Part shown: positions 1 to 56,577 of the stretch, piece after piece
Layout: the number at the start of each line of letters is the position of its first letter
How positions within the stretch are numbered: the first letter of the stretch is position 1
Assembly: GCA_903827375.1 (NCBI GenBank)
Contig: CAIKHZ010000015.1
Coordinates: 1 to 56,577, forward strand
Origin: Akkermansiaceae bacterium
GTDB lineage: Bacteria; Verrucomicrobiota; Verrucomicrobiia; Verrucomicrobiales; Akkermansiaceae
Length of the DNA stretch: 56,577 nt
Direction: 5' to 3'
Made by a program: the position numbers and the translations under genes
The notes under the pieces: model-generated
Seen by the model: only the letters and a program-made list of their open reading frames with translations
Database searches by the model: none
Told to the model about the DNA's origin: nothing

Positions 1-1013
<1,013 letters not shown>

Positions 1014-1071
1014 GGGGAATTGAACACGGAAAAGAACACGGAAAAGAACACGAACCAAGGGTTGTGTTTTA

Positions 1072-2754
1072 TTATGGCGGCGGCTCGGAAGAAGCGTAAT
1101 TCGCTAATTTCCATGGGGTTCCTGGCCCCTTGCCATCTGAAAACGCTCTACCCTCCTGCGCCAGAAGGCGAAGAAGGTGCTGAACTTGTCTCTTTTTGAG
1201 GAGTGGGACGACCTCGGCCAATTCCGGCAAGGCAGCTCCCTTTGAAGCTTTTTCCTTCAAGTGGTTAAGCAGGAGCTGTTTATTCTGTCCCTGATCCAGC
1301 CCCTTTCGGCGGGTGTAGGCGGCGGATTCACCGATGGCATGGGAGAAGGTCCGGGAGAGGATCAGCCGGGCACCCCGGCCGCGGCTGACGCGTTCCAAGA
1401 GTCCATCCGTGACAAGACGGTCCACCAGAGGCTTGAAAGCGTCCGGAACCGCAGCTTCCCGGCGGACCGAGTCCAGAACCAGGAGGTGAGCGGTGTCGTA
1501 GAGCCGCATTTTTTCCTGTCCGACCTGTTCCAGATAAGCGAGGAAGGAGGGATCTTGGACTACTCCGTGAAGGGTGAGCGTGAATTGATAGGGCGCGGCA
1601 TTTGGAGTCGGGAGCTGTTTGGCACTGATGATCGCATCCTCGAAGATGAGGTTCATTCCCTGACCGGAACGTTCCACCATGCCACAGCGCTGGAATACCT
1701 CGGCGAGGCGGCGGTTTCGCGGAGCCTGCCGGTCGAGCAGGGTTTCCACCGTAACCTGGGGCAGGAGGCCGCCGGGACTTTCGACGGTGAGCGCGGTGGG
1801 GGTGTGCCGGATGAAGATGTTGCTGCCCAACAGGTAATCGCGGTGACAGACGGCGTTGAGGATCGCCTCGCGCACCGGGCGCTCGGCGAAGGATGGCAAT
1901 TGCCGGACAAAGAGGCCCGACTGGAAAGACTGGCGCGGATTGCGGCTGGGCTCGTTGACTTGCTGCCAGAGGATTTGATGCCAACCGAAAAAACCTTCCT
2001 GAAACTCCAGACGGAGCTCAGCCGGTCCGGAGGCGGCTGTGTTGCGGAACTCATAAACCAGCTCGGCTTGGGCCAGATGGCTGCGCACGGCCTGCCGTGA
2101 GCCGAAGAGAATCAAAGCGGCGTTGAGGAGGGTGCCGTTCGAATGAAACAGCTCGGTGTCGCGCAGCAATTGCTCATGGTTCAGGCCTTGGATGCGTTCG
2201 GCGTCGCGATTTCCAGATTCCTCACGGCGAGCCAGCAAGGAATCCACCCACGCCTTGCGGAAGGACTCCAGTGCGGCTGGGTTCAGGTCGCCGATGGACA
2301 GCCCGGCGCAGGGTTCCGCCGAGTAATCCCGGCCGATTTCCTCCCAAATGACTTTCCTGCGTGCTTCGGACAAGGCAACCAAACTGTCATTATCGCGCAT
2401 CCATGCCCGTCTATCCCAAGCGGCCGGGAGCCCATAGGCATGGCGGGGCACGGTGATGACGAGAACACGTCCGCTAGGCGCCTGGAACTCCTCCCATTGA
2501 GTTGTGAGATGGATGCGTTGGTTGAGACTCTTCCGCGTGACTTCGAACTGAGGCCAGACAGAGGTGCCGACAATCTTCCGCGGCCTTTGATCGGAAACGC
2601 CGAGGACCATCTTGCCTCCTCCCTCGTTTGCCAAAGCGCAGGCGTATTTGGTCAGGCCATCAAAGTCATCCTTTGTTTTCCATTCCTTGAACTCGAAGTG
2701 CTCCCCTTCCAGTCCATCGAGAATCTGTTGAAGACGCGGGTCGATCGCGCTCAT
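1072..2754 (-). CDS. AlbA_2 (Schlafen-type) / HATPase_c_4 DNA-binding protein
   Basis: This is a 560-residue protein. Residues about 15-130 look like an AlbA_2 domain: the E-x-FKEWK segment, then ACALANEGGGKMVLGVSD. A second conserved block near residues 285-375 (REAILNAVCHRDYLLGSN, later RSGQGMN) matches the HATPase_c_4/RecG-like region of this family. The C-terminal 150 residues look like winged-helix DNA-binding segments. These proteins are commonly annotated as putative transcriptional regulators or ATP-dependent helicase-like and are frequent in type I R-M loci. The exact biochemical role is unknown. Its ATG overlaps the stop of the upstream hsdM copy 2 (ATGA, bases 2754-2751), so translation is probably coupled. 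It sits between two hsdM genes, which suggests an accessory role in this defence locus. Confidence 0.8.
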   Translation of the reverse strand: MSAIDPRLQQILDGLEGEHFEFKEWKTKDDFDGLTKYACALANEGGGKMVLGVSDQRPRKIVGTSVWPQFEVTRKSLNQRIHLTTQWEEFQAPSGRVLVITVPRHAYGLPAAWDRRAWMRDNDSLVALSEARRKVIWEEIGRDYSAEPCAGLSIGDLNPAALESFRKAWVDSLLARREESGNRDAERIQGLNHEQLLRDTELFHSNGTLLNAALILFGSRQAVRSHLAQAELVYEFRNTAASGPAELRLEFQEGFFGWHQILWQQVNEPSRNPRQSFQSGLFVRQLPSFAERPVREAILNAVCHRDYLLGSNIFIRHTPTALTVESPGGLLPQVTVETLLDRQAPRNRRLAEVFQRCGMVERSGQGMNLIFEDAIISAKQLPTPNAAPYQFTLTLHGVVQDPSFLAYLEQVGQEKMRLYDTAHLLVLDSVRREAAVPDAFKPLVDRLVTDGLLERVSRGRGARLILSRTFSHAIGESAAYTRRKGLDQGQNKQLLLNHLKEKASKGAALPELAEVVPLLKKRQVQHLLRLLAQEGRAFSDGKGPGTPWKLANYASSEPPP

Positions 2755-4244
2755 ACCAGCAATCCCTCCCGCTTTAAAATCCCAACCAGTTTCTCCTCCG
2801 CCGCAAATGCCGCATTTGCACTCTCACGCAGCCGCTTCATCGCGTCCTTCACGGTCAGCACCTCACTCGTGACCTTCGGTTCGACGTAGCGCGGGATGTT
2901 GAGGTTGTGGTCATTGGAGGCGATATCGTCTAACGTAACGACACGGGCAATGCCCTCGACATCAGCGTAGTCGCGGACCCAGCCATGGATTCGCGCGACG
3001 TGCTCTGGGAGCAATTCGTTCTGGGCGCGGCCTGATTTGAACTCCTTGGAGGCATCGACGATGAGCACCTTGTTTTTCCGCGCCTTGGTTTTCTTTTGCC
3101 GGAAGACGAGGATGCAGGCCGCGAGGCCGGTGCCATAGAAGAGATTGGGGCCAAGGCCGATGACGGCTTCCAGCAGGTCCATGCCGAGGAGTTTCCGGCG
3201 GATCTCGCCCTCCTTGCCCATACGGAACAGGGCACCGTGCGGCAGGACGACGGCCATGCGCCCGGTTTTGGGGGCCATGGACTTGATCATGTGCTGCACG
3301 AAGGCGTAGTCGCCGCTCTTGGCGGGTGGCATGCCGGCAAAGTTGCGGCCATAGGGGTCGCTGGACCAGACTTCGTCGCCCCATTTCTCCAGCGAGAACG
3401 GAGGATTGGCGATGACGCAATCGAAGGTGGCAAGGCTGTCGCCGAGGAAGAATGCTGGATTCCTCAGTGTGTCGCCGCGAACGATCTGGAAGTCCGCCGC
3501 ACCGTGCAGGAAGAGATTCATGCGGGCGATGGCGGAGGTGGTGAGGTTTTTCTCCTGGCCGAAGAGCTTGCCCCAGAGCGTGCGGACATCGCCCCGCGTT
3601 TCCTGCACGTGGTGGATGGCCTCCAGCAACATGCCGCCGGTGCCGCAGGTGGGGTCGTAAATCGAATCGCCCTCGCGAGGGTCGAGGATGTTCACCATGA
3701 GCCTAACGACAGAGCGCGGGGTGTAGAACTCGCCGGCCTTCTTGTTGGTGACGTCGGCGAACTTCTTGATCAGGTATTCGTAGGACTGGCCGAGGATGTC
3801 CACCTTGGCATGAGAGTTTCCCAAGGAAATCCGGGAGAAGTGTTCGATCAGGTCGCGCAGCAAGGCGTCTGAGAGACGGTCTTTGTTCGTCCACTGGGCA
3901 TCGCCGAAAATGCCGTAAAGCGTGTGGGGGTTCGCCTGCTCGATGCCACGCAGAGCATTCTGGAGCGCTTGCCCGACATTCTTGGCGACTTTGCGCGCGT
4001 CCCGCCAGTGACTGCCATCCGGCACCTGGAAACCGTAGTTTTCTGGAAACAGGGCGGCTTCCTCGTCACCATCGAACTCCTTCATCGCCGCATCGTATTC
4101 CTCATCATGCACGTCCGAGATGCGCTTGAAGAACAGGAGCGGGAAGACGTAGGTCTTGAAATCGGCGGCATCGACCGGGCCGCGTAGGATGTTCGCGGCT
4201 TCCCAAAGGTGGGATTCAAGCTTGGTTAGAGTGAGTGACGACAC
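2751..4244 (-). CDS. hsdM: Type I restriction-modification methyltransferase HsdM, copy 2
   Basis: This is a 497-residue HsdM. The N-terminal helical domain begins SSLTLTKLESHLWEAANILR. The SAM motif is DPTCGTGGML near residue 200 and the catalytic motif is NPPF near residue 285. The C-terminal 60 residues are helical (KDAMKRLRESANAAFAAEEK) and would contact HsdS. I chose the GTG at 4244 because the family normally starts right there. A GTG at 4307 would add 21 atypical, arginine-rich residues. It is the first gene of a minus-strand run, ATGA-coupled to the AlbA_2 gene and followed by hsdM copy 1. No specificity (HsdS) or nuclease (HsdR) gene lies between the two copies. They must be farther downstream, outside the window, or absent. 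Confidence 0.92.
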   Translation of the reverse strand: MSSLTLTKLESHLWEAANILRGPVDAADFKTYVFPLLFFKRISDVHDEEYDAAMKEFDGDEEAALFPENYGFQVPDGSHWRDARKVAKNVGQALQNALRGIEQANPHTLYGIFGDAQWTNKDRLSDALLRDLIEHFSRISLGNSHAKVDILGQSYEYLIKKFADVTNKKAGEFYTPRSVVRLMVNILDPREGDSIYDPTCGTGGMLLEAIHHVQETRGDVRTLWGKLFGQEKNLTTSAIARMNLFLHGAADFQIVRGDTLRNPAFFLGDSLATFDCVIANPPFSLEKWGDEVWSSDPYGRNFAGMPPAKSGDYAFVQHMIKSMAPKTGRMAVVLPHGALFRMGKEGEIRRKLLGMDLLEAVIGLGPNLFYGTGLAACILVFRQKKTKARKNKVLIVDASKEFKSGRAQNELLPEHVARIHGWVRDYADVEGIARVVTLDDIASNDHNLNIPRYVEPKVTSEVLTVKDAMKRLRESANAAFAAEEKLVGILKREGLLV

Positions 4245-4432
4245 GCGGGATTGGAAGGTTTCAGGCGATCTGGTTGTGGTCCTCCGGGACCGGATTCGTA
4301 CCGGCACTCAGGTCGTAGGGGCATTCTGTTGGGACGATAAGGAGCACAGGAGTAGAAAAGCGGGGAATCTGATAGCTGGGAAGGGTAAAACGGCGGGGCA
4401 GGAGCATTGGATTTGGGAGTGTTACGGTGTGC

Positions 4433-4636
4433 TTAAACGGACAATTCCAAAAGAACCCGATTATCGGGTGAAGAGATGATTCTGCGGGCAAACTCCTTGT
4501 TACCTCCCAAGCTGGCGGACCATCGGTACTCCCCTGTGTCCTTGGCGAGGATTTCCACCAGCGGATCCAGGTCTTCGTGACTGCAAAACTGCAAAAATTC
4601 CAGTCCAGGGTCGTCGCGGTATTTGAGTGGAATCAT
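4433..4636 (-). CDS. Truncated DUF3944 (UPF0174/YaaW-like) protein
   Basis: This is a 67-residue reading frame. Residues 4-34 (RDDPGLEFLQFCSHEDLDPL, then VEILAKD) resemble the DUF3944 N-terminal domain of the YaaW/UPF0174 family, whose members are usually about 240 residues. The rest of the family sequence is absent, and a stop follows about 20 residues after the recognisable part. I see no continuation in the other frames, so it is either a decayed remnant or a stand-alone short DUF3944 protein. It lies 21 nt downstream of the AbiE-like toxin gene on the same strand. The function of the family is not established. Confidence 0.5.
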   Translation of the reverse strand: MIPLKYRDDPGLEFLQFCSHEDLDPLVEILAKDTGEYRWSASLGGNKEFARRIISSPDNRVLLELSV

Positions 4637-4657
4637 GCGGGGGGAAGATTGTGGGTT

Positions 4658-5446
4658 TCAGATGGACGGTGGAAGATGGAAAAAGGATGCGATGGCGGCG
4701 CGGAGCGCCGGAGGGCGCAGCCCATTGCCGAAAATGGGGGCGAGGGAGGCGAGGATCTTCGGCCATTCTGGAGAGTCTTCGGGGAATGCGCGGAGGAACG
4801 CCGTGATGTCGGTGGGAATGGGCTCCGGCAACTCCGGGCCGGGTTCCTCGGGCAGGGTGGCGGCGAGGCGGAAAACATCGCTGCGGTGTTTGTCGATGTC
4901 CTTGGAATCGATGGTTTCACCCTCGGCTCGGCGGCGGGTGAGATCGAGCCAGGCGTGGGCCTTGAGCGGGATCAGCGCGGTGGCGTTGGCGAAGCCGAGG
5001 CCGTCACGGGTTTGATATTGGGTGCGGATGAGATCGTAGTATGCCTCGTTCAGCAGGATGGCGGAAAGGCTTTGGGGAGCGGAGGCGGTTTCCACCGGGA
5101 TGATTCCCTGACCGGGCGCGAGTTCGATTTCCTCGGCGCTGCGGGTGAAGAGTTCCAGCATGAATGGGAAGTCCTCGCGGGTGGGATTTGCGAAGCGATA
5201 GAGAATGGGGCTGCCACTGCTGCGCTGGCGAATCTCGTAACCGCCCTCCTCGATGAAGGCCCGCATGGCGGCGACGAAATCGCGGTTGAGGATTTCCACG
5301 ATGAGGACCATGTCCAAATCCTTGGTGGCGCGGAACTCGAGGCGGTTGTCGGCGAACCACTGGTCGCAAGCGACCCCACCGATGAGGACGAAGGCACCTT
5401 CAAAGCGCCGGAAACGTTCGCGGAAGATTTCGAGACCTCTCACCAT
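4658..5446 (-). CDS. AbiEii-like nucleotidyltransferase (putative toxin)
   Basis: This is a 262-residue protein. Its N-terminal third carries a nucleotidyltransferase signature of the AbiEii/MNT type: a glycine pair (VLIGGVACDQWF, residues 20-31), then the acidic pair in TKDLDMVLIVE (about 41-51). The remainder is helical, as in AbiEii-like proteins. AbiE-family toxins transfer nucleotides to tRNA and act in abortive infection. That activity is known for the family and is only inferred here. The ATG overlaps the 3' end of the upstream winged-helix gene by 7 nt (bases 5440-5446), the usual antitoxin-first arrangement. Substrate and toxicity cannot be read from the sequence. Confidence 0.65.
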   Translation of the reverse strand: MVRGLEIFRERFRRFEGAFVLIGGVACDQWFADNRLEFRATKDLDMVLIVEILNRDFVAAMRAFIEEGGYEIRQRSSGSPILYRFANPTREDFPFMLELFTRSAEEIELAPGQGIIPVETASAPQSLSAILLNEAYYDLIRTQYQTRDGLGFANATALIPLKAHAWLDLTRRRAEGETIDSKDIDKHRSDVFRLAATLPEEPGPELPEPIPTDITAFLRAFPEDSPEWPKILASLAPIFGNGLRPPALRAAIASFFHLPPSI

Positions 5447-6426
5447 GGAAATTCGTTGATGAGGAGTTCGAGTTGCTGCTGGACCCGCTCGTCCGGGAAG
5501 TTGTGCAGGCTGAGGAAGAGGGAAAGCGGATCGACGGATCCGTTATCGGCGAAAAGTTGGGGATTGTAGGCCCAGACTTCCATTTTCAGATCCGCGTCCT
5601 CCGGGCCGGGGCAGCCGCGGAAGTTTCCGCGTTCGAGATTGACCTGAAACACTTCCGACTGGAGCGCGAAGGTGGGCAGCCGGTCATCCGCGATCATGGT
5701 GCGGCGGCTGAGGGCGGTCAGGCCTGCCTGAAGCGCGGGGTGTCCGGGTTTTTCTCCCTGGATCCAGACGGTCTTCGCGACTGGCGAGGAAAGCAAGGGG
5801 CGGGCAGCGTCCCAGAGTTGGCGGCCTGCGGTTGTGAAGTGCAGAGCTACGGAGCGGCCGATGCGCTTGGGTTCGCACAGCTCCGCCGCGAGCAGCTCGG
5901 CCTTCACTTTGGTAAGCATGACGGGCGAGTAGCCGATCCTTTCCGCGATTTCCCGCAGGGGCAGGTTTTCCAGCGGCTGGCGCTGGAGGTGGTAGAGCAA
6001 CACGCATTGGGCGGCTGGCGTGAGGGGTTTGCCAGCCTTGGGCTTGGGCTGGCGGAAGCGTTCGCGCAGGTCGATCAACGCCGTGGGAATGAAGATCTGG
6101 CTGCCGGGGACGATGAACGGAAGCCCGCAGCGGACCATGCGGTTGCGGACGTAGGATGGCAGCGCGGCCAGGACCAGCACGACGGGCTCGCCGGCCTGGG
6201 TGCGTAGTGTGTCCGCATGCTTCTCGTATTCGCCGGGTGTCGCGGATTCGGGGGTTCCCTGTTCCAACGCCAATAGGAAGCTCTGGCCGAAAAGCCGGGT
6301 GTGGCCGAATTGGTAGCGCTCCCGCAAAAACAGGGGCAAGCCAGCCACCTTGGCGGCGACCAGATCCGGGACGGAGCCGGTGACCTCCGCCAGATGATCG
6401 AAAAATTGCCGTTTCAGGGAAAGCAC
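5440..6426 (-). CDS. Winged-helix regulator / putative AbiEi-like antitoxin
   Basis: This is a 328-residue protein with a central winged-helix DNA-binding domain (about residues 150-210: LPLREIAERIGYSPVMLTKV, then VALHFTTAGRQLWDAA). The flanking N- and C-terminal parts are ones I cannot assign. The start is a GTG, because an in-frame TAA lies a few codons upstream and no ATG is available. It precedes and overlaps the nucleotidyltransferase gene by 7 nt, so the two probably form a toxin-antitoxin or paired regulator/nucleotidyltransferase module. By analogy with AbiEi, it would neutralise the toxin and autorepress from the repeats just upstream (6432-6486). Confidence 0.6.
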   Translation of the reverse strand: MLSLKRQFFDHLAEVTGSVPDLVAAKVAGLPLFLRERYQFGHTRLFGQSFLLALEQGTPESATPGEYEKHADTLRTQAGEPVVLVLAALPSYVRNRMVRCGLPFIVPGSQIFIPTALIDLRERFRQPKPKAGKPLTPAAQCVLLYHLQRQPLENLPLREIAERIGYSPVMLTKVKAELLAAELCEPKRIGRSVALHFTTAGRQLWDAARPLLSSPVAKTVWIQGEKPGHPALQAGLTALSRRTMIADDRLPTFALQSEVFQVNLERGNFRGCPGPEDADLKMEVWAYNPQLFADNGSVDPLSLFLSLHNFPDERVQQQLELLINEFPW

Positions 6427-6431
6427 ACCGG

Positions 6432-6486
6432 ATTCACTAGCAATGTAGAATTAACCCGTCAAGTGAATTGTGCGCATTTGGTGAAT
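6432..6486 (-). promoter_or_regulatory. Candidate operator repeats upstream of the AbiE-like pair
   Basis: Three copies of the hexamer ATTCAC lie directly before the GTG start. On the minus strand two are direct (bases 6486-6481 and 6468-6463) and one is inverted (6432-6437 on the plus strand). A TTGACG at 6462-6457 with TAGTGA 17 nt further is a weak -35/-10 pair and would give an almost leaderless transcript. Autoregulation is an inference from the antitoxin-first layout. Confidence 0.3.
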
Positions 6487-6859
6487 TTTGGCAACCTCGG
6501 AATGGAGGGCTCCGGCAGCTCGGGCGGGCGACCGGAGATGGCCTTGTTGATGGTGCCAAAACAGCCCGCGGAGGCGAAGGCTTCCGCTTGAAAGGAATCG
6601 TGATCCACAACGCCTTCCTTTTTTGATCTCCTTGGCGATGCGTTCGAGCCGTTTTCGTTGGGGTTCCTGGTCGAAATTCTTGGTGGTGGAGCGGCACCAG
6701 CGGCAACGTGGCGGGCAAATTCCGCCGACTGCGGGATTTTCGTTGTCAGGCCGAGAACCGTGCCGGGGAAAAACGGTGCAAGTTTGGTGCAACTTTTTTC
6801 TGCATAACCGTGCATAACGGTTCCTATCCGTGCAGGTCTGTTCATGCCTGGCTTGTCGG
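6487..6859. other. Non-coding border segment between defence island and tRNA-Asn
   Basis: I find no convincing gene here. Three overlapping minus-strand frames of 93-138 codons exist, but they have no recognisable domains and disagree with each other, as expected for GC-rich non-coding DNA. One frame contains a Cys/Arg-rich stretch (PPRCRWCRSTTKNF) that could be a relic of an unknown gene. The part nearest the tRNA contains the spaced tgca repeats listed separately. Confidence 0.4.
6775..6834. repeat. Phased GTGCA/TGCA short direct repeats near tRNA-Asn
   Basis: Two copies of ggtgcaa (6775-6781, 6786-6792; period 11) are followed by two tgcataac copies (6801-6808, 6811-6818; period 10) and a further tgca at 6831. 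Helically phased short repeats beside a tRNA 3' end resemble integrase arm-type or excisionase sites of integrative elements, but no integrase gene is in view. Confidence 0.35.
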
Positions 6860-6882
6860 AAACCCTTGAAAACAAGGGGTTT
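6860..6882 (-). terminator. Stem-loop directly 3' of tRNA-Asn
   Basis: On the minus strand AAACCCCTTG and CAAGGGTTT form a 9-bp stem with one bulged C and a TTTT loop, starting 3 nt after the encoded CCA of the tRNA. It is probably the tRNA terminator, although there is no long U-run after the stem. It could also belong to an attachment site. Confidence 0.5.
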
Positions 6883-6885
6883 AGA

Positions 6886-6960
6886 TGGCTCCGGCGGTAG
6901 GGATCGAACCTACGACCTAGTGATTAACAGTCACCCGCTCTGCCGCTGAGCTACACCGGA
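6886..6960 (-). tRNA. tRNA-Asn (anticodon GUU)
   Basis: The minus strand folds as a complete tRNA. The 7-bp acceptor stem is TCCGGTG/CGCCGGA with one G-U pair. The D-arm contains AGCTCAGCGGCAGAGC, the anticodon loop CTGTTAA gives GTT, and the T-loop GGTTCGATCC is standard. The discriminator base is G and the CCA tail is encoded (bases 6888-6886). The gene marks the edge of the defence island, a common integration target. Confidence 0.95.
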
Positions 6961-7127
6961 GGGACAAACGCGCCGGATGACGGCGCGCGGCGGGAAGATG
7001 GCTTGGCAGCGGCGGTTGTGGCAAGGGAAAAATTCTCTGCGGGGAGAAATAAATCAGCTGGGGCAAGAAATGCTCGGAAGTCCAACCCCTTCCGAGGAAT
7101 CATGGGCCGAAATGGCCAGCAGAGTCA

Positions 7128-7205
7128 AAGGTCTGAAGGTCTGAAGGTCGAAGGTCTGAAGGTCTGAAGGTCTGAAGGTCTGAAGGTCTGAAGGTCTGAA
7201 GGTCG
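7128..7205. repeat. Tandem 8-nt repeat (aaggtctg)n
   Basis: Eight copies of the octamer aaggtctg are interspersed with two 7-nt variants aaggtcg (at 7144 and 7199), 78 nt in total. The array is intergenic, between tRNA-Asn and thiS. Its unit is not a multiple of three and no frame uses it. Such arrays change length by slippage. Confidence 0.95.
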
Positions 7206-7306
7206 AAGAAACGGGAAATCAGGGGCGAACTTCGACTTTTGACTTTGAGACACTTCCCGCCCTAGACAGAACCGCTAGGCCGTCGCATGAAAGCTGAGAG
7301 GAGGGA

Positions 7307-7522
7307 TCAGCCGCCTGCAGCGAGGGTGACCACTTCGAGACGAGAGCCGTCGGACACTGTGGTGAGGGGGTAGTCGCGGGGAAAGACGACGGCTTCGTTG
7401 AGTTCGACGACGACAGGTTTGCGGGCCAAGCCGAGGGAATCGAGGAGGGCATCGAGGGAGAGCGGGGCGGCGAGCGGGTGTTGGCGGCCGTTGAGGCGGA
7501 TGGTGATGGGTGCTATTTCCAT
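7307..7522 (-). CDS. thiS: Sulfur carrier protein ThiS
   Basis: This 71-residue protein has the ubiquitin-like beta-grasp pattern and ends in the diagnostic Ala-Gly-Gly tail (VVTLAAGG). ThiS is adenylated and thiocarboxylated at that C-terminal glycine and donates sulfur to the thiazole of thiamine. Segments RLNGRQHP (about 9-16) and VVELNEAVVFPRDY (about 37-50) fit the family. It overlaps the 3' end of the DUF2851 gene by 10 nt. No other thi gene is in the window, so its partners ThiF/ThiG/ThiH must be elsewhere. Confidence 0.85.
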   Translation of the reverse strand: MEIAPITIRLNGRQHPLAAPLSLDALLDSLGLARKPVVVELNEAVVFPRDYPLTTVSDGSRLEVVTLAAGG

Positions 7523-8886
7523 TGGGTGAGTTGCTCAGGGAACGGGCATTGGTGGCAGTCTGAGAAATCCTCGAGGCAGAAGTCGTGATAGATCTGGAGC
7601 AGTGCCTGATGATGGGAGACGCGGCGCAACCACGGCTGAGCAAGGGCGATGGAGCCAAACAGGCGGATGGCGCAACGCCGGACTTTTTCATTGGGAGCGG
7701 AATGGCGCAACTTGTGGTAATCCTTGAAGGAAATGGCCTCCTCGTGAAGAGCGAGGGGGACGAGATGGTTGGCGAGCAATTCCAAGCCCTGGCTGCGGCC
7801 AAACAAAGCGAGCTTGTGGGCGGTGTGGGCGGAGGTGAGGGTGTGCCGATGCGACCAAAACGGGTGCTCGAGGGATTGCAGAAAATCGAGCAACGGCTTG
7901 ACCTTGAAGGGCCGGGCGAGGGCAAGGCGGCGGTAGAGCGGCCATTCGGCGAGCAAGGCAGCGAGAGCGCCGATGCGGCGGTGGGGATGGTTGGCGGGCC
8001 GTTGGCCATGGAGATGCCAAGGAATGGCCCGCTGCGGGGTCACCTCGAAATGGGAGCGATGTTTCCACCAGGTTTGCCACAGGCCGCGCAAGTACTCGCG
8101 GGTATCGGGCGGCGCTTGCTCGTGGAGGTTTGGCGCGAGGAAACCGGCGGCTCCAAAGAGGATCGCCTCAGCGGCAGGAGCGTCGTTCTTGAGGGCCGCC
8201 AGGGGCAGTCGCTGTGCGAGCAGGCGCAGAGCAAGGGCATTGCCGCCGTAGCCGAGCGTCTCGGCGGTGGATTGGAACAGCGCGGCATCGCTGCCATGGG
8301 CGTCGGCGCTGCGCAACCAGCGGCGGGCCTTGGTGGTGGCGCGAAAGCGAGCGGCCTCATCGAACAAGCTGGTGAGGGCACTTGCAGGGAGTTGTTTGAG
8401 GGGGTGGACGCAGCGTCCGGGAAGGGCGATGGCGACCTCACGAGGCGGGCGGTTGAGAGCATCGGCGAGTTGGTGGCCGGAAATGAGCACTTGGGGCACA
8501 TCGCGATGCTCACAGGTACGGGTGAAGGTTTTGCGGGCTTCGTCCTGAAAGATCACGTGCAAGACGACGTTGCTGAACGCCGGATTGGCGGCGTGGCCGT
8601 GGGCCTCCCAGGCGGCGGCATCGGGGTCGATCTCCAAGGACCCGGTCTTGACCACTCCATCAATTTCCACAGCCGCCTGAAAGAAATCCGGGCCGGCCCC
8701 TCGGTTCCACTCACCAAACTGGACGATGCGAACGGTCCGCCCGTCGGTGCTACGAAATTCCCTGCCAAAGGCACCGCCAAACCACAGCGCCTGCAATTCC
8801 AATTCGGCAGGCAAGGCAGCCAGCACGCGCTCCTCGAACGCAAGCGGCGGGTGCCAGATGGTTTCCATCAAAAACAGATAGGTCAT
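7513..8886 (-). CDS. DUF2851 family protein
   Basis: This is a 457-residue soluble protein matching the DUF2851 pattern. The N-terminal ERVLAALPAELELQALWFGG is followed by the conserved WNRGAGPDFFQAAVEIDG block near residues 62-80. Function unknown. The C-terminal region carries four cysteines (CLEDFSDCHQCPFPEQL), possibly a metal site. The start is either the ATG at 8886 or the ATG six codons later (METIWHPP). It lies 14 nt after the TIGR03790 gene and overlaps thiS, so these minus-strand genes are probably co-transcribed. Confidence 0.8.
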   Translation of the reverse strand: MTYLFLMETIWHPPLAFEERVLAALPAELELQALWFGGAFGREFRSTDGRTVRIVQFGEWNRGAGPDFFQAAVEIDGVVKTGSLEIDPDAAAWEAHGHAANPAFSNVVLHVIFQDEARKTFTRTCEHRDVPQVLISGHQLADALNRPPREVAIALPGRCVHPLKQLPASALTSLFDEAARFRATTKARRWLRSADAHGSDAALFQSTAETLGYGGNALALRLLAQRLPLAALKNDAPAAEAILFGAAGFLAPNLHEQAPPDTREYLRGLWQTWWKHRSHFEVTPQRAIPWHLHGQRPANHPHRRIGALAALLAEWPLYRRLALARPFKVKPLLDFLQSLEHPFWSHRHTLTSAHTAHKLALFGRSQGLELLANHLVPLALHEEAISFKDYHKLRHSAPNEKVRRCAIRLFGSIALAQPWLRRVSHHQALLQIYHDFCLEDFSDCHQCPFPEQLTQWK

Positions 8887-8900
8887 AACTCAGCAATCGC

Positions 8901-10565
8901 TCAGCGTTGATTCGATTTCGACGGAGTGATTTTCCCCGGGGTCTTGGCAGGAGGGGTCTTGGCAGGAGGGGTCTTGGAGGGAGGCGGATCTACCGGCGGG
9001 GTGACAGCCGGGACTGCGGGTGGTGGCGCTGGCGGGTCGAGGATATCGAGCCAGGCGGACAAGGCATCGGCCTCTGGAATGGAGCCGTAGCGGGTCTTGG
9101 CCTCGCGAAGCGCCTGGACGGCCTGGGATTTCCCGTTAGGAGATGCACGTTGGATGGCGATGAGGTTAAAGTCTTGGCGCAGCTTGTCCCCGGGTTTGGT
9201 GAAGTGGTTCTTGGCATTGCGGAACCAGACGGCGGCCTCGGCAGGCTTGGCAGCTTCGACGAGGCGCAGTGCGATGGCCTCGGAAATGGTGCCGCTTTTC
9301 ATTCGTTCTGAGGCGTCTTCCAATTGTTTGCGCATTTCGTCAGGTTTGTCGGCCCACTTGACAGCTGCCAAGTGGAGCGCGACAAACTCACTGTCCTCCT
9401 TCAGATGTTTTGAGGTGGCATCGAAATGCAAGAACGGCCGGTACAGCGGGTCGCCCAGCACAATGGCCTGCCAAGAGGCCACCGGCATGGCCATCCAAGC
9501 GGCTTCCACCCAGGTAAAACCGGCTAACAAGCGCTTGTGGATCATATCAAATTGGTGAGTGAGTTCGAGATACGGTTCGTAAACATTGCCGATGGTCACG
9601 GCGGCACCCTTTTCTAGCAAGCCGGCACTCCAGTTCTTGGTGGGATCGCTCAATTGTGCGGCGCTGAACGAATGCAGGTGCATGGCCACAGCCCCCTTGC
9701 GGAAGTGAAACTTGGGATTAAGGAACGGCCCGCTCAAATTCCAGTCATACCAGCCGTAATAGATTGAGGCTTCGCTCATCGGATAGTTCTTGGGAAAAGT
9801 GTCGTTGAAGCGGTCCACCACGGTTGGGATGCCGGCGCTGAGGTTTTGGGAGACGACGCCCTCGAGCCACTTATCGCCCTCGGGATGCTTGTTAGCGATA
9901 TCAACGAACGCCCGACCCCACAGGCCGTTGGCTTCGGTTTCCACGGCATCGTGGATCATGCGCTCGCAAGTGGCCGAGCTCGCAGCATCGATGCGGGCAG
10001 TGAGCACGAGCAAGGAGAGATCTGCCTCGGTGATGGATTTTTGACTGTTGAAATACTTATTAGGCAGAACCCCCTTGATCGGCAAGGGTTCGATGCCGAA
10101 GAGGGACAACTCGGAATCCACGGCCGCGTCGTCACGGCTGCCGACGGGGTCTTGGGCTGCATCATCGGGCGGCTTGGTATTCGGCTCCGGCTGGATGCGC
10201 AGAGGAACACCGCGCAGGGTCACCAGCACCCGAATTTGATTGGAAATAGGACCGCTGATCCCCTTGCTATCCTTGGCGCGCTGCCAGAAGCGACGTTTGT
10301 CAAATTCGAGACGCAGCGGATTTTGAATGGTGGCAACGTAATCGGCGCGTGAAATATCGGCGGTCAGGGGCATTTTCAAGCCGATGAGGTTAGCGGCGGG
10401 GATGTGGCGTGCCTCACGGTAGGTCTCCGCCAATTTCACGGATTCCGGCACCGCGCTGTTGAAAAGCACGGCTACCTCGTTGGGGCCGAGCGGTGCAGCC
10501 GTCAGCGACTCGAGCCCGCACAGACCGATCAAGAGCACAGCAAAATATCTCATGCGCGAAAGCAT
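8901..10565 (-). CDS. TIGR03790 family secreted protein
   Basis: This is a 554-residue protein. It has a Sec signal peptide (MRYFAVLLIGLCGLESLTAA, favouring the ATG at 10553), then the TIGR03790 core (LGPNEVAVLFNSAVPESVKL near 26-45, SEASIYYGWYDWNLSGPF near 265-285). The C-terminal tail is Pro/Thr/Lys-rich with a TPPAKTPPAK repeat. The family is found mainly in Verrucomicrobiota and related phyla and has no known function. The export signal suggests a periplasmic or surface location. The low-complexity tail may act as a linker or wall-contact segment. It follows the metallo-hydrolase gene by 15 nt and is probably in the same operon. Confidence 0.8.
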   Translation of the reverse strand: MLSRMRYFAVLLIGLCGLESLTAAPLGPNEVAVLFNSAVPESVKLAETYREARHIPAANLIGLKMPLTADISRADYVATIQNPLRLEFDKRRFWQRAKDSKGISGPISNQIRVLVTLRGVPLRIQPEPNTKPPDDAAQDPVGSRDDAAVDSELSLFGIEPLPIKGVLPNKYFNSQKSITEADLSLLVLTARIDAASSATCERMIHDAVETEANGLWGRAFVDIANKHPEGDKWLEGVVSQNLSAGIPTVVDRFNDTFPKNYPMSEASIYYGWYDWNLSGPFLNPKFHFRKGAVAMHLHSFSAAQLSDPTKNWSAGLLEKGAAVTIGNVYEPYLELTHQFDMIHKRLLAGFTWVEAAWMAMPVASWQAIVLGDPLYRPFLHFDATSKHLKEDSEFVALHLAAVKWADKPDEMRKQLEDASERMKSGTISEAIALRLVEAAKPAEAAVWFRNAKNHFTKPGDKLRQDFNLIAIQRASPNGKSQAVQALREAKTRYGSIPEADALSAWLDILDPPAPPPAVPAVTPPVDPPPSKTPPAKTPPAKTPGKITPSKSNQR

Positions 10566-10580
10566 GACTGGATTTCCGAA

Positions 10581-11390
10581 TCATGCAAGACCAGCCGACT
10601 GACGAGCCAACGAAACCTGCAATCCATCCCAGGCCACCCGCACCCGTGGCGGCAGGGCTGCGGCCAATTCCGCGTGCTCGTTTTCATGGCCCAAGTGGGT
10701 CAACCACGTCTCGCCTGCCCGACTCTCCGCCGCCGCAGCCAGGGCCTCATCAAGCGAGAAATGCGTGGGGTGCGGCGCGGGTCGCAGCGCGTCGAGCACC
10801 AGCACATCCACAGCTCGGAGCAAATCCATGGTGGTGGATGGGATGCGCTTCACATCCGGCAAATACGCCAGACTGCGTGCGCCCGGCATCTCAAACTTAT
10901 ATCCGATGGTCTCCATGGCTGCATGCTCCACGGGCAAAGGCGTAATCCTCAATGCCCCATAACTGAAGGCACCGTCCACCACCCGTGCAGCGGGTTTGAC
11001 GTACCCCTGATGGACGTTGTCCGGCGAAAATGCCCAGCCAAACATCTGCCTCAAGCTCGCCAGGCATTCGGCCGTCCCGTGCATCGGCAATGGCTCACTG
11101 CGCCTCCAGCAAAACGCCCGCAAGTCGTCAAAGCCCGCGACATGATCCAAATGCGCATGAGTGTAGAGCACTCCGTCAACCTCACCAATGCGCTCACGCA
11201 GTGCCTGCTGGCGTAAATCAGGCCCGGAATCCACCAGCAAACTCAGCCCCCCCGCCCGCAACCACACCGACGCCCGCAAGCGTCGGTTTCTCGGGTCCGG
11301 CGAGCGGCACACCCGGCACTCGCAGCCAATCACCGGCACGCCCACCGACGTGCCCGTCCCAAGGAATGTTAGAGAAATCGCGTCACCCAT
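10581..11390 (-). CDS. PhnP-like metallo-beta-lactamase-fold hydrolase
   Basis: This is a 269-residue MBL-fold protein. It starts MGDAISLTFLGTGTSVGVPV, and the following CECRVC is the zinc-binding cysteine cluster typical of PhnP-like phosphodiesterases. The metal-binding signature THAHLDH is at about residues 75-81, and more ligand histidines lie in HFSLDE and THLGHEN. The frame continues upstream to 11495, but those 35 residues are unlike the family, so the ATG at 11390 is preferred. The likely activity is a cyclic phosphodiester or related small-molecule hydrolase. Without a phn cluster nearby the substrate is open. Known paralogues also act on lipoate-related or RNA substrates. Confidence 0.8.
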   Translation of the reverse strand: MGDAISLTFLGTGTSVGVPVIGCECRVCRSPDPRNRRLRASVWLRAGGLSLLVDSGPDLRQQALRERIGEVDGVLYTHAHLDHVAGFDDLRAFCWRRSEPLPMHGTAECLASLRQMFGWAFSPDNVHQGYVKPAARVVDGAFSYGALRITPLPVEHAAMETIGYKFEMPGARSLAYLPDVKRIPSTTMDLLRAVDVLVLDALRPAPHPTHFSLDEALAAAAESRAGETWLTHLGHENEHAELAAALPPRVRVAWDGLQVSLARQSAGLA

Positions 11391-11542
11391 GGTGGCAGCA
11401 TAGCGGTGAAACAGCGCTTGCCAAGTGCCTACCGCAAGACCGCCGATGAGCGTGAATCGCCAGTGAACCCGGCGACCCGAGAAGGGACACCTCATTGGAG
11501 GACTGGACGTGGACTATCTCCCGAGGAGGGGTATTGGTGGCT

Positions 11543-12823
11543 TCAAGCGGCGTCCTGATTTTCGCGGCGGCGGCGAATGAGTGGCGGGCGAGTGCCATTG
11601 ACCACGGGGCGGTTGATCGTGACCGCTTCGATATCGCCGCGGGAGGGCACATCGAACATGACGTCGAGCATCAGGCGCTCAAAGATTGAGCGCAGGGCGC
11701 GGGCACCGGTGCCCCGGCGAACGGCTTCCTCGGCGAGGGCTCGAAGCGCATCGCGGGTGACGCGCAGTTTAACGCCGTTCATCGCGAGTTGCTTGGAATA
11801 CTGTTTGATGAGCGCGTTTTTCGGCTCGGTGAGGATGTTGATCAGTTCGTCCTCAGTGAGTTTTCGCAAGGCGGAAATGACCGGCAAGCGGCCGATGAAT
11901 TCCGGAATCAAACCGAAGTGCAGCAAATCCTCGGGCTGCACCCGTTCAAGAATATTGATGGTCGGGTCATCCAGTTGCTGCGTATTGACGTCTGAGTGAA
12001 ATCCCAGGGTGTTGCGGCCGAGTCGGCGCTTGACGAGATCTTCCAAGCCGATGAATGCACCGCCACAAATGAAGAGGATTTTTTCGGTGTTGACCTGAAT
12101 GTATTCCTGTTGCGGGTGCTTGCGCCCGCCTTGTGGTGGCACATTGCAGATCGTTCCTTCAAGGATCTTGAGCAACGCTTGTTGCACGCCTTCGCCCGAG
12201 ACGTCGCGGGTGATGGAAACATTTTCGGTCTTGCGACCGATCTTGTCGATTTCATCGACGTAGATGATGCCGCGCTCGGCTCGGGCGACATCAAAGTCGG
12301 CTGCTTGCAGCAGGCGAAGGATGATATTTTCCACGTCCTCGCCAACGTAGCCGGCTTCAGTTAGGGTGGTGGCATCAACGATGCAAAACGGCACATCCAA
12401 AGTGCGGGCGAGGGTTCTGGCCAGGAGGGTTTTGCCGGAGCCGGTGGGGCCTAGCAGGAGGATATTGCTTTTTTCAATTTCGACGTCCTTGTACTCGTCG
12501 CCGAGTTTGGCGTGGTCTTGGCGCAACCGTTGATAGTGGTTATAGACCGCCACGGCGAGGACTTTTTTAGCGTTTTCCTGGCCGATGACAAACTCGTTAA
12601 GGCGGTCACGGATGGCGGCCGGTGTTGGGACTTTGAAGTTGGTTTTTTCCGCTGATGTGCGGCCTTTTTGGGAGGTTCCGCCGAGTTCTTTCTCAAGGAT
12701 GCTGGAGCATACTTCGATGCACTCATTGCAAATGTACACGCCGGGGCCAGCGATGAGTTTTTTTACATCAGAGTGGCCCTTGCCGCAGAACGAGCACATG
12801 GTTAGATTTGAGGAACGGGCCAT
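11543..12823 (-). CDS. clpX: ATP-dependent Clp protease ATP-binding subunit ClpX
   Basis: This 426-residue protein has the full ClpX layout. The zinc-binding domain has Cys10, Cys13, Cys32 and Cys35. Walker A is GPTGSGKT near residue 125, the pore loop is AGYVGEDVE, Walker B is IIYVDEID near 190, and the sensor/C-terminal domain ends in [15 protein letters not shown]. It unfolds tagged substrates and feeds them to ClpP. It sits in the conserved order tig-clpP-clpX on the minus strand, 83 nt after clpP. Confidence 0.97.
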
Positions 12824-12906
12824 AGTGATGGGGGGAAAGCAAAAATTTCCGAACGAAGATGAAGAGTTGGGAAGAGGAGCATAACTCTTCGCTTAGGATT
12901 GAGAAT

Positions 12907-13569
12907 TTAGGATTTTACAGCGGCTGCGTCGGGGAGTTGTTTACGGCTTTCGAGGACCTTGTCAACGAGGCCATAAGCGACGGATTCCTCGGCGGACATA
13001 TAGTTATCGCGATCCGAGTCATGTTCGACCTGTTCGACGGATTTGGACGTATGTTTGGCGAGGATGCCGTTGAGGCGTTTTTTGAGGTTGAACATGAAGC
13101 CGATGGTGCGTTCGACGTCTGAGGCGGTGCCGCTGGCGCCGCCGGACACCTGATGGATCATGACGTGGGAGTTAGGCAGGCAGAAGCGTTTGCCCTTGGT
13201 GCCGGCGGTGAGCAAGATGGAACCCATGGATGCGGCGATGCCAATGCAGTAGGTATTGACGTCGCAGGTGAGAAACTGCATGGTATCGTAAATGGCGAGA
13301 CCTGCGGTGACGGAGCCGCCGGGGGAATTGATATAGATGTGGATATCCTTTTTCGGGTCCTGCATTTGCAGGAACAGGAGTTGGGCGATGACGGAGTTGG
13401 CGACGAAATCGTCGATGGCGGTGCCGATGAAGATGATGCGGTCCTTCAGGAGGCGCGAGTAAATGTCAAAGGAGCGTTCGCCGCGGCCATCCTGTTCGAT
13501 GACGATGGGGACGTAATAGCTGTTGCGCGGAGCGGTCTGACTCATGGTGGGAGAGGTGAATTCAATCAT
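12907..13569 (-). CDS. clpP: ATP-dependent Clp protease proteolytic subunit ClpP
   Basis: This is a 220-residue serine peptidase with the catalytic triad Ser114 (GIAASMGS), His139 (VMIHQ) and Asp188 (HDSDRDNY), spaced exactly as in E. coli ClpP. The oligomerisation handle region follows. The ATG at 13569 overlaps the tig stop by 8 nt. An internal ATG at 13545 ([13 protein letters not shown]) is an equally plausible start, since the propeptide is normally cleaved. It partners with ClpX just downstream. Confidence 0.97.
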
Positions 13570-14890
13570 TGAGTGGGGCTTGGGAATCTTCTTGAACGTC
13601 GGCTTGCTCGACTAGGAAGTCAATAGTCTTACCGATGGTCATCGACTGGCGAAGGCTGCCGAGGCGCCCTGAGGTTTGCATCTCTTTGATGAATTTTTTT
13701 GGGGCCACTTTGCGGGAGGTGGCCATATGGATGAGCTGTCCGAGGAGTTCTTTGTCATCGACGGTGATATTTTCGAGGCGGGCGACCTCTTGGAGGATAA
13801 AATTGGTGCGCAGGCTGGAGACGGCCTGGTATTGGGCGGTGGCGAAGATTTCGGTTTGCTGGGATTGCACTTCGTCTTCGCTCATGCCGGCTTGGATGCC
13901 GCGTTCGACCATGGAATCGGCCTGGGTTTGGGTTTCTTGGGTGACGAGTTTGTCTGGGAGGTCGAAATCGACTTGGGCATTGAAGTGGGCGACGATTTGA
14001 TTGACCTTCAAGTCTCTGATTTTGCGCTGGCGCTCTAGCTGCAAGTTGTCTCGGATGATGGATTTGATTTCCCCGAGGGACTTGCCAGGGGCGAGGCGAG
14101 CGGCGAGTTCGTCATCGAGGGCAGGCAGGATGGAGAGTTTAAGTTCCTTGAGGGAGGTGCTGAAGAGCATTTCAGAGTTGCGGAGTTCCTCGATGGGGAA
14201 ATCTTCGGGGAGGGTAACGGGGACTTCGCGGGTTTCGCCGGGGGTCATGCCAACGAGTTGGCTGCAGAAGCCAGGGAGGAAGGAATTTTCATCAAGTCGC
14301 ATCCAAAACCCTTCGCGGCCGGCGAGGTATTCGGCGGGTCTGCCGAGAAATTCCTCGGTGGGCTGGCCGTTGACCGTGGAGGAATAATCGATGACGGCGA
14401 AGTCGCCCATTTCTGCGGCGCGGTCCTCGATGGGTTGGAATTCGGCGAAACGTTCGCGGAGAGATTCGATTTGTTGGTCCAATTCTTCCTCCGGCAATGT
14501 GGCGGAAGGGACGGTCACGGCGATATTTTTGTAACTCGGGACTTGGACGTCCGGGGCAAGGATGAGGGTGGCCTCAAAAGAAAACGAGCCGTCAGGCTGA
14601 TGGGAGATGGCTTCCGGATTGCCGAAATCGAGCACTCTGAGGTTTTTTTGTTCGAGGGCCTCGTCGTAGGCGGCGTTGATGAGCTTGTCCAGCAACTCCT
14701 CGTCAATATCCTTGCCGTAACGCTTGACCACCACCGGCAAGGGGGCTTTGCCGGGACGAAAGCCGGGAATGCGGGCCTTGTTGATATAGGTGCGGAGGAT
14801 TTTGTTGCGTTCGCTGGTGACTCTTTCCGCTGGGATTTCAACCCGCAGGGATGCGACGCATTTTGGTTGCTTCTCGACGACAATATTCAT
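13562..14890 (-). CDS. tig: Trigger factor (ribosome-associated chaperone / PPIase)
   Basis: This 442-residue protein is of normal family length. The N-terminal ribosome-binding domain has the signature region [19 protein letters not shown] (residues about 38-56). The FKBP-like PPIase domain lies about 150-245 ([14 protein letters not shown] ... [15 protein letters not shown]). The C-terminal helical chaperone arms follow. It is the first gene of the tig-clpP-clpX operon, with a good sigma-70-type promoter at 14953-14924. Confidence 0.95.
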
Positions 14891-14923
14891 GATGGATAGC
14901 CGGACTTGAGTGCCGGGAACGGG

Positions 14924-14953
14924 AGGCTAGGGGAAATCAACGGCGCTTGTCAA
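14924..14953 (-). promoter_or_regulatory. Promoter of tig-clpP-clpX
   Basis: The minus strand reads TTGACA (14953-14948), an 18-nt spacer, then TAGCCT (14929-14924), about 34 nt before the tig ATG. The perfect -35 and TAnnnT -10 match the promoter found at the metal-efflux operon, which suggests this is the organism's housekeeping consensus. Confidence 0.65.
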
Positions 14954-15093
14954 ACGAGGCGTGCAGGATTTGTGAAAATTGCGGGGAAACTGGACCCTTG
15001 ATATCCGCAAATATGTCCACTTAGTCCAAATTCCCGCTGAGTTCGGGCCTTGGGTCTCCAAGTTCTCCGTCTTCAATCTGAGGCACTTCCTCG

Positions 15094-15945
15094 CTAGGCA
15101 GACAGGCCCTCGGTGCTTCCGGACCAATACCAGAGGCTTGGATCGAGCTCCAAGAGAGCGGCTGTGGCGAGCGCCTGAGCGTCGGCCTCCGGGTGCAACA
15201 CCGCAAATACGGTGGAACCAGAGCCACACAGCAGGGCCGCAGCCACTTCTTTCCGGATGAGCAGCCACTGCTTGAGCTCAGCCAAAAAGCGGAATTTTTG
15301 AAACACCGGCGCTTCAAGGTCGTTGACGAACCCCACCCCCTGAAATTCCTGTGCGGAATACCGAACGCCCGGTATGGCTCCAGCTCCCTGCCAGCGGGAG
15401 TATGCTTGGGCGGTGGCGACGCCGAAGGCTGGTTTGAGCAGCAGCACCGGCATGGGGGGCGGCGGCTGTGCCAGCGGCTCGATAATTTCGCCTCGCCCTG
15501 TGCAACGGGCCGCGCCTGGACTGAGGAAAAATGGGACGTCGCAGCCCAATGCGGCGGCCACGGTGGCAAGTTTTTGCGGGCCCAGAGCCCCCTCATGGAT
15601 TTGCTCCAAGCCGAGGAGGGTGGTGGCGGCATCACTGCTGCCGCCGCCCAGGCCGGCACCATGGGGAATGCGCTTTTCAAGGGAAATGCGGCAAATGCAT
15701 GGGATTTGGGCTGCTGCCTCGTAGGCACGCACGGCTTGGACGACCAGATTGGTTTCATCGGCGGGTAGCGACGGGTCGTCACAGGCAAACTCAAAGGTGG
15801 CGGACGACTGAAAGTGCAACCGGTCTGCCAACTGCGGAAGTTTGACCATCAAGGTGTCAATTTCATGAAAGCCATCGTCGCGGTGGGTGAGCACTCGCAA
15901 CGAGAGGTTGATCTTGGCAGGGGCGTCTAAACTGAAGGGGATCAT
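15094..15945 (-). CDS. ispE: 4-diphosphocytidyl-2-C-methyl-D-erythritol kinase IspE
   Basis: This is a 283-residue GHMP kinase. The N-terminal APAKINLSLRVLTHRDDGFH is the CDP-ME kinase signature, and the ATP-binding loop is PHGAGLGGGSSDAA near residues 90-103. The C-terminal GSGSTVFAVL motif is also present. It phosphorylates CDP-methylerythritol in the MEP isoprenoid pathway. Its ATG overlaps the pgeF stop (ATGA at 15945-15942). The 203 nt to tig contain only the tig promoter. Confidence 0.93.
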   Translation of the reverse strand: MIPFSLDAPAKINLSLRVLTHRDDGFHEIDTLMVKLPQLADRLHFQSSATFEFACDDPSLPADETNLVVQAVRAYEAAAQIPCICRISLEKRIPHGAGLGGGSSDAATTLLGLEQIHEGALGPQKLATVAAALGCDVPFFLSPGAARCTGRGEIIEPLAQPPPPMPVLLLKPAFGVATAQAYSRWQGAGAIPGVRYSAQEFQGVGFVNDLEAPVFQKFRFLAELKQWLLIRKEVAAALLCGSGSTVFAVLHPEADAQALATAALLELDPSLWYWSGSTEGLSA

Positions 15946-16661
15946 GGTGGGCTGTCTCTAACGGCGAGCGCCATCATGCGCCCGGTTTGGCCTTTTTCAA
16001 TCCGATAACTGTAAAAGCGCGAAAAATTTGTTGCCGTGTTCGCCCCGTCGTCGTGAAAGCTGCCGATTCCGACCCGCTCGGCTTGACGGGCGATTTCCGC
16101 TGCAAAATCCACATCATAGTGCGGCGGCCTGATGCAGGGGCTGAGCACCGCTGTGACGTCGTTTGGCCGGGTGCCAAACTCTTGCGTCATCAGCGCCAGG
16201 GCCTTGTCCAAAATCCCCCCGGCCGTGCCCAGTTTTCCGGAGTGCAGGAGGCCGATGGCTCCGGTGCTGCGGTCGGCCAGCCAGATGGCAGCGCAGTCGG
16301 CCACATAAATGGTGAGGAACAAGCCGGGTTGCCGGGTGACGAGTCCGTCAACGCCGGGGACGACCGGCAGGCCGTCGGGGGCGAGGATTTGAGGGGCGTT
16401 GGGGACGCAAGCGACGTTGGTGCCGTGGACCTGCTCGGCGCGCCACCACTGCTGGGGGCTGCCACCGAGGGTTGCTAGAGCGGCCTCGTGGTAGGGGCGC
16501 AGCGTGCGCATCGCCTCGTCGCGTCCGCCGTGGATGGCCAGTGCTGGCACTCGTCCCACCCAAGCACCGCGCACGCCGGGGAAGCACCCTTGAAACGGCT
16601 GTAAAAATGCGGATTCCGGTGTCACGGACTGGACTCTAGCGGCCGAGGGGGATTTCGCCAA
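15942..16661 (-). CDS. pgeF: PgeF-like polyphenol oxidase / laccase-domain protein
   Basis: This is a 239-residue member of the YfiH/PgeF family, whose members act as peptidoglycan-editing factors and purine nucleoside-processing enzymes with a zinc site. The visible ligand motifs are EQVHGTNV (His), YVADCAAIWLAD (Cys) and LLHSGKLGTAGG (His). The usual HAGWRG loop is changed to HSGKLG, a variant form. The C-terminal SPCIRPPHYDVDF is conserved. The long frame begins with TTG at 16661, but a GTG at 16625 (reading VTPESAFLQPF) is a credible alternative start. It is coupled to ispE by a 4-nt overlap. Confidence 0.8.
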   Translation of the reverse strand: MAKSPSAARVQSVTPESAFLQPFQGCFPGVRGAWVGRVPALAIHGGRDEAMRTLRPYHEAALATLGGSPQQWWRAEQVHGTNVACVPNAPQILAPDGLPVVPGVDGLVTRQPGLFLTIYVADCAAIWLADRSTGAIGLLHSGKLGTAGGILDKALALMTQEFGTRPNDVTAVLSPCIRPPHYDVDFAAEIARQAERVGIGSFHDDGANTATNFSRFYSYRIEKGQTGRMMALAVRDSPP

Positions 16662-16690
16662 GCCCGATCATTGATGGGGTCAGTCCTCGC

Positions 16691-16867
16691 ATGGTAACAT
16701 TTGCTAGAAGCCTTGCTCGACCGCCGATCGCCGACGGTTCGAGAATTCGACTGTCTCGCACCGTTGTCGAAGACGGGGTCGAACGCTTGGATCTGAGGAT
16801 TGCAGCCCGCTTTCCGAAAATTCTGACTGATGCAAAACCAAACCCGCTAGAAGAACCATTCGAATGA
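16691..16867 (+). CDS. Possible small protein (58 residues), unrecognised
   Basis: This short ATG-to-TGA frame lies between the divergent pgeF and sulfatase genes. It encodes a charged, basic/acidic protein starting MVTFARSLARPPIADGSRIR and ending PLEEPFE. It lies on the plus strand 51 nt before the sulfatase start. I know no homologous family. The composition looks protein-like, but the frame is short and could be chance or the tail of a decayed gene. Confidence 0.3.
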   Translation: MVTFARSLARPPIADGSRIRLSRTVVEDGVERLDLRIAARFPKILTDAKPNPLEEPFE

Positions 16868-16918
16868 GTGTGTGTTAGATTGACAAGTGAGGTGAGGCTG
16901 TGGCAAGGGCAGTGGCGC

Positions 16919-18532
16919 ATGAAACCGCGAACCGCAATCATTCTCTCCGTCCCGCTGCTGGCGGGATTTTTCATTGGCAATCTTGCCTGTGCGCAAAGTT
17001 CGGCCAAGCCAAATGTTGTGGTGATCTTGGTGGACGACATGGGATTTTCAGATATTGGCTGTTATGGCAGCGAGATCCCCACCCCCAACCTGGACAAGCT
17101 CGCCGCTGGCGGGTTGCGCTTCACCCAGTTCTACAATGGTGCCCGTTGTTGCCCGACCCGTGCCTCATTGCTGACCGGATTGTATGCCCATCAGACAGGG
17201 GTCGGGCACATGGTCGAGGATAACAACGTGGTGGGTTACCGCGGACGGCTCAACGAGCAATGTGTGACGATGGCCGAAGCGCTGAAACCGGCGGGATACT
17301 TTACGATCATGTGCGGCAAATGGCATGTTGGCCAGAACTTTGGAGTAGCCCCGTGGAATCGTGGCTTTGAGCGCAGCCTCAATGCCGCGGCCGGCGGGTT
17401 TTACTTTCCCGATTCACCGCGCACTGAGATATTTCTGAATGGTGAGAACGTCGGGCGGCGCGGTGGCTCCCTGCCGGAACAGTGGTATGCGACAGACTTG
17501 TGGACGGATTTCGCTATCAAGTTTGTCGATGAGGCTCTTGCCGCCAAAAAACCGTTCTATTTGCATTTGTGCCACAACGCACCCCATTTTCCGCTGCAGG
17601 CACCAGCCGAGGATATTGCCAAATTTCGTGGCAAGTACAAGGCCGGGTGGGACAAGTTGCGCGAACAACGCCACGCCAAACAGATCGAGATGGGCATCGT
17701 CGATCAGGCGTGGCCGCTTGCACCGCGCCCTAACTCAGTGAAAGCTTGGGACTCGCTCAGCGCCGATGAGCAGGACAAATTTGACCACATGATGGCGATC
17801 TACGCGGCTTGTGTGAACCACATGGACGCGGCGGTCGGCCGCCTCGTCGAGGCGTTTCGCCAGCGCGGTGTGCTCGACAACACACTGATCTTGTTTCTAT
17901 CCGACAACGGCGGCAATGCTGAGAGCGGCCCCAATGGGCGGCTCAACGGGAATCCGCCGGGTTCGCCCAAGTCCGACGTTTACTGCGGTGAATCGTGGGC
18001 CATGTTAGAAAACACCCCGTTTCGCCGCTACAAACATTTCGACCACGAGGGCGGCATCGCCACGCCACTTATCGTCCACTGGCCTGCCCGCATCAGTGCC
18101 CGCGGGGAGCTGCGCCAACAGGTAGGACATATCATTGACGTCATGCCGACGTTCCTCGAGGTGGCTGGCGCTTCCTATCCGAAGGACCACAACGGCCAAG
18201 CGATCCTGCCTCTCGAAGGCAAAAGCCTGCTGCCCGCTTTTGCAAATCAACCGTTGGAGCGCGACGCCCTGTACTGGGAACACGAGGGCAACGCCGCCAT
18301 GCGCGCCGGTGATTGGAAGCTCGTGCGCCTCGGAGGCAACGGCCCGTGGGAACTCTATAACCTCAAAACCGACCGCACAGAACTCCACGACCTCGCAGCC
18401 ACCGAACCGGCCCGCGTGCGGGAACTCGCCGCCAAATGGGACGCTTGGACCGTGCGCGCCAAAGTGAAACCGCTGCCTAACGAAGCTAAGAAGGCCCCGG
18501 CAGCCGGTGCTAACAAAAAGAAACAGTCCTGA
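16919..18532 (+). CDS. Secreted sulfatase (arylsulfatase family)
   Basis: This is a 537-residue sulfatase. After a Sec signal peptide (MKPRTAIILSVPLLAGFF, cleavage near ACAQ), the alkaline-phosphatase-fold core begins KPNVVVILVDDMGFSDIGCYG with the metal-binding aspartates. The formylglycine motif is CCPTRASLLTG (C-x-P-x-R), followed by the usual GLYAHQTG. Histidine and lysine active-site segments such as MCGKWHVG are present. An upstream ATG at 16868 would add 17 residues ahead of the signal peptide and is not preferred. The enzyme should remove sulfate esters from a polysaccharide and needs an FGE maturase encoded elsewhere. It precedes the rhamnosidase and porin genes on the same strand. 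Confidence 0.92.
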   Translation: MKPRTAIILSVPLLAGFFIGNLACAQSSAKPNVVVILVDDMGFSDIGCYGSEIPTPNLDKLAAGGLRFTQFYNGARCCPTRASLLTGLYAHQTGVGHMVEDNNVVGYRGRLNEQCVTMAEALKPAGYFTIMCGKWHVGQNFGVAPWNRGFERSLNAAAGGFYFPDSPRTEIFLNGENVGRRGGSLPEQWYATDLWTDFAIKFVDEALAAKKPFYLHLCHNAPHFPLQAPAEDIAKFRGKYKAGWDKLREQRHAKQIEMGIVDQAWPLAPRPNSVKAWDSLSADEQDKFDHMMAIYAACVNHMDAAVGRLVEAFRQRGVLDNTLILFLSDNGGNAESGPNGRLNGNPPGSPKSDVYCGESWAMLENTPFRRYKHFDHEGGIATPLIVHWPARISARGELRQQVGHIIDVMPTFLEVAGASYPKDHNGQAILPLEGKSLLPAFANQPLERDALYWEHEGNAAMRAGDWKLVRLGGNGPWELYNLKTDRTELHDLAATEPARVRELAAKWDAWTVRAKVKPLPNEAKKAPAAGANKKKQS

Positions 18533-18574
18533 GGGGTATCGCAGTCACTCGTATCCTGTCCTGCCAAGACTAAC

Positions 18575-21529
18575 ATGAGATTGAGCCGACGGAGATTCTT
18601 GGGAGCTGGCAGCGCGGGGCTGGTAGGGTGGTGTGACAGTGGGATTGCCGGGCTGTTAGCTGCGGAAGCGGGTGAGGTGGTGGATGGAGTGTTAGGTAAA
18701 GCGCCGCCGGGTGATTCTGCGGATTTAGCGTTGCTCAAGGCATTGTGGGATCGACCAGGGCGGACGCACAAACCTCACACTCGTTGGTGGTGGCCTGGAA
18801 ATGCGTTGAGCCGGGAGGACATTACGCGGCAGTTGGAAGGAATGGCAGGGCAGGGGATGGGCGGGGTTGAGATCATGAGTTTGTGGAAGATGTATGAGAA
18901 GGGAAACGTCGAGTACCTAACACCCGAATTTCTCGCGTTGGTGAAACATGCGGTGGCGGAGGCCAAGCGCCTGGACATGGATGTTGCCATTACCTTCAGT
19001 CCCGGCTGGGGATTTGGCGGTGCGTGGGTTCCGCAGGCGGATCAAAGCAAGGTGTTGTGCATGTCTAGCAAGGATGTGGCGGCAGGCGCAAAGTTCAGTG
19101 GACCATTGCCCATGGCCGATCCCAAAGGCGTTCGCAGCGCCGAAGCGCCGGGGCCCAGGCCGCCCGGCAAACTCGTCGCTGTGGTCGCTGGCCGCCTAAC
19201 TGGCAAGGACCAACTCGACGCGGACTCCCTTGTCGATCTAACACCACTGGTGGAACCGGCGGGGTTGGCGCTGGATTGGGAGGCACCGGCGGGCGGGTGG
19301 CGGGTGATGGTATTTTGGCTGGAGTTCACTGGTCAGGTATGTTCGGCGCAAAGTTTTGAACCGCCGCCGATGGTGATTGATCACCTCAACCGAGGCGCTG
19401 TGGAACGCTACTGCGAGTACCTGGGCGGAGCGCTGGAGCAAACCGTGGGCCAGGAGTTCGGTAGCACCGTCGATTCCTTTTTTTGTGATAGCTTTGAATT
19501 TTGGCCGCTTTCGAACGCTCTGCTGTGGAGCACCGACACTCTGGCGGGTTTTCAAAAACACGCGGGCTACGATCTAACCAAGTACTTGCCCGTGCTGTGG
19601 CATGACATCGGCTCGCTGACCCCGCGGATTCGTTATGATATCGGGGAGTATTTGAGTTATCTCGGATTAGAAACATTTTTCAAGCCATTCAACGAATGGT
19701 GCGACAGGCATCATGTCCAGGCGCGCATCCAACCTCACTACCGGTTTAGCGAGGAATTGGTGCAGGGCGCTGGCTCGACCGCCCGGCCCGAGACGGAAGT
19801 GACCACCGCCCGATTTGAGCCAGTCGCCGACCCGCGCAAGGCGACCGCTTCCGGGGCACGATTTTATGGAAGGGAGATTGTATCGGCGGAGGCTTACACG
19901 TTCATCCATCCGTTGCGCTATCGCACGAATCTTCAGGACCTCAAAATTGCCACCGACGCGTTCTTGCGCGATGGCATCACTCAATTTTACAATCACGGGT
20001 ATTTTGGCTCGCCCGAGGCGCACGTCGCGCCCAGCCGGGATTTTCCCTGGGCCAATCGCATCGACCACTGGAACACGTGGTGGCCGCACTATCACTTTGT
20101 GGCGGCGTACGTAGCCCGCTGCTGCTCCGTGTTGCGCCAGGGGCGCTTAGTCGCCGACGTGTTGATTTACTCGCCACAGGCCAGCGCTTGGAGCGAGCGG
20201 GCGGTGTGGGGCAGCACGCGGCGGGTGATGCCCTACGGCAATCTCGCGAAAACTCTGGTGGCTAACGGCTACGACTTTGATATCGTCAATGACGACTTGT
20301 TGCAGCATCGCACGACGTTCCGTGACGGATGCCTAACGATCAATGGCCATGCCTATCGCTTGTTGCTGCTGCCGAGGGCGACTGTGCTGCCGATTGAGAC
20401 GCTTCGGAAAATCCGTGATTTTGTCAAAGCGGGCGGCACCGTGGTGGCTCTTGACGAATTGCCGACGAGCGCCGCAGGATTAAAAAATCATGAGGCCAAC
20501 GACCGAGAGATGCGCCAAATCATCGATGACTTGTTCAGCAGCGAGGCGTCCCGTCTAACTGGTGGCGTGTTTTTGCCGGAGTACAAGATCGATCGCAAGC
20601 CGTTTAATCCGGGCCGCCAGGCACCCGCGCCAACTCCCCCGCTCGATGCCGCGCAACGACGCCTGCTCGGCGTGTTGCAAAGCGTAACACCACCTGATTT
20701 TTGTTTGGCCGGACGGGTTCAGAGCGACGGACTGACGTTTATACACAAACAGATGGGCGAGGTGGATGTTTATTTTGTCAGCAACCTTCAGGCTTCGGCC
20801 ATCGCCACCGAGGTCACCTTTCGCGTCACCGGCAAGAAGCTGCAGCGCTGGGATGCCCTGACTGGGAAGGTGGAAGACGTCAGGCCGTGTCGAGTTGCAG
20901 TGGAGGGTACCAGCGTGGCGTTGGAGTTTGAGGCTTGGGAGTCGGCATTCTTTGTGTTTTGGCCGGGAGAACCGCTAGTGCAATCGGTGGCTCCGCGTAA
21001 GCCGCTAGATGAAGTTTTGTTAGTTAGTGGTATCTGGCAGATGAAACTTGAGGGGTACGGATTTGAGACATACGAGACAACCCTTGAGGTTCTGGCGTCG
21101 TGGACCGACACGCCGCGCACCCGGCATTTTTCCGGCACTGGACGCTATCAGATTGAGTTTGAAGTGCCGGCTCGGCGGGTAGAAGCTGGCACGCGGGTTT
21201 TGCTGGACTTGGGAGAGGTTGGCAATCTGGCGGAAGTCGAGTTAAATGGGCAGGCGGCGGGTGTAGCGTGGATGCATCCCTATCGGCTGGATGTCAGCCG
21301 CTTGCTGCGTGCGGGTTCCAACACGCTGGTGCTGCGGGTGAGTGACGCTCTGATCAACTATGTGAGCGGGTTGAAGGAGCCGACGGAGGTGCCCGAGGAG
21401 TTGCAGGCTCGCTTGGGCAAGGCGAATGCCGAGATCTATCCGGAAGGTGGATCCGCCAAACAGGAAATGAGCGAGACGGACCTGCCGCCGTCCGGCTTGA
21501 TAGGGCCGGTACGATTGGTGTTTCACTGA
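18575..21529 (+). CDS. GH106-like alpha-L-rhamnosidase, Tat-exported
   Basis: This is a 984-residue glycoside hydrolase. It begins with a twin-arginine signal (SRRRFLGAGSAGLVG). The catalytic module starts HTRWWWPGNALSREDITRQL and continues GMGGVEIMSLW, the pattern of GH106 alpha-L-rhamnosidases. Later blocks include GFGGAWVP, a putative barrel region to about residue 600, and a C-terminal galactose-binding-like beta-sandwich (about 860-960, LLDLGEVGNLAEVELNGQ). It is predicted to release terminal rhamnose from rhamnose-containing glycans in the periplasm or at the surface. The 42-nt gap to the sulfatase suggests a shared transcript and a sulfated-rhamnan type substrate, which is inference. 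Confidence 0.82.
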   Translation: MRLSRRRFLGAGSAGLVGWCDSGIAGLLAAEAGEVVDGVLGKAPPGDSADLALLKALWDRPGRTHKPHTRWWWPGNALSREDITRQLEGMAGQGMGGVEIMSLWKMYEKGNVEYLTPEFLALVKHAVAEAKRLDMDVAITFSPGWGFGGAWVPQADQSKVLCMSSKDVAAGAKFSGPLPMADPKGVRSAEAPGPRPPGKLVAVVAGRLTGKDQLDADSLVDLTPLVEPAGLALDWEAPAGGWRVMVFWLEFTGQVCSAQSFEPPPMVIDHLNRGAVERYCEYLGGALEQTVGQEFGSTVDSFFCDSFEFWPLSNALLWSTDTLAGFQKHAGYDLTKYLPVLWHDIGSLTPRIRYDIGEYLSYLGLETFFKPFNEWCDRHHVQARIQPHYRFSEELVQGAGSTARPETEVTTARFEPVADPRKATASGARFYGREIVSAEAYTFIHPLRYRTNLQDLKIATDAFLRDGITQFYNHGYFGSPEAHVAPSRDFPWANRIDHWNTWWPHYHFVAAYVARCCSVLRQGRLVADVLIYSPQASAWSERAVWGSTRRVMPYGNLAKTLVANGYDFDIVNDDLLQHRTTFRDGCLTINGHAYRLLLLPRATVLPIETLRKIRDFVKAGGTVVALDELPTSAAGLKNHEANDREMRQIIDDLFSSEASRLTGGVFLPEYKIDRKPFNPGRQAPAPTPPLDAAQRRLLGVLQSVTPPDFCLAGRVQSDGLTFIHKQMGEVDVYFVSNLQASAIATEVTFRVTGKKLQRWDALTGKVEDVRPCRVAVEGTSVALEFEAWESAFFVFWPGEPLVQSVAPRKPLDEVLLVSGIWQMKLEGYGFETYETTLEVLASWTDTPRTRHFSGTGRYQIEFEVPARRVEAGTRVLLDLGEVGNLAEVELNGQAAGVAWMHPYRLDVSRLLRAGSNTLVLRVSDALINYVSGLKEPTEVPEELQARLGKANAEIYPEGGSAKQEMSETDLPPSGLIGPVRLVFH

Positions 21530-21543
21530 GGAATAGATATTAT
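21515..21543 (+). promoter_or_regulatory. Candidate promoter of the OprB-like porin
   Basis: TTGGTG (21515-21520), a 17-nt spacer and TATTAT (21538-21543) lie just ahead of the porin ATG at 21567. The -35 overlaps the last codons of the rhamnosidase gene. The -10 is strong and the -35 is weak. Confidence 0.4.
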
Positions 21544-21566
21544 ATTTTCAGCCCATAGACAGATTC

Positions 21567-22934
21567 ATGCACCAAGATCCGAATCCTAAATTGTCCTATA
21601 ACCCGTGCTTGCGCCTGGATTGTCAATTCCGGGTCGGCTCCGGGGCTTTTTGGCCGGATATTGGGGGTAGCTGGGAGCGTGCAAACCGGGCGGGTTTCCG
21701 GTTGTTAGCCAGCATGATTGGAGTGGCATTATGGATTGGAGTTACTGATGCGCGGGGAGAGCGCACAAGCACAGCAAGTGCCAGAAGCGAATTTGAATAC
21801 GACGGGGATTTTCTGCGAAACCTCTCCGGCGGGATCCAGCAGGGCAATGCATACAATGGTTATATCAAATTTGGTGAGACGCTCGGCTTTGGGAATTGGC
21901 TGGATCCAGCTGATGAATCCAGCGGGCGGCGGGAATTTGCGCTGCATGCGAGTCTGATTTTTCCGCATGGTGAGAGTTTGTCACGTGAGGACGTCGGCGA
22001 TCTCAACGGGGTAAGCAACTATTATAGCAACTCAGGTCTGCGCTTGTTCTCATTGTGGGCCGAGGGGAATTTTTTCAGCGATCAATTGTCGCTGCGAATG
22101 GGCATCTGGGCACTGGATAAAGGCAGTGGCTTCTGGCAGTCGGAGGGTGCAGGGCATTTTCTCAACAGCGGTTTTGGCACATTTCCGGTAGTGAGTTATG
22201 GCTTGGTTGCGCCGATCTATCCGGTGTCAGCGCCTTGCATCCGGGTTGAGTGGAAGCCGGTGGAGGCCGCCCAACCTCTGACGTTGCGGACTGCTATCTT
22301 CAGTGGAGATGTGGGCACTCCCGCAGACAATCGTCACAATACCCAATGGAATCTATCTGCCAGTCATGGAGTCTCGCTTTTTGCCGAGGCTGAGTATAAG
22401 GCGAAATCCAGCGACGGAAAGCCGATGGGTACCTACAAGGTGGGTGGTTTCTATGACTCCCAAGAATTCACCGATATGAGTGGTGCACAGCCGCATCACG
22501 GCAACTACGGATGCTATGCGATCGCCGATCAGAATATCAGCTCTATCATCACCTGTGTTCCTCACGAATTGGCTGTTTTTGCGAAATTCGCGGTGGCCCC
22601 AAACGATCGAAATTTTGTGGCATTTGATACCGAGACGGGCATCAGCTACACGGGGTTATTCACCACGGCCGATGGGCGCGAGGACGTGCTGGCCCTCGGT
22701 GCCGGCCATTCCATGATTAGCGACCGTGCAAGGGATGTTGCTGGCAATGCATACCCCAAGCATGGCGAGACGGTGCTCGAGTTGACCTATCAAGCGCATC
22801 TGCCGATATTGGAACGGCAAGGTGCGCTAAATGTGCTGGTGCAACCCGACGTCCAATATATCATCCATCCCGGAGCTGTGCGCGCAACAACCAACGCACT
22901 GGTGGCCGGGGTCCGTTTTACGGCCAGATTCTAA
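21567..22934 (+). CDS. Carbohydrate-selective porin, OprB-like
   Basis: This is a 455-residue predicted outer-membrane beta-barrel. A hydrophobic export segment lies around residues 45-65 (FRLLASMIGVALWIGV), preceded by an unusually long N-terminus. An ATG at 21717 inside this segment is an alternative start, but the putative promoter favours 21567. The barrel shows OprB-type features: SFLRNLSGG-like opening (DGDFLRNLSGGIQQGN), GLRLFSLWAEGNFF, the LSLRMGIWALDKGSGFWQSE pattern, and a terminal aromatic residue (VRFTARF). It would import oligosaccharides and follows the sulfatase and rhamnosidase genes. It ends only 12 nt from the convergent efflux-pump gene. Confidence 0.8.
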   Translation: MHQDPNPKLSYNPCLRLDCQFRVGSGAFWPDIGGSWERANRAGFRLLASMIGVALWIGVTDARGERTSTASARSEFEYDGDFLRNLSGGIQQGNAYNGYIKFGETLGFGNWLDPADESSGRREFALHASLIFPHGESLSREDVGDLNGVSNYYSNSGLRLFSLWAEGNFFSDQLSLRMGIWALDKGSGFWQSEGAGHFLNSGFGTFPVVSYGLVAPIYPVSAPCIRVEWKPVEAAQPLTLRTAIFSGDVGTPADNRHNTQWNLSASHGVSLFAEAEYKAKSSDGKPMGTYKVGGFYDSQEFTDMSGAQPHHGNYGCYAIADQNISSIITCVPHELAVFAKFAVAPNDRNFVAFDTETGISYTGLFTTADGREDVLALGAGHSMISDRARDVAGNAYPKHGETVLELTYQAHLPILERQGALNVLVQPDVQYIIHPGAVRATTNALVAGVRFTARF

Positions 22935-22946
22935 CGAGGGTTCAGC

Positions 22947-25900
22947 TCACGATTCCGGTTTCCTGGTTTCAAAGAATGGATAGAGGATAGGCAGGATGAA
23001 CAAGGTGAGCATGGTGGCCGTGATCAGGCCGCCGACGATGACCGAGGCGAAGGGACGGGATGTTTCCGAGCCGACCTGATGGGACAACGCGGCTGGCAGC
23101 AGCCCTAGGGCGGCCATGGTGGCGGTCATCATCACCTGGCGCATTCGCGAGATGGCGCCTTCTCGAACAGCTTCGGCTAGGGCCATGCCAGAGTCGCGCA
23201 GTTCGCGGATGCGTTCGACGAGCAACACTCCGTTCTGGACAGAAACCCCGAAGAGGGCGATGAAGCCGACTAACGCCGAGACAGATAGATTCAGCCCGGC
23301 CACCGGCAGGGCGAGAACTCCGCCCACCGCTGCAAATGGAATATTGAGCAAAATCAGGAATGCCAATTTGCCGGAGTCGAAGGCGGTGAAGAGCAGGAAA
23401 AAGATGGCGATCAGAGTGACCGGCACAATGATGGCGAGTCGGCGAACGGCGCGTTGTTGATTTTCAAAGGCACCGGTCCATTGCATGGTATAGCCTGTGG
23501 GTAGTTTCACGGCTTGACTGACTTTTGATTGCGCTTCGGCGACGAGGGAGCCGAGGTCGCGTCCGCGGACTGAGATTTTCACAGCGGCGAAGCGTGAGTT
23601 TTCCTCGCGTTCGATGCGTGCAAACCCCGGATGGACCTCAACGGATGTGAGCGCCGCCAACGTCAGACGCTCGCCGTTGGATCCAAACACCGGAATACTG
23701 CGGATCGAGTCCAAATCAGCCACCGTTTCCGGCATCATCTTGACCACCAGATCAAAGGTGCGTTCCCCTTCTAACACGCGGGTGGCAACCGCCCCACCCA
23801 GCGCAGTCTCGATCACGGATTGGACGTCGGACACCGACAGCCCAACCCGCGCAATTGCAGCGCGGTCAATGGCAATCTGCACCTGCGGCTGGCCGATTAA
23901 TTCATCGGTGCCAACGTCGGTGGCCCCAGATATGGCCTTGATGGTTTCGACCGTCTTATCGGCCAGCGCTTGAAGTTTGTTGGGGTCTTCACCAAAGATC
24001 TTGACGCTCAACTCGCTCTTGATGCCGGACACCGCCTCGTTGACGTTGTCCTCGATGTATTGGCTGAATTGGAATTCGACGCCCGGGATTCGGGCCAATT
24101 GGTGTTTCATTGCCTCACATAACTCCTCGCGGGTCTTGGCAGTGGTCCACTCGGAGCGCGGCTTGAGCTCGATGTTGTATTCTGCCACGTCAAACCCGTT
24201 GATGTCAGTGCCATCGTCAGGCCGGCCTAACTGGCTAACGATGGTCTTACACTCTGGGAAGGTAGCCAGGATGGCGCGGGCTTGGCGGACGATGCCGGCG
24301 GCCTCGGTGGGGGCGATGGTTTGGGGCATGAATCCGCGCACCCAAAGTGAGCCTTCATCTAGTTTTGGTAGAAACTCAGAACCGGTGAAATGCAAGACAA
24401 CGCCGCTGCCCACCAAGCTGGCCACAGCAAGGACTAGCACCGCCACCCGTGATCTGAGCGCCCAATCGAGAAGCGGCCGGTAGATGCGCAACAGCAGCCG
24501 CACCGTGATGGATTCGTGTTCTTGGCCATCACCGGTTTTCAGTTTGGTCGCAAAACTGGCTAACACCGGAACCACCGTCAGGGCTAGGATGGTGCCCACG
24601 ACCAGCGCAAAGGTAAGAGTCAGGGCCATCGGCTGGAAGATTTTGCCCTCCACACGCTGGAGTGTGTACAGGGGAATGAAGGCGGTTAGAAGGATGGCTT
24701 TCGAGAACAGAATCGGCCGCCCCATCTGCGACACGGCTTCAACAATTGCCGAGGGCAGGTTGCGGAAGCCGGCCCGGCGCTTTTCCAGCAATTGGAGTAA
24801 ATTTTCGACGACGACCACTGCGGAATCGACGATAATGCCGAAGTCGATGGCGCCCATTGATATGAGGTTGGCGGGGATTCCGCGCAAATCCAGCAGCAAA
24901 AACGCGCCTAACAGCGATAACGGAACGACGGTGGCCACGACCAGCGCTGAGCGGTAGTTGCCCAAGCCGAGGAATAAGATCAATACTAGCAAAACAAGCG
25001 AGATCCCCTCAAGCATGTTGTGCTGCACGGTATGCAAGGTGCGGTCGATTAGATGGGTGCGGTCGTAGAAGGTATCCAAGCGCACGCCTGGAGGCAGTTT
25101 GCCATGGTTGATTTGATCGACTTTGGCGCGGATACTGTTGAGCACTTCGCCGGCGTTCTCGCCCTTGCGCAAGATGACAACCCCCTGCACGACGTCATCT
25201 TCGTCGGGGGTTCCTGGCACCAGTTTGCCAACCCGCCCGAGGCGCAGTTGATGGCCGATTTCCACCCGGCCGAGGTCACTTATTTTCACCGGTGTGCCGC
25301 TGCGGGTATCCACCGCTATGGATCCGATATCCGAGGTGTTGCCAATGAGCCCGAGACCCCGGACGATATACATTTCCGGCCCGTGCTCGATATAGGAACC
25401 ACCGGCATTGCGGTTGCCGTTAGATAAGGCGTCGAGCACTTGTTTGAGGGTTAGGCCATAGGACTTGAGCTTTGCGGGATCGATAAGCACCTGATATTGT
25501 TTGGTCGGACCGCCGAAGCCCACCACATCGACGACGCCTGGCACGGTGCGCATTTCGCGTTCGACGACCCAGTCTTCTAGCGCCTTGAGTTCCTCCGCGG
25601 GAAAGCCGGGCGGTGCCTTGAGGGTGTAGCGGTAAATCTCGCCGACGGGGGTGGAATCCGGCGACAGGCTGGCCTGGGCACCTGTGGGCAGTTGGACCGC
25701 AGCGAGTTGTTGGAACGCCTGGGTACGAACGTCATTGGTTTTGGCGTCGTCTTGGAAGACAATGGTCACCTGCGACAGTCCAAACAGCGAGATGGAACGC
25801 AGGGATGCCCGCTTGGGAATCCCGTTCATCTGGTTCTCAATCGGGATGGTCACCAAGCGCTCAACTTCCTCTGCCGCGTGACCGGGGAAGAGGGTGATGA

Positions 25901-26042
25901 TTTGCACCTGAATGTTGGTGACGTCCGGATAGGCCTCTACTGGCAGGCGTTTGAAGCTAACCACTCCGGCGAGGATGAAGAGCACCATCAGTGCTAAAAC
26001 GATCGCGCGGTGGCGCAGGGCAAATGATGTTAGACTGGCCAT
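22947..26042 (-). CDS. Heavy-metal efflux RND transporter (CzcA/CusA family)
   Basis: This 1031-residue HME-RND pump has the N-terminal TM1 (FALRHRAIVLALMVLFILAG) and porter domain signatures (AYPDVTNIQVQI, GHAAEEVERLVTIPIE). TM4 carries the proton-relay motif of the family, AIDFGIIVDSAVVVVEN. The start is the ATG at 26042, four nt after the adaptor stop. The longer frame to 26111 would overlap the adaptor gene. The pump works with the adaptor and outer-membrane factor encoded upstream to expel divalent (Co/Zn/Cd) or monovalent (Cu/Ag) metals. The sequence alone does not decide which. Confidence 0.93.
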   Translation of the reverse strand: MASLTSFALRHRAIVLALMVLFILAGVVSFKRLPVEAYPDVTNIQVQIITLFPGHAAEEVERLVTIPIENQMNGIPKRASLRSISLFGLSQVTIVFQDDAKTNDVRTQAFQQLAAVQLPTGAQASLSPDSTPVGEIYRYTLKAPPGFPAEELKALEDWVVEREMRTVPGVVDVVGFGGPTKQYQVLIDPAKLKSYGLTLKQVLDALSNGNRNAGGSYIEHGPEMYIVRGLGLIGNTSDIGSIAVDTRSGTPVKISDLGRVEIGHQLRLGRVGKLVPGTPDEDDVVQGVVILRKGENAGEVLNSIRAKVDQINHGKLPPGVRLDTFYDRTHLIDRTLHTVQHNMLEGISLVLLVLILFLGLGNYRSALVVATVVPLSLLGAFLLLDLRGIPANLISMGAIDFGIIVDSAVVVVENLLQLLEKRRAGFRNLPSAIVEAVSQMGRPILFSKAILLTAFIPLYTLQRVEGKIFQPMALTLTFALVVGTILALTVVPVLASFATKLKTGDGQEHESITVRLLLRIYRPLLDWALRSRVAVLVLAVASLVGSGVVLHFTGSEFLPKLDEGSLWVRGFMPQTIAPTEAAGIVRQARAILATFPECKTIVSQLGRPDDGTDINGFDVAEYNIELKPRSEWTTAKTREELCEAMKHQLARIPGVEFQFSQYIEDNVNEAVSGIKSELSVKIFGEDPNKLQALADKTVETIKAISGATDVGTDELIGQPQVQIAIDRAAIARVGLSVSDVQSVIETALGGAVATRVLEGERTFDLVVKMMPETVADLDSIRSIPVFGSNGERLTLAALTSVEVHPGFARIEREENSRFAAVKISVRGRDLGSLVAEAQSKVSQAVKLPTGYTMQWTGAFENQQRAVRRLAIIVPVTLIAIFFLLFTAFDSGKLAFLILLNIPFAAVGGVLALPVAGLNLSVSALVGFIALFGVSVQNGVLLVERIRELRDSGMALAEAVREGAISRMRQVMMTATMAALGLLPAALSHQVGSETSRPFASVIVGGLITATMLTLFILPILYPFFETRKPES

Positions 26043-26046
26043 GGGC

Positions 26047-27303
26047 TCAATCTTTTGAGGGTTCGGCCATCGCTTGCAACTGCAGACAGCCCTTGGCGAC
26101 GATGCGCTCATTGGCTGCGAGATGGGTGGTTACGGTGATCTTTCCATCATGTTCCCTGCCGATATCAACCGTTCTGAGTTGATAGCATCCGGGAGATTTT
26201 TCGACATAGATGCAATGTTTTTCGTCTTTGGAAAATACCGCGCCGGAAGGCACCTCGACGAATCCGGCTGGGCGGTCTGAAGCTGGCGTGTTGGCGGATG
26301 ACCCAGCGCCGCTGCCCGAGCGGGCTGCGGTTTCCCCATCTGTTTCGATTTCCACTGCAACATACATCTCGGACCTGAGCAGGCCGTCCTTGTTATCCAC
26401 AATTCCGCGGGCTTTGACCATCCTCGTCAAGGGATCTAGCGAATCGCCGATGAGTTCCAGATGTCCATCGAAGGATTTGTCAGGGTAGGCGCGGGATTTG
26501 ATATGGAGGACTTGGCCGGGCTTGAGAGTGCCAGTTTCCAGTTCGGTGATATCGAGTTGCACCGCGAGTTGGCGGGGATCACTGACGATGAAGAGAGGCG
26601 CGAAGAGTTGCGGCGCATTGGCAAGCATCTGGTCAGGGCGCACTTCCTGTCCCGGGTTGATCGTCTTGTCCACGACGGTTCCAGCCACCGGCGATTTGAG
26701 CGGATAGTGGCCATCAACTGTGCCGGCTGTCACCCCGTAAAGTGCCAGACGTGCCTTGGCCCGCTGGTTCTCAGATGTCTTGGCCGCATAATCATCCTCG
26801 GCGGCCTCCACATCCTTTTGGGCCACCGCACCGTGGGCAAATAAATCTTGCAATCGCGTGAGAGTCCGGGCTGATAGTTTTTCGTCGGCCGCCGCTCGGC
26901 TGGCATCCGCCTGGGCTTGCCCGAAGTCGGGTGAGGCAATCATCGCCAGCGGTGAGCCAACCTCCACCTGCTGGCCGATTTGGACACAGATCTTATCAAC
27001 CCGCCCGGCCACCGAGGCGAATACCCGCACCGTGGCATCCTCGTACCAGCCAAGGTGGCCGTTGACCCTAACCACGGATTTTGCTAGGGGTTGTGCCGAA
27101 TCTATCAAGAGCGACTCCAGCTGCGGTGAGCCTAACGGAAACGTGATGGTATCGCCTTGAACTTTTGCGGCTGGTTCATTCCCGGCGGGTGGCTTGGCCG
27201 ACTCTTGGTGGCCGCCGTGGCAGGCTAGCAGCCCGGTGGAACATACAATCAAGGCGCCTGCATGGCAGCACCAGCGCCGGTGGCTTGTTAGCAATGATGT
27301 CAT
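26047..27303 (-). CDS. Efflux RND periplasmic adaptor lipoprotein (CzcB/CusB-like)
   Basis: This is a 418-residue membrane-fusion protein with a lipoprotein signal (lipobox LLAC, cysteine near residue 28). Barrel-sandwich halves contain VFASVAGRVDKICVQIGQQV and YPLKSPVAGTVVDKTINPGQ, separated by a helical hairpin (about 130-190). A beta-barrel domain (QLAVQLDITELETGTLKPGQ) and a membrane-proximal domain follow. No Met-rich copper motif is evident. Its ATG overlaps the stop of the outer-membrane factor gene, and the pump gene follows 4 nt after its stop. Confidence 0.9.
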   Translation of the reverse strand: MTSLLTSHRRWCCHAGALIVCSTGLLACHGGHQESAKPPAGNEPAAKVQGDTITFPLGSPQLESLLIDSAQPLAKSVVRVNGHLGWYEDATVRVFASVAGRVDKICVQIGQQVEVGSPLAMIASPDFGQAQADASRAAADEKLSARTLTRLQDLFAHGAVAQKDVEAAEDDYAAKTSENQRAKARLALYGVTAGTVDGHYPLKSPVAGTVVDKTINPGQEVRPDQMLANAPQLFAPLFIVSDPRQLAVQLDITELETGTLKPGQVLHIKSRAYPDKSFDGHLELIGDSLDPLTRMVKARGIVDNKDGLLRSEMYVAVEIETDGETAARSGSGAGSSANTPASDRPAGFVEVPSGAVFSKDEKHCIYVEKSPGCYQLRTVDIGREHDGKITVTTHLAANERIVAKGCLQLQAMAEPSKD

Positions 27304-28655
27304 GGATGGTGGAGGTTGAGGACGTTGGCGAGGGTGGCGGCGGCACTGGCTTTGTCGGCCATTGCCTGGGCAGTGGCCACCCGGATGTCGTTGTCGGTGC
27401 GCTGTGCCTGCAACAAATCGACGAGTGCGGCCCCGCCTTTTTGATAGGCATATTGAACGATCTTCACCGTTTCAGCAGATTTAGGGGCGATGGTGTTAGC
27501 ATAGCGCTTGCGGCGGGCGCTGGCCTCTTCCAAGGCCGCGCGGGCGGCCGCCACCTCGGCGGCGGCCTGGGCCTTGATCTTGCCGAGTTGGTCGGCGGCG
27601 AGGGCTTGGGCGGCGGCGGCGGCTTTGATGTTTCCTTTGTTAGAATTCCATAAAGGAAGGGGGAATGACAGGCCGATGCCGATGGTGTTAGCTGTATCCG
27701 GGGGATTGTGCTCGTATTGGAGCAGGGCGGTGGGATCTGGAATGCGCATGGCCTTTTGGAGGTCGTGGTCTGCCTCGGCCTTGCGCAGGTTGGCTTCGGC
27801 GGCAAGGACGTCCGGGCGGAGCTGGGCTGTGGCCTCAGGCGCGGCGAAGGAATCGGTGGCGAGCGACTCTAGATTGTCAGACGCTTGCCATGTGCCTTTT
27901 GGCGACTTTTCACCGAGGAGCACTTCCATGGCGATTCGTGCTGTTAGGGCAGTGCTTTTTGCGGCTTCGGCGTTGAGTTCGAGTTGCTCGGCGGCAATTT
28001 CGATTTGCGCCTTGTCAGACTGGGAGATATCACCTGCATTGAGGCGGGCTCCGGCGATTTTCGCCTGTTGGCGGAGTGAAGCTGCAGAATTGCTCAGAAT
28101 TGCCACGTTGGCCTCGGCGAGCAGCGCTGCGAGGTATGCCTTGGTGACTCCCAGGTCCAGGATGCGGCGTGCATCCTGCAAACTGGCGCTGGCGGCTAGA
28201 CGGCCATGGCTGGCGGAGCTTTGACGAAGGCCGCGTTTGCCGCCGATTTCAATGAGTTGGTTGACGGCGAAGACGGAATCATAGCTGCGGTTCCAGAGCG
28301 AGTTGCCGCGGCGGGTTCCGTTAGGTGAGGCATCGCTGCTGATTTTTCCGGTCGTGTATGAAAATGTCGGATTGGGAAACTCCCGGCTAACCAACTCCAG
28401 GGCGATCGTCTGATCAACATTCGCCTGCGCGGCTAACAAATCCCAATTCCGCTGGTAAGCAATGCGCCGTGCATCGGCCAAGCTCAGTTTGTGGGGCAGG
28501 GCGGATGCCATGGCGGGCGCGGGCCGATCGGTGCTTGGCGCAGCGGCAGCTGGTTCCCGGGCCGGTAACATGCAGCTGCTCAGCGAGGTGGCCATCAGAG
28601 CACAGAGCCACCGCGGGGACACGAGCGATTGAGGGAAACCTGAAAGATAACACAT
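27300..28655 (-). CDS. TolC-family outer-membrane efflux lipoprotein (CzcC/CusC-like)
   Basis: This is a 451-residue outer-membrane factor. It has a signal peptide with lipobox LSSC, then the two coiled-coil OEP repeats (LSLADARRIAYQRNWDLLAA near residue 60; LRPDVLAAEANLRKAEADHD near 285). The frame extends to 28709, but the predicted transcription start (about 28674, from the promoter at 28709-28681) lies inside that extension. The ATG at 28655 is therefore the right start. It is the first gene of the tripartite efflux operon, with a 4-nt overlap into the adaptor gene. Confidence 0.9.
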   Translation of the reverse strand: MCYLSGFPQSLVSPRWLCALMATSLSSCMLPAREPAAAAPSTDRPAPAMASALPHKLSLADARRIAYQRNWDLLAAQANVDQTIALELVSREFPNPTFSYTTGKISSDASPNGTRRGNSLWNRSYDSVFAVNQLIEIGGKRGLRQSSASHGRLAASASLQDARRILDLGVTKAYLAALLAEANVAILSNSAASLRQQAKIAGARLNAGDISQSDKAQIEIAAEQLELNAEAAKSTALTARIAMEVLLGEKSPKGTWQASDNLESLATDSFAAPEATAQLRPDVLAAEANLRKAEADHDLQKAMRIPDPTALLQYEHNPPDTANTIGIGLSFPLPLWNSNKGNIKAAAAAQALAADQLGKIKAQAAAEVAAARAALEEASARRKRYANTIAPKSAETVKIVQYAYQKGGAALVDLLQAQRTDNDIRVATAQAMADKASAAATLANVLNLHHP

Positions 28656-28680
28656 TGGAGGAATCAGTTGGAACGGCAGC

Positions 28681-28709
28681 AACTTAATGCGGCCCATCCT
28701 CCCTGTCAA
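28681..28709 (-). promoter_or_regulatory. Promoter of the metal-efflux operon
   Basis: The minus strand reads TTGACA (28709-28704), a 17-nt spacer, then TAAGTT (28686-28681). The expected start of transcription is about 19 nt before the ATG at 28655. A GGCCCA/TGGGCC inverted repeat (28691-28696 and 28711-28716) brackets the -35 and could be an operator. No metal-responsive regulator gene is nearby. Confidence 0.6.
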
Positions 28710-28789
28710 TTGGGCCGAACCCGAACCCCGTGTAGGGCGTGGCCTTACATGGTGTGACTGTGGATTGAGCTAATTCCGCCCGCCGTTGG

Positions 28790-29464
28790 TCAGGTCGGCC
28801 TTCCGGATTCGACCCAGCGAACGGCCTCTCGCATCAACACGCTCAAGGAGCTGACACCGAGTTTCACCTTCATACGTGCACAATGGGTTTGCACGGTTTT
28901 CAAGGCGATGTGAAGCGAGTCTGCGATGTCGCGACTATCCATGCCCGCGCCCAGCATTTCGAAGACCTGCAACTCGCGATCACTCAAAGTTGCGATCACC
29001 GAACCGGATCGCACCACTTGCACTTCCACCATCTTCTCCGTCATGGAACGCGCAAATTCATCACTCACAAAAAGCTTGCCATCTAACACTTGGCGCAGTG
29101 CCGTGATCACCTTTTTTGTCACTTCCCGCTTCATCACGTAGCCACGGGCACCGGCACGCAGAGCACGCTCCGCATAGGTCGCCTCATCATGCATCGAAAG
29201 CACCACCAACACGGTGTCCGGGCAGCAGGCGCGCAAGTCTTTGAGCAATTCCAGGCCGGAGCCACTGGCTAGCGTGAGGTCCACCAACGCGGCGTCCGGG
29301 CGCAGCATCTCTATCGCCTGCAACGCTTCAGGGGCACTGCCGGCCTCACCACATACTATCAGATCGCTTTGGCGGTTAATCATGATGGTAAGCCCCTCAC
29401 ATACCAGCGGGTGGTCATCGACAAGAAATATTCGGCGCTTTGCTGGTTCGGGATCGGGTGTCAT
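28790..29464 (-). CDS. NarL/FixJ-family response regulator
   Basis: This is a 224-residue response regulator. Acidic residues Asp16/Asp17, the phospho-acceptor Asp62 (ALVDLTL) and Lys112 (GYVMKREV) are in place. A LuxR-type HTH lies at about 155-215 (LSDRELQVFEMLGAGMDSRD ... LHIALKTVQTHCARMKVKLG). The gene follows the kinase stop by a single base. Given its place beside moaA and opposite the nar operon, it is the best candidate for nar control. That link is inferred from position only. Confidence 0.9.
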   Translation of the reverse strand: MTPDPEPAKRRIFLVDDHPLVCEGLTIMINRQSDLIVCGEAGSAPEALQAIEMLRPDAALVDLTLASGSGLELLKDLRACCPDTVLVVLSMHDEATYAERALRAGARGYVMKREVTKKVITALRQVLDGKLFVSDEFARSMTEKMVEVQVVRSGSVIATLSDRELQVFEMLGAGMDSRDIADSLHIALKTVQTHCARMKVKLGVSSLSVLMREAVRWVESGRPT

Positions 29465-29465
29465 G

Positions 29466-30518
29466 TTAGGAATGGGTTGTCGGATGTGGCTTGTTTATGC
29501 TGCAGGTGACGAGTGTTCCCCCCTCTGGCACGGGCTCGACAGCGAGGCTTCCCCCAATCATTGAAGCCCGGTGTTTCATGATGAGCAGGCCCATGCCTTT
29601 GCCATCATGCGGCTCTACTGCCAATCCGCAGCCATCGTCGCAGATGGTGAGGACCAGCAGTCCGGCCGTTCCGGAAAACCGGATGGTGATGTGCTTGGCC
29701 TTGCCGTGGCGGACCGCGTTGCTAACGGCTTCCTGGGCGATTCGATAGAGATGGATCGCCGTTGTTGCATCGTTGGTGTGAACCGTGCCATGGAATTCAA
29801 AGCGGCACTCGGTTTTGAGGCGGTGGCGGGTGGTCATTGCCAGTTCCTCAAGAAAGTCGATCAATCCATCAGATTCCAGATGCACAGGTGCCAGACCGCG
29901 GGCGATTTCTCGGGCCAGTGAAATCCCCTCCTCAACGAGATCGACGAGGCGTTTGGCGTCGGCTGCGGCTTTTTCATGCCCCGACTCTGCCAGATCCTGT
30001 TCGATATTGAGAGCCGCGATGGCGGTTCCGGTGAGATGTTGGCACAGGTTGTCATGCAAGTCGCAGCCGATGCGTTGGCGTTCGCTTTCACTGATTCTAA
30101 GGATTTCCTTTTCGAGGCGTTCGCGCTGGGTCATTTCGTCCCGCAGCGCCACGGTGCGCTCCTTGATGCGCATTTCCAGCGTCTCATGCGAGGCCTTGAG
30201 CCACGTCAGCAGAGCCAGCACAATCATATAAAACGTCATGGTGATCACCGCGTTCCATGCCAGGGTGAACGAGCCGCGCATCCCGGCGGTCCAATCGCCA
30301 AGAATCCAAATAGCGATGCTCAGAATGGCGACGAGGATGGCGAGGTTGCGGCCGGCGAGCCAGAACGAGGCCGCGATAGCGACCAGATAGAACACGGAGA
30401 ACGAGAGCTCATAACCTGTTGCGTAGTCGATGAGACCCACTGCCGCTACGATGCTGAATGTGAGAGCGATGGCAACCCCACGGGGACATGAGTTGATGCA
30501 TTGAAAGGTGGAATTCAT
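29466..30518 (-). CDS. Membrane sensor histidine kinase (HisKA_3, NarX-class)
   Basis: This is a 350-residue kinase. Four or five hydrophobic segments occupy the first 115 residues. A short coiled coil (LEMRIKERTVALRDEMTQRE) follows, then the HisKA_3 dimerisation/phosphotransfer box ERQRIGCDLHDNLCQHL (the histidine at about residue 155) and a HATPase_c domain (DDGCGL, GKGMGLLIMKHRASMIGG). It lacks the periplasmic nitrate-binding P-box of NarX/NarQ, so what it senses is unclear. A TTG at 30557 would extend the frame, but it overlaps the putative -35. The ATG at 30518 is preferred. Confidence 0.88.
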   Translation of the reverse strand: MNSTFQCINSCPRGVAIALTFSIVAAVGLIDYATGYELSFSVFYLVAIAASFWLAGRNLAILVAILSIAIWILGDWTAGMRGSFTLAWNAVITMTFYMIVLALLTWLKASHETLEMRIKERTVALRDEMTQRERLEKEILRISESERQRIGCDLHDNLCQHLTGTAIAALNIEQDLAESGHEKAAADAKRLVDLVEEGISLAREIARGLAPVHLESDGLIDFLEELAMTTRHRLKTECRFEFHGTVHTNDATTAIHLYRIAQEAVSNAVRHGKAKHITIRFSGTAGLLVLTICDDGCGLAVEPHDGKGMGLLIMKHRASMIGGSLAVEPVPEGGTLVTCSINKPHPTTHS

Positions 30519-30529
30519 CCGCTGGTCGG

Positions 30530-30557
30530 AGTTTAGAGTTGCAAAACTCCGCGTCAA
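30530..30557 (-). promoter_or_regulatory. Candidate internal promoter of the kinase-regulator pair
   Basis: The minus strand reads TTGACG (30557-30552), a 16-nt spacer, then TAAACT (30535-30530), giving a start a few bases before the kinase ATG at 30518. It lies downstream of moaA and would allow the two-component genes to be expressed separately. Confidence 0.45.
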
Positions 30558-30576
30558 TCCTGGCTTTTTGACAACC

Positions 30577-30600
30577 CGTCATGACGATCAAATCATGATT
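30577..30600. promoter_or_regulatory. Two adjacent perfect 10-bp palindromes with TCATGA core
   Basis: CGTCATGACG (30577-30586) and AATCATGATT (30591-30600) are each perfect palindromes. Their centres are 14 bp apart, and they sit just upstream of the putative kinase promoter. A further ATCATGAT lies upstream of the nar-cluster porin (44819-44827). They are candidate sites for a dimeric regulator. Confidence 0.4.
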
Positions 30601-30631
30601 TTGAAGGACCGGTTCCAACACCGAAGGGCTG

Positions 30632-31597
30632 CTAGCCGCCAATGGCCGTCATCGGACGATTCATGGTAAAATCTTCGGCAAAGGCGTGGTGTTCGGGCTT
30701 GTTGGCAATAGCAGCGAGGATAGCGGCGGGCAGGGAGTCACCGGAACGCAGCGCCTGATGCAAGTCGATCTCTCCGTGGCGGCCGAGGCAGGGACGCAGT
30801 TTGCCATCCGCCGTCAAACGCAGTTTGTTGCAATCCGCGCAAAAATCCGCACAAGTCACCGCCCCGATGAATCCCACCAGCCCGCCGCTGCGGCCAAGCC
30901 GATAGTAGCGGGCGGGCCCATGGCCTAGTGGCTTGCTGGTTGCGGCCTCGAGCGTGTCGTGTCTAGCCAGCAGCGTCATGGCCTCATCCACCCCCAGAAA
31001 ATGCCGTTCATCCAGCGGGCCCCCGGGTGCCAGCGGCATCAGTTCGATGAAGCGCACGGGCATGTGGCGAGCACTGGCAAATTCAGCGAGTGGAATGATT
31101 TGCTCGTCGTTGATTCCCCGCAGCAGGACGCAATTGAGTTTGACGCACTCAAAACCCGCCGCCAGCGCCGCCTCGATGCCGGCCAGCGCGGCACCGAGCC
31201 GTCCACCGGTCAGCTTCTGGTAAACCGCCGCATCCAGCGTATCCAGGCTGATGTTCATTGAGCGCACACCGGCTTGTTTGAGCGGTTCCGCCAGTTTCGG
31301 CAGCAGCAAGCCATTGGTTGAAAGTCCCAGCGCCTGCACCCCGGGAATGTCCCAGATGCGTCGCGCTATGCTCACGATGTCGCTCCGCAGCAGCGGTTCG
31401 CCCCCAGTGAGCCGAAATTTGCGGAAGCCCAGATCCGCCGCGCTCACTGCAATCCGCACGATCTCATCCGCACTGAGGTGTTCGCTGCGCTGCGTCCACG
31501 ACTTGTAGTTCTCAGGCATGCAATACAAACACCTCTCGTTGCATCGGTCGCTCACCGATATGCGGAGGTAATCAATCGTTCGGCCAAAGGAATCCAT
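30632..31597 (-). CDS. moaA: GTP 3',8-cyclase MoaA
   Basis: This is a 321-residue radical-SAM enzyme. The N-terminal 4Fe-4S motif is Cys19-x3-Cys23-x2-Cys26 (DRCNERCLYCMPE) and the C-terminal cluster motif is CADFCADCNKLRL ... CLG. The protein ends in the functional Gly-Gly tail (MTAIGG). It makes the first committed intermediate of molybdenum cofactor. The ATG at 31597 gives the standard MoaA start (MDSFGRTIDYLRISV). It is transcribed divergently from the nar/Moco operon and leads into the kinase-regulator pair. Confidence 0.96.
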   Translation of the reverse strand: MDSFGRTIDYLRISVSDRCNERCLYCMPENYKSWTQRSEHLSADEIVRIAVSAADLGFRKFRLTGGEPLLRSDIVSIARRIWDIPGVQALGLSTNGLLLPKLAEPLKQAGVRSMNISLDTLDAAVYQKLTGGRLGAALAGIEAALAAGFECVKLNCVLLRGINDEQIIPLAEFASARHMPVRFIELMPLAPGGPLDERHFLGVDEAMTLLARHDTLEAATSKPLGHGPARYYRLGRSGGLVGFIGAVTCADFCADCNKLRLTADGKLRPCLGRHGEIDLHQALRSGDSLPAAILAAIANKPEHHAFAEDFTMNRPMTAIGG

Positions 31598-31893
31598 GGT
31601 TCTTAGAAAAAAATGCCTCAAGCGTCACCTCGCGGCCGCCCTTGACGCAACCACGCTGCAAGCCATCCATGCCACCCGCAAGAAAAAAACGAATTCACGG
31701 TAAATTTATCTTGTTTTATTTGCCGAATCCTTCAAAGCTTGTGCGTGTCGCAGTGAAATTCGCAGCGGCGGCCAGCACAACCCTCACTTTCCGACTCAAG
31801 CCCCATGTCCATCAGCGGCAACGCCAGCATCCGTTCCAATGCGGAACCCACCCCTACCCGACTCTCCGGAACCCAATTCACTTAGCCATTGCG
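31598..31893 (+). promoter_or_regulatory. Divergent control region between moaA and the nar operon
   Basis: This is about 300 nt without a convincing gene. An A/T-rich patch at 31681-31727 contains TAAATT (31701-31706), a possible -10 without a matching -35, as expected for an activator-dependent promoter. A TTGACG at 31642 has no -10 at normal distance. I found no perfect FNR palindrome (TTGAT-N4-ATCAA). The leader before the cytochrome start would be long (about 185 nt). Confidence 0.35.
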
Positions 31894-32958
31894 ATGCACG
31901 CCGAGTCAAGACGACTAATCCATGTGGTCTGCCACACCCCGCCCGTTGTGGGGAACCGGCGGCCTGCACTCACCTTGTCAGGCGAGCCGCCTGACATTCG
32001 CTTACCGCTGTGGGTCCAGTGCGCGGTGCTCTGCGGCCTGATGTTGGCCTATATGCCCGTTGCCAGTGGCCAGCAAACAGCCCCGGCAGCAGCCCCGACA
32101 GCAGCCCCGACAGCAGCCCCGGCAGCGGCCCCGGCAGCGGCCCCGGCAGCAGCCCCGACAGCAGCCCCGACAGCAGCCCCGGCAGCAGCCCCGACAGCGG
32201 CCCCGGCAGCAGCCCCGACAGCGGCCCCGGCAGCAGCCCCGGCAGGAGAATCTGACGAGCCGGCGGCACCGGATCTGGTAGCGGCGAAGTTCCTCACGGG
32301 TTGTTCCGGTTGCCATACTCTAACTGATGCGAAGTTGAATGGCCCCGGGTTGTTGACCGCCTCGAGGTGGCCGGCGCAGCAACTTCAGACGGCTATCAAG
32401 CGGATGGAGAAGAACGTCGGACCGCTCAAAGAGGACGAGTTGGTCGCACTGGCGGACTTCATCAAGGATGCCAAAGCCCCGCAACGGCTCGCGGCCGAAC
32501 AAGTGACGATGCAGGCCCGGTTCCTGGCTAAAATGGCCCCGGCCGACGCAGCACTGGGTGCGAGATTGTTTGTCGGTTCGCTAGGCTTTCGCAACGGCGG
32601 TATCGCCTGCGCCGCCTGTCACAGCGTATCCGGAGCGGGCGGCAATCTCGGTCCGGATTTGACTCCCATCTTCGCAAAGATGGGGGGCAAGACAGCCCTT
32701 ATCTCCGCCATTGAAAAAGCCAACTTCAAGATCATGGCACCCCACTACCAGCGCCATCCGGTTACTACCCAGGAAGCGCTGCATCTGACCGAGTACTTCT
32801 CCACTCTCGATGCCAAGGCAGCGCTGGCGGCACGGCCGACATTTGATATGGCAGGCACCGGTCTTGCCGGACTGTTGCTGGCGGGATTGACCGTGTACCT
32901 GCGGCAACAGCGGTCAACCCGCGGCCGCGACAACAAGCTGACCCGAAGGAGAAACTAA
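31894..32958 (+). CDS. Membrane-anchored diheme cytochrome c with Ala-Pro repeat linker
   Basis: This 354-residue protein (with the ATG at 31894) opens the nar operon, 4 nt before narG. A hydrophobic export segment (PLWVQCAVLCGLMLAYMPVA, residues 38-57) is followed by fourteen 4-residue AAPA/AAPT repeats (62-117). Two c-type heme sites follow: Cys137-x2-Cys140-His141 (CSGCH) and Cys239-x2-Cys242-His243 (CAACH). A C-terminal transmembrane helix (about 325-345) has a basic cytoplasmic tail. The start is uncertain. The frame is open from 31642, and a TTG at 31975 would give a shorter, more typical signal peptide. It should shuttle electrons on the periplasmic face, probably with the Rieske/cytochrome b parts of the operon. 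Some nar operons (for example in Thermus) also begin with a cytochrome c gene. Confidence 0.8.
   Translation: MHAESRRLIHVVCHTPPVVGNRRPALTLSGEPPDIRLPLWVQCAVLCGLMLAYMPVASGQQTAPAAAPTAAPTAAPAAAPAAAPAAAPTAAPTAAPAAAPTAAPAAAPTAAPAAAPAGESDEPAAPDLVAAKFLTGCSGCHTLTDAKLNGPGLLTASRWPAQQLQTAIKRMEKNVGPLKEDELVALADFIKDAKAPQRLAAEQVTMQARFLAKMAPADAALGARLFVGSLGFRNGGIACAACHSVSGAGGNLGPDLTPIFAKMGGKTALISAIEKANFKIMAPHYQRHPVTTQEALHLTEYFSTLDAKAALAARPTFDMAGTGLAGLLLAGLTVYLRQQRSTRGRDNKLTRRRN
32077..32244 (+). repeat. Fourteen tandem 12-nt repeats encoding AAPA/AAPT
   Basis: The unit is GC-A/G-GCCCCG-A/G-CA, repeated 14 times without interruption. It encodes a flexible Ala/Pro/Thr linker between the signal region and the heme domains. 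It leaves all six frames open, so the overlapping frames on both strands are artefacts. Copy number is likely to vary by slippage. Confidence 0.95.
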
Positions 32959-32962
32959 ACGC

Positions 32963-35900
32963 ATGAGCTGGATCCAAGACCTATTCGCCCCTGAAGACCG
33001 CACCTGGGAGGCGTTCTATCGCAACCGTTGGGCCTATGACAAAAAAGTGCGCAGCACTCATGGTGTCAATTGCACCGGCTCGTGCAGCTGGGAGATTTAC
33101 GTGAAAAACGGCGTCGTGGTGTGGGAGCTCCAAGCCCTCGATTACCCGATCATCGACTCATCCATCCCACCCTACGAACCCAGAGGCTGCCAGCGAGGTA
33201 TCAGCTATTCTTGGTATATCTATAGCCCCATCCGGGTCAAGTATCCCTACGTTCGCGGCGTGCTGCTCGACTTGTGGCGCAAAGCCAAAAAACAATTTCC
33301 AGGAGATCCAGTCGCAGCTTACGCATCCATTGTCAGCGATCCGCAATCGCGCCAAACCTATCAAAACGCCCGGGGCAAGGGCGGCTTCCGGCGGGCCGCG
33401 TGGGCCGACGTCAATGAGTTGCTCGCGGCGGCCAACCTCCACACCGCCAAGCGCCACGGCCCCGACCGCATTGTCGGCTTCTCGCCGATTCCGGCCATGT
33501 CCATGCTCAGCTATGCCGCTGGCGCGCGTTTTTGCCAACTCATGGGCGGGGTCTCGCTGTCGTTCTATGATTGGTATTGCGACCTCCCGCCGGCCTCGCC
33601 TGAGATTTGGGGAGAGCAAACCGACGTCAATGAAAGCGCCGATTGGTACCACTCGAAGTTCATCGCCACCGTCGGCTCCAACGTTCTCATGACGCGCACC
33701 CCGGACGCGCATTTCCTGGTAGAGGCCCGCCACGGCGGCACCAAAGTGGTGGTCTTCTCGCCGGACTTCAGCCAAACATCCAAGGTCGCCGATGAATGGG
33801 TGCCGTTGCACCAGGGCACCGATGGCGCGTTCTGGATGGCCGTCGGTCATGTTATACTAACGGAAAATTATGCCCAGCGGCAGGTACCCGCCTTCCAGGA
33901 CTATATGCGCCAGTTCACTGATGCGGCCTTCCTGGTGACGCTCGATGCACAGGCCGACGGCAGTTACCGCGCCGGCAAGTTGCTGCGTGCCAGTCATCTG
34001 GCTGATACATGCGGCCAAGAAAACGCCGAGTGGAAATTCTTCGTGGTGGACGCCACCACCGGCACATTGAAAATGCCCAAGGGCACCGTCGGTCATCGCT
34101 GGCAGAAGCAAAAAGGCGACTGGAATCTCAAGCTGGAGGATTGCAACACCCACCAGCCGATCATTCCCTTGCTAGAACTCAAGGATGCGCATGACACCAC
34201 CCTGCCCGTGGCAGTGACCGACTTCTCGGATGGCACCAACGCCAGGGTCATCCTCCGCCACGTTCCCGTCCGCCGCATCGAGACGCTTGACGGTCCGGTT
34301 TACGTCACCACCGCGATGGAATTGTACTTCGCGCAATATGGCATCGTGCGCGGCTTCGACGGCGAATGGCCTAACGGCTATGACGACGCCAGCCAGCCGT
34401 TCACCCCGGCATGGCAGGAATCGTTCACCGGCGTGGCCGCCAGTGTGGCAGTGAATTTCGCCCGTGAATGGGCGCGAACCGCCGAATTCACCGGCGGCAA
34501 ATGCAGCGTCATTATCGGGGCCGGCGTCAATCACTGGTATCATAACAACCTGATCTACCGCGCGGTGATCAACTCGCTGATCTTCTGCGGCTGTATCGGC
34601 AAGAGTGGCGGCGGCTTGAATCATTACGTCGGTCAGGAAAAACTCGTGCCGCAAACGTCATGGGCACCCATCGCGTTTGGCGGCGACTGGGCCGGTCCCC
34701 CGCGCCAGATGAACTCGCCCTCGTTCCACTACATGAATTCTGACCAGTGGCGCTATGACCGCTCATTCAGCGAAATGTGCCCGGTGAGTGACGACAAACA
34801 TGCCATGGCCCACGGCCACACCGCCGATAAAAACGCCATGGCGGTTAGGCTCGGCTGGCTGCCTTGTTATCCGCAATTCACCCGCAGCAACTTCGCGCTG
34901 GTTGAGGAAGCTCAGGCCGCCGGGGCGAATTCCGACGAGGAGATCGTCGCCTGGGTCGTCGCACAGTTGAAGGAGCGCAAACTCAAGTTTGCCCTGGAAG
35001 ATCCCGACAATCCGGAGAGCTTCCCGCGTCTGTTCTATATCTGGCGGGGCAACGCGCTTAGCTCCTCGGCCAAGGGTCACGAGTATTTCCTCAAACACTA
35101 TCTGGGCACACACCACAATTCCATCGCCGAGGAATGCGCCAAACCGGATATCGAAGACGTCGTCTGGCATGACAAGGTGCAACTCGGGAAAATGGATCTG
35201 GTGGTCGATTTGAACTTCCGCATGGATACATCGGCGCTCTACTCCGACATCGTGCTGCCGGCCGCAACCTTCTACGAGAAGAACGACCTCAACTCGACGG
35301 ACATGCACAGCTTCATCCATCCGCTGCAGGCGGCGGTGCCGCCCTGTTGGGAATCCAAGAGCGACTGGGATATCTTCAAGGGCATCGCCGAGGAAACCTC
35401 GCGCATGGCACCGCAGTATTTCCCCGAACCAGTCAAAGATATCCTCGTCTCGCCGCTCATGCACGACACTCCGGCGGAACTCGCCCAACCCACCGTCAAG
35501 GACTGGGCCAAGGGCGAATGCGAACTGATCCCGGGCAAAACCGCCCCTAACATAAAAGTCGTCACCCGCGATTTCAGCCAGGTTTACCAACGATTCATCT
35601 CGCTCGGACCCAATTTCCGCAATAACGGCCTAGCCATGCACGGCACCCACTACGACGTGGACGACGCCTACGACGCGTACCTGGAGACGCATCCCACCGA
35701 GTCATGGGGCGGCAAACGTTACCCGAGCCTGCGCGTCGATAAAGACGCCTGCAACGTGATCCTGCACTTCGCGCCGGAAACCAACGGCGAAATGGCTTGG
35801 CGCGCCTATGAAAGCGAGTCCATCAAAACCGGTATCGACCACACCCACCTGGCGCGAGACACCCGAGCGGTGCGCTATACCTTCGATGATCTAACCACCC

Positions 35901-36595
35901 AGCCTCGGCGCACTCTCACCACGCCGTTCTGGACGGGCATCACCAATGGCAAGCGCACCTACGCCGCCTATTGCCAGAACATTGAGGAGAAAATCCCGTT
36001 CCGCACCCTTACCGGGCGCCAGCATCTCTATCTGGATCACGAATCCTACATCGCTTTTGGCGAAAACCTACCAACCTTCAAACCGCGCGGCGAGTTGCGC
36101 CAGACCCGCGATCTGGTCCAGACGCCTAGGGGCAGCGGTGGCATGGTGCTCAACTACCTGACACCCCACGGCAAGTGGCACATTCATTCGACTTACGGCG
36201 ACACCTTGCGGATGAAGACACTCTCGCGAGGGTGCTATCCGGTGTGGGTCAATGACAAGGACGCCGACCTCATCGGCATCGGTGACAATGACTGGGTGGA
36301 AGTGTTCAACGACCACGGCGTCGTGTGTACCCGCGCCATCGTCAGCGCCCGCATTCCCAGCGGCATCTGTCTGCTCTATCATGCCCCGGAGCGCACTCTG
36401 GGCGTGCCCAAGTCTCCGGAACGTGGCATGCGTCGCGCCGGGGTTCACAACAGCCTCACTCGCACCCGCATGAAACCCTTGTTCATGATCGGCGGCTACG
36501 GCCAATTCACCTACGCCTTCAACTATTGGGGCCCCCAAGGAGTCAACCGCGATACCTTCGTCATCGTGCGCAAATTGCAGCAAGTTGTTTACTAG
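32963..36595 (+). CDS. narG: Respiratory nitrate reductase alpha subunit NarG
   Basis: This is a 1210-residue molybdopterin oxidoreductase that reduces nitrate to nitrite at a Mo-bis-MGD centre. The FS0 4Fe-4S motif is His33-x3-Cys37-x3-Cys41-x34-Cys76. The Mo ligand region is YDWYCDLPP with Asp207, followed by IWGEQTDVNESADWYHS. The C-terminal cofactor-binding region includes CYPVWVNDKDAD. There is no twin-arginine leader, so the enzyme is expected to be on the cytoplasmic face as in classical NarGHI. The length is close to that of E. coli NarG (1247). It follows the diheme cytochrome by 4 nt and precedes narH by 15 nt. It needs the NarJ chaperone and the Moco genes at the end of the same operon. 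Confidence 0.97.
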   Translation: MSWIQDLFAPEDRTWEAFYRNRWAYDKKVRSTHGVNCTGSCSWEIYVKNGVVVWELQALDYPIIDSSIPPYEPRGCQRGISYSWYIYSPIRVKYPYVRGVLLDLWRKAKKQFPGDPVAAYASIVSDPQSRQTYQNARGKGGFRRAAWADVNELLAAANLHTAKRHGPDRIVGFSPIPAMSMLSYAAGARFCQLMGGVSLSFYDWYCDLPPASPEIWGEQTDVNESADWYHSKFIATVGSNVLMTRTPDAHFLVEARHGGTKVVVFSPDFSQTSKVADEWVPLHQGTDGAFWMAVGHVILTENYAQRQVPAFQDYMRQFTDAAFLVTLDAQADGSYRAGKLLRASHLADTCGQENAEWKFFVVDATTGTLKMPKGTVGHRWQKQKGDWNLKLEDCNTHQPIIPLLELKDAHDTTLPVAVTDFSDGTNARVILRHVPVRRIETLDGPVYVTTAMELYFAQYGIVRGFDGEWPNGYDDASQPFTPAWQESFTGVAASVAVNFAREWARTAEFTGGKCSVIIGAGVNHWYHNNLIYRAVINSLIFCGCIGKSGGGLNHYVGQEKLVPQTSWAPIAFGGDWAGPPRQMNSPSFHYMNSDQWRYDRSFSEMCPVSDDKHAMAHGHTADKNAMAVRLGWLPCYPQFTRSNFALVEEAQAAGANSDEEIVAWVVAQLKERKLKFALEDPDNPESFPRLFYIWRGNALSSSAKGHEYFLKHYLGTHHNSIAEECAKPDIEDVVWHDKVQLGKMDLVVDLNFRMDTSALYSDIVLPAATFYEKNDLNSTDMHSFIHPLQAAVPPCWESKSDWDIFKGIAEETSRMAPQYFPEPVKDILVSPLMHDTPAELAQPTVKDWAKGECELIPGKTAPNIKVVTRDFSQVYQRFISLGPNFRNNGLAMHGTHYDVDDAYDAYLETHPTESWGGKRYPSLRVDKDACNVILHFAPETNGEMAWRAYESESIKTGIDHTHLARDTRAVRYTFDDLTTQPRRTLTTPFWTGITNGKRTYAAYCQNIEEKIPFRTLTGRQHLYLDHESYIAFGENLPTFKPRGELRQTRDLVQTPRGSGGMVLNYLTPHGKWHIHSTYGDTLRMKTLSRGCYPVWVNDKDADLIGIGDNDWVEVFNDHGVVCTRAIVSARIPSGICLLYHAPERTLGVPKSPERGMRRAGVHNSLTRTRMKPLFMIGGYGQFTYAFNYWGPQGVNRDTFVIVRKLQQVVY

Positions 36596-36610
36596 TATTC
36601 TATCAATATC

Positions 36611-38104
36611 ATGGACGTCAGAGCTCACGTATCCGTTATTTTCCACCTCGACAAGTGCATCGGTTGCCACACTTGCAGCGTCGCCTGCAAGAACGTGTGG
36701 ACAGACCGCCCGGGTGCCGAATACATGTGGTGGAACAACGTCGAAACCAAGCCCGGCACCGGCTATCCAACCCGTTGGGAGGACCAGCAGAAATTCAACG
36801 GCGGCTGGCAGTGGGACGGGGCTGGCAAGTTGCGGACGCGCTGCCAGAGCAAGGCGGATTCATATCTGAAGCTGTTCTACAATCCGAACCAGCCCAACCT
36901 CGATGATTACTATGAGCCGTTCACCTACAAGTACGACGATTTGTTCACGGCCAAGCTCAGCGACGACCAACCGACAGCGGTTCCAATTTCACTGATCACC
37001 GGCGAGCCGATCGAAATCAAGAGCGGCCCGAATTGGGATGACGATTTGTCAGGCTCGCCGATCTATGCGGAAAACGACCTCAACCTCGACAAGCTAACCG
37101 AGGAAGAGCGCAACCAGTTGTTTGAGGTGGAGCGCCTGACAATGTTCTATCTCCCGCGAATCTGCAATCACTGTGCCAATCCCACCTGTGTCGCAGGATG
37201 CCCGTCCGGTGCCATCTACAAGCGGGGCGAGGATGGCATTGTCCTCATCAACCAGGAGAAATGCCGCGGTTGGCGCGCCTGCGTCGCCGCCTGCCCCTAC
37301 AAGAAAATTTATTACAACTGGAAGACCGGCAAGAGTGAGAAATGTGTGCTGTGTTTCCCGCGCTTGGAAACCGGCCAACCTCCGGCGTGCTTTCACTCGT
37401 GTGTGGGCCGCATCCGCTACATGGGCGTCATGTTGTATGACGCGGACCGGGTGCCGGACGCGATGAAGGTGCCTGACCGCGCATTGGTGGAAAGCCAGCG
37501 CATGGCGTTTCTCGATCCGAACGATCCGCAGGTGATTGCCGCCGCGCGCAAGAATGGCATCAGCGAGGAGTTTCTGGATTCCGCCAAAAACTCGCCAGCG
37601 TGGAAGTATATCATGGAGTGGAAGTTGGCGCTGCCGCTGCACATCGAATACCGCACGATGCCGATGCTTTTCTATGTGCCGCCCCTCCTGCCTGTGATGG
37701 GCAAGTCATCCAATGGCACCTACAACCATGACGCCAAGGACTTTTTCACCAGTCTCGACCAATCGCGCCTGCCACTGAAGTACTTGGCCAGCCTGTTCAG
37801 CGCGGGCAACGTGGACATCATCGAAGCGGTGATGCGAAAGCTCATGGCCGTTCGCTACTTCAAGCGCTGGCAGAGCGTGCGCGACATGGATGAGAACGAC
37901 GTGAATAAAATCCTGCGAGAAGCGCGCACCACTCCGGAAGAAGTCGAGCAGATCTATGCGATGACGGCCATCCCGACGCATTTCCAGCGCTTTGTGTTGC
38001 CGCCACTGCAGCGCGAGGAGGCCATCGAAAGCAGTTGCAGTCCGGAAGCATGCAAGGGCTGCACAGGATTCTCCCTCGAACCCACCTTCCATCCGCGAGC
38101 ATGA
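36611..38104 (+). CDS. narH: Respiratory nitrate reductase beta subunit NarH
   Basis: This is a 497-residue iron-sulfur subunit carrying electrons from NarI to NarG. The first cluster motif is CIGCHTCSVACKN (Cys16/19/22/26). The central motifs are CNHCANPTCVAGCPSG and CRGWRACVAACPYKK. The Trp in CRGW replaces a cysteine, as in NarH proteins generally, marking the 3Fe-4S centre. The last motif is CVLCFPRLETGQPPACFHSC. The C-terminus has an extra cysteine-containing tail (SSCSPEACKGCTGFS) seen in part of the family. It is cytoplasmic, bound to NarI. Confidence 0.97.
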   Translation: MDVRAHVSVIFHLDKCIGCHTCSVACKNVWTDRPGAEYMWWNNVETKPGTGYPTRWEDQQKFNGGWQWDGAGKLRTRCQSKADSYLKLFYNPNQPNLDDYYEPFTYKYDDLFTAKLSDDQPTAVPISLITGEPIEIKSGPNWDDDLSGSPIYAENDLNLDKLTEEERNQLFEVERLTMFYLPRICNHCANPTCVAGCPSGAIYKRGEDGIVLINQEKCRGWRACVAACPYKKIYYNWKTGKSEKCVLCFPRLETGQPPACFHSCVGRIRYMGVMLYDADRVPDAMKVPDRALVESQRMAFLDPNDPQVIAAARKNGISEEFLDSAKNSPAWKYIMEWKLALPLHIEYRTMPMLFYVPPLLPVMGKSSNGTYNHDAKDFFTSLDQSRLPLKYLASLFSAGNVDIIEAVMRKLMAVRYFKRWQSVRDMDENDVNKILREARTTPEEVEQIYAMTAIPTHFQRFVLPPLQREEAIESSCSPEACKGCTGFSLEPTFHPRA

Positions 38105-38805
38105 CCTCAGCCGCCAGTTATCCCCCGGCCTCCGCAGTCGCAAGTTTCTCCACCAAACTTGCCCTGCTCAGCCGCTTGTTGAGCTATCCGGCAGCGGACT
38201 TCGAGCAGGTTCTCTCCATGGCTTTGGCCACTGTGGGGGGGCTGCCGCTGGCGGAGTTTCAGCAGGCCCTCAGTGAGTTGGATCAAGACCAACGCGAGGA
38301 GTTATACACCGCCACTTTTGACGTGATGCCGCGTTGCGTGCCTTATGTGAGCATTCACTTGTTCGGTGAGGAAAACTTTAAGCGAGGCGAGTTCATGGCC
38401 GCCCTCAACAGCCAGTATGAGCTTCAGCAGTTTGATACCGAAGGGGAATTGCCGGATCATCTCGCGGTGATCCTGGGTTATGCCGCGTCGCTAAATGAAC
38501 CGGCCCGCCGTGAGTTGGTTGAGTTCTGTCTGCTCGGACCGCTGGCAAAAATCCACAGCGCTTTGCCTGACGATCATCCCTACCGGTTTGCACTTGTTGC
38601 CCTCGACGACACACTGCGCGGCAATTATCCCGGTATTCAAGCCCCTCTCAGCCCGCTCGACCAAATGCGCCAACACGGCCTCTGCCCAACCGTAACCGAT
38701 GGCTGCAATTGCGGCCCGCAGCCACAGCCCATCATCGATGGCCCCCTCGAGCATGGCCTGGCCGCTCAGGCCGGCGGTTCGTCCACCTCTTCTCTAACAT
38801 TCTAA
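38101..38805 (+). CDS. narJ: Nitrate reductase assembly chaperone NarJ
   Basis: This is a 234-residue NarJ-type all-helical chaperone that aids Moco insertion and membrane attachment of NarGH. The start is the ATG at 38101, which overlaps the narH stop (ATGA). A longer frame upstream is an overlap with narH. The conserved region FDVMPRCVPYVSIHLFGEEN is near residues 75-95, and LPDHLAVILGYAA lies near 120. The tail ends in a Cys-containing, low-complexity stretch. It is not part of the final enzyme. Confidence 0.92.
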   Translation: MTSAASYPPASAVASFSTKLALLSRLLSYPAADFEQVLSMALATVGGLPLAEFQQALSELDQDQREELYTATFDVMPRCVPYVSIHLFGEENFKRGEFMAALNSQYELQQFDTEGELPDHLAVILGYAASLNEPARRELVEFCLLGPLAKIHSALPDDHPYRFALVALDDTLRGNYPGIQAPLSPLDQMRQHGLCPTVTDGCNCGPQPQPIIDGPLEHGLAAQAGGSSTSSLTF

Positions 38806-38810
38806 CCAAC

Positions 38811-40127
38811 ATGATTGACGCATTCCTATTTATCGGGCTTCCCTACATAGCATTGATCGTGGCGACGATTGGTTGTGTGCGGCGGGCCCGTTTCAGCAAG
38901 TTCTCGATGTCTGCGCGCTCCTCGCAGTTCTTGGAGGACCGTCAGTTGCTGTGGGGCTCGGCACCCTGGCACATCGGCATCATGGGCGTGCTGGCAGGGC
39001 ACGGCATCGCTTTGTTGCTGCCACAAGTCTGGTCGTACATCCTGACAGTCCCGCCAGCCATGTACCTCATTGAAACCGTGGGCGTGGCCTGCTCCCTGCT
39101 GGCCCTCGCCGGACTGAGCACGCTGATCTATCGCCGCCTAACTTCCGCACGAATTCAGGCGGTGACGACCACTTCGGATCTATTGGTGGTGGCGTTGTTG
39201 TTCCTGCAGGTGCTTGTGGGACTCTTGTCGGCCGTCAGCTTCCGCTACGGCTCGGCGTGGAGCACCGCCACGGTCGTGCCATATTTCTGGAGCCTGCTGG
39301 CTCTGCAACCGGACATGAGCTATGTATCCGGGTTTCCAATGTTGTTTAAATTGCATCTGATTGGCGGTTGGCTGTTTGTCCTGCTGCTGCCATTCACGCG
39401 GCTCATTCACATCCTCGCTGTGCCATTCCAATATCTGTGGCGCGCTCCACAACTGGTCATCTGGAATACCACCCGCCGCCGCAAGCAGGCGCTGGCCGCC
39501 TCTATCCGGGCGGAGAGCCGCCGCGAATTCATCAAGGGAGCCGCGGGGGTGACGGGTGCCACCGGCTTGCTGGCCCTGGGAGTTTCGTCCAAGGCGATCA
39601 ACTTCTTCAAGGGAGCCAGCCAGGACCCGGAAGCCGAGTCCGCCCTGCTAGAAAAAAAACTTCAGCGCTTGAAGCTCACCGCTGAGGAACGCTCCTATGA
39701 GTTGGAGCGTCAGCGAAACACAATGATCTTGGTGGCAGGCTATGCCGAACTGGACGCAGTCAAGGGCAAGTATTTCATTGACTATGCCATGGCACCGGGG
39801 CTCGCGTTCAAGGGCAAAGATGGCATGCCCATCGTGATCTCCGCCAAATGCACTCATCTCGGGTGCACCGTCAGCAGCACGCTCGATGAAAACGGACGCA
39901 TCATGTGCCCCTGCCATATCTCGTACTTCGATATACTCACTGGAATGCCGAATCCGGGCGCGCCGGCCAAGGCACCGTTGCCGCAGATTGCCTGGGCGTT
40001 GGTGGATGCAGGCGGCAAAGTGCTGGCCAGCAACACGCCGGGGCAGGCTTCTGGCAAGGTGGCAGCGCCGGAGGCGCTGGCGCAGAGCAGTTTGTATATC
40101 ACCAAGCCGGGAAAGACAGCGGCATAA
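38811..40127 (+). CDS. narI: NarI-Rieske fusion: nitrate reductase gamma subunit joined to a Rieske 2Fe-2S domain
   Basis: This is a 438-residue two-part protein. Residues 1-215 are a NarI heme-b subunit with five membrane helices and all four heme ligands: His54 and His64 (H-x9-H, PWHIGIMGVLAGH) and His182 and His200 (H-x17-H, LHLIGGW ... RLIH). Then comes an internal twin-arginine motif S236-RREFIK followed by a hydrophobic helix (about 242-260). Next is a charged linker, then a Rieske domain: box 1 CTHLGC (Cys347, His349, Cys352) and box 2 CPCHIS (Cys366, Cys368, His369). The usual CPCHGS glycine is an isoleucine. No stop or frameshift separates the parts. The start is the ATG at 38811, 5 nt after narJ; the frame opening at 38709 overlaps narJ. 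The predicted topology puts NarI in the membrane with NarGH inside, and the Rieske domain outside as a Tat-dependent sixth helix. That is similar in principle to polytopic actinobacterial Rieske proteins. It should pair with the cytochrome b encoded next. Confidence 0.92.
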   Translation: MIDAFLFIGLPYIALIVATIGCVRRARFSKFSMSARSSQFLEDRQLLWGSAPWHIGIMGVLAGHGIALLLPQVWSYILTVPPAMYLIETVGVACSLLALAGLSTLIYRRLTSARIQAVTTTSDLLVVALLFLQVLVGLLSAVSFRYGSAWSTATVVPYFWSLLALQPDMSYVSGFPMLFKLHLIGGWLFVLLLPFTRLIHILAVPFQYLWRAPQLVIWNTTRRRKQALAASIRAESRREFIKGAAGVTGATGLLALGVSSKAINFFKGASQDPEAESALLEKKLQRLKLTAEERSYELERQRNTMILVAGYAELDAVKGKYFIDYAMAPGLAFKGKDGMPIVISAKCTHLGCTVSSTLDENGRIMCPCHISYFDILTGMPNPGAPAKAPLPQIAWALVDAGGKVLASNTPGQASGKVAAPEALAQSSLYITKPGKTAA

Positions 40128-40174
40128 GGCAGCAATGCTCCCCCCCCCGAGACTGAAGTCAAAGAAGCTCCCCA

Positions 40175-41275
40175 ATGAACGCCAAAGAGATCCTGAGTCA
40201 CACCGAGAAGTACCTCGCCGAGCGCTTGCCGGTCGAGAAAATGAATTATGCCTCGATGGTGCAGAAGAAGGAGGTTCCGGTTCATGGATTGGCCTGGGGC
40301 TACTACATTGGCGGCTTGGCGATGTTTTTCCTGATGGTGCAGATTGCCACCGGCCTGATGCTGTTGTTTTACTATCAGCCGACGGTCAGTGATGCTCACG
40401 CATCGGTTGAGTACATCACCGAGCAAGTGCCCGCCGGGGCGCTGGTGCGCAATGTTCATGCCTGGGCATCGTCACTCATGATCGGCAGCGTGTTGGTGCA
40501 TTTGCTAACAGCCTTCGCGATGAAGGCGTTTGAAAAGCCCCGTGAGCTCACCTGGGTGACCGGAGTGCTGTTGTTGGGAATTACTTTTGGCTTTGGCTTC
40601 ACCGGATACTTGCTTCCGTGGCACCAGGTTGCGGTCAACGCCACAAAGATCGGTCTCCAGACTATTGAGCAAATCGGTGGCTACCTGCCCGGGCCTATGG
40701 CCGAATGGCCGCGCCTGGTGAAGGAGATTATCCAAGGCGAGGCCTCGGTGGGGCAGGCCACGCTGAGCCGGTTCTTTGCCATTCACGTGATCGTGTTGCC
40801 GCTGGCGATTTTCGGGGTGCTCGGCTTCCATCTGGTGTCGGTGCAATTGCACGGCATGAGCAAAGGGGTCGATGAGAAACCCCGGCGGATGGAGAAATTC
40901 TTCCCGACGTTTTTGCTCAAAGATCTTCGTGTGTGGGGAATTGCGTTCATGGTGTTGTTCATCCTCGGTGTGTGCCTGCCGTTTGAGTCTCTGTTTGCCT
41001 ATCCGCTCTTTGAGCCGTTCGACGCGAAGGGATCCACGCCGGACGGCATCAAACCCGAGTGGTATTTCTTCTGGGTTTACTACCCTCTGGAGTTGCTGCC
41101 ACTATGGGTTATCCTGTTAGGTTCCGCCGTGCTGGCGCTGGTGCTCCTGGCAACCCCGTGGATCTTCCAAAACACCAACCGCAAGACCCTTCGCTTGGTG
41201 GCCATCGCGGCCGGCATCTATCTTCTGGTAATGACCCTCTTCGGCGAAAATATCTATCACCTCTTCAAAGGCTAA
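40175..41275 (+). CDS. Cytochrome b (bc/b6f-type quinol oxidase subunit) of the nar operon
   Basis: This 366-residue integral membrane protein has two heme-b ligand pairs: His95/His109 (H-x13-H) and His204/His219 (H-x14-H). The x14 spacing is typical of the b6-type rather than the mitochondrial type. The Qo-site motif Pro-Glu-Trp-Tyr is at 294-297 (IKPEWYFFWVYYPLELLPL). Both the b6-like and subunit-IV-like halves are in one chain, as in bc1. The N-terminus has an amphipathic helix (LSHTEKYLAERLPV). With the Rieske domain fused to NarI just upstream and cytochromes c on both sides, it should form a complete quinol:cytochrome c oxidoreductase. It begins 47 nt after the fusion gene. Confidence 0.92.
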   Translation: MNAKEILSHTEKYLAERLPVEKMNYASMVQKKEVPVHGLAWGYYIGGLAMFFLMVQIATGLMLLFYYQPTVSDAHASVEYITEQVPAGALVRNVHAWASSLMIGSVLVHLLTAFAMKAFEKPRELTWVTGVLLLGITFGFGFTGYLLPWHQVAVNATKIGLQTIEQIGGYLPGPMAEWPRLVKEIIQGEASVGQATLSRFFAIHVIVLPLAIFGVLGFHLVSVQLHGMSKGVDEKPRRMEKFFPTFLLKDLRVWGIAFMVLFILGVCLPFESLFAYPLFEPFDAKGSTPDGIKPEWYFFWVYYPLELLPLWVILLGSAVLALVLLATPWIFQNTNRKTLRLVAIAAGIYLLVMTLFGENIYHLFKG

Positions 41276-41277
41276 TC

Positions 41278-41901
41278 ATGCGCTCCAATCCGCTCACCGC
41301 TTGTTATCCCGTGCTGGTCCTGCTTGCCCTCGCCGGGACATCCCGTGCCTATCCGGAATTTCAGAGGGCGATCAGCCTGAGTTCCGGACGCACGGTCAAT
41401 TGTGCGATGTGCCACGTGCACTCGGATGGTCCGGAGGGCAATGCACCTGGGCAAATTGGCCACCTCAGTCTTGCCGAGCAAACGGAGCTTGGGCGGGCGC
41501 GGGTTGCGTTTGAGCCAAACGCCAGCGTCAAGAGCCCCATTCTCAATGCCTTTGGCAATCACATCATCAACAGCCTCGGCAGGAAGCAGTTCTTGGAATT
41601 GCGGGTCACGCCTGGGGAGTTGGCTAATCGCCTGCCCAAGGACAGTGATATGGACGGCGATGGCATCAGTGATGCGGATGAATTGCGGGCTGGTACCCAT
41701 CCACTAATCAAGAGCGATGGCCGCCCGTGGTTGCTTTTTAAAGCCAATCTATCAGCCAATCTCGGACAGATCCTGCTGATGCTTGCCGCCACAGTGCTGG
41801 GACTCTGGGGCCTGCAGCACCTGCTACATGGCTTCGACGTCGCCACCCGTCTGGAGGACGACGAGGAAGCGGACGAGCCTCACAATTCCACGCCGCACTG
41901 A
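41278..41901 (+). CDS. Membrane-anchored monoheme cytochrome c with calcium-binding motif
   Basis: This is a 207-residue protein. A Sec signal peptide (PLTACYPVLVLLALAGTSRA) is followed by one heme site Cys42-x2-Cys45-His46 (CAMCH). A calcium-loop motif DSDMDGDGISDADE (about 122-135, EF-hand/thrombospondin-3 style) comes next. A C-terminal transmembrane helix lies at about 158-180 (ILLMLAATVLGLWGLQHLLHG), with an acidic tail. The start at 41278 is 2 nt after the cytochrome b stop; the longer frame upstream overlaps that gene. It is the natural candidate for the cytochrome c1-like partner of the Rieske/cytochrome b pair. That is inference from position and anchoring, since it does not resemble cytochrome c1 in sequence. 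Confidence 0.85.
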   Translation: MRSNPLTACYPVLVLLALAGTSRAYPEFQRAISLSSGRTVNCAMCHVHSDGPEGNAPGQIGHLSLAEQTELGRARVAFEPNASVKSPILNAFGNHIINSLGRKQFLELRVTPGELANRLPKDSDMDGDGISDADELRAGTHPLIKSDGRPWLLFKANLSANLGQILLMLAATVLGLWGLQHLLHGFDVATRLEDDEEADEPHNSTPH

Positions 41902-41927
41902 CAGGCGGGAGGCGATGGTGAAGAATC

Positions 41928-43343
41928 ATGCAAGAGCCTGCAATCGGACAACCCAATAAGACCCAAAGATCTATGAAACAACGAGCCACTGTAGATGCGC
42001 CGACGAGCGCCACTGATTATCTTGGCGATTGGCGACCGGAGGATGCGACGTTCTGGGAAGAGAGCGGCAAGAGGATTGCCTGGAAGACCTTGTCGATCAC
42101 CACGGTCTCACTGATTCTATCATTTGCGACGTGGTTTGTGATGAGCGCTGTGGTGGTGCGATTGCCGGGCATCGGCTTCAAATTCACCGAGATGCAGCTG
42201 TTCTGGCTGGCCGCCATGCCCGGGTTGGCAGGTGGCACGTTGCGCCTGATTCATATGTTTCTCATTCCGATTTTCGGCACCCGAAAAGTCATCACTCTAG
42301 CAACACTGGCGAAGATTCTGCCTTGTATCGGGCTGGGATTTGCGGTGATGAATCCAGCGACTCCGTTCTGGATGTTTCTGGTGCTGGCACTGTTGTTTGG
42401 CATGGGCGGTGGCGATTTCTCATCTTATATGCCGAGCACCTGTGTGTTCTTTCCGAAACGACTGCAAGGCACCGCGCTGGGGATTCAGGCGGGCGTCGGG
42501 AATTTCGGCGTATGCGTCACTCAGTTCATCACTCCATGGATCATCACCTTTGCTATTGGCAGCGGGGCTTTGAGCGCGTCCCAAACATTCACCAAGGCTG
42601 GCAAAAGCAGCCCGCTGTGGTTGCAAAACTCCGCTTTCTGGTATGTCCCGCTGCTACTCTTGGTCGGAATTGCCGCTTGGATCATGCTGCGCAACGTGCC
42701 CGTCAAAGCATCGTTCCGCGAGCAACTCGATATCTTTGCCAACAAGCACACCTACTGCTGCACCATTACCTATGTGATGACTTTCGGCGCGTTCTCCGGT
42801 CTATCAGCCGCCTTTCCGCTGTTGATCAAGGCCGTGTACGGTGGCTTTCCCAATGCCCCCGACCCGCTTCGTTATGCGTTTTACGGACCGTTGGTCGGCT
42901 CCGCGATGCGGGTGCTGGCAGGCCCCCTCACCGATAAGTGGGGCGGTGCCAGGTTCACGCAGGTTTGCGGCTTCGGTCTGATCGGGGGCGCCGCCTGGCT
43001 GAGCTTCGGGGGCTTGTTGACTCCAGCCTCGATGGACCAGTTTCCGGTTTTCGTGGCAGTGATGTTAGGTATGTTTTTCTTCACCGGCATTGGCAACGCG
43101 GCGACCTTCCGCCAGTTCCCGGTGATCTTTGCCCACTCGCCGCGACAAGCGGCCGGGGTGATCGGGTTCACCGCCGCCATTGCCGCCTACGGGCCGTTTG
43201 TCTTTGCGACACTCATTGGCAAGGCGAAGGCCAGCTTTGGGTCTCCGGTAGCGTTCTTTGAGGGTCTGTTGATCTTCTGCATGGTGGCCACTGCGCTCAA
43301 CTGGTGGTATTATGCACGGCGTGGCGCGGAGGTTCCTTCATAG
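41928..43343 (+). CDS. narK: Nitrate/nitrite transporter, NarK type II
   Basis: This is a 12-helix MFS protein of 471 residues (456 from the alternative ATG at 41973). The nitrate signatures fit type II NarK, the E. coli-like nitrate/nitrite antiporter class: GMGGGDFSSYMPSTCVFFP in TM5 and GIQAGVGNFGVCVTQFITP after it. It should exchange cytoplasmic nitrite for periplasmic nitrate, supplying the cytoplasm-facing NarG. It is followed by a second, type I NarK 14 nt later. Confidence 0.9.
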   Translation: MQEPAIGQPNKTQRSMKQRATVDAPTSATDYLGDWRPEDATFWEESGKRIAWKTLSITTVSLILSFATWFVMSAVVVRLPGIGFKFTEMQLFWLAAMPGLAGGTLRLIHMFLIPIFGTRKVITLATLAKILPCIGLGFAVMNPATPFWMFLVLALLFGMGGGDFSSYMPSTCVFFPKRLQGTALGIQAGVGNFGVCVTQFITPWIITFAIGSGALSASQTFTKAGKSSPLWLQNSAFWYVPLLLLVGIAAWIMLRNVPVKASFREQLDIFANKHTYCCTITYVMTFGAFSGLSAAFPLLIKAVYGGFPNAPDPLRYAFYGPLVGSAMRVLAGPLTDKWGGARFTQVCGFGLIGGAAWLSFGGLLTPASMDQFPVFVAVMLGMFFFTGIGNAATFRQFPVIFAHSPRQAAGVIGFTAAIAAYGPFVFATLIGKAKASFGSPVAFFEGLLIFCMVATALNWWYYARRGAEVPS

Positions 43344-43357
43344 AGATTTATTGTGAT

Positions 43358-44743
43358 ATGAATGCAAGCAAATTGCCGATCGCTGCCAGCACGAGCTCCG
43401 CAGAGAGCCGGACAGTTTTGACGCTATCCACGATGGCGTTTACGCTGATGTTTGCGGTGTGGTTGATGTTCGGTGTGCTGGGGATTCCGATTCGCAAGGA
43501 GTTCGGACTCAGCGACGTGCAATTCGGATGGCTAACTGCCATAGCGGTGCTCAATGGATCGATCTGGCGTCTGCTTTTCGGCCTGTGGACGGACCGCTTT
43601 GGTGGGCGCCTGGTGATGACTCTTCTGGTCGGGGCCACGGCTATTCCTGCCTTCATGGTGAGCCGTGCGAGTACCTTCACTGAGTTGATGATCTACGCAT
43701 TCCTTGCTGGCATGGCGGGCAACGCGTTTTCGGTGGGCATTGCCTGGTGCTCGGCCTGGTATCCCCGCCAGCGCCAGGGCTTTGCGCTAGGTGTGTTTGG
43801 TGCGGGTAATGTCGGCGCCTCGGTGACCAAAATCATCGGGCCGTGGTTGATTGGCTTGGTGCCTGCTGCGGGCTACATCGGCGGGTTTGTGCCCGGAGGT
43901 TGGCGCTTCGTGCCGATGCTTTACAGCGGCTTACTCATCGTGATGGCCGCAGCCATCTGGATGAGCTGCCCACGCCACGATCACAAACCCGGGGCCGGGC
44001 GCCCAATCCGTGATTTGCTGCGGCCCCTGCGGCAGATGCGGGTATGGCGCTTCAGCTTGTATTATGTGGTTGTGTTCGGGGCGTATGTGGCGCTGTCAAT
44101 GTGGTTGCCAAAATACTACGTGGATGTATTTGGGATGGAGTTGAGAGATGCGGCGTTGCTGACGGCGCTGTTTATATTTCCGGCGAGCTTGCTGCGGCCG
44201 TTCGGTGGCTGGCTCTCTGACAAGTTTGGTGCGAGACGGATCATGTACTGGGTGTTCTGGGTAATGTTGCTGGCCCTCTTGGTGCTCTCCGCGCCGCAGG
44301 GCCACATCGTCCTGTATGTGCCGAAGAAGATTCACGAAAGCGGCCAGGTTGAGACGCTGCGTTTCGTGATGGGACCCTATCTGTTCACCTTGCTGGTGTT
44401 TGTCGTCGGTTGCGGCATGGGCATCGGCAAGGCAGCCGTGTACAAGCATATTCCAGAATACTTCCCGAATGATGTCGGCGCGGTCGGCGGTCTGGTGGGT
44501 TTGTTCGGCGCTCTTGGCGGTTTTTTCCTACCCCTGTTGTTTGCCTATTCATTCAAAGCCACCGGTATTCCCCAGACAACGTTCGCAATTTTGTTTTGCG
44601 TCACTTTGGCGAGTCTCATCTGGATGCATCTGGTGGTGTTGAAGTTGCTCAAGCGCGCCACGCCGCATTTGGATCATGTATTTGAAGACCATGGACCGAG
44701 GCCACACGAACCACTCAACTATTCCGACGAGATTCCCGGCTAG
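43358..44743 (+). CDS. narK: Nitrate transporter, NarK type I
   Basis: This is a 461-residue MFS transporter starting at the ATG 43358 (the frame is open further upstream but overlaps the first narK). The TM5 signatures (GMAGNAFSVGIAWCSAWYP, then GVFGAGNVGASVTKIIGP) are of type I, the proton/nitrate symporter class. Tandem type I plus type II NarK genes (sometimes fused, as in Paracoccus) are usual in nitrate respirers. The symporter starts nitrate uptake and the antiporter sustains it once nitrite accumulates. Confidence 0.9.
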   Translation: MNASKLPIAASTSSAESRTVLTLSTMAFTLMFAVWLMFGVLGIPIRKEFGLSDVQFGWLTAIAVLNGSIWRLLFGLWTDRFGGRLVMTLLVGATAIPAFMVSRASTFTELMIYAFLAGMAGNAFSVGIAWCSAWYPRQRQGFALGVFGAGNVGASVTKIIGPWLIGLVPAAGYIGGFVPGGWRFVPMLYSGLLIVMAAAIWMSCPRHDHKPGAGRPIRDLLRPLRQMRVWRFSLYYVVVFGAYVALSMWLPKYYVDVFGMELRDAALLTALFIFPASLLRPFGGWLSDKFGARRIMYWVFWVMLLALLVLSAPQGHIVLYVPKKIHESGQVETLRFVMGPYLFTLLVFVVGCGMGIGKAAVYKHIPEYFPNDVGAVGGLVGLFGALGGFFLPLLFAYSFKATGIPQTTFAILFCVTLASLIWMHLVVLKLLKRATPHLDHVFEDHGPRPHEPLNYSDEIPG

Positions 44744-44818
44744 CCTATCCATCCCCTTTATTGGAGGCAAATGCCCAGGGCGGAGACGGGAGATCACGCT
44801 TTCAGGCGATTGAGAGAA

Positions 44819-44827
44819 AATCATGAT
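44819..44827 (+). promoter_or_regulatory. TCATGA palindrome upstream of the nar-cluster porin
   Basis: AATCATGAT is followed by an A/T-rich stretch (TAATTTTTTCTTG), 67 nt before the porin ATG. It shares the ATCATGAT core with the palindrome at 30591-30600 before the kinase gene. It may mark a secondary regulated promoter inside the operon. Confidence 0.25.
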
Positions 44828-44893
44828 AATTTTTTCTTGTATCGTGGGCCATGGCGGGCAATCTGTGCGTGCCCCGATGAGGGTGCCATCATC

Positions 44894-46147
44894 ATGAAAA
44901 GAAAATCCATACTATTGATAGCCAGTGCCGGCATGCTGCATGCCGGGAATACAGAACCTACGGTGCAGGTGCAGGTGCCTGCTGCCGATAGCAAGTGGAT
45001 AACCCCGCTCTTAGACATTCGAGCCCGCTACGAGTACGCGGGTGTTGACGGGAAGGATCCATCGACGGCATTGACCCTACGGGAGCGCATCGGGTTGAAA
45101 ACGAAGGCATGGAACGGCTTCAGCGGCTTGGTGGAGGGTGAATTCACCGAAGTGCTTGGGGCGGACTACAATAGCGGTGCCGGGCCACAGGCCTATCCAT
45201 CAGATCGGGCCAATTCGGTGATAGCCGATCCGCGCAATGCCGAGCTCAACCAGGCGTTTCTCCAATACGATGGGTTTGATACGGTTGCTAGAGTCGGCCG
45301 GCAGCGTCTTATATATGACAATGCCGCATTCATCGGCAATAGCGGCTGGCGGCAAAACGAGCAAACATTTGATGCAATCTCTTTAAGCAACAAATCCATC
45401 GATGGACTGACGCTGAAGTATGCCCACCTCACCCAGGTGAACAGGATTTACGGGAGTGAGGCGAACTCAGCGCTCACCACGGCACCGCTGTTTGACAACG
45501 TCGCGGATGTGTCTGCCAACGTCAATCTGTTCAACGCATCGTACACCGGCATCAACGGGCTGACGCTCGGCGGCTACGCCTATCTCATGGATTTTGAACA
45601 CAAGCGGAATTGGGATAACAACACGTTCGGTGTGAGCGCGAAGGGGGACGTGATGGATTTGACGCTGTATGGTGAAGTTGCGGTGCAGGACCGTTCGGGA
45701 TTGGCCGCGGATGGGCAGGCGTTTTACGGGCACTTTACGGCCACTAAGAAGATAGGCGACCAGACACTGGTGCTCGGGCTGGAAGAACTCGGCGCGGGAT
45801 TCAAGACGCCGCTGGCGACGGTGCATACGTTCAATGGCTACGCCGACGCGTTCATTGGCGGGCGGATCGAGGGTAACCACCACGGATTGACCGATGTGTA
45901 TATCTCGCACGCATTGCCGATATGCTATGGCATACAGTGGACGAATGCGCTGCATGCATATGGCGACGATGAGATCTCGACGGGCTATGGCTGGGAGGTT
46001 GACTCGGTGTTATCCAAGAAATTTGACGATCACTTCAGCTCCATTGTCAAATTCTCATTGTTTGAATCCAATGGAGCGGCGTTTGTCGGCAGCACCGGCT
46101 TGCCCACAACGACCCGGCTCTCCATGGAACTGGACTACACGTTCTAA
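44894..46147 (+). CDS. Outer-membrane porin-like beta-barrel in the nar cluster
   Basis: This is a 417-residue protein with a short signal peptide (MKRKSILLIASAGMLHAG). The body is a beta-barrel ending in the aromatic motif SMELDYTF. The repeated pattern (LTLRERIGLKTKAWNGFSGL, VARVGRQRLIYDNAAFIGNS, GWRQNEQTFDAI) resembles alginate-export-type porins. The start at 44894 is chosen from the signal peptide; the frame is open from 44771. Its place between narK and moeA suggests passage of nitrate, nitrite or molybdate across the outer membrane. No selectivity can be read from sequence. Confidence 0.7.
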   Translation: MKRKSILLIASAGMLHAGNTEPTVQVQVPAADSKWITPLLDIRARYEYAGVDGKDPSTALTLRERIGLKTKAWNGFSGLVEGEFTEVLGADYNSGAGPQAYPSDRANSVIADPRNAELNQAFLQYDGFDTVARVGRQRLIYDNAAFIGNSGWRQNEQTFDAISLSNKSIDGLTLKYAHLTQVNRIYGSEANSALTTAPLFDNVADVSANVNLFNASYTGINGLTLGGYAYLMDFEHKRNWDNNTFGVSAKGDVMDLTLYGEVAVQDRSGLAADGQAFYGHFTATKKIGDQTLVLGLEELGAGFKTPLATVHTFNGYADAFIGGRIEGNHHGLTDVYISHALPICYGIQWTNALHAYGDDEISTGYGWEVDSVLSKKFDDHFSSIVKFSLFESNGAAFVGSTGLPTTTRLSMELDYTF

Positions 46148-46151
46148 CGAT

Positions 46152-47354
46152 GTGAGCCTGTTGCCTTTCAGCGATGCCAGGAGCCGGCTGCTTGGTGCAG
46201 TGACGCCGATGGCAGCTGAACGTGTGCCCATCTGGGAGGCTGCTGGCCGGGTTCTGCGCGAGCCGCTGGTGGCCGACCGCATGCAGCCGCCATTCGACCG
46301 GGTGATGATGGATGGCTTCGCCTTGCGTGCAGCGGAATGGGGCAGGTTGTCGGGCTTTCAGGTGACTGGGGTCGGGCACGCGGGGCAAGTGGCTGCGCTG
46401 CTGCCGTTAGGGGCGGGGAATTGCATCGAGGTGATGACCGGGGCGAGTTTGCCATTGGGTAGTGACTGCGTGGTGCCAATCGAGCAGGTGGAGAGGCGCT
46501 GCGGGGCTGACATCTGGTTTGCAGCGGATGAGCCTCCGCAGCCGGGGGGATTTGTGCACAAGGCTGGCAGTGATGTTGAGAGCGGGCGGCAGTTGGTTTT
46601 GCCAGGTCGTCTAATCGGCGCGCGGGAAATTGGAGTGGCCGCCTCATTCGGCTACTCGACCCTTGCGGTGGCCAAACCGCCCCGCATCGCCATTGTTGCT
46701 ACCGGAGACGAGTTGGTGTCAATCGACGCCCGTCCATTGCCGCATCAAATCCGTCAATCCAATGGTCACGCGATCGCGGCAGCGTTGCGAGTGGCGGGCT
46801 ATCCGGCCGGTGGGGTGACCTTGTTAGGTGATGATGAGGTGGTGGCCGCGAGGGTGCTGGATGGGCTCATGGAAGTGCATGACTGGTTAATCCTAAGTGG
46901 TGCGGTGTCCAAGGGTGCGAGGGATTTCGTGCCTGAGACGCTCGAGCGCTTAGGGTGCCGACGGCTGTTTCACGGCGTGGCGCAGCGTCCCGGCAAACCG
47001 ATGGGCTGTTGGATCGGACCGGCCGGTCAGATGCTTCTTGCCTTGCCGGGCAATCCGGTGTCGGCGCTTACCACCTTGCATGTATTGGCGCTGGCCGCAC
47101 TGGATCATGCAGCGGGCCGCAGCAGCGGGCGCACATGCCAGGTGATCATGGAAGGATCGGTGCCCTGGCATGTGCGCTTGACGACTCACCTGCCGGTTCT
47201 AATCAATGCTGCCGGACTTGCCCAAGCGGTGCCTCCGTCCAACAGCGGGGATTTCGCAGGTTTGCTCAGCAGCAGCGGTTGTGTTACCTTGCCGCCCATG
47301 CCGGAACGCCTGCAGCCGCTACCACAATCCTATGCTTTTCTCCCCTGGCTATGA
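46152..47354 (+). CDS. moeA: Molybdopterin molybdenumtransferase MoeA
   Basis: This is a 400-residue MoeA. Conserved blocks are PPFDRVMMDGFALRAAEW near residue 40, GNCIEVMTGASLPLGSDCVV near 95, the MPT-binding domain (IAIVATGDELV, HQIRQSNGHAI, LILSGAVSKGARDFV), and GKPMGCWIGPAGQMLLALPG NPVSA. It inserts molybdate into adenylated molybdopterin. The start is a GTG at 46152, 4 nt after the porin stop. The frame is open upstream but overlaps the porin. It shares a 4-nt ATGA overlap with moaC. Confidence 0.93.
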   Translation: MSLLPFSDARSRLLGAVTPMAAERVPIWEAAGRVLREPLVADRMQPPFDRVMMDGFALRAAEWGRLSGFQVTGVGHAGQVAALLPLGAGNCIEVMTGASLPLGSDCVVPIEQVERRCGADIWFAADEPPQPGGFVHKAGSDVESGRQLVLPGRLIGAREIGVAASFGYSTLAVAKPPRIAIVATGDELVSIDARPLPHQIRQSNGHAIAAALRVAGYPAGGVTLLGDDEVVAARVLDGLMEVHDWLILSGAVSKGARDFVPETLERLGCRRLFHGVAQRPGKPMGCWIGPAGQMLLALPGNPVSALTTLHVLALAALDHAAGRSSGRTCQVIMEGSVPWHVRLTTHLPVLINAAGLAQAVPPSNSGDFAGLLSSSGCVTLPPMPERLQPLPQSYAFLPWL

Positions 47355-47848
47355 ATCCCATGAACCCTAACCTAACCACCCTGACCCATGTTCGCGATGG
47401 CAAGCCGACCATGGTGGATGTGGCAGACAAGCCGGAGACCCGCCGCAGTGCGATTGCCGAGGCGGTGGTAGAGCTTGGCGCGGAGGTAATGGCCCGGTTT
47501 TCTAACAATGAAATCCAAGGCCCCAAGGGCCCGGTGTTGCAGACGGCTATCATTGCAGCGACCATGGCGGTGAAGCAAACCAGCACGCTCATTCCCTTTT
47601 GTCATCCGCTGCTGCTTGAAAACTGCGAGGTGCGAATCGAAGCCACCGCCACCGGGGTGAGGATTCACTGCGAGGTGTGCTGCACCGGCAAGACCGGCGT
47701 GGAGATGGAGGCGATGACCGGAGCCTCAGCCGCCGCCCTAACTATTTATGATATGACAAAGGCCATCAACAAGGGCGTCGTCATCCAATCCGTTCGATTG
47801 CTATCAAAAACAGGAGGGAAGTCCGGCGACTACCAATGCTCACCGTAA
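47351..47848 (+). CDS. moaC: Cyclic pyranopterin monophosphate synthase MoaC
   Basis: This is a 165-residue MoaC. It shows THVRDGKPTMVDVADKPET at the N-terminus, the active-site region TSTLIPFCHPLLLENCEV (about 77-94), and the C-terminal GVEMEAMTGASAAALTIYDM with the catalytic aspartate. It turns the MoaA product into cPMP. The ATG overlaps the moeA stop by 4 nt. A second ATG three codons later is also possible. The 3' end overlaps mobA by 13 nt. Confidence 0.96.
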   Translation: MNPMNPNLTTLTHVRDGKPTMVDVADKPETRRSAIAEAVVELGAEVMARFSNNEIQGPKGPVLQTAIIAATMAVKQTSTLIPFCHPLLLENCEVRIEATATGVRIHCEVCCTGKTGVEMEAMTGASAAALTIYDMTKAINKGVVIQSVRLLSKTGGKSGDYQCSP

Positions 47849-48459
47849 GATCAATTAGCAACAGCGGGCAGGAGCTCTGCGGGCTGGTGTTGGCGGGAGG
47901 CCGCAGTTCGCGGATGGGATCGGACAAGGCGTCTCTGGTGCATGGGGATGGTCGGACCCTGGCCTTGCGCACCTATGAATTGTTAGGTGAGGCGGGTTGC
48001 CGGTGGGTCGCGCTTTCATTGCGGGCGGACCAGGATTTGCCCGCCGGGTTTGCCGGTGGCACGGTGCCAGCGCTCATTCGCGATCCAGCAGGGGCCAGCG
48101 CCGGGCCGCTCACCGGCATGCTGGCGGCGATGCGCAGTCGCCCCGAGGCGAATTGGTTGGTTGTTGCCTGTGATTTGCCGCGCTTGGATCTGGCGACGTT
48201 GCGGGCGCTCATCGGCAGTCAGTTGCCGGGTGACGTGTTGCTGGCGTATCGCAGTGAACACGACGGGCTGCCCGAGCCGTTGTGCGCCCTGTACGCGCCG
48301 GCAGCAGCGGAATTGCTGGAAGAAGCGATGGCGGCGGCGCTGCGCTGCCCGCGCAAGATTCTAATCAAGCACCAGTGCCGGCTGCTAGAACCGGTTAGTC
48401 CCGGTGCCTTGGATAACGCCAACACACCCGATGAATGGGAGGCCAGCCGCAATCCATGA
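47836..48459 (+). CDS. mobA: Molybdenum cofactor guanylyltransferase MobA
   Basis: This is a 207-residue nucleotidyltransferase with the N-terminal signature GLVLAGGRSSRMGSDKASL. The GTP/metal site is VVACDLPRLD near residue 113, and LPEPLCALY and LDNANTPDEW are at the expected places. It attaches GMP to molybdopterin to make bis-MGD, the cofactor form required by NarG, which fits its place in this operon. It overlaps moaC by 13 nt and moaD by 4 nt. Confidence 0.9.
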   Translation: MLTVRSISNSGQELCGLVLAGGRSSRMGSDKASLVHGDGRTLALRTYELLGEAGCRWVALSLRADQDLPAGFAGGTVPALIRDPAGASAGPLTGMLAAMRSRPEANWLVVACDLPRLDLATLRALIGSQLPGDVLLAYRSEHDGLPEPLCALYAPAAAELLEEAMAAALRCPRKILIKHQCRLLEPVSPGALDNANTPDEWEASRNP

Positions 48460-48707
48460 GCGCGTCCCAGACCTATCGGATATCATACTTCGGGGTGCTG
48501 GCCGAGCGCCGAGGCCTCAGGGAGGAATGGATTGCCTGCACGGGTGCCACACCGGCGGCGGTGTATGCGGAGCTGACTGCCATTCATGACCTAGGCATGT
48601 CCGCCGGACAGCTGCGGGTGGCGGTGAACGATGAGTTTTCCAGCTGGCAGCATGCCCTGCAACCCGGCGACACGCTCGCCTTCCTTCCTCCCATGTCGGG
48701 CGGATGA
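48456..48707 (+). CDS. moaD: Molybdopterin synthase sulfur carrier subunit MoaD
   Basis: This is an 83-residue ubiquitin-like protein ending in the thiocarboxylation tail Met-Ser-Gly-Gly (DTLAFLPPMSGG). The start ISYFGVLAERRGLREEW fits MoaD. The ATG at 48456 overlaps the mobA stop. The GG terminus is adenylated by MoeB, which is not in the window, and delivers sulfur for the dithiolene with MoaE, encoded 12 nt downstream. Confidence 0.92.
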   Translation: MSASQTYRISYFGVLAERRGLREEWIACTGATPAAVYAELTAIHDLGMSAGQLRVAVNDEFSSWQHALQPGDTLAFLPPMSGG

Positions 48708-48719
48708 TCTATCAAACAC

Positions 48720-49673
48720 ATGCCTGCCAAGATTCATTTTGCCATGTCCCCAGCAGCCATCGAGGTGGCGTTGCTGGCCGCCGCACTGGAGGACCCGGCC
48801 GCTGGTGCTGTGGTTACCTTCGAAGGGCGCGTGCGCAATCACAATGCCGGGCAACTCGTGACCGGGCTCGAGTACCAAGCATATCCGGCCCTTGCGAATA
48901 AGACCGGCCGGACCATCCTTGAGCAAGAGGCGCGCCAGCATGGATTGGCAGGTGCCTGCGCGGTGCACCGCTGCGGTGAACTGGGCATTGGCGACTTGGC
49001 TGTGTGGGTGGGAGTGGCCAGTGCGCATCGCGACGCCGCCTTCGCTGGGAGCCGTGCCATTCTTGATCGGCTCAAGCATGAACTGCCGATTTGGAAAAAG
49101 GAAAGCTATGTCGATGGCACATGCGCTTGGGTCGGCCCGGACAACGTGCAGACCGAAATGGCAGGCGCTGTCGAACGATTGCCCGAGATGGTGGCGGCAC
49201 TGCACGGAATCTATCTATCTGATGGGCACGATTTCCGCGGCCGCCACGGGCTGGACCGGCTGGACCATGGAATTGTTGAGGTCCGGCAGGTCGAGTGTGT
49301 TGCCGGGATGGGGCTGCGCGGCGATCGCTATTTCGGGCACCAGCCGGACTTCAAGGGGCAGGTGACGTTTTTTGACAAAGCCACTGTCGATGCTGTTAGA
49401 AAACACTTGGATGTAGCGGCGTTGCCAGCTGGGGCGTTTCGTCGCAATCTGTTGGTTAGCGGCGTGAATCTGGGTGAGTGGATCGGCAAGCGTTTCCGGT
49501 TCCAAGGCATCGAATTTGAGGGCTGCGAGGAATGCCGACCGTGTTACTGGATGGACACTGCCATCGGCGCGGGTATCGAGAGTTTTCTCAAAATCAACTG
49601 CGGTGGTGGTTTGCGAGCGCGGATTCTAACCGATGGTTTGTTGCGGGTGGACGCTCCAACCGAGGAGGCATGA
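48720..49673 (+). CDS. moaE: MoaE-MOSC fusion: molybdopterin synthase catalytic subunit with C-terminal MOSC domain
   Basis: This is a 317-residue protein of two domains. Residues 1-148 are MoaE: GAVVTFEGRVRNHNAG near 37-52, the subunit-interface segment LEYQAYPALA, the VASAHRDAAF block, and the active-site PIWKKE (lysines near 125). Residues about 155-315 are a MOSC domain (VECVAGMGLRGDRYFGHQ, FRRNLLVSGVNLGEW, GCEECRPCYWMDTAIG, GGGLRARILTDG). The cysteine of the CRPCYWMD segment is in the position used by MOSC sulfur carriers. It ends the Moco part of the operon. The MOSC half may bind sulfur, Moco or an intermediate; its role is not known. Confidence 0.9.
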   Translation: MPAKIHFAMSPAAIEVALLAAALEDPAAGAVVTFEGRVRNHNAGQLVTGLEYQAYPALANKTGRTILEQEARQHGLAGACAVHRCGELGIGDLAVWVGVASAHRDAAFAGSRAILDRLKHELPIWKKESYVDGTCAWVGPDNVQTEMAGAVERLPEMVAALHGIYLSDGHDFRGRHGLDRLDHGIVEVRQVECVAGMGLRGDRYFGHQPDFKGQVTFFDKATVDAVRKHLDVAALPAGAFRRNLLVSGVNLGEWIGKRFRFQGIEFEGCEECRPCYWMDTAIGAGIESFLKINCGGGLRARILTDGLLRVDAPTEEA

Positions 49674-49749
49674 GGTGCTGCCGCCTACCTGATGAGGCGA
49701 TCGAGGAATCCTGCGCGTTGCCCCCGGAGGGAGCGTATCTTCGGGAAGC

Positions 49750-49766
49750 GCCGCCATCTTGGCGGC
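49750..49766 (+). terminator. Hairpin after the nar/Moco operon
   Basis: GCCGCCA, loop TCT, TGGCGGC forms a perfect 7-bp GC-rich stem 76 nt after the last stop. There is no U-run, so it may be a processing or pause site rather than a classic intrinsic terminator. Confidence 0.35.
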
Positions 49767-49776
49767 AGGATTTGAT

Positions 49777-49837
49777 CATTGCGTGTTACTACTCAGGTAG
49801 CCTCATCACGAGGCGACCTGAGTAGTAACCATTGCGT
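49777..49837. mobile_element. 45-nt palindromic insertion flanked by 8-nt direct repeats (MITE-like)
   Basis: Bases 49785-49798 and 49816-49829 are perfect 14-nt inverted repeats (GTTACTACTCAGGT / ACCTGAGTAGTAAC). Inside, GCCTC (49800-49804) pairs with GAGGC (49810-49814) around the loop ATCAC. The whole 45-nt hairpin is bounded exactly by cattgcgt at 49777-49784 and again at 49830-49837. An exact direct repeat at both ends is the hallmark of a target-site duplication. It carries no gene. It may also serve as a terminator between the convergent transcripts. Confidence 0.65.
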
Positions 49838-49930
49838 AAACAATACCGGCCAGTTTGTGTGCTTCGGCGGTGGTCCCTACCGGCTAGCCCTTCATCCGGC
49901 GCAAGTTACCTCCCGTTTCGGTTTCCGGGG

Positions 49931-50842
49931 TTAGGCGAGGGCGTCGCGGCAGAATTTGACGGCGCGGGCGAGTTCGGCCATGCGGGTGGAGCCGGCGGGC
50001 ACTTGGTATTCGAATTCGAGGGTTGCCTGGATATTCCATTGGTTATCGCGGATCAGGCGCAGGACCTCGACGATGGGGGTATCGCCCTCGCCGAATGGGG
50101 TGTTAGGTCCATTCTTCAGTTTGCGGTCCTTGACGTGGACGTGTGAGATGCGCTCGTGGTACTGTTTGATGAAGGGCACGGGCGAGATATTGTTGCCGGC
50201 AACGAAATGCCCGAGATCCACGTTTGCACCGTGGAACTTGGCGAAAGTGAATGCCTTTTCCCAGTGTGCCGGGGTGGTGGCTGCGTGGCCGTGATATGCG
50301 ACCATGAATTGGTGCTTGTCGGCAAAGCTTCCGATGCGTTTGAGGTCGGCATCCTGCAGGGAGATCTCCGAGGAAATAGCCCGGCCGCCGAGCGCCTTGG
50401 CCAAGGCAAAAACGTAATCCAATTCTTCATCCGCCATCTTGAACAGTCCGTCCACTTTGACAATCTCGATGGGCACGCCCGCGGCTTCATACTTCTGGCG
50501 GAAGTCCTTCACTCGATCAAGGGAAACCGATTTGCGCCACTCGGCGAGTTTATCAGCTTTGGCGGGCGCTCCTAGAAATGCTTCCACCGGTTGGGTTCTC
50601 AACTCAACGCCACTGAGGCCAAGCTCGGCACAATTCTTGAGGATCTCGTCGCCGCTCATGAGCGGATTGCCGAAGCTGTAGGGGACGTTGAGGCCGATTC
50701 TAACGCCGGGCAACTTCGGAGGCACCGCCGCTGGGGCAGGCGCGTCGGCGGCGCTGAGCCGGTTCATCACGGATAGCAAACCTGCGGTGGGCAGGGCGGC
50801 CAAGGTAAGTTTGGCAAATTCACGACGAGTTTGGGATTTCAT
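49931..50842 (-). CDS. Secreted sugar phosphate isomerase/epimerase-like TIM-barrel protein
   Basis: This is a 303-residue protein. It has a twin-arginine signal (MKSQTRREFAKLTLAALPTA) and then an AP-endonuclease-2 type TIM barrel: LGLSGVELRTQPVEAFLG, FMVAYHGHAATTP with a metal-ligand histidine, ANVDLGHFVAGN, ISHVHVKDRKLKNG and ATLEFEYQVP. These His/Asp/Glu positions form the metal site in xylose-isomerase-like proteins. The frame extends to 50926, but the Tat signal fixes the start at 50842. Such exported isomerase-like proteins are numerous in Verrucomicrobiota and Planctomycetota. The substrate is unknown. It is monocistronic here and convergent with the nar/Moco operon. Confidence 0.85.
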   Translation of the reverse strand: MKSQTRREFAKLTLAALPTAGLLSVMNRLSAADAPAPAAVPPKLPGVRIGLNVPYSFGNPLMSGDEILKNCAELGLSGVELRTQPVEAFLGAPAKADKLAEWRKSVSLDRVKDFRQKYEAAGVPIEIVKVDGLFKMADEELDYVFALAKALGGRAISSEISLQDADLKRIGSFADKHQFMVAYHGHAATTPAHWEKAFTFAKFHGANVDLGHFVAGNNISPVPFIKQYHERISHVHVKDRKLKNGPNTPFGEGDTPIVEVLRLIRDNQWNIQATLEFEYQVPAGSTRMAELARAVKFCRDALA

Positions 50843-50949
50843 ATACCTGTTGGATCTGGGGTGGAATAGGGGTTCGTTGTTCCTTACGCTCTGTTTAGCG
50901 GGTATTGCCCGCGGCTCCAAGCGCATTCCTCAAAATTTTACCATTGGGT

Positions 50950-51363
50950 GATTCCCCCCCCTGCCGTGCCCCAGAGTCCTTGAACCTAGATTCCTCGTGA
51001 AATTACGACCAAAGCGGCACCAAACTAGGATCAAAGCGTGGAACGCAGGAAGCCGTGATCACGGCGGCACTCTCAATGCCTAAGGCACATACTGTCATGG
51101 CCGGAGGCAAATATCGCCCTAACATCTACGATGTGAATTGGGTAAAGTGCCACAATGTCCATTCGGCCATCAACAAGAACTCCCGGCTGGTATGCCCGAA
51201 GCCTTCTGCCGACGCTGCTCACCAATGTTGGGGTGTGCCCCTGCCGTGGCGATCATCTACGCACTGCCCGCGCCGCTGAAGTTGCCCCTCCAGAATCTTG
51301 TCCTGATGTTCTGCGCTCTGCTGTTAGCCCATCTCAACGTCCGCAGCTGAGGACGACAGCCGC
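50950..51363. other. Intergenic region without a convincing gene
   Basis: About 410 nt lie between the start of the sugar-isomerase gene and the terminator of the giant protein gene. Several plus-strand frames of 70-115 codons overlap each other. One (51138-51350) ends in a hydrophobic stretch (LQNLVLMFCALLLAHLN) and has several cysteines, so a decayed small membrane protein is possible. I see no intact family. Confidence 0.4.
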
Positions 51364-51398
51364 AAAAAAGGTGGCACCCCGGAACGGGATGCCACCTT
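51364..51398 (-). terminator. Intrinsic terminator of the giant LamG-like protein gene
   Basis: On the minus strand the stem AAGGTGGCA-x-CCCG / CGGG-x-TGCCACCTT (9 plus 4 bp with one mismatch, 3-nt loop) is followed by TTTTTT. It lies 47 nt after the stop at 51445. Confidence 0.85.
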
Positions 51399-51444
51399 GG
51401 CGATGTGGGCTTTGTCTGTCAGTTGGGACGCTGTGCCTTGGTGA

Positions 51445-54400
51445 CTACGGAACCACTGTCAGGCGGCAGAACTTCTTGCCTGCTCCGCTTGGCAAAGTGT
51501 AGATCACGTGCCCCGGGCTACTCACCGTGTCAACGTCGGCCGGATTGGCAGCCGCCCAGTTGACGAGGTCGCTGGAGACTTGCACGCCGAAGGATGTGAC
51601 CGCATTGGCGTGCGGCCAATTCACCTTGCCAAGGACCACACCGGGATTGGTGGCGATGCCGTTCTTGCCCATGAAGTAGGCGATTCCGTTTTGCACCCCG
51701 TCATGGTTGTAGTCCAGGTTGGCGGCTTGGCCACCGGCATAGGTGGCGGCCCAGTCGCTGTAGCCACCTGCGGCAATCACCCCGCCTTGGTAGTGGGCCA
51801 GGACTTCCGGCCCGCTGAGGGCGCGGTTGTAGAGCGCCACATCTTGGATATTGCAGGCAGCGGAGGTATTGCCGTTGCGCGAACCGATCGTGAAGCCGGG
51901 CTGGGTGGCACTGGCTTGCACATAGCTTGCGCTTGCAGTGGCATTTGAGACGCCGTTCACATACATGCTCATCGTGGTGCCATCGTAAGTGGCGACCACA
52001 TGATAAACATTGCCAATGACCAAGTCGGTCGAGCTTTGGATCGTCCCATTGTTATTACCCGGAATCCCGTACGTGAATTGGAACCTGTTGGCTGCGTTAT
52101 TCCGTTGGAATGCATAGCCAAGGCGGTTTGCAGCGGGGCTGCCGCTGCGGTCCTGCAGGGACACGAGATACTGAGCAGTGCCCGTGTTGAGATGCTTGTA
52201 CCAAAATTCCACAGTGAATTGAGGCGGATTGAGACTGGAGTTATAGGGGATTCCAGTGTTGCCGCCAGCGGCCGTTGTGGCGCTGGTGAACAAGACACTC
52301 GGCTGCCCGTCGGTGCTCCTCAGTGACTCCTGATTGAGGGTGTAGGTCCCGCCATAGGTGATGTTGTTGGATCCCGAAACATCCAAAGCCGTGGTGCCAC
52401 TGGTTTCATTCAGAGGCCAGTAGGACACCGGTCCGGATGCCTTCACCAGCGTCTCGTAAGCCGTGCCAGCTGTGGCCACCAAAGTCAACGTGGTGCCGAT
52501 ATGGTCAGGAGCCGCGCCGAGCATGAGCCCGTTGCCCGCATAACTGTAGGTGATGGTATGCGCACCAAGCGGAATGCCCGCAATCGGGAAGGCGAGCGAA
52601 AACGCCCCGGCACTGCCGCTAATGCTGGTCGTCTGGGTCACTCCGTTGATGCTGACATGGACGAGTTCGCCGGCAGCCGCAAAAGCCGCGCCGCCGTTGC
52701 TCACCGTGCCGCCCAACGTCACGGTTGGATAGCCACCGACCACGCGGGTCGGGCTCGGAGTCACATTGCCGATGATGGCCGGAGAGCTCACCGCTAGCAT
52801 CGTGCTGGTATTGTCCGGGGCCGAGGCGAGTGTGATCCAATTGCCTCCATAACTGTAAGTGATCGGGTAGTTGATGCCGCCGATGAGCGAGGCGGTCGGG
52901 AATGCGACCGAGAATGAGCCTCCGCCGCCTAGCGGAGTGTATTCGGTCACCCCGTTGATCGTGACGGAGACGGCTTCACCCTGAGTCGGATAGATCGAGT
53001 TGCTGGCATCACACACCGTGCCGCTCAGAGTCACCGTGGGAGTGCCGGCCGCAATCGTTTGGCTCGATGTCACACCGCTGATGAGGGCACCGGGAATGGC
53101 GACGCTCATGTCGTGCAGGGCATAGCCGTTGAAGACAATTTCGCTGTCCGTGGGGTAACTGCCGGCTTGTCTGGTGACCACCGCATTGGCCACCGTGTCG
53201 GTAGCCACCCAAGTGAATGCAAAAACCCTAGCAGGGGCGGAGTTCGGAGCCAGCGCCACGGATGGGCTGCCTTCCACCGAGATATTGCCGCCCCGCGGAC
53301 TGGTCGTGATCCACTGCAGCCGATAGGTGTGGCCGGGGGTCAACCCGGGAATATCCAAATGCGAGGCATTCACCGAACTCCAGATGTATTCACGCATCAG
53401 TTTGCCATAGTCCGTGGCGTCGGTGAGTTGAGAAGCCGATCCTGCACTGTTGCTGTCTGTGTTCGTGCTCTGACCGCCACCGCCCCACGCGCCGCTGCCG
53501 TACCCGGTCATGTGGCTTGTCGATGTGCCAAAGACCAGTCCGTTCGGGAGCGTGACTGCGGTCACCCCGCTTGCGCCGACGTGATTGGCTTCGACCAAGG
53601 TGCCGTCATTGAGGATTTCCCTGCCGTCACCGGTGGCTGCCGTCACGTCTAGGATTGTGATGGCGGTGCCAAGGGGCGAGATGTACCTGATGACGATGGT
53701 ATAGTCGCTGGTGATCAGCCCATCCGACGAGGTGACGATGCAGTGCAGCGGCAAGCCTGTGCCGTTGATCGGAGTGACACCGGATGCAAACGGACTGCCG
53801 TTGACCGTGGCGGTCGCACCATCGGAGAGCGTGAAGCTGGGCTGGAGGGCCGACACATCCGAACCGATGTTGGCATTGATGACGACCGAGCGTCTCGCCT
53901 GATCAATCGCCACCGTCATGCCGGTGACGGCAAAGCTGCGAACCAACGCCTGGGGCGATGTGTCCGGATAGGTCGTAAGCAAGCCGTACTTGGCAGCCAG
54001 ATAGGCCCCCATAGCGGCCTCGTCAGCGGCAGACAAGGTGGTTTCGAAACCGATCATTTCGGCGATGTCCATTTCGGCACCACTCAAGGTTTCGGTGCGG
54101 CCGATGTTATAAAAGGGATAGGCAGCTAGGTTGGCGGCGCTTGCGCCAGTGTTCGCCACAATCTTGAGCAGCATGTAGTCGGTGATAGGTGCCAGCTCGA
54201 AGCCCCCACGAGGCATACTGCCGCGACTGCTGGAGACAGCGCTGCCATTTCTGGAAACCGCGGCGGGGAGTTGGTCATCCCAGAATCCTGAGTAACCGCT
54301 GTAGAGATTGTGGCTCGATGCCCGGACAGAGAGAAAGTCCACGGATCTGCGGCCGAGGAACGAACCGGAGCCGACCCATGCGGGATTCGGCGAGCGCACC

Positions 54401-56262
54401 ACGACGTATTGTTCTTTGACAAACATGCCGCCGGCACAGTCGAACCAATCAGACGTGCCCCTGAAATGAACCCCTTTCTTTGGAACTTCACTGGAGTTGT
54501 ATTTGATGTCGCCATATGCCAACTTCGGTGCGCCACTGGTGCGGGTCGCGGTGTGCCCGTTGCCGGACAAATCATTCCATGTGTTCACTTGAGCTCCATC
54601 AGCAAGGGCAATGGTGGATGCGTCATACCAGCAGACCATTCCGCTGGAGACGGGGGGAGCACCCACTTGAACCGTCAAGGACGCGTTGATCGTCGCGAAA
54701 CTGTAGTTGGCCGCACTCAGACTGCCGACGCCGCAGGTGATATCGTAACTCCCAACCGACGACGAACTGTCTGCCGGACAGAATAGATCGGGCGAACCTG
54801 TCACACCCGAACTGGCCAGGTTTTCACCATTCTGATAGCCGGTGATTTTGTAGGTCAATGTCGGATTGTCCGTGCCGGGAATGCGGATCTTCGTGTCAGC
54901 CTTCACCGTCAGTACTGCCGGCACCACATCCTGCTCAAAGGTAGGGGCGGTGCTGCCTAGGGAAACACCGTAGCCGGAATAATCCGCAGTGATCGGATGG
55001 ACGCCAACTGCAAGCAGGCTGCTGCTGATGCTTGCCGTACCTGTGACGGCGTTGATCGCCACCGGGCTGCCCAATGGACTGCTGTTGTCGTAGAACTGCA
55101 CCGTTCCGCCTGCGGGAGTCGGCGATATCGTGGCGCTAATCGTCACGCTCTGGCCATAGCTCGAGGGACTGTGGGATGTGCCCAGCGCGATGGAGGTCGC
55201 GACCGGATCCGCCACGGCGAACGCGTTGGTCGTGGAGGTGGCTGGCGCGCCGACGCTGTCGGTGACTGAGGCATAGACCTCGTATGTTTGGTTAGGCAAG
55301 GTGCCCAGATCCTGGGTGAAGGTCGGTCCTGAGTCGGTTTGGGTGCTGCCCACCTGAGCAAAAGCACCCGCGCCTGTCCTCTTATAGAACGAGACGCTGT
55401 AGGGGGCCGTGCCGCTGATGACCTTGGCGCTGGCTATCACGTCGCTGTTCGTCGGGAACGCCTCATTGTTAAACGGACTGGTGAGCTTCACCGTCAGATT
55501 TGGCGGGGGGTACGACGTGGTCAGGCTGTACTTGACCGTCAGGTAGCCGCCGACCAAGTCCAACTCGGGGCCGGTCAGGACGCGGTTGTAAACCAGCACT
55601 TCGGAGATATCGCAATCGGACAGTTCGCTGCCGTTGCCGTAGCCATTCAACTCAAGATTGTTGGGACCTTGGATGCCGTTTTGATTTGTCGCCAGCTGGG
55701 CGCCTTCGGCCCAAACCGTGGAGTTTTGTCCGCTGCCCGGAATGGTCGCCACGTACAAGTGCGGGTTGGCGTCCGGGCTGAGCCCATCGCCATTTCCGGC
55801 GACCCAGCCTTCAAAGTAGAAGCGATTTCGCTGGCCGCCGTGGTATCCCATCAGCCAATTGTTGCTAGACGCTCCGAGCACACGGTTGTTATTGCTTCCA
55901 GTCTCCCGCGAGACGTAAAAGATGGTGGTTGGAGCCGTGTGATTGACGCCGTCATTCATCCAAGCTGAGTTGTTGAAATGCACGGTTGGTATGCCGCCAA
56001 TGCCGGAAGCCACCAGCGTCGGCGCGCCGCCCTTGAGCGTCATCTTGGCGGAACTCCCCTGCAGGTCCCTCCACTCGTTCACGGTGCTGCCGCTGAGTGT
56101 CATTGTCCCGGGTTCGCTCGCATCCAAGTGCAGCGTGAGGCCGCTGAGTACAGGCGATGCCGCGTGGGCACCTCCTGCCGCGAGTCCCGCTCCCACGGCT
56201 AACGCAATTGCGAATTGTTTGAGGCTGTCTCTAGTTCGGTTGTCTGATTTTTGGAATCTCAT
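51445..56262 (-). CDS. Giant secreted multidomain protein (LamG/concanavalin-like, Ig-like, MBG repeats)
   Basis: This 1605-residue exported protein begins with a signal peptide (LKQFAIALAVGAGLAAGGAHA). By pattern the order is as follows. A jelly-roll domain lies at about 35-245 (LTLHLDASEPGTMTLSGSTV; VLVYNRVLTGPEL). Ig-like repeats come at about 255-350 and 355-445. An MBG-like domain is at about 455-535. A second jelly-roll is at about 545-770 (MVCWYDASTIALADGAQVN). A cadherin-like sandwich is at 780-870. A further region includes GGGGQSTNTDSNSAGSASQL, then two related Ig-like repeats (VTLSGTVCDASNS; VTLGGTVSNGGAAF). The classic LamG domain is near 1280-1490 (VEFWYKHLNTGTAQYLVSLQ). The end is a C-terminal module with a calcium-type loop (LDYNHDGVQNGIAYFMG) and SFGVQVSSDLVNWAAA, found at the end of many verrucomicrobial surface proteins. 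It is probably a surface adhesin or glycan-binding protein. No catalytic site is visible. Confidence 0.8.
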   Translation of the reverse strand: MRFQKSDNRTRDSLKQFAIALAVGAGLAAGGAHAASPVLSGLTLHLDASEPGTMTLSGSTVNEWRDLQGSSAKMTLKGGAPTLVASGIGGIPTVHFNNSAWMNDGVNHTAPTTIFYVSRETGSNNNRVLGASSNNWLMGYHGGQRNRFYFEGWVAGNGDGLSPDANPHLYVATIPGSGQNSTVWAEGAQLATNQNGIQGPNNLELNGYGNGSELSDCDISEVLVYNRVLTGPELDLVGGYLTVKYSLTTSYPPPNLTVKLTSPFNNEAFPTNSDVIASAKVISGTAPYSVSFYKRTGAGAFAQVGSTQTDSGPTFTQDLGTLPNQTYEVYASVTDSVGAPATSTTNAFAVADPVATSIALGTSHSPSSYGQSVTISATISPTPAGGTVQFYDNSSPLGSPVAINAVTGTASISSSLLAVGVHPITADYSGYGVSLGSTAPTFEQDVVPAVLTVKADTKIRIPGTDNPTLTYKITGYQNGENLASSGVTGSPDLFCPADSSSSVGSYDITCGVGSLSAANYSFATINASLTVQVGAPPVSSGMVCWYDASTIALADGAQVNTWNDLSGNGHTATRTSGAPKLAYGDIKYNSSEVPKKGVHFRGTSDWFDCAGGMFVKEQYVVVRSPNPAWVGSGSFLGRRSVDFLSVRASSHNLYSGYSGFWDDQLPAAVSRNGSAVSSSRGSMPRGGFELAPITDYMLLKIVANTGASAANLAAYPFYNIGRTETLSGAEMDIAEMIGFETTLSAADEAAMGAYLAAKYGLLTTYPDTSPQALVRSFAVTGMTVAIDQARRSVVINANIGSDVSALQPSFTLSDGATATVNGSPFASGVTPINGTGLPLHCIVTSSDGLITSDYTIVIRYISPLGTAITILDVTAATGDGREILNDGTLVEANHVGASGVTAVTLPNGLVFGTSTSHMTGYGSGAWGGGGQSTNTDSNSAGSASQLTDATDYGKLMREYIWSSVNASHLDIPGLTPGHTYRLQWITTSPRGGNISVEGSPSVALAPNSAPARVFAFTWVATDTVANAVVTRQAGSYPTDSEIVFNGYALHDMSVAIPGALISGVTSSQTIAAGTPTVTLSGTVCDASNSIYPTQGEAVSVTINGVTEYTPLGGGGSFSVAFPTASLIGGINYPITYSYGGNWITLASAPDNTSTMLAVSSPAIIGNVTPSPTRVVGGYPTVTLGGTVSNGGAAFAAAGELVHVSINGVTQTTSISGSAGAFSLAFPIAGIPLGAHTITYSYAGNGLMLGAAPDHIGTTLTLVATAGTAYETLVKASGPVSYWPLNETSGTTALDVSGSNNITYGGTYTLNQESLRSTDGQPSVLFTSATTAAGGNTGIPYNSSLNPPQFTVEFWYKHLNTGTAQYLVSLQDRSGSPAANRLGYAFQRNNAANRFQFTYGIPGNNNGTIQSSTDLVIGNVYHVVATYDGTTMSMYVNGVSNATASASYVQASATQPGFTIGSRNGNTSAACNIQDVALYNRALSGPEVLAHYQGGVIAAGGYSDWAATYAGGQAANLDYNHDGVQNGIAYFMGKNGIATNPGVVLGKVNWPHANAVTSFGVQVSSDLVNWAAANPADVDTVSSPGHVIYTLPSGAGKKFCRLTVVP

Positions 56263-56577
56263 GGTCTATCTGGGTGTGTGTTTTTGATTGCCGACGGCGT
56301 CGATCCTGCACGCCTGGGTTTCGGCATAGTGAGCGCAACGGGATGGTTGACGATGACATCAACCACAACCGTTCCGAATCACTACTCTGGCAGTCGATAC
56401 AAGCCGTGGCAGGAGTCAAGCCGAATCTGATGGAAATCCGTGCCTATTTTTTTGAGTAGGTTGAGAGCTTGTGGCTGTGGGGAAAATCACTTTCGGCTGA
56501 ACGAACGGGGCGATCTCGGATGGATTACGGGTGGGATGCGCCCCCTCATCGAAGATTTGAACTCACGCGCCAACCAA
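56263..56577 (-). other. Upstream region of the giant protein gene
   Basis: I see no gene in these 315 nt. Short frames on both strands lack recognisable features. On the minus strand a TTGACT (about 150 nt before the ATG) is present, but without a -10 at normal spacing. The 5' leader of the giant gene has no clear Shine-Dalgarno sequence. Confidence 0.35.

Follow-up and report, generated by a model that had tools for sequence, protein, structure and literature searches.

In the textbook nitrate reductase, NarGHI, electrons come directly from quinol and 2 H+ are conserved for each nitrate. Thermus thermophilus has a variant cluster, narCGHJIKT, whose cytochrome c (NarC) has been proposed as a fourth Nar subunit and interacts with NarI in two-hybrid assays (PMC7694296). 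In Streptomyces coelicolor, Nar1 is reported to require and copurify with bcc-aa3, and the authors argue that the ~505 mV between menaquinol and nitrate is enough for a Q cycle that yields 4 H+ where 2 are usual, an outcome that they calculated to be feasible (PMC7931247). In haloarchaea, according to a secondary account, Rieske/cytochrome b and nitrate reductase genes share a gene cluster and the activity is antimycin-sensitive (PMC4683180). Finally, both nar operons of Geobacter metallireducens start with a diheme c-type cytochrome gene, with narK-1 and narK-2 present in the main one (PMC2700814).

The locus analyzed here lies on an Akkermansiaceae contig (GenBank assembly GCA_903827375.1, contig CAIKHZ010000015.1, positions 1 to 56,577 of the forward strand), and this whole stretch of 56,577 nucleotides is called the window. 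It contains a nar operon in which narI continues in frame into a Rieske domain, each half of the fusion belonging to a known family. The features of the operon are as follows.

31642..32958, + strand: narC-like diheme c-type cytochrome with a C-terminal membrane anchor (Pfam Cytochrom_C and Cytochrome_CBB3; blastp to Thermus NarC); the true start of this frame is uncertain, as a long Ala/Pro-rich stretch comes first
32963..36595, + strand: narG, catalytic subunit (TIGR01580, 1509 bits, cut-off 1084)
36611..38104, + strand: narH, iron-sulfur subunit (TIGR01660, 629 bits, cut-off 524)
38101..38805, + strand: narJ, chaperone (TIGR00684, 59.5 bits, cut-off 59.35); start placed at the first Met past narH, the listed frame opening at 38035
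38811..40127, + strand: narI-Rieske fusion, 438 aa (Pfam and NCBIfam profiles, homologue scan)
38811..39464, + strand: NarI domain of the fusion, residues 1-218, five hydrophobic helices, His54/64/182/200 (Pfam, hydropathy, alignment)
39465..39518, + strand: linker, residues 219-236 (comparison of fused loci)
39516..39605, + strand: twin-arginine motif SRREFIK and the next helix, residues 236-265 (Pfam, model, motif comparison)
39606..39725, + strand: helical stalk, residues 266-305 (alignment, AlphaFold model)
39726..40124, + strand: Rieske head, residues 306-438, box 1 CTHLGC at 347-352 and box 2 CPCHIS at 366-371 (Pfam, alignment, model)
40175..41275, + strand: b6-like cytochrome b, 366 aa, His95/109/204/219, PEWY at 294-297 (Pfam, PDB similarity, alignment)
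41278..41901, + strand: mono-heme c subunit with signal peptide, CxxCH, TSP3-like stretch and C-terminal helix
41928..43343, + strand: narK-like MFS transporter 1 (Pfam MFS_1), kept beside most fused loci
43358..44743, + strand: narK-like MFS transporter 2 (Pfam MFS_1); start chosen at a Met, the listed frame running from 43304

Compared with the E. coli type of enzyme, the NarG, NarH, NarJ and NarI products pass their family cut-offs and the four NarI heme ligands are kept, whereas the window NarI carries a Rieske domain and lacks the quinol-site Lys, and the operon adds bc-type and c-type partners. The order of a diheme c gene, narG, narH, narJ, narI and two MFS transporter genes is that of the Thermus cluster, and the diheme cytochrome c gene in front of narG is homologous to narC (blastp against that single sequence: 34% over 97 aa, E 3e-13). 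In contrast, Thermus NarI is unfused and keeps an Arg that is lost here, and the annotated stretch of the Thermus locus (L066) shows neither a Rieske nor a cytochrome b gene. As for the other systems, the Rieske protein of Geobacter is NirD, encoded in the minor operon, with no cytochrome b/Rieske pair described in the accessible text (PMC2700814), while in the haloarchaeal/Methanoperedens system the nitrate reductase is located on the outside of the membrane, with no fusion described in the sections at hand. The S. coelicolor system is similar in that its nitrate reduction is proposed to be bc-fed, but its Nar1-bc link is non-covalent and its bcc complex is shared with an oxidase. The NarI-Rieske gene resembles a covalent version of what was proposed there.

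The first-pass annotation had described positions 38811-40127 as one frame in which NarI, a Tat motif and a Rieske domain follow each other, and this reading is borne out by the profiles of both families. Translation gives a single stop-free frame of 438 residues that spans both halves. Specifically, Nitrate_red_gam (PF02665) covers residues 4-218 (E 8.6e-62, 209 bits versus a cut-off of 22.9), the narI equivalog TIGR00351 is passed (147 bits versus 105.55), and Rieske (PF00355) matches at residues 328-391 (33.6 bits versus 20.3); SRREFIK and both cluster-binding boxes are present, with TAT_signal at residues 236-253 falling below its threshold (19.5 versus 22.7). The chain also scores below the bc1/b6f Rieske equivalog cut-offs of NCBIfam, the best model being bc1_QcrA_actin (43.4 of 275 bits), with 29.6 of 97.4 bits for TIGR01416.

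A scan of genome contigs from 84,980 species with two short peptide patterns returned 21 loci, of which 18 contain a further full-length fusion, two (L050 and L051) contain the Rieske part only, and one (L053) is broken. In the latter, from a MAG titled Methylacidiphilum, the NarI frame of a nar stretch (523-747) stops after ~64 residues, reflecting either an assembly break or a real interruption; with 73 residues matched it was left out of all fusion counts. A NarI search of the 21 genomes from which these loci come added one more fused operon (L071), present in the Obscuribacterales genome that also holds L051. Because the two-pattern scan missed L071, the total of 20 fused loci (the window, the 18 scan hits and L071) is a lower bound. 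L042 is on the same contig as the G004 match and as L003, L032, L068 and L103 and was counted once, and L069, L070, L098 and L101 duplicate loci already counted. A search for NarI and Rieske in one chain therefore finds at least 20 loci from several phyla, with hosts in Verrucomicrobiota (including Akkermansiaceae), Planctomycetota, Bacteroidota and Melainabacteria/Obscuribacterales. The 18 scan-derived fusions are 43-83% identical to the window protein, its nearest relatives being three Akkermansiaceae proteins (L033, L034 and L040, 78-83%). No earlier description of a NarI-Rieske fusion was found in the accessible parts of the open-licence full-text literature.

PF02665 matches 11 of 387 sampled Verrucomicrobiota genomes, with three strong matches (E < 1e-50), two of which are NarI-Rieske chains (the window's genome and G004) and one a NarI-diheme cytochrome c fusion. 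Among 392 Planctomycetota genomes 90 have a match, and of the 54 strong rows (E < 1e-45) three are NarI-Rieske (G397, G398 and G399, the genomes of L043, L044 and L045) and one is a NarI-cytochrome c fusion (G711), in a sample that is centred on G397, itself a NarI-Rieske genome. Thirty of these 54 rows were read as loci, four more long frames were read and G398 was read as L044, the genome of which appears within this sample; the remaining 19 were judged by frame length only (219-314 residues).

The fused proteins are uniform in construction. All 20 are 437-441 aa long, the motif contains Arg-Arg in 19 and Lys-Arg in one, and its onset lies 37 residues past the last heme His in 16 of 20 (35-38 in all of them). 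The linker is by eye the least conserved stretch of the alignment; dN was lower than dS in four of four pairs tested, and by this comparison it is under purifying selection. Synthesis of two products by internal initiation was considered and rejected: possible start codons between the last heme His and the twin-Arg motif occur in 19 of 20 loci, with a Shine-Dalgarno-like stretch in only two of 20. His54/64/182/200, which the first-pass annotation had named as NarI heme ligands, align with E. coli NarI His56/66/187/205, and all four are kept in 20 of 20 fused proteins, as are the CTHxGC and CPCH boxes. PF00355 is matched by all 21 Rieske rows, and PF02665 together with PF00355 by the 19 fusions tested. 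The same annotation had pointed to the Ile of box 2, but this residue is peculiar neither to the window protein nor to the fusion: the position is Val in 11, Ile in eight and Leu in one of the 20 fused proteins, and Val or Ile in the two stand-alone Rieske proteins. A Phe is invariant in the 21 aligned Rieske rows at the position of the bc1 Rieske Tyr, which we take to be a hydrogen-bonding residue.

On a simple hydropathy scale the NarI part has five hydrophobic stretches with its charged loops to one side, and Arg and Lys abound in the region past helix 5, which runs into the twin-Arg motif and its helix; that scale misses this helix, but it is present in the AlphaFold model. This charge distribution fits a NarI C-terminus that is inside the cell, with the Tat helix leading from there to the outside. 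No Tat motif was seen on reading the N-terminus of NarG; this, together with the charge pattern and the twin-Arg motif, would place NarGH inside and the Rieske head outside. Both parts of an earlier proposal, that one membrane anchor joins cytoplasmic NarGH to the periplasmic Rieske protein of a bc complex and that the chain crosses the membrane accordingly, are thus supported at the level of predicted topology, by the heme ligands kept in the NarI part, and by the adjoining genes for a cytochrome b with its four His and PEWY and for a c-heme subunit with signal peptide and C-terminal helix. The stand-alone Rieske proteins start just before the same motif (TRKHF in L050, DRRTF in L051), so that the internal motif of the fusion matches the leader of an ordinary Rieske protein. 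The AlphaFold model of the fusion (21 rows; mean pLDDT 75, pTM 0.47) is mostly above pLDDT 80 in the NarI helices and the Rieske head and about 40-65 at residues 200-270, values that do not fix the mutual placement of the two halves. Foldseek matches the model to E. coli NarI, with 3ir6_C as the best row (TM-score 0.78, normalised to target length), and its C-terminal part to Rieske ferredoxins and to the Rieske protein of spinach b6f.

Actinobacterial QcrA, in which Tat is used for the last helix, is similar in having a Rieske head behind several membrane helices, and bc1_QcrA_actin is also the best NCBIfam Rieske model for the window chain, although below its cut-off. The difference is that the front helices of the window chain are a full NarI with two heme sites. 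The fusion therefore poses a membrane-insertion question, that of a polytopic heme protein with a Tat motif in its last part.

The operon runs from the diheme c gene through narG, narH, narJ and narI-Rieske to the cytochrome b and mono-heme c genes, usually with narK-like genes behind them. The diheme c gene is 5' of narG in 17 of the 17 fused loci that reach that far (the contigs of L037, L039 and L048 begin later), cytochrome b is 3' of the fusion in all 20, the mono-heme c gene is present in 19 of 19 (the L046 contig ends inside cytochrome b), and narK-like matches occur in 16 of 19, with none in the stretches of L042, L049 and L071. Among PDB entries the cytochrome b is most like b6, and all 15 aligned rows (13 from fused loci, two stand-alone) share the four heme His as well as PEWY. 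CxxCH occurs in every one of the 20 mono-heme c rows, 18 of them from fused loci and two stand-alone, with no other His or Met conserved throughout; the model of this protein is confident (pLDDT 88.5) and gave no PDB fold match in Foldseek at E up to 10. Its N-terminal motif, [Y/F/H]PEFQ...GRxVNCxxCH, presumably recalls mature cytochrome f, a resemblance that we treat as a lead only; in cytochrome f the N-terminal amine binds the heme. With bc-type cytochrome b, Rieske and c genes in one operon, a quinol:cytochrome c oxidoreductase covalently tied to a cytoplasmic nitrate reductase appears to be encoded. The window's genome contains a second Rieske gene with part of a cytochrome b elsewhere (C236), so the bc complex beside nar would be an additional one. 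It also contains a COX1-type oxidase (C241) and a further COX1 match beside NrfD- and c-type genes that is ACIII-like by reading (C128).

Fused and unfused NarIs differ in a basic residue near the quinol site. The position aligned with E. coli Lys86, which we assume serves quinol binding, is Lys or Arg in 33 of 34 unfused NarIs (28 from Planctomycetota, those of Thermus, E. coli, Paracoccus and Paraburkholderia, and L067; the 34th, from one Streptomyces, has Tyr) and is Ala, Val, Phe, Ile, Leu or Met in all 20 fused ones. A K86A mutant of E. coli NarI and a Q-site inhibitor complex are among the PDB titles (1y5i and 1y4z, respectively). All 29 unfused NarIs of the Thermus/Planctomycetota type, which align with the fused proteins gap-free at this residue, have the corresponding Arg in the TM2-TM3 loop (WNxxxxR), and none of the 20 fused ones has it. 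Limiting the pattern to the first 110-115 residues gives the same result (0 of 20 fused, 29 of 34 unfused). Searched over the whole protein it matches eight fused proteins, and the match in the window protein, at least, lies in the linker. The contrast is also seen within one genome (G400), where the unfused NarI (L067) has Lys at this position and the fused one (L046) has Val. The unfused nar set of that genome, its second beside the fused one, is at L072, 1-4260, and its NarI has this Lys.

There are limits to this comparison. When seven rows outside the 34 unfused NarIs were added (five extra NarIs and two NarI-cytochrome c fusions), a two-residue gap entered the Lys86 column for fused and Thermus-type rows alike, so whether the lost Arg is the counterpart of E. 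coli Lys86 varies with the alignment. Tyr in this column in the NarIs of Niallia, Rhodococcus and two Streptomyces, that is in Bacillota and Actinomycetota, weakens Lys86 as a universal mark of quinol use. Furthermore, the fused NarIs form one clade (SH-aLRT 100 in a quick tree that gave long-branch warnings for Thermus and Streptomyces), and the loss may thus be a single event. The NarI of Streptomyces NBC_01230 looks frameshifted.

A dedicated Nar-bc unit is very likely. That the operon codes for a covalent NarGHI-bc supercomplex, the joining in one chain concerning by sequence the NarI and Rieske parts only, and that electrons are led back to NarGH by way of c hemes and NarI, is in our judgment somewhat more probable than its alternatives together. 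Menaquinol would be oxidised at the Qo site of cytochrome b, with one electron passing to the periplasmic Rieske head and the other being recycled via the b hemes in a Q cycle. The high-potential electron would then move via the mono-heme c protein, the NarC-like diheme protein or both to the NarI heme on the periplasmic side, and from there across the membrane to NarH and to NarG, the site of cytoplasmic nitrate reduction. In this scheme NarI would no longer be a quinol oxidase and would instead act as a membrane wire fed by c hemes, with a yield of 4 H+ per nitrate instead of 2. It is conceivable that the NarC homologue upstream and the mono-heme c subunit downstream make up the electron path back into NarI; the first-pass annotation mentions neither of these c-type subunits. 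This proposal best explains, in combination, a conserved fusion with a full set of heme and cluster ligands in either half, the Qo motif of the cytochrome b, two anchored c-heme proteins and the loss of the Arg. The interaction of Thermus NarC with NarI and the dependence of S. coelicolor Nar1 on bcc-aa3 also speak for it. The complete version, a menaquinol:nitrate oxidoreductase in which NarI does not oxidise quinol and is part of a bc complex with an unfamiliar c subunit, a Q cycle and 4 H+, has in our estimate an even chance of being correct. The fusion thereby points to a single machine whose energy gain from nitrate respiration could be double the usual one; having Nar and bc in one chain makes bc-fed nitrate reduction directly testable and would change the energy yield expected of the uncultured carriers. 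If the proposal is true, NarIs that have lost a basic residue close to the quinol site could guide the search for further nitrate reductases that are fed by cytochrome c.

Retention of all NarI heme ligands is also what would be seen if NarI still oxidised menaquinol directly, with the Rieske protein and cytochrome b feeding c hemes for periplasmic nitrite, NO or other acceptors and the fusion only keeping the two branches together. Thermus NarC has indeed been proposed as an electron carrier to nitrite and NO reductases (PMC7694296), and a Rieske-cytochrome b-c module stands alone in L051 and in L050, the genome of which has no NarI match. Against such parallel branches are the absence of the loop Arg from 20 of 20 fused NarIs, the oddity of a NarI fusion as a way to serve periplasmic acceptors, and the lack of any recognised gene for a nitrite or NO reductase in the part of the window examined. 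We judge this arrangement to be unlikely, although it is the most probable of the alternatives. A second alternative is that the fusion does nothing but set subunit ratio and membrane insertion, with no electron exchange between bc and Nar. The weak conservation of the linker sequence speaks for such an assembly aid, but the conserved linker length, the conserved operon with its two c-type proteins and, again, the lost Arg make it quite improbable. Similarly improbable, and slightly more so, is use of the system in reverse, where nitrite would be oxidised and NarGH would pass the electrons by way of NarI and c hemes either to an oxidase or, if energy is put in, via bc to quinone. A Thermus-like cluster of Nitrobacter works as a nitrite oxidoreductase (PMC7694296), the same direction has been suggested for the Geobacter enzyme with its diheme c gene (PMC2700814), and the window's genome encodes oxidases; nevertheless a path from nitrite to an oxidase needs no fused Rieske protein, two narK-like transporters follow in most loci, and NarG and NarH pass nitrate reductase equivalog cut-offs, which do not tell the two directions apart. 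An assembly error, or two genes read as one, would be the remaining explanation, and even though all 18 scan-derived loci are titled MAG it can practically be dismissed, given that the identical join, with near-constant linker and total length, recurs in 20 loci of several phyla, that the fused NarIs are one clade and that the linker appears to be under purifying selection. The NarI-Rieske fusion is, on this comparative evidence, certainly real.

In the NarI tree the nearest unfused row is L077 of the Planctomycetota sample (support 91), and its cluster (L121) has narGHJI and narK matches without a Rieske or cytochrome b match. When cytochrome b and Rieske rows were concatenated for a second tree, L051 grouped with the fused loci L046 and L071 (88 and 99 support), as if its NarI part had been lost after duplication, while L050 was on a long branch with an unsure place. 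A stand-alone Rieske-cytochrome b-c module as the ancestral state is therefore not supported. The L051 module (8983-11349) is a second copy beside the fused operon of its genome (L071). The L050 module (8330-11350) lies behind a DOMON-domain gene and, with no NarI match in that genome, is a case of this bc module occurring independently of Nar.

Another type of fusion, in which a diheme cytochrome c comes after NarI in one chain, occurs in a Verrucomicrobiota genome (L119, 9452-10993, - strand, 512 aa), where the frame follows narGHJ matches, and in a Planctomycetota genome (L120, 13898-15385, + strand, 495 aa). NarI has thus been joined to periplasmic redox domains at least twice. Two planctomycete nar clusters have an unfused narI (L118, about 7300-14349, - strand; L122, 8874-17743, + strand) and, downstream, genes for a pentaheme c protein, an FeS/molybdopterin-like protein and NrfD, which constitute an ACIII-like set. 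There may be more than one instance of Nar linked to a quinol:cytochrome c oxidoreductase. The loop Arg is kept in both of these clusters (L088/L122 and L115/L118), indicating that such linkage does not always go with loss of the Arg.

Several further genes surround the operon in the window. Upstream, response regulator and sensor-kinase-like genes (28790-30557, - strand, by reading) form a possible nitrate control system. Molybdenum cofactor genes like moaA, moeA, moaC, mobA and moaE, also by reading, flank the operon at 30632-31621 (- strand) and about 46000-49700 (+ strand). Lastly, an Ala/Pro/Thr repeat is located at 31642-32320, before the diheme c domains, and the oxidase frame on contig C241 has similar Ala-Pro repeats at its end.
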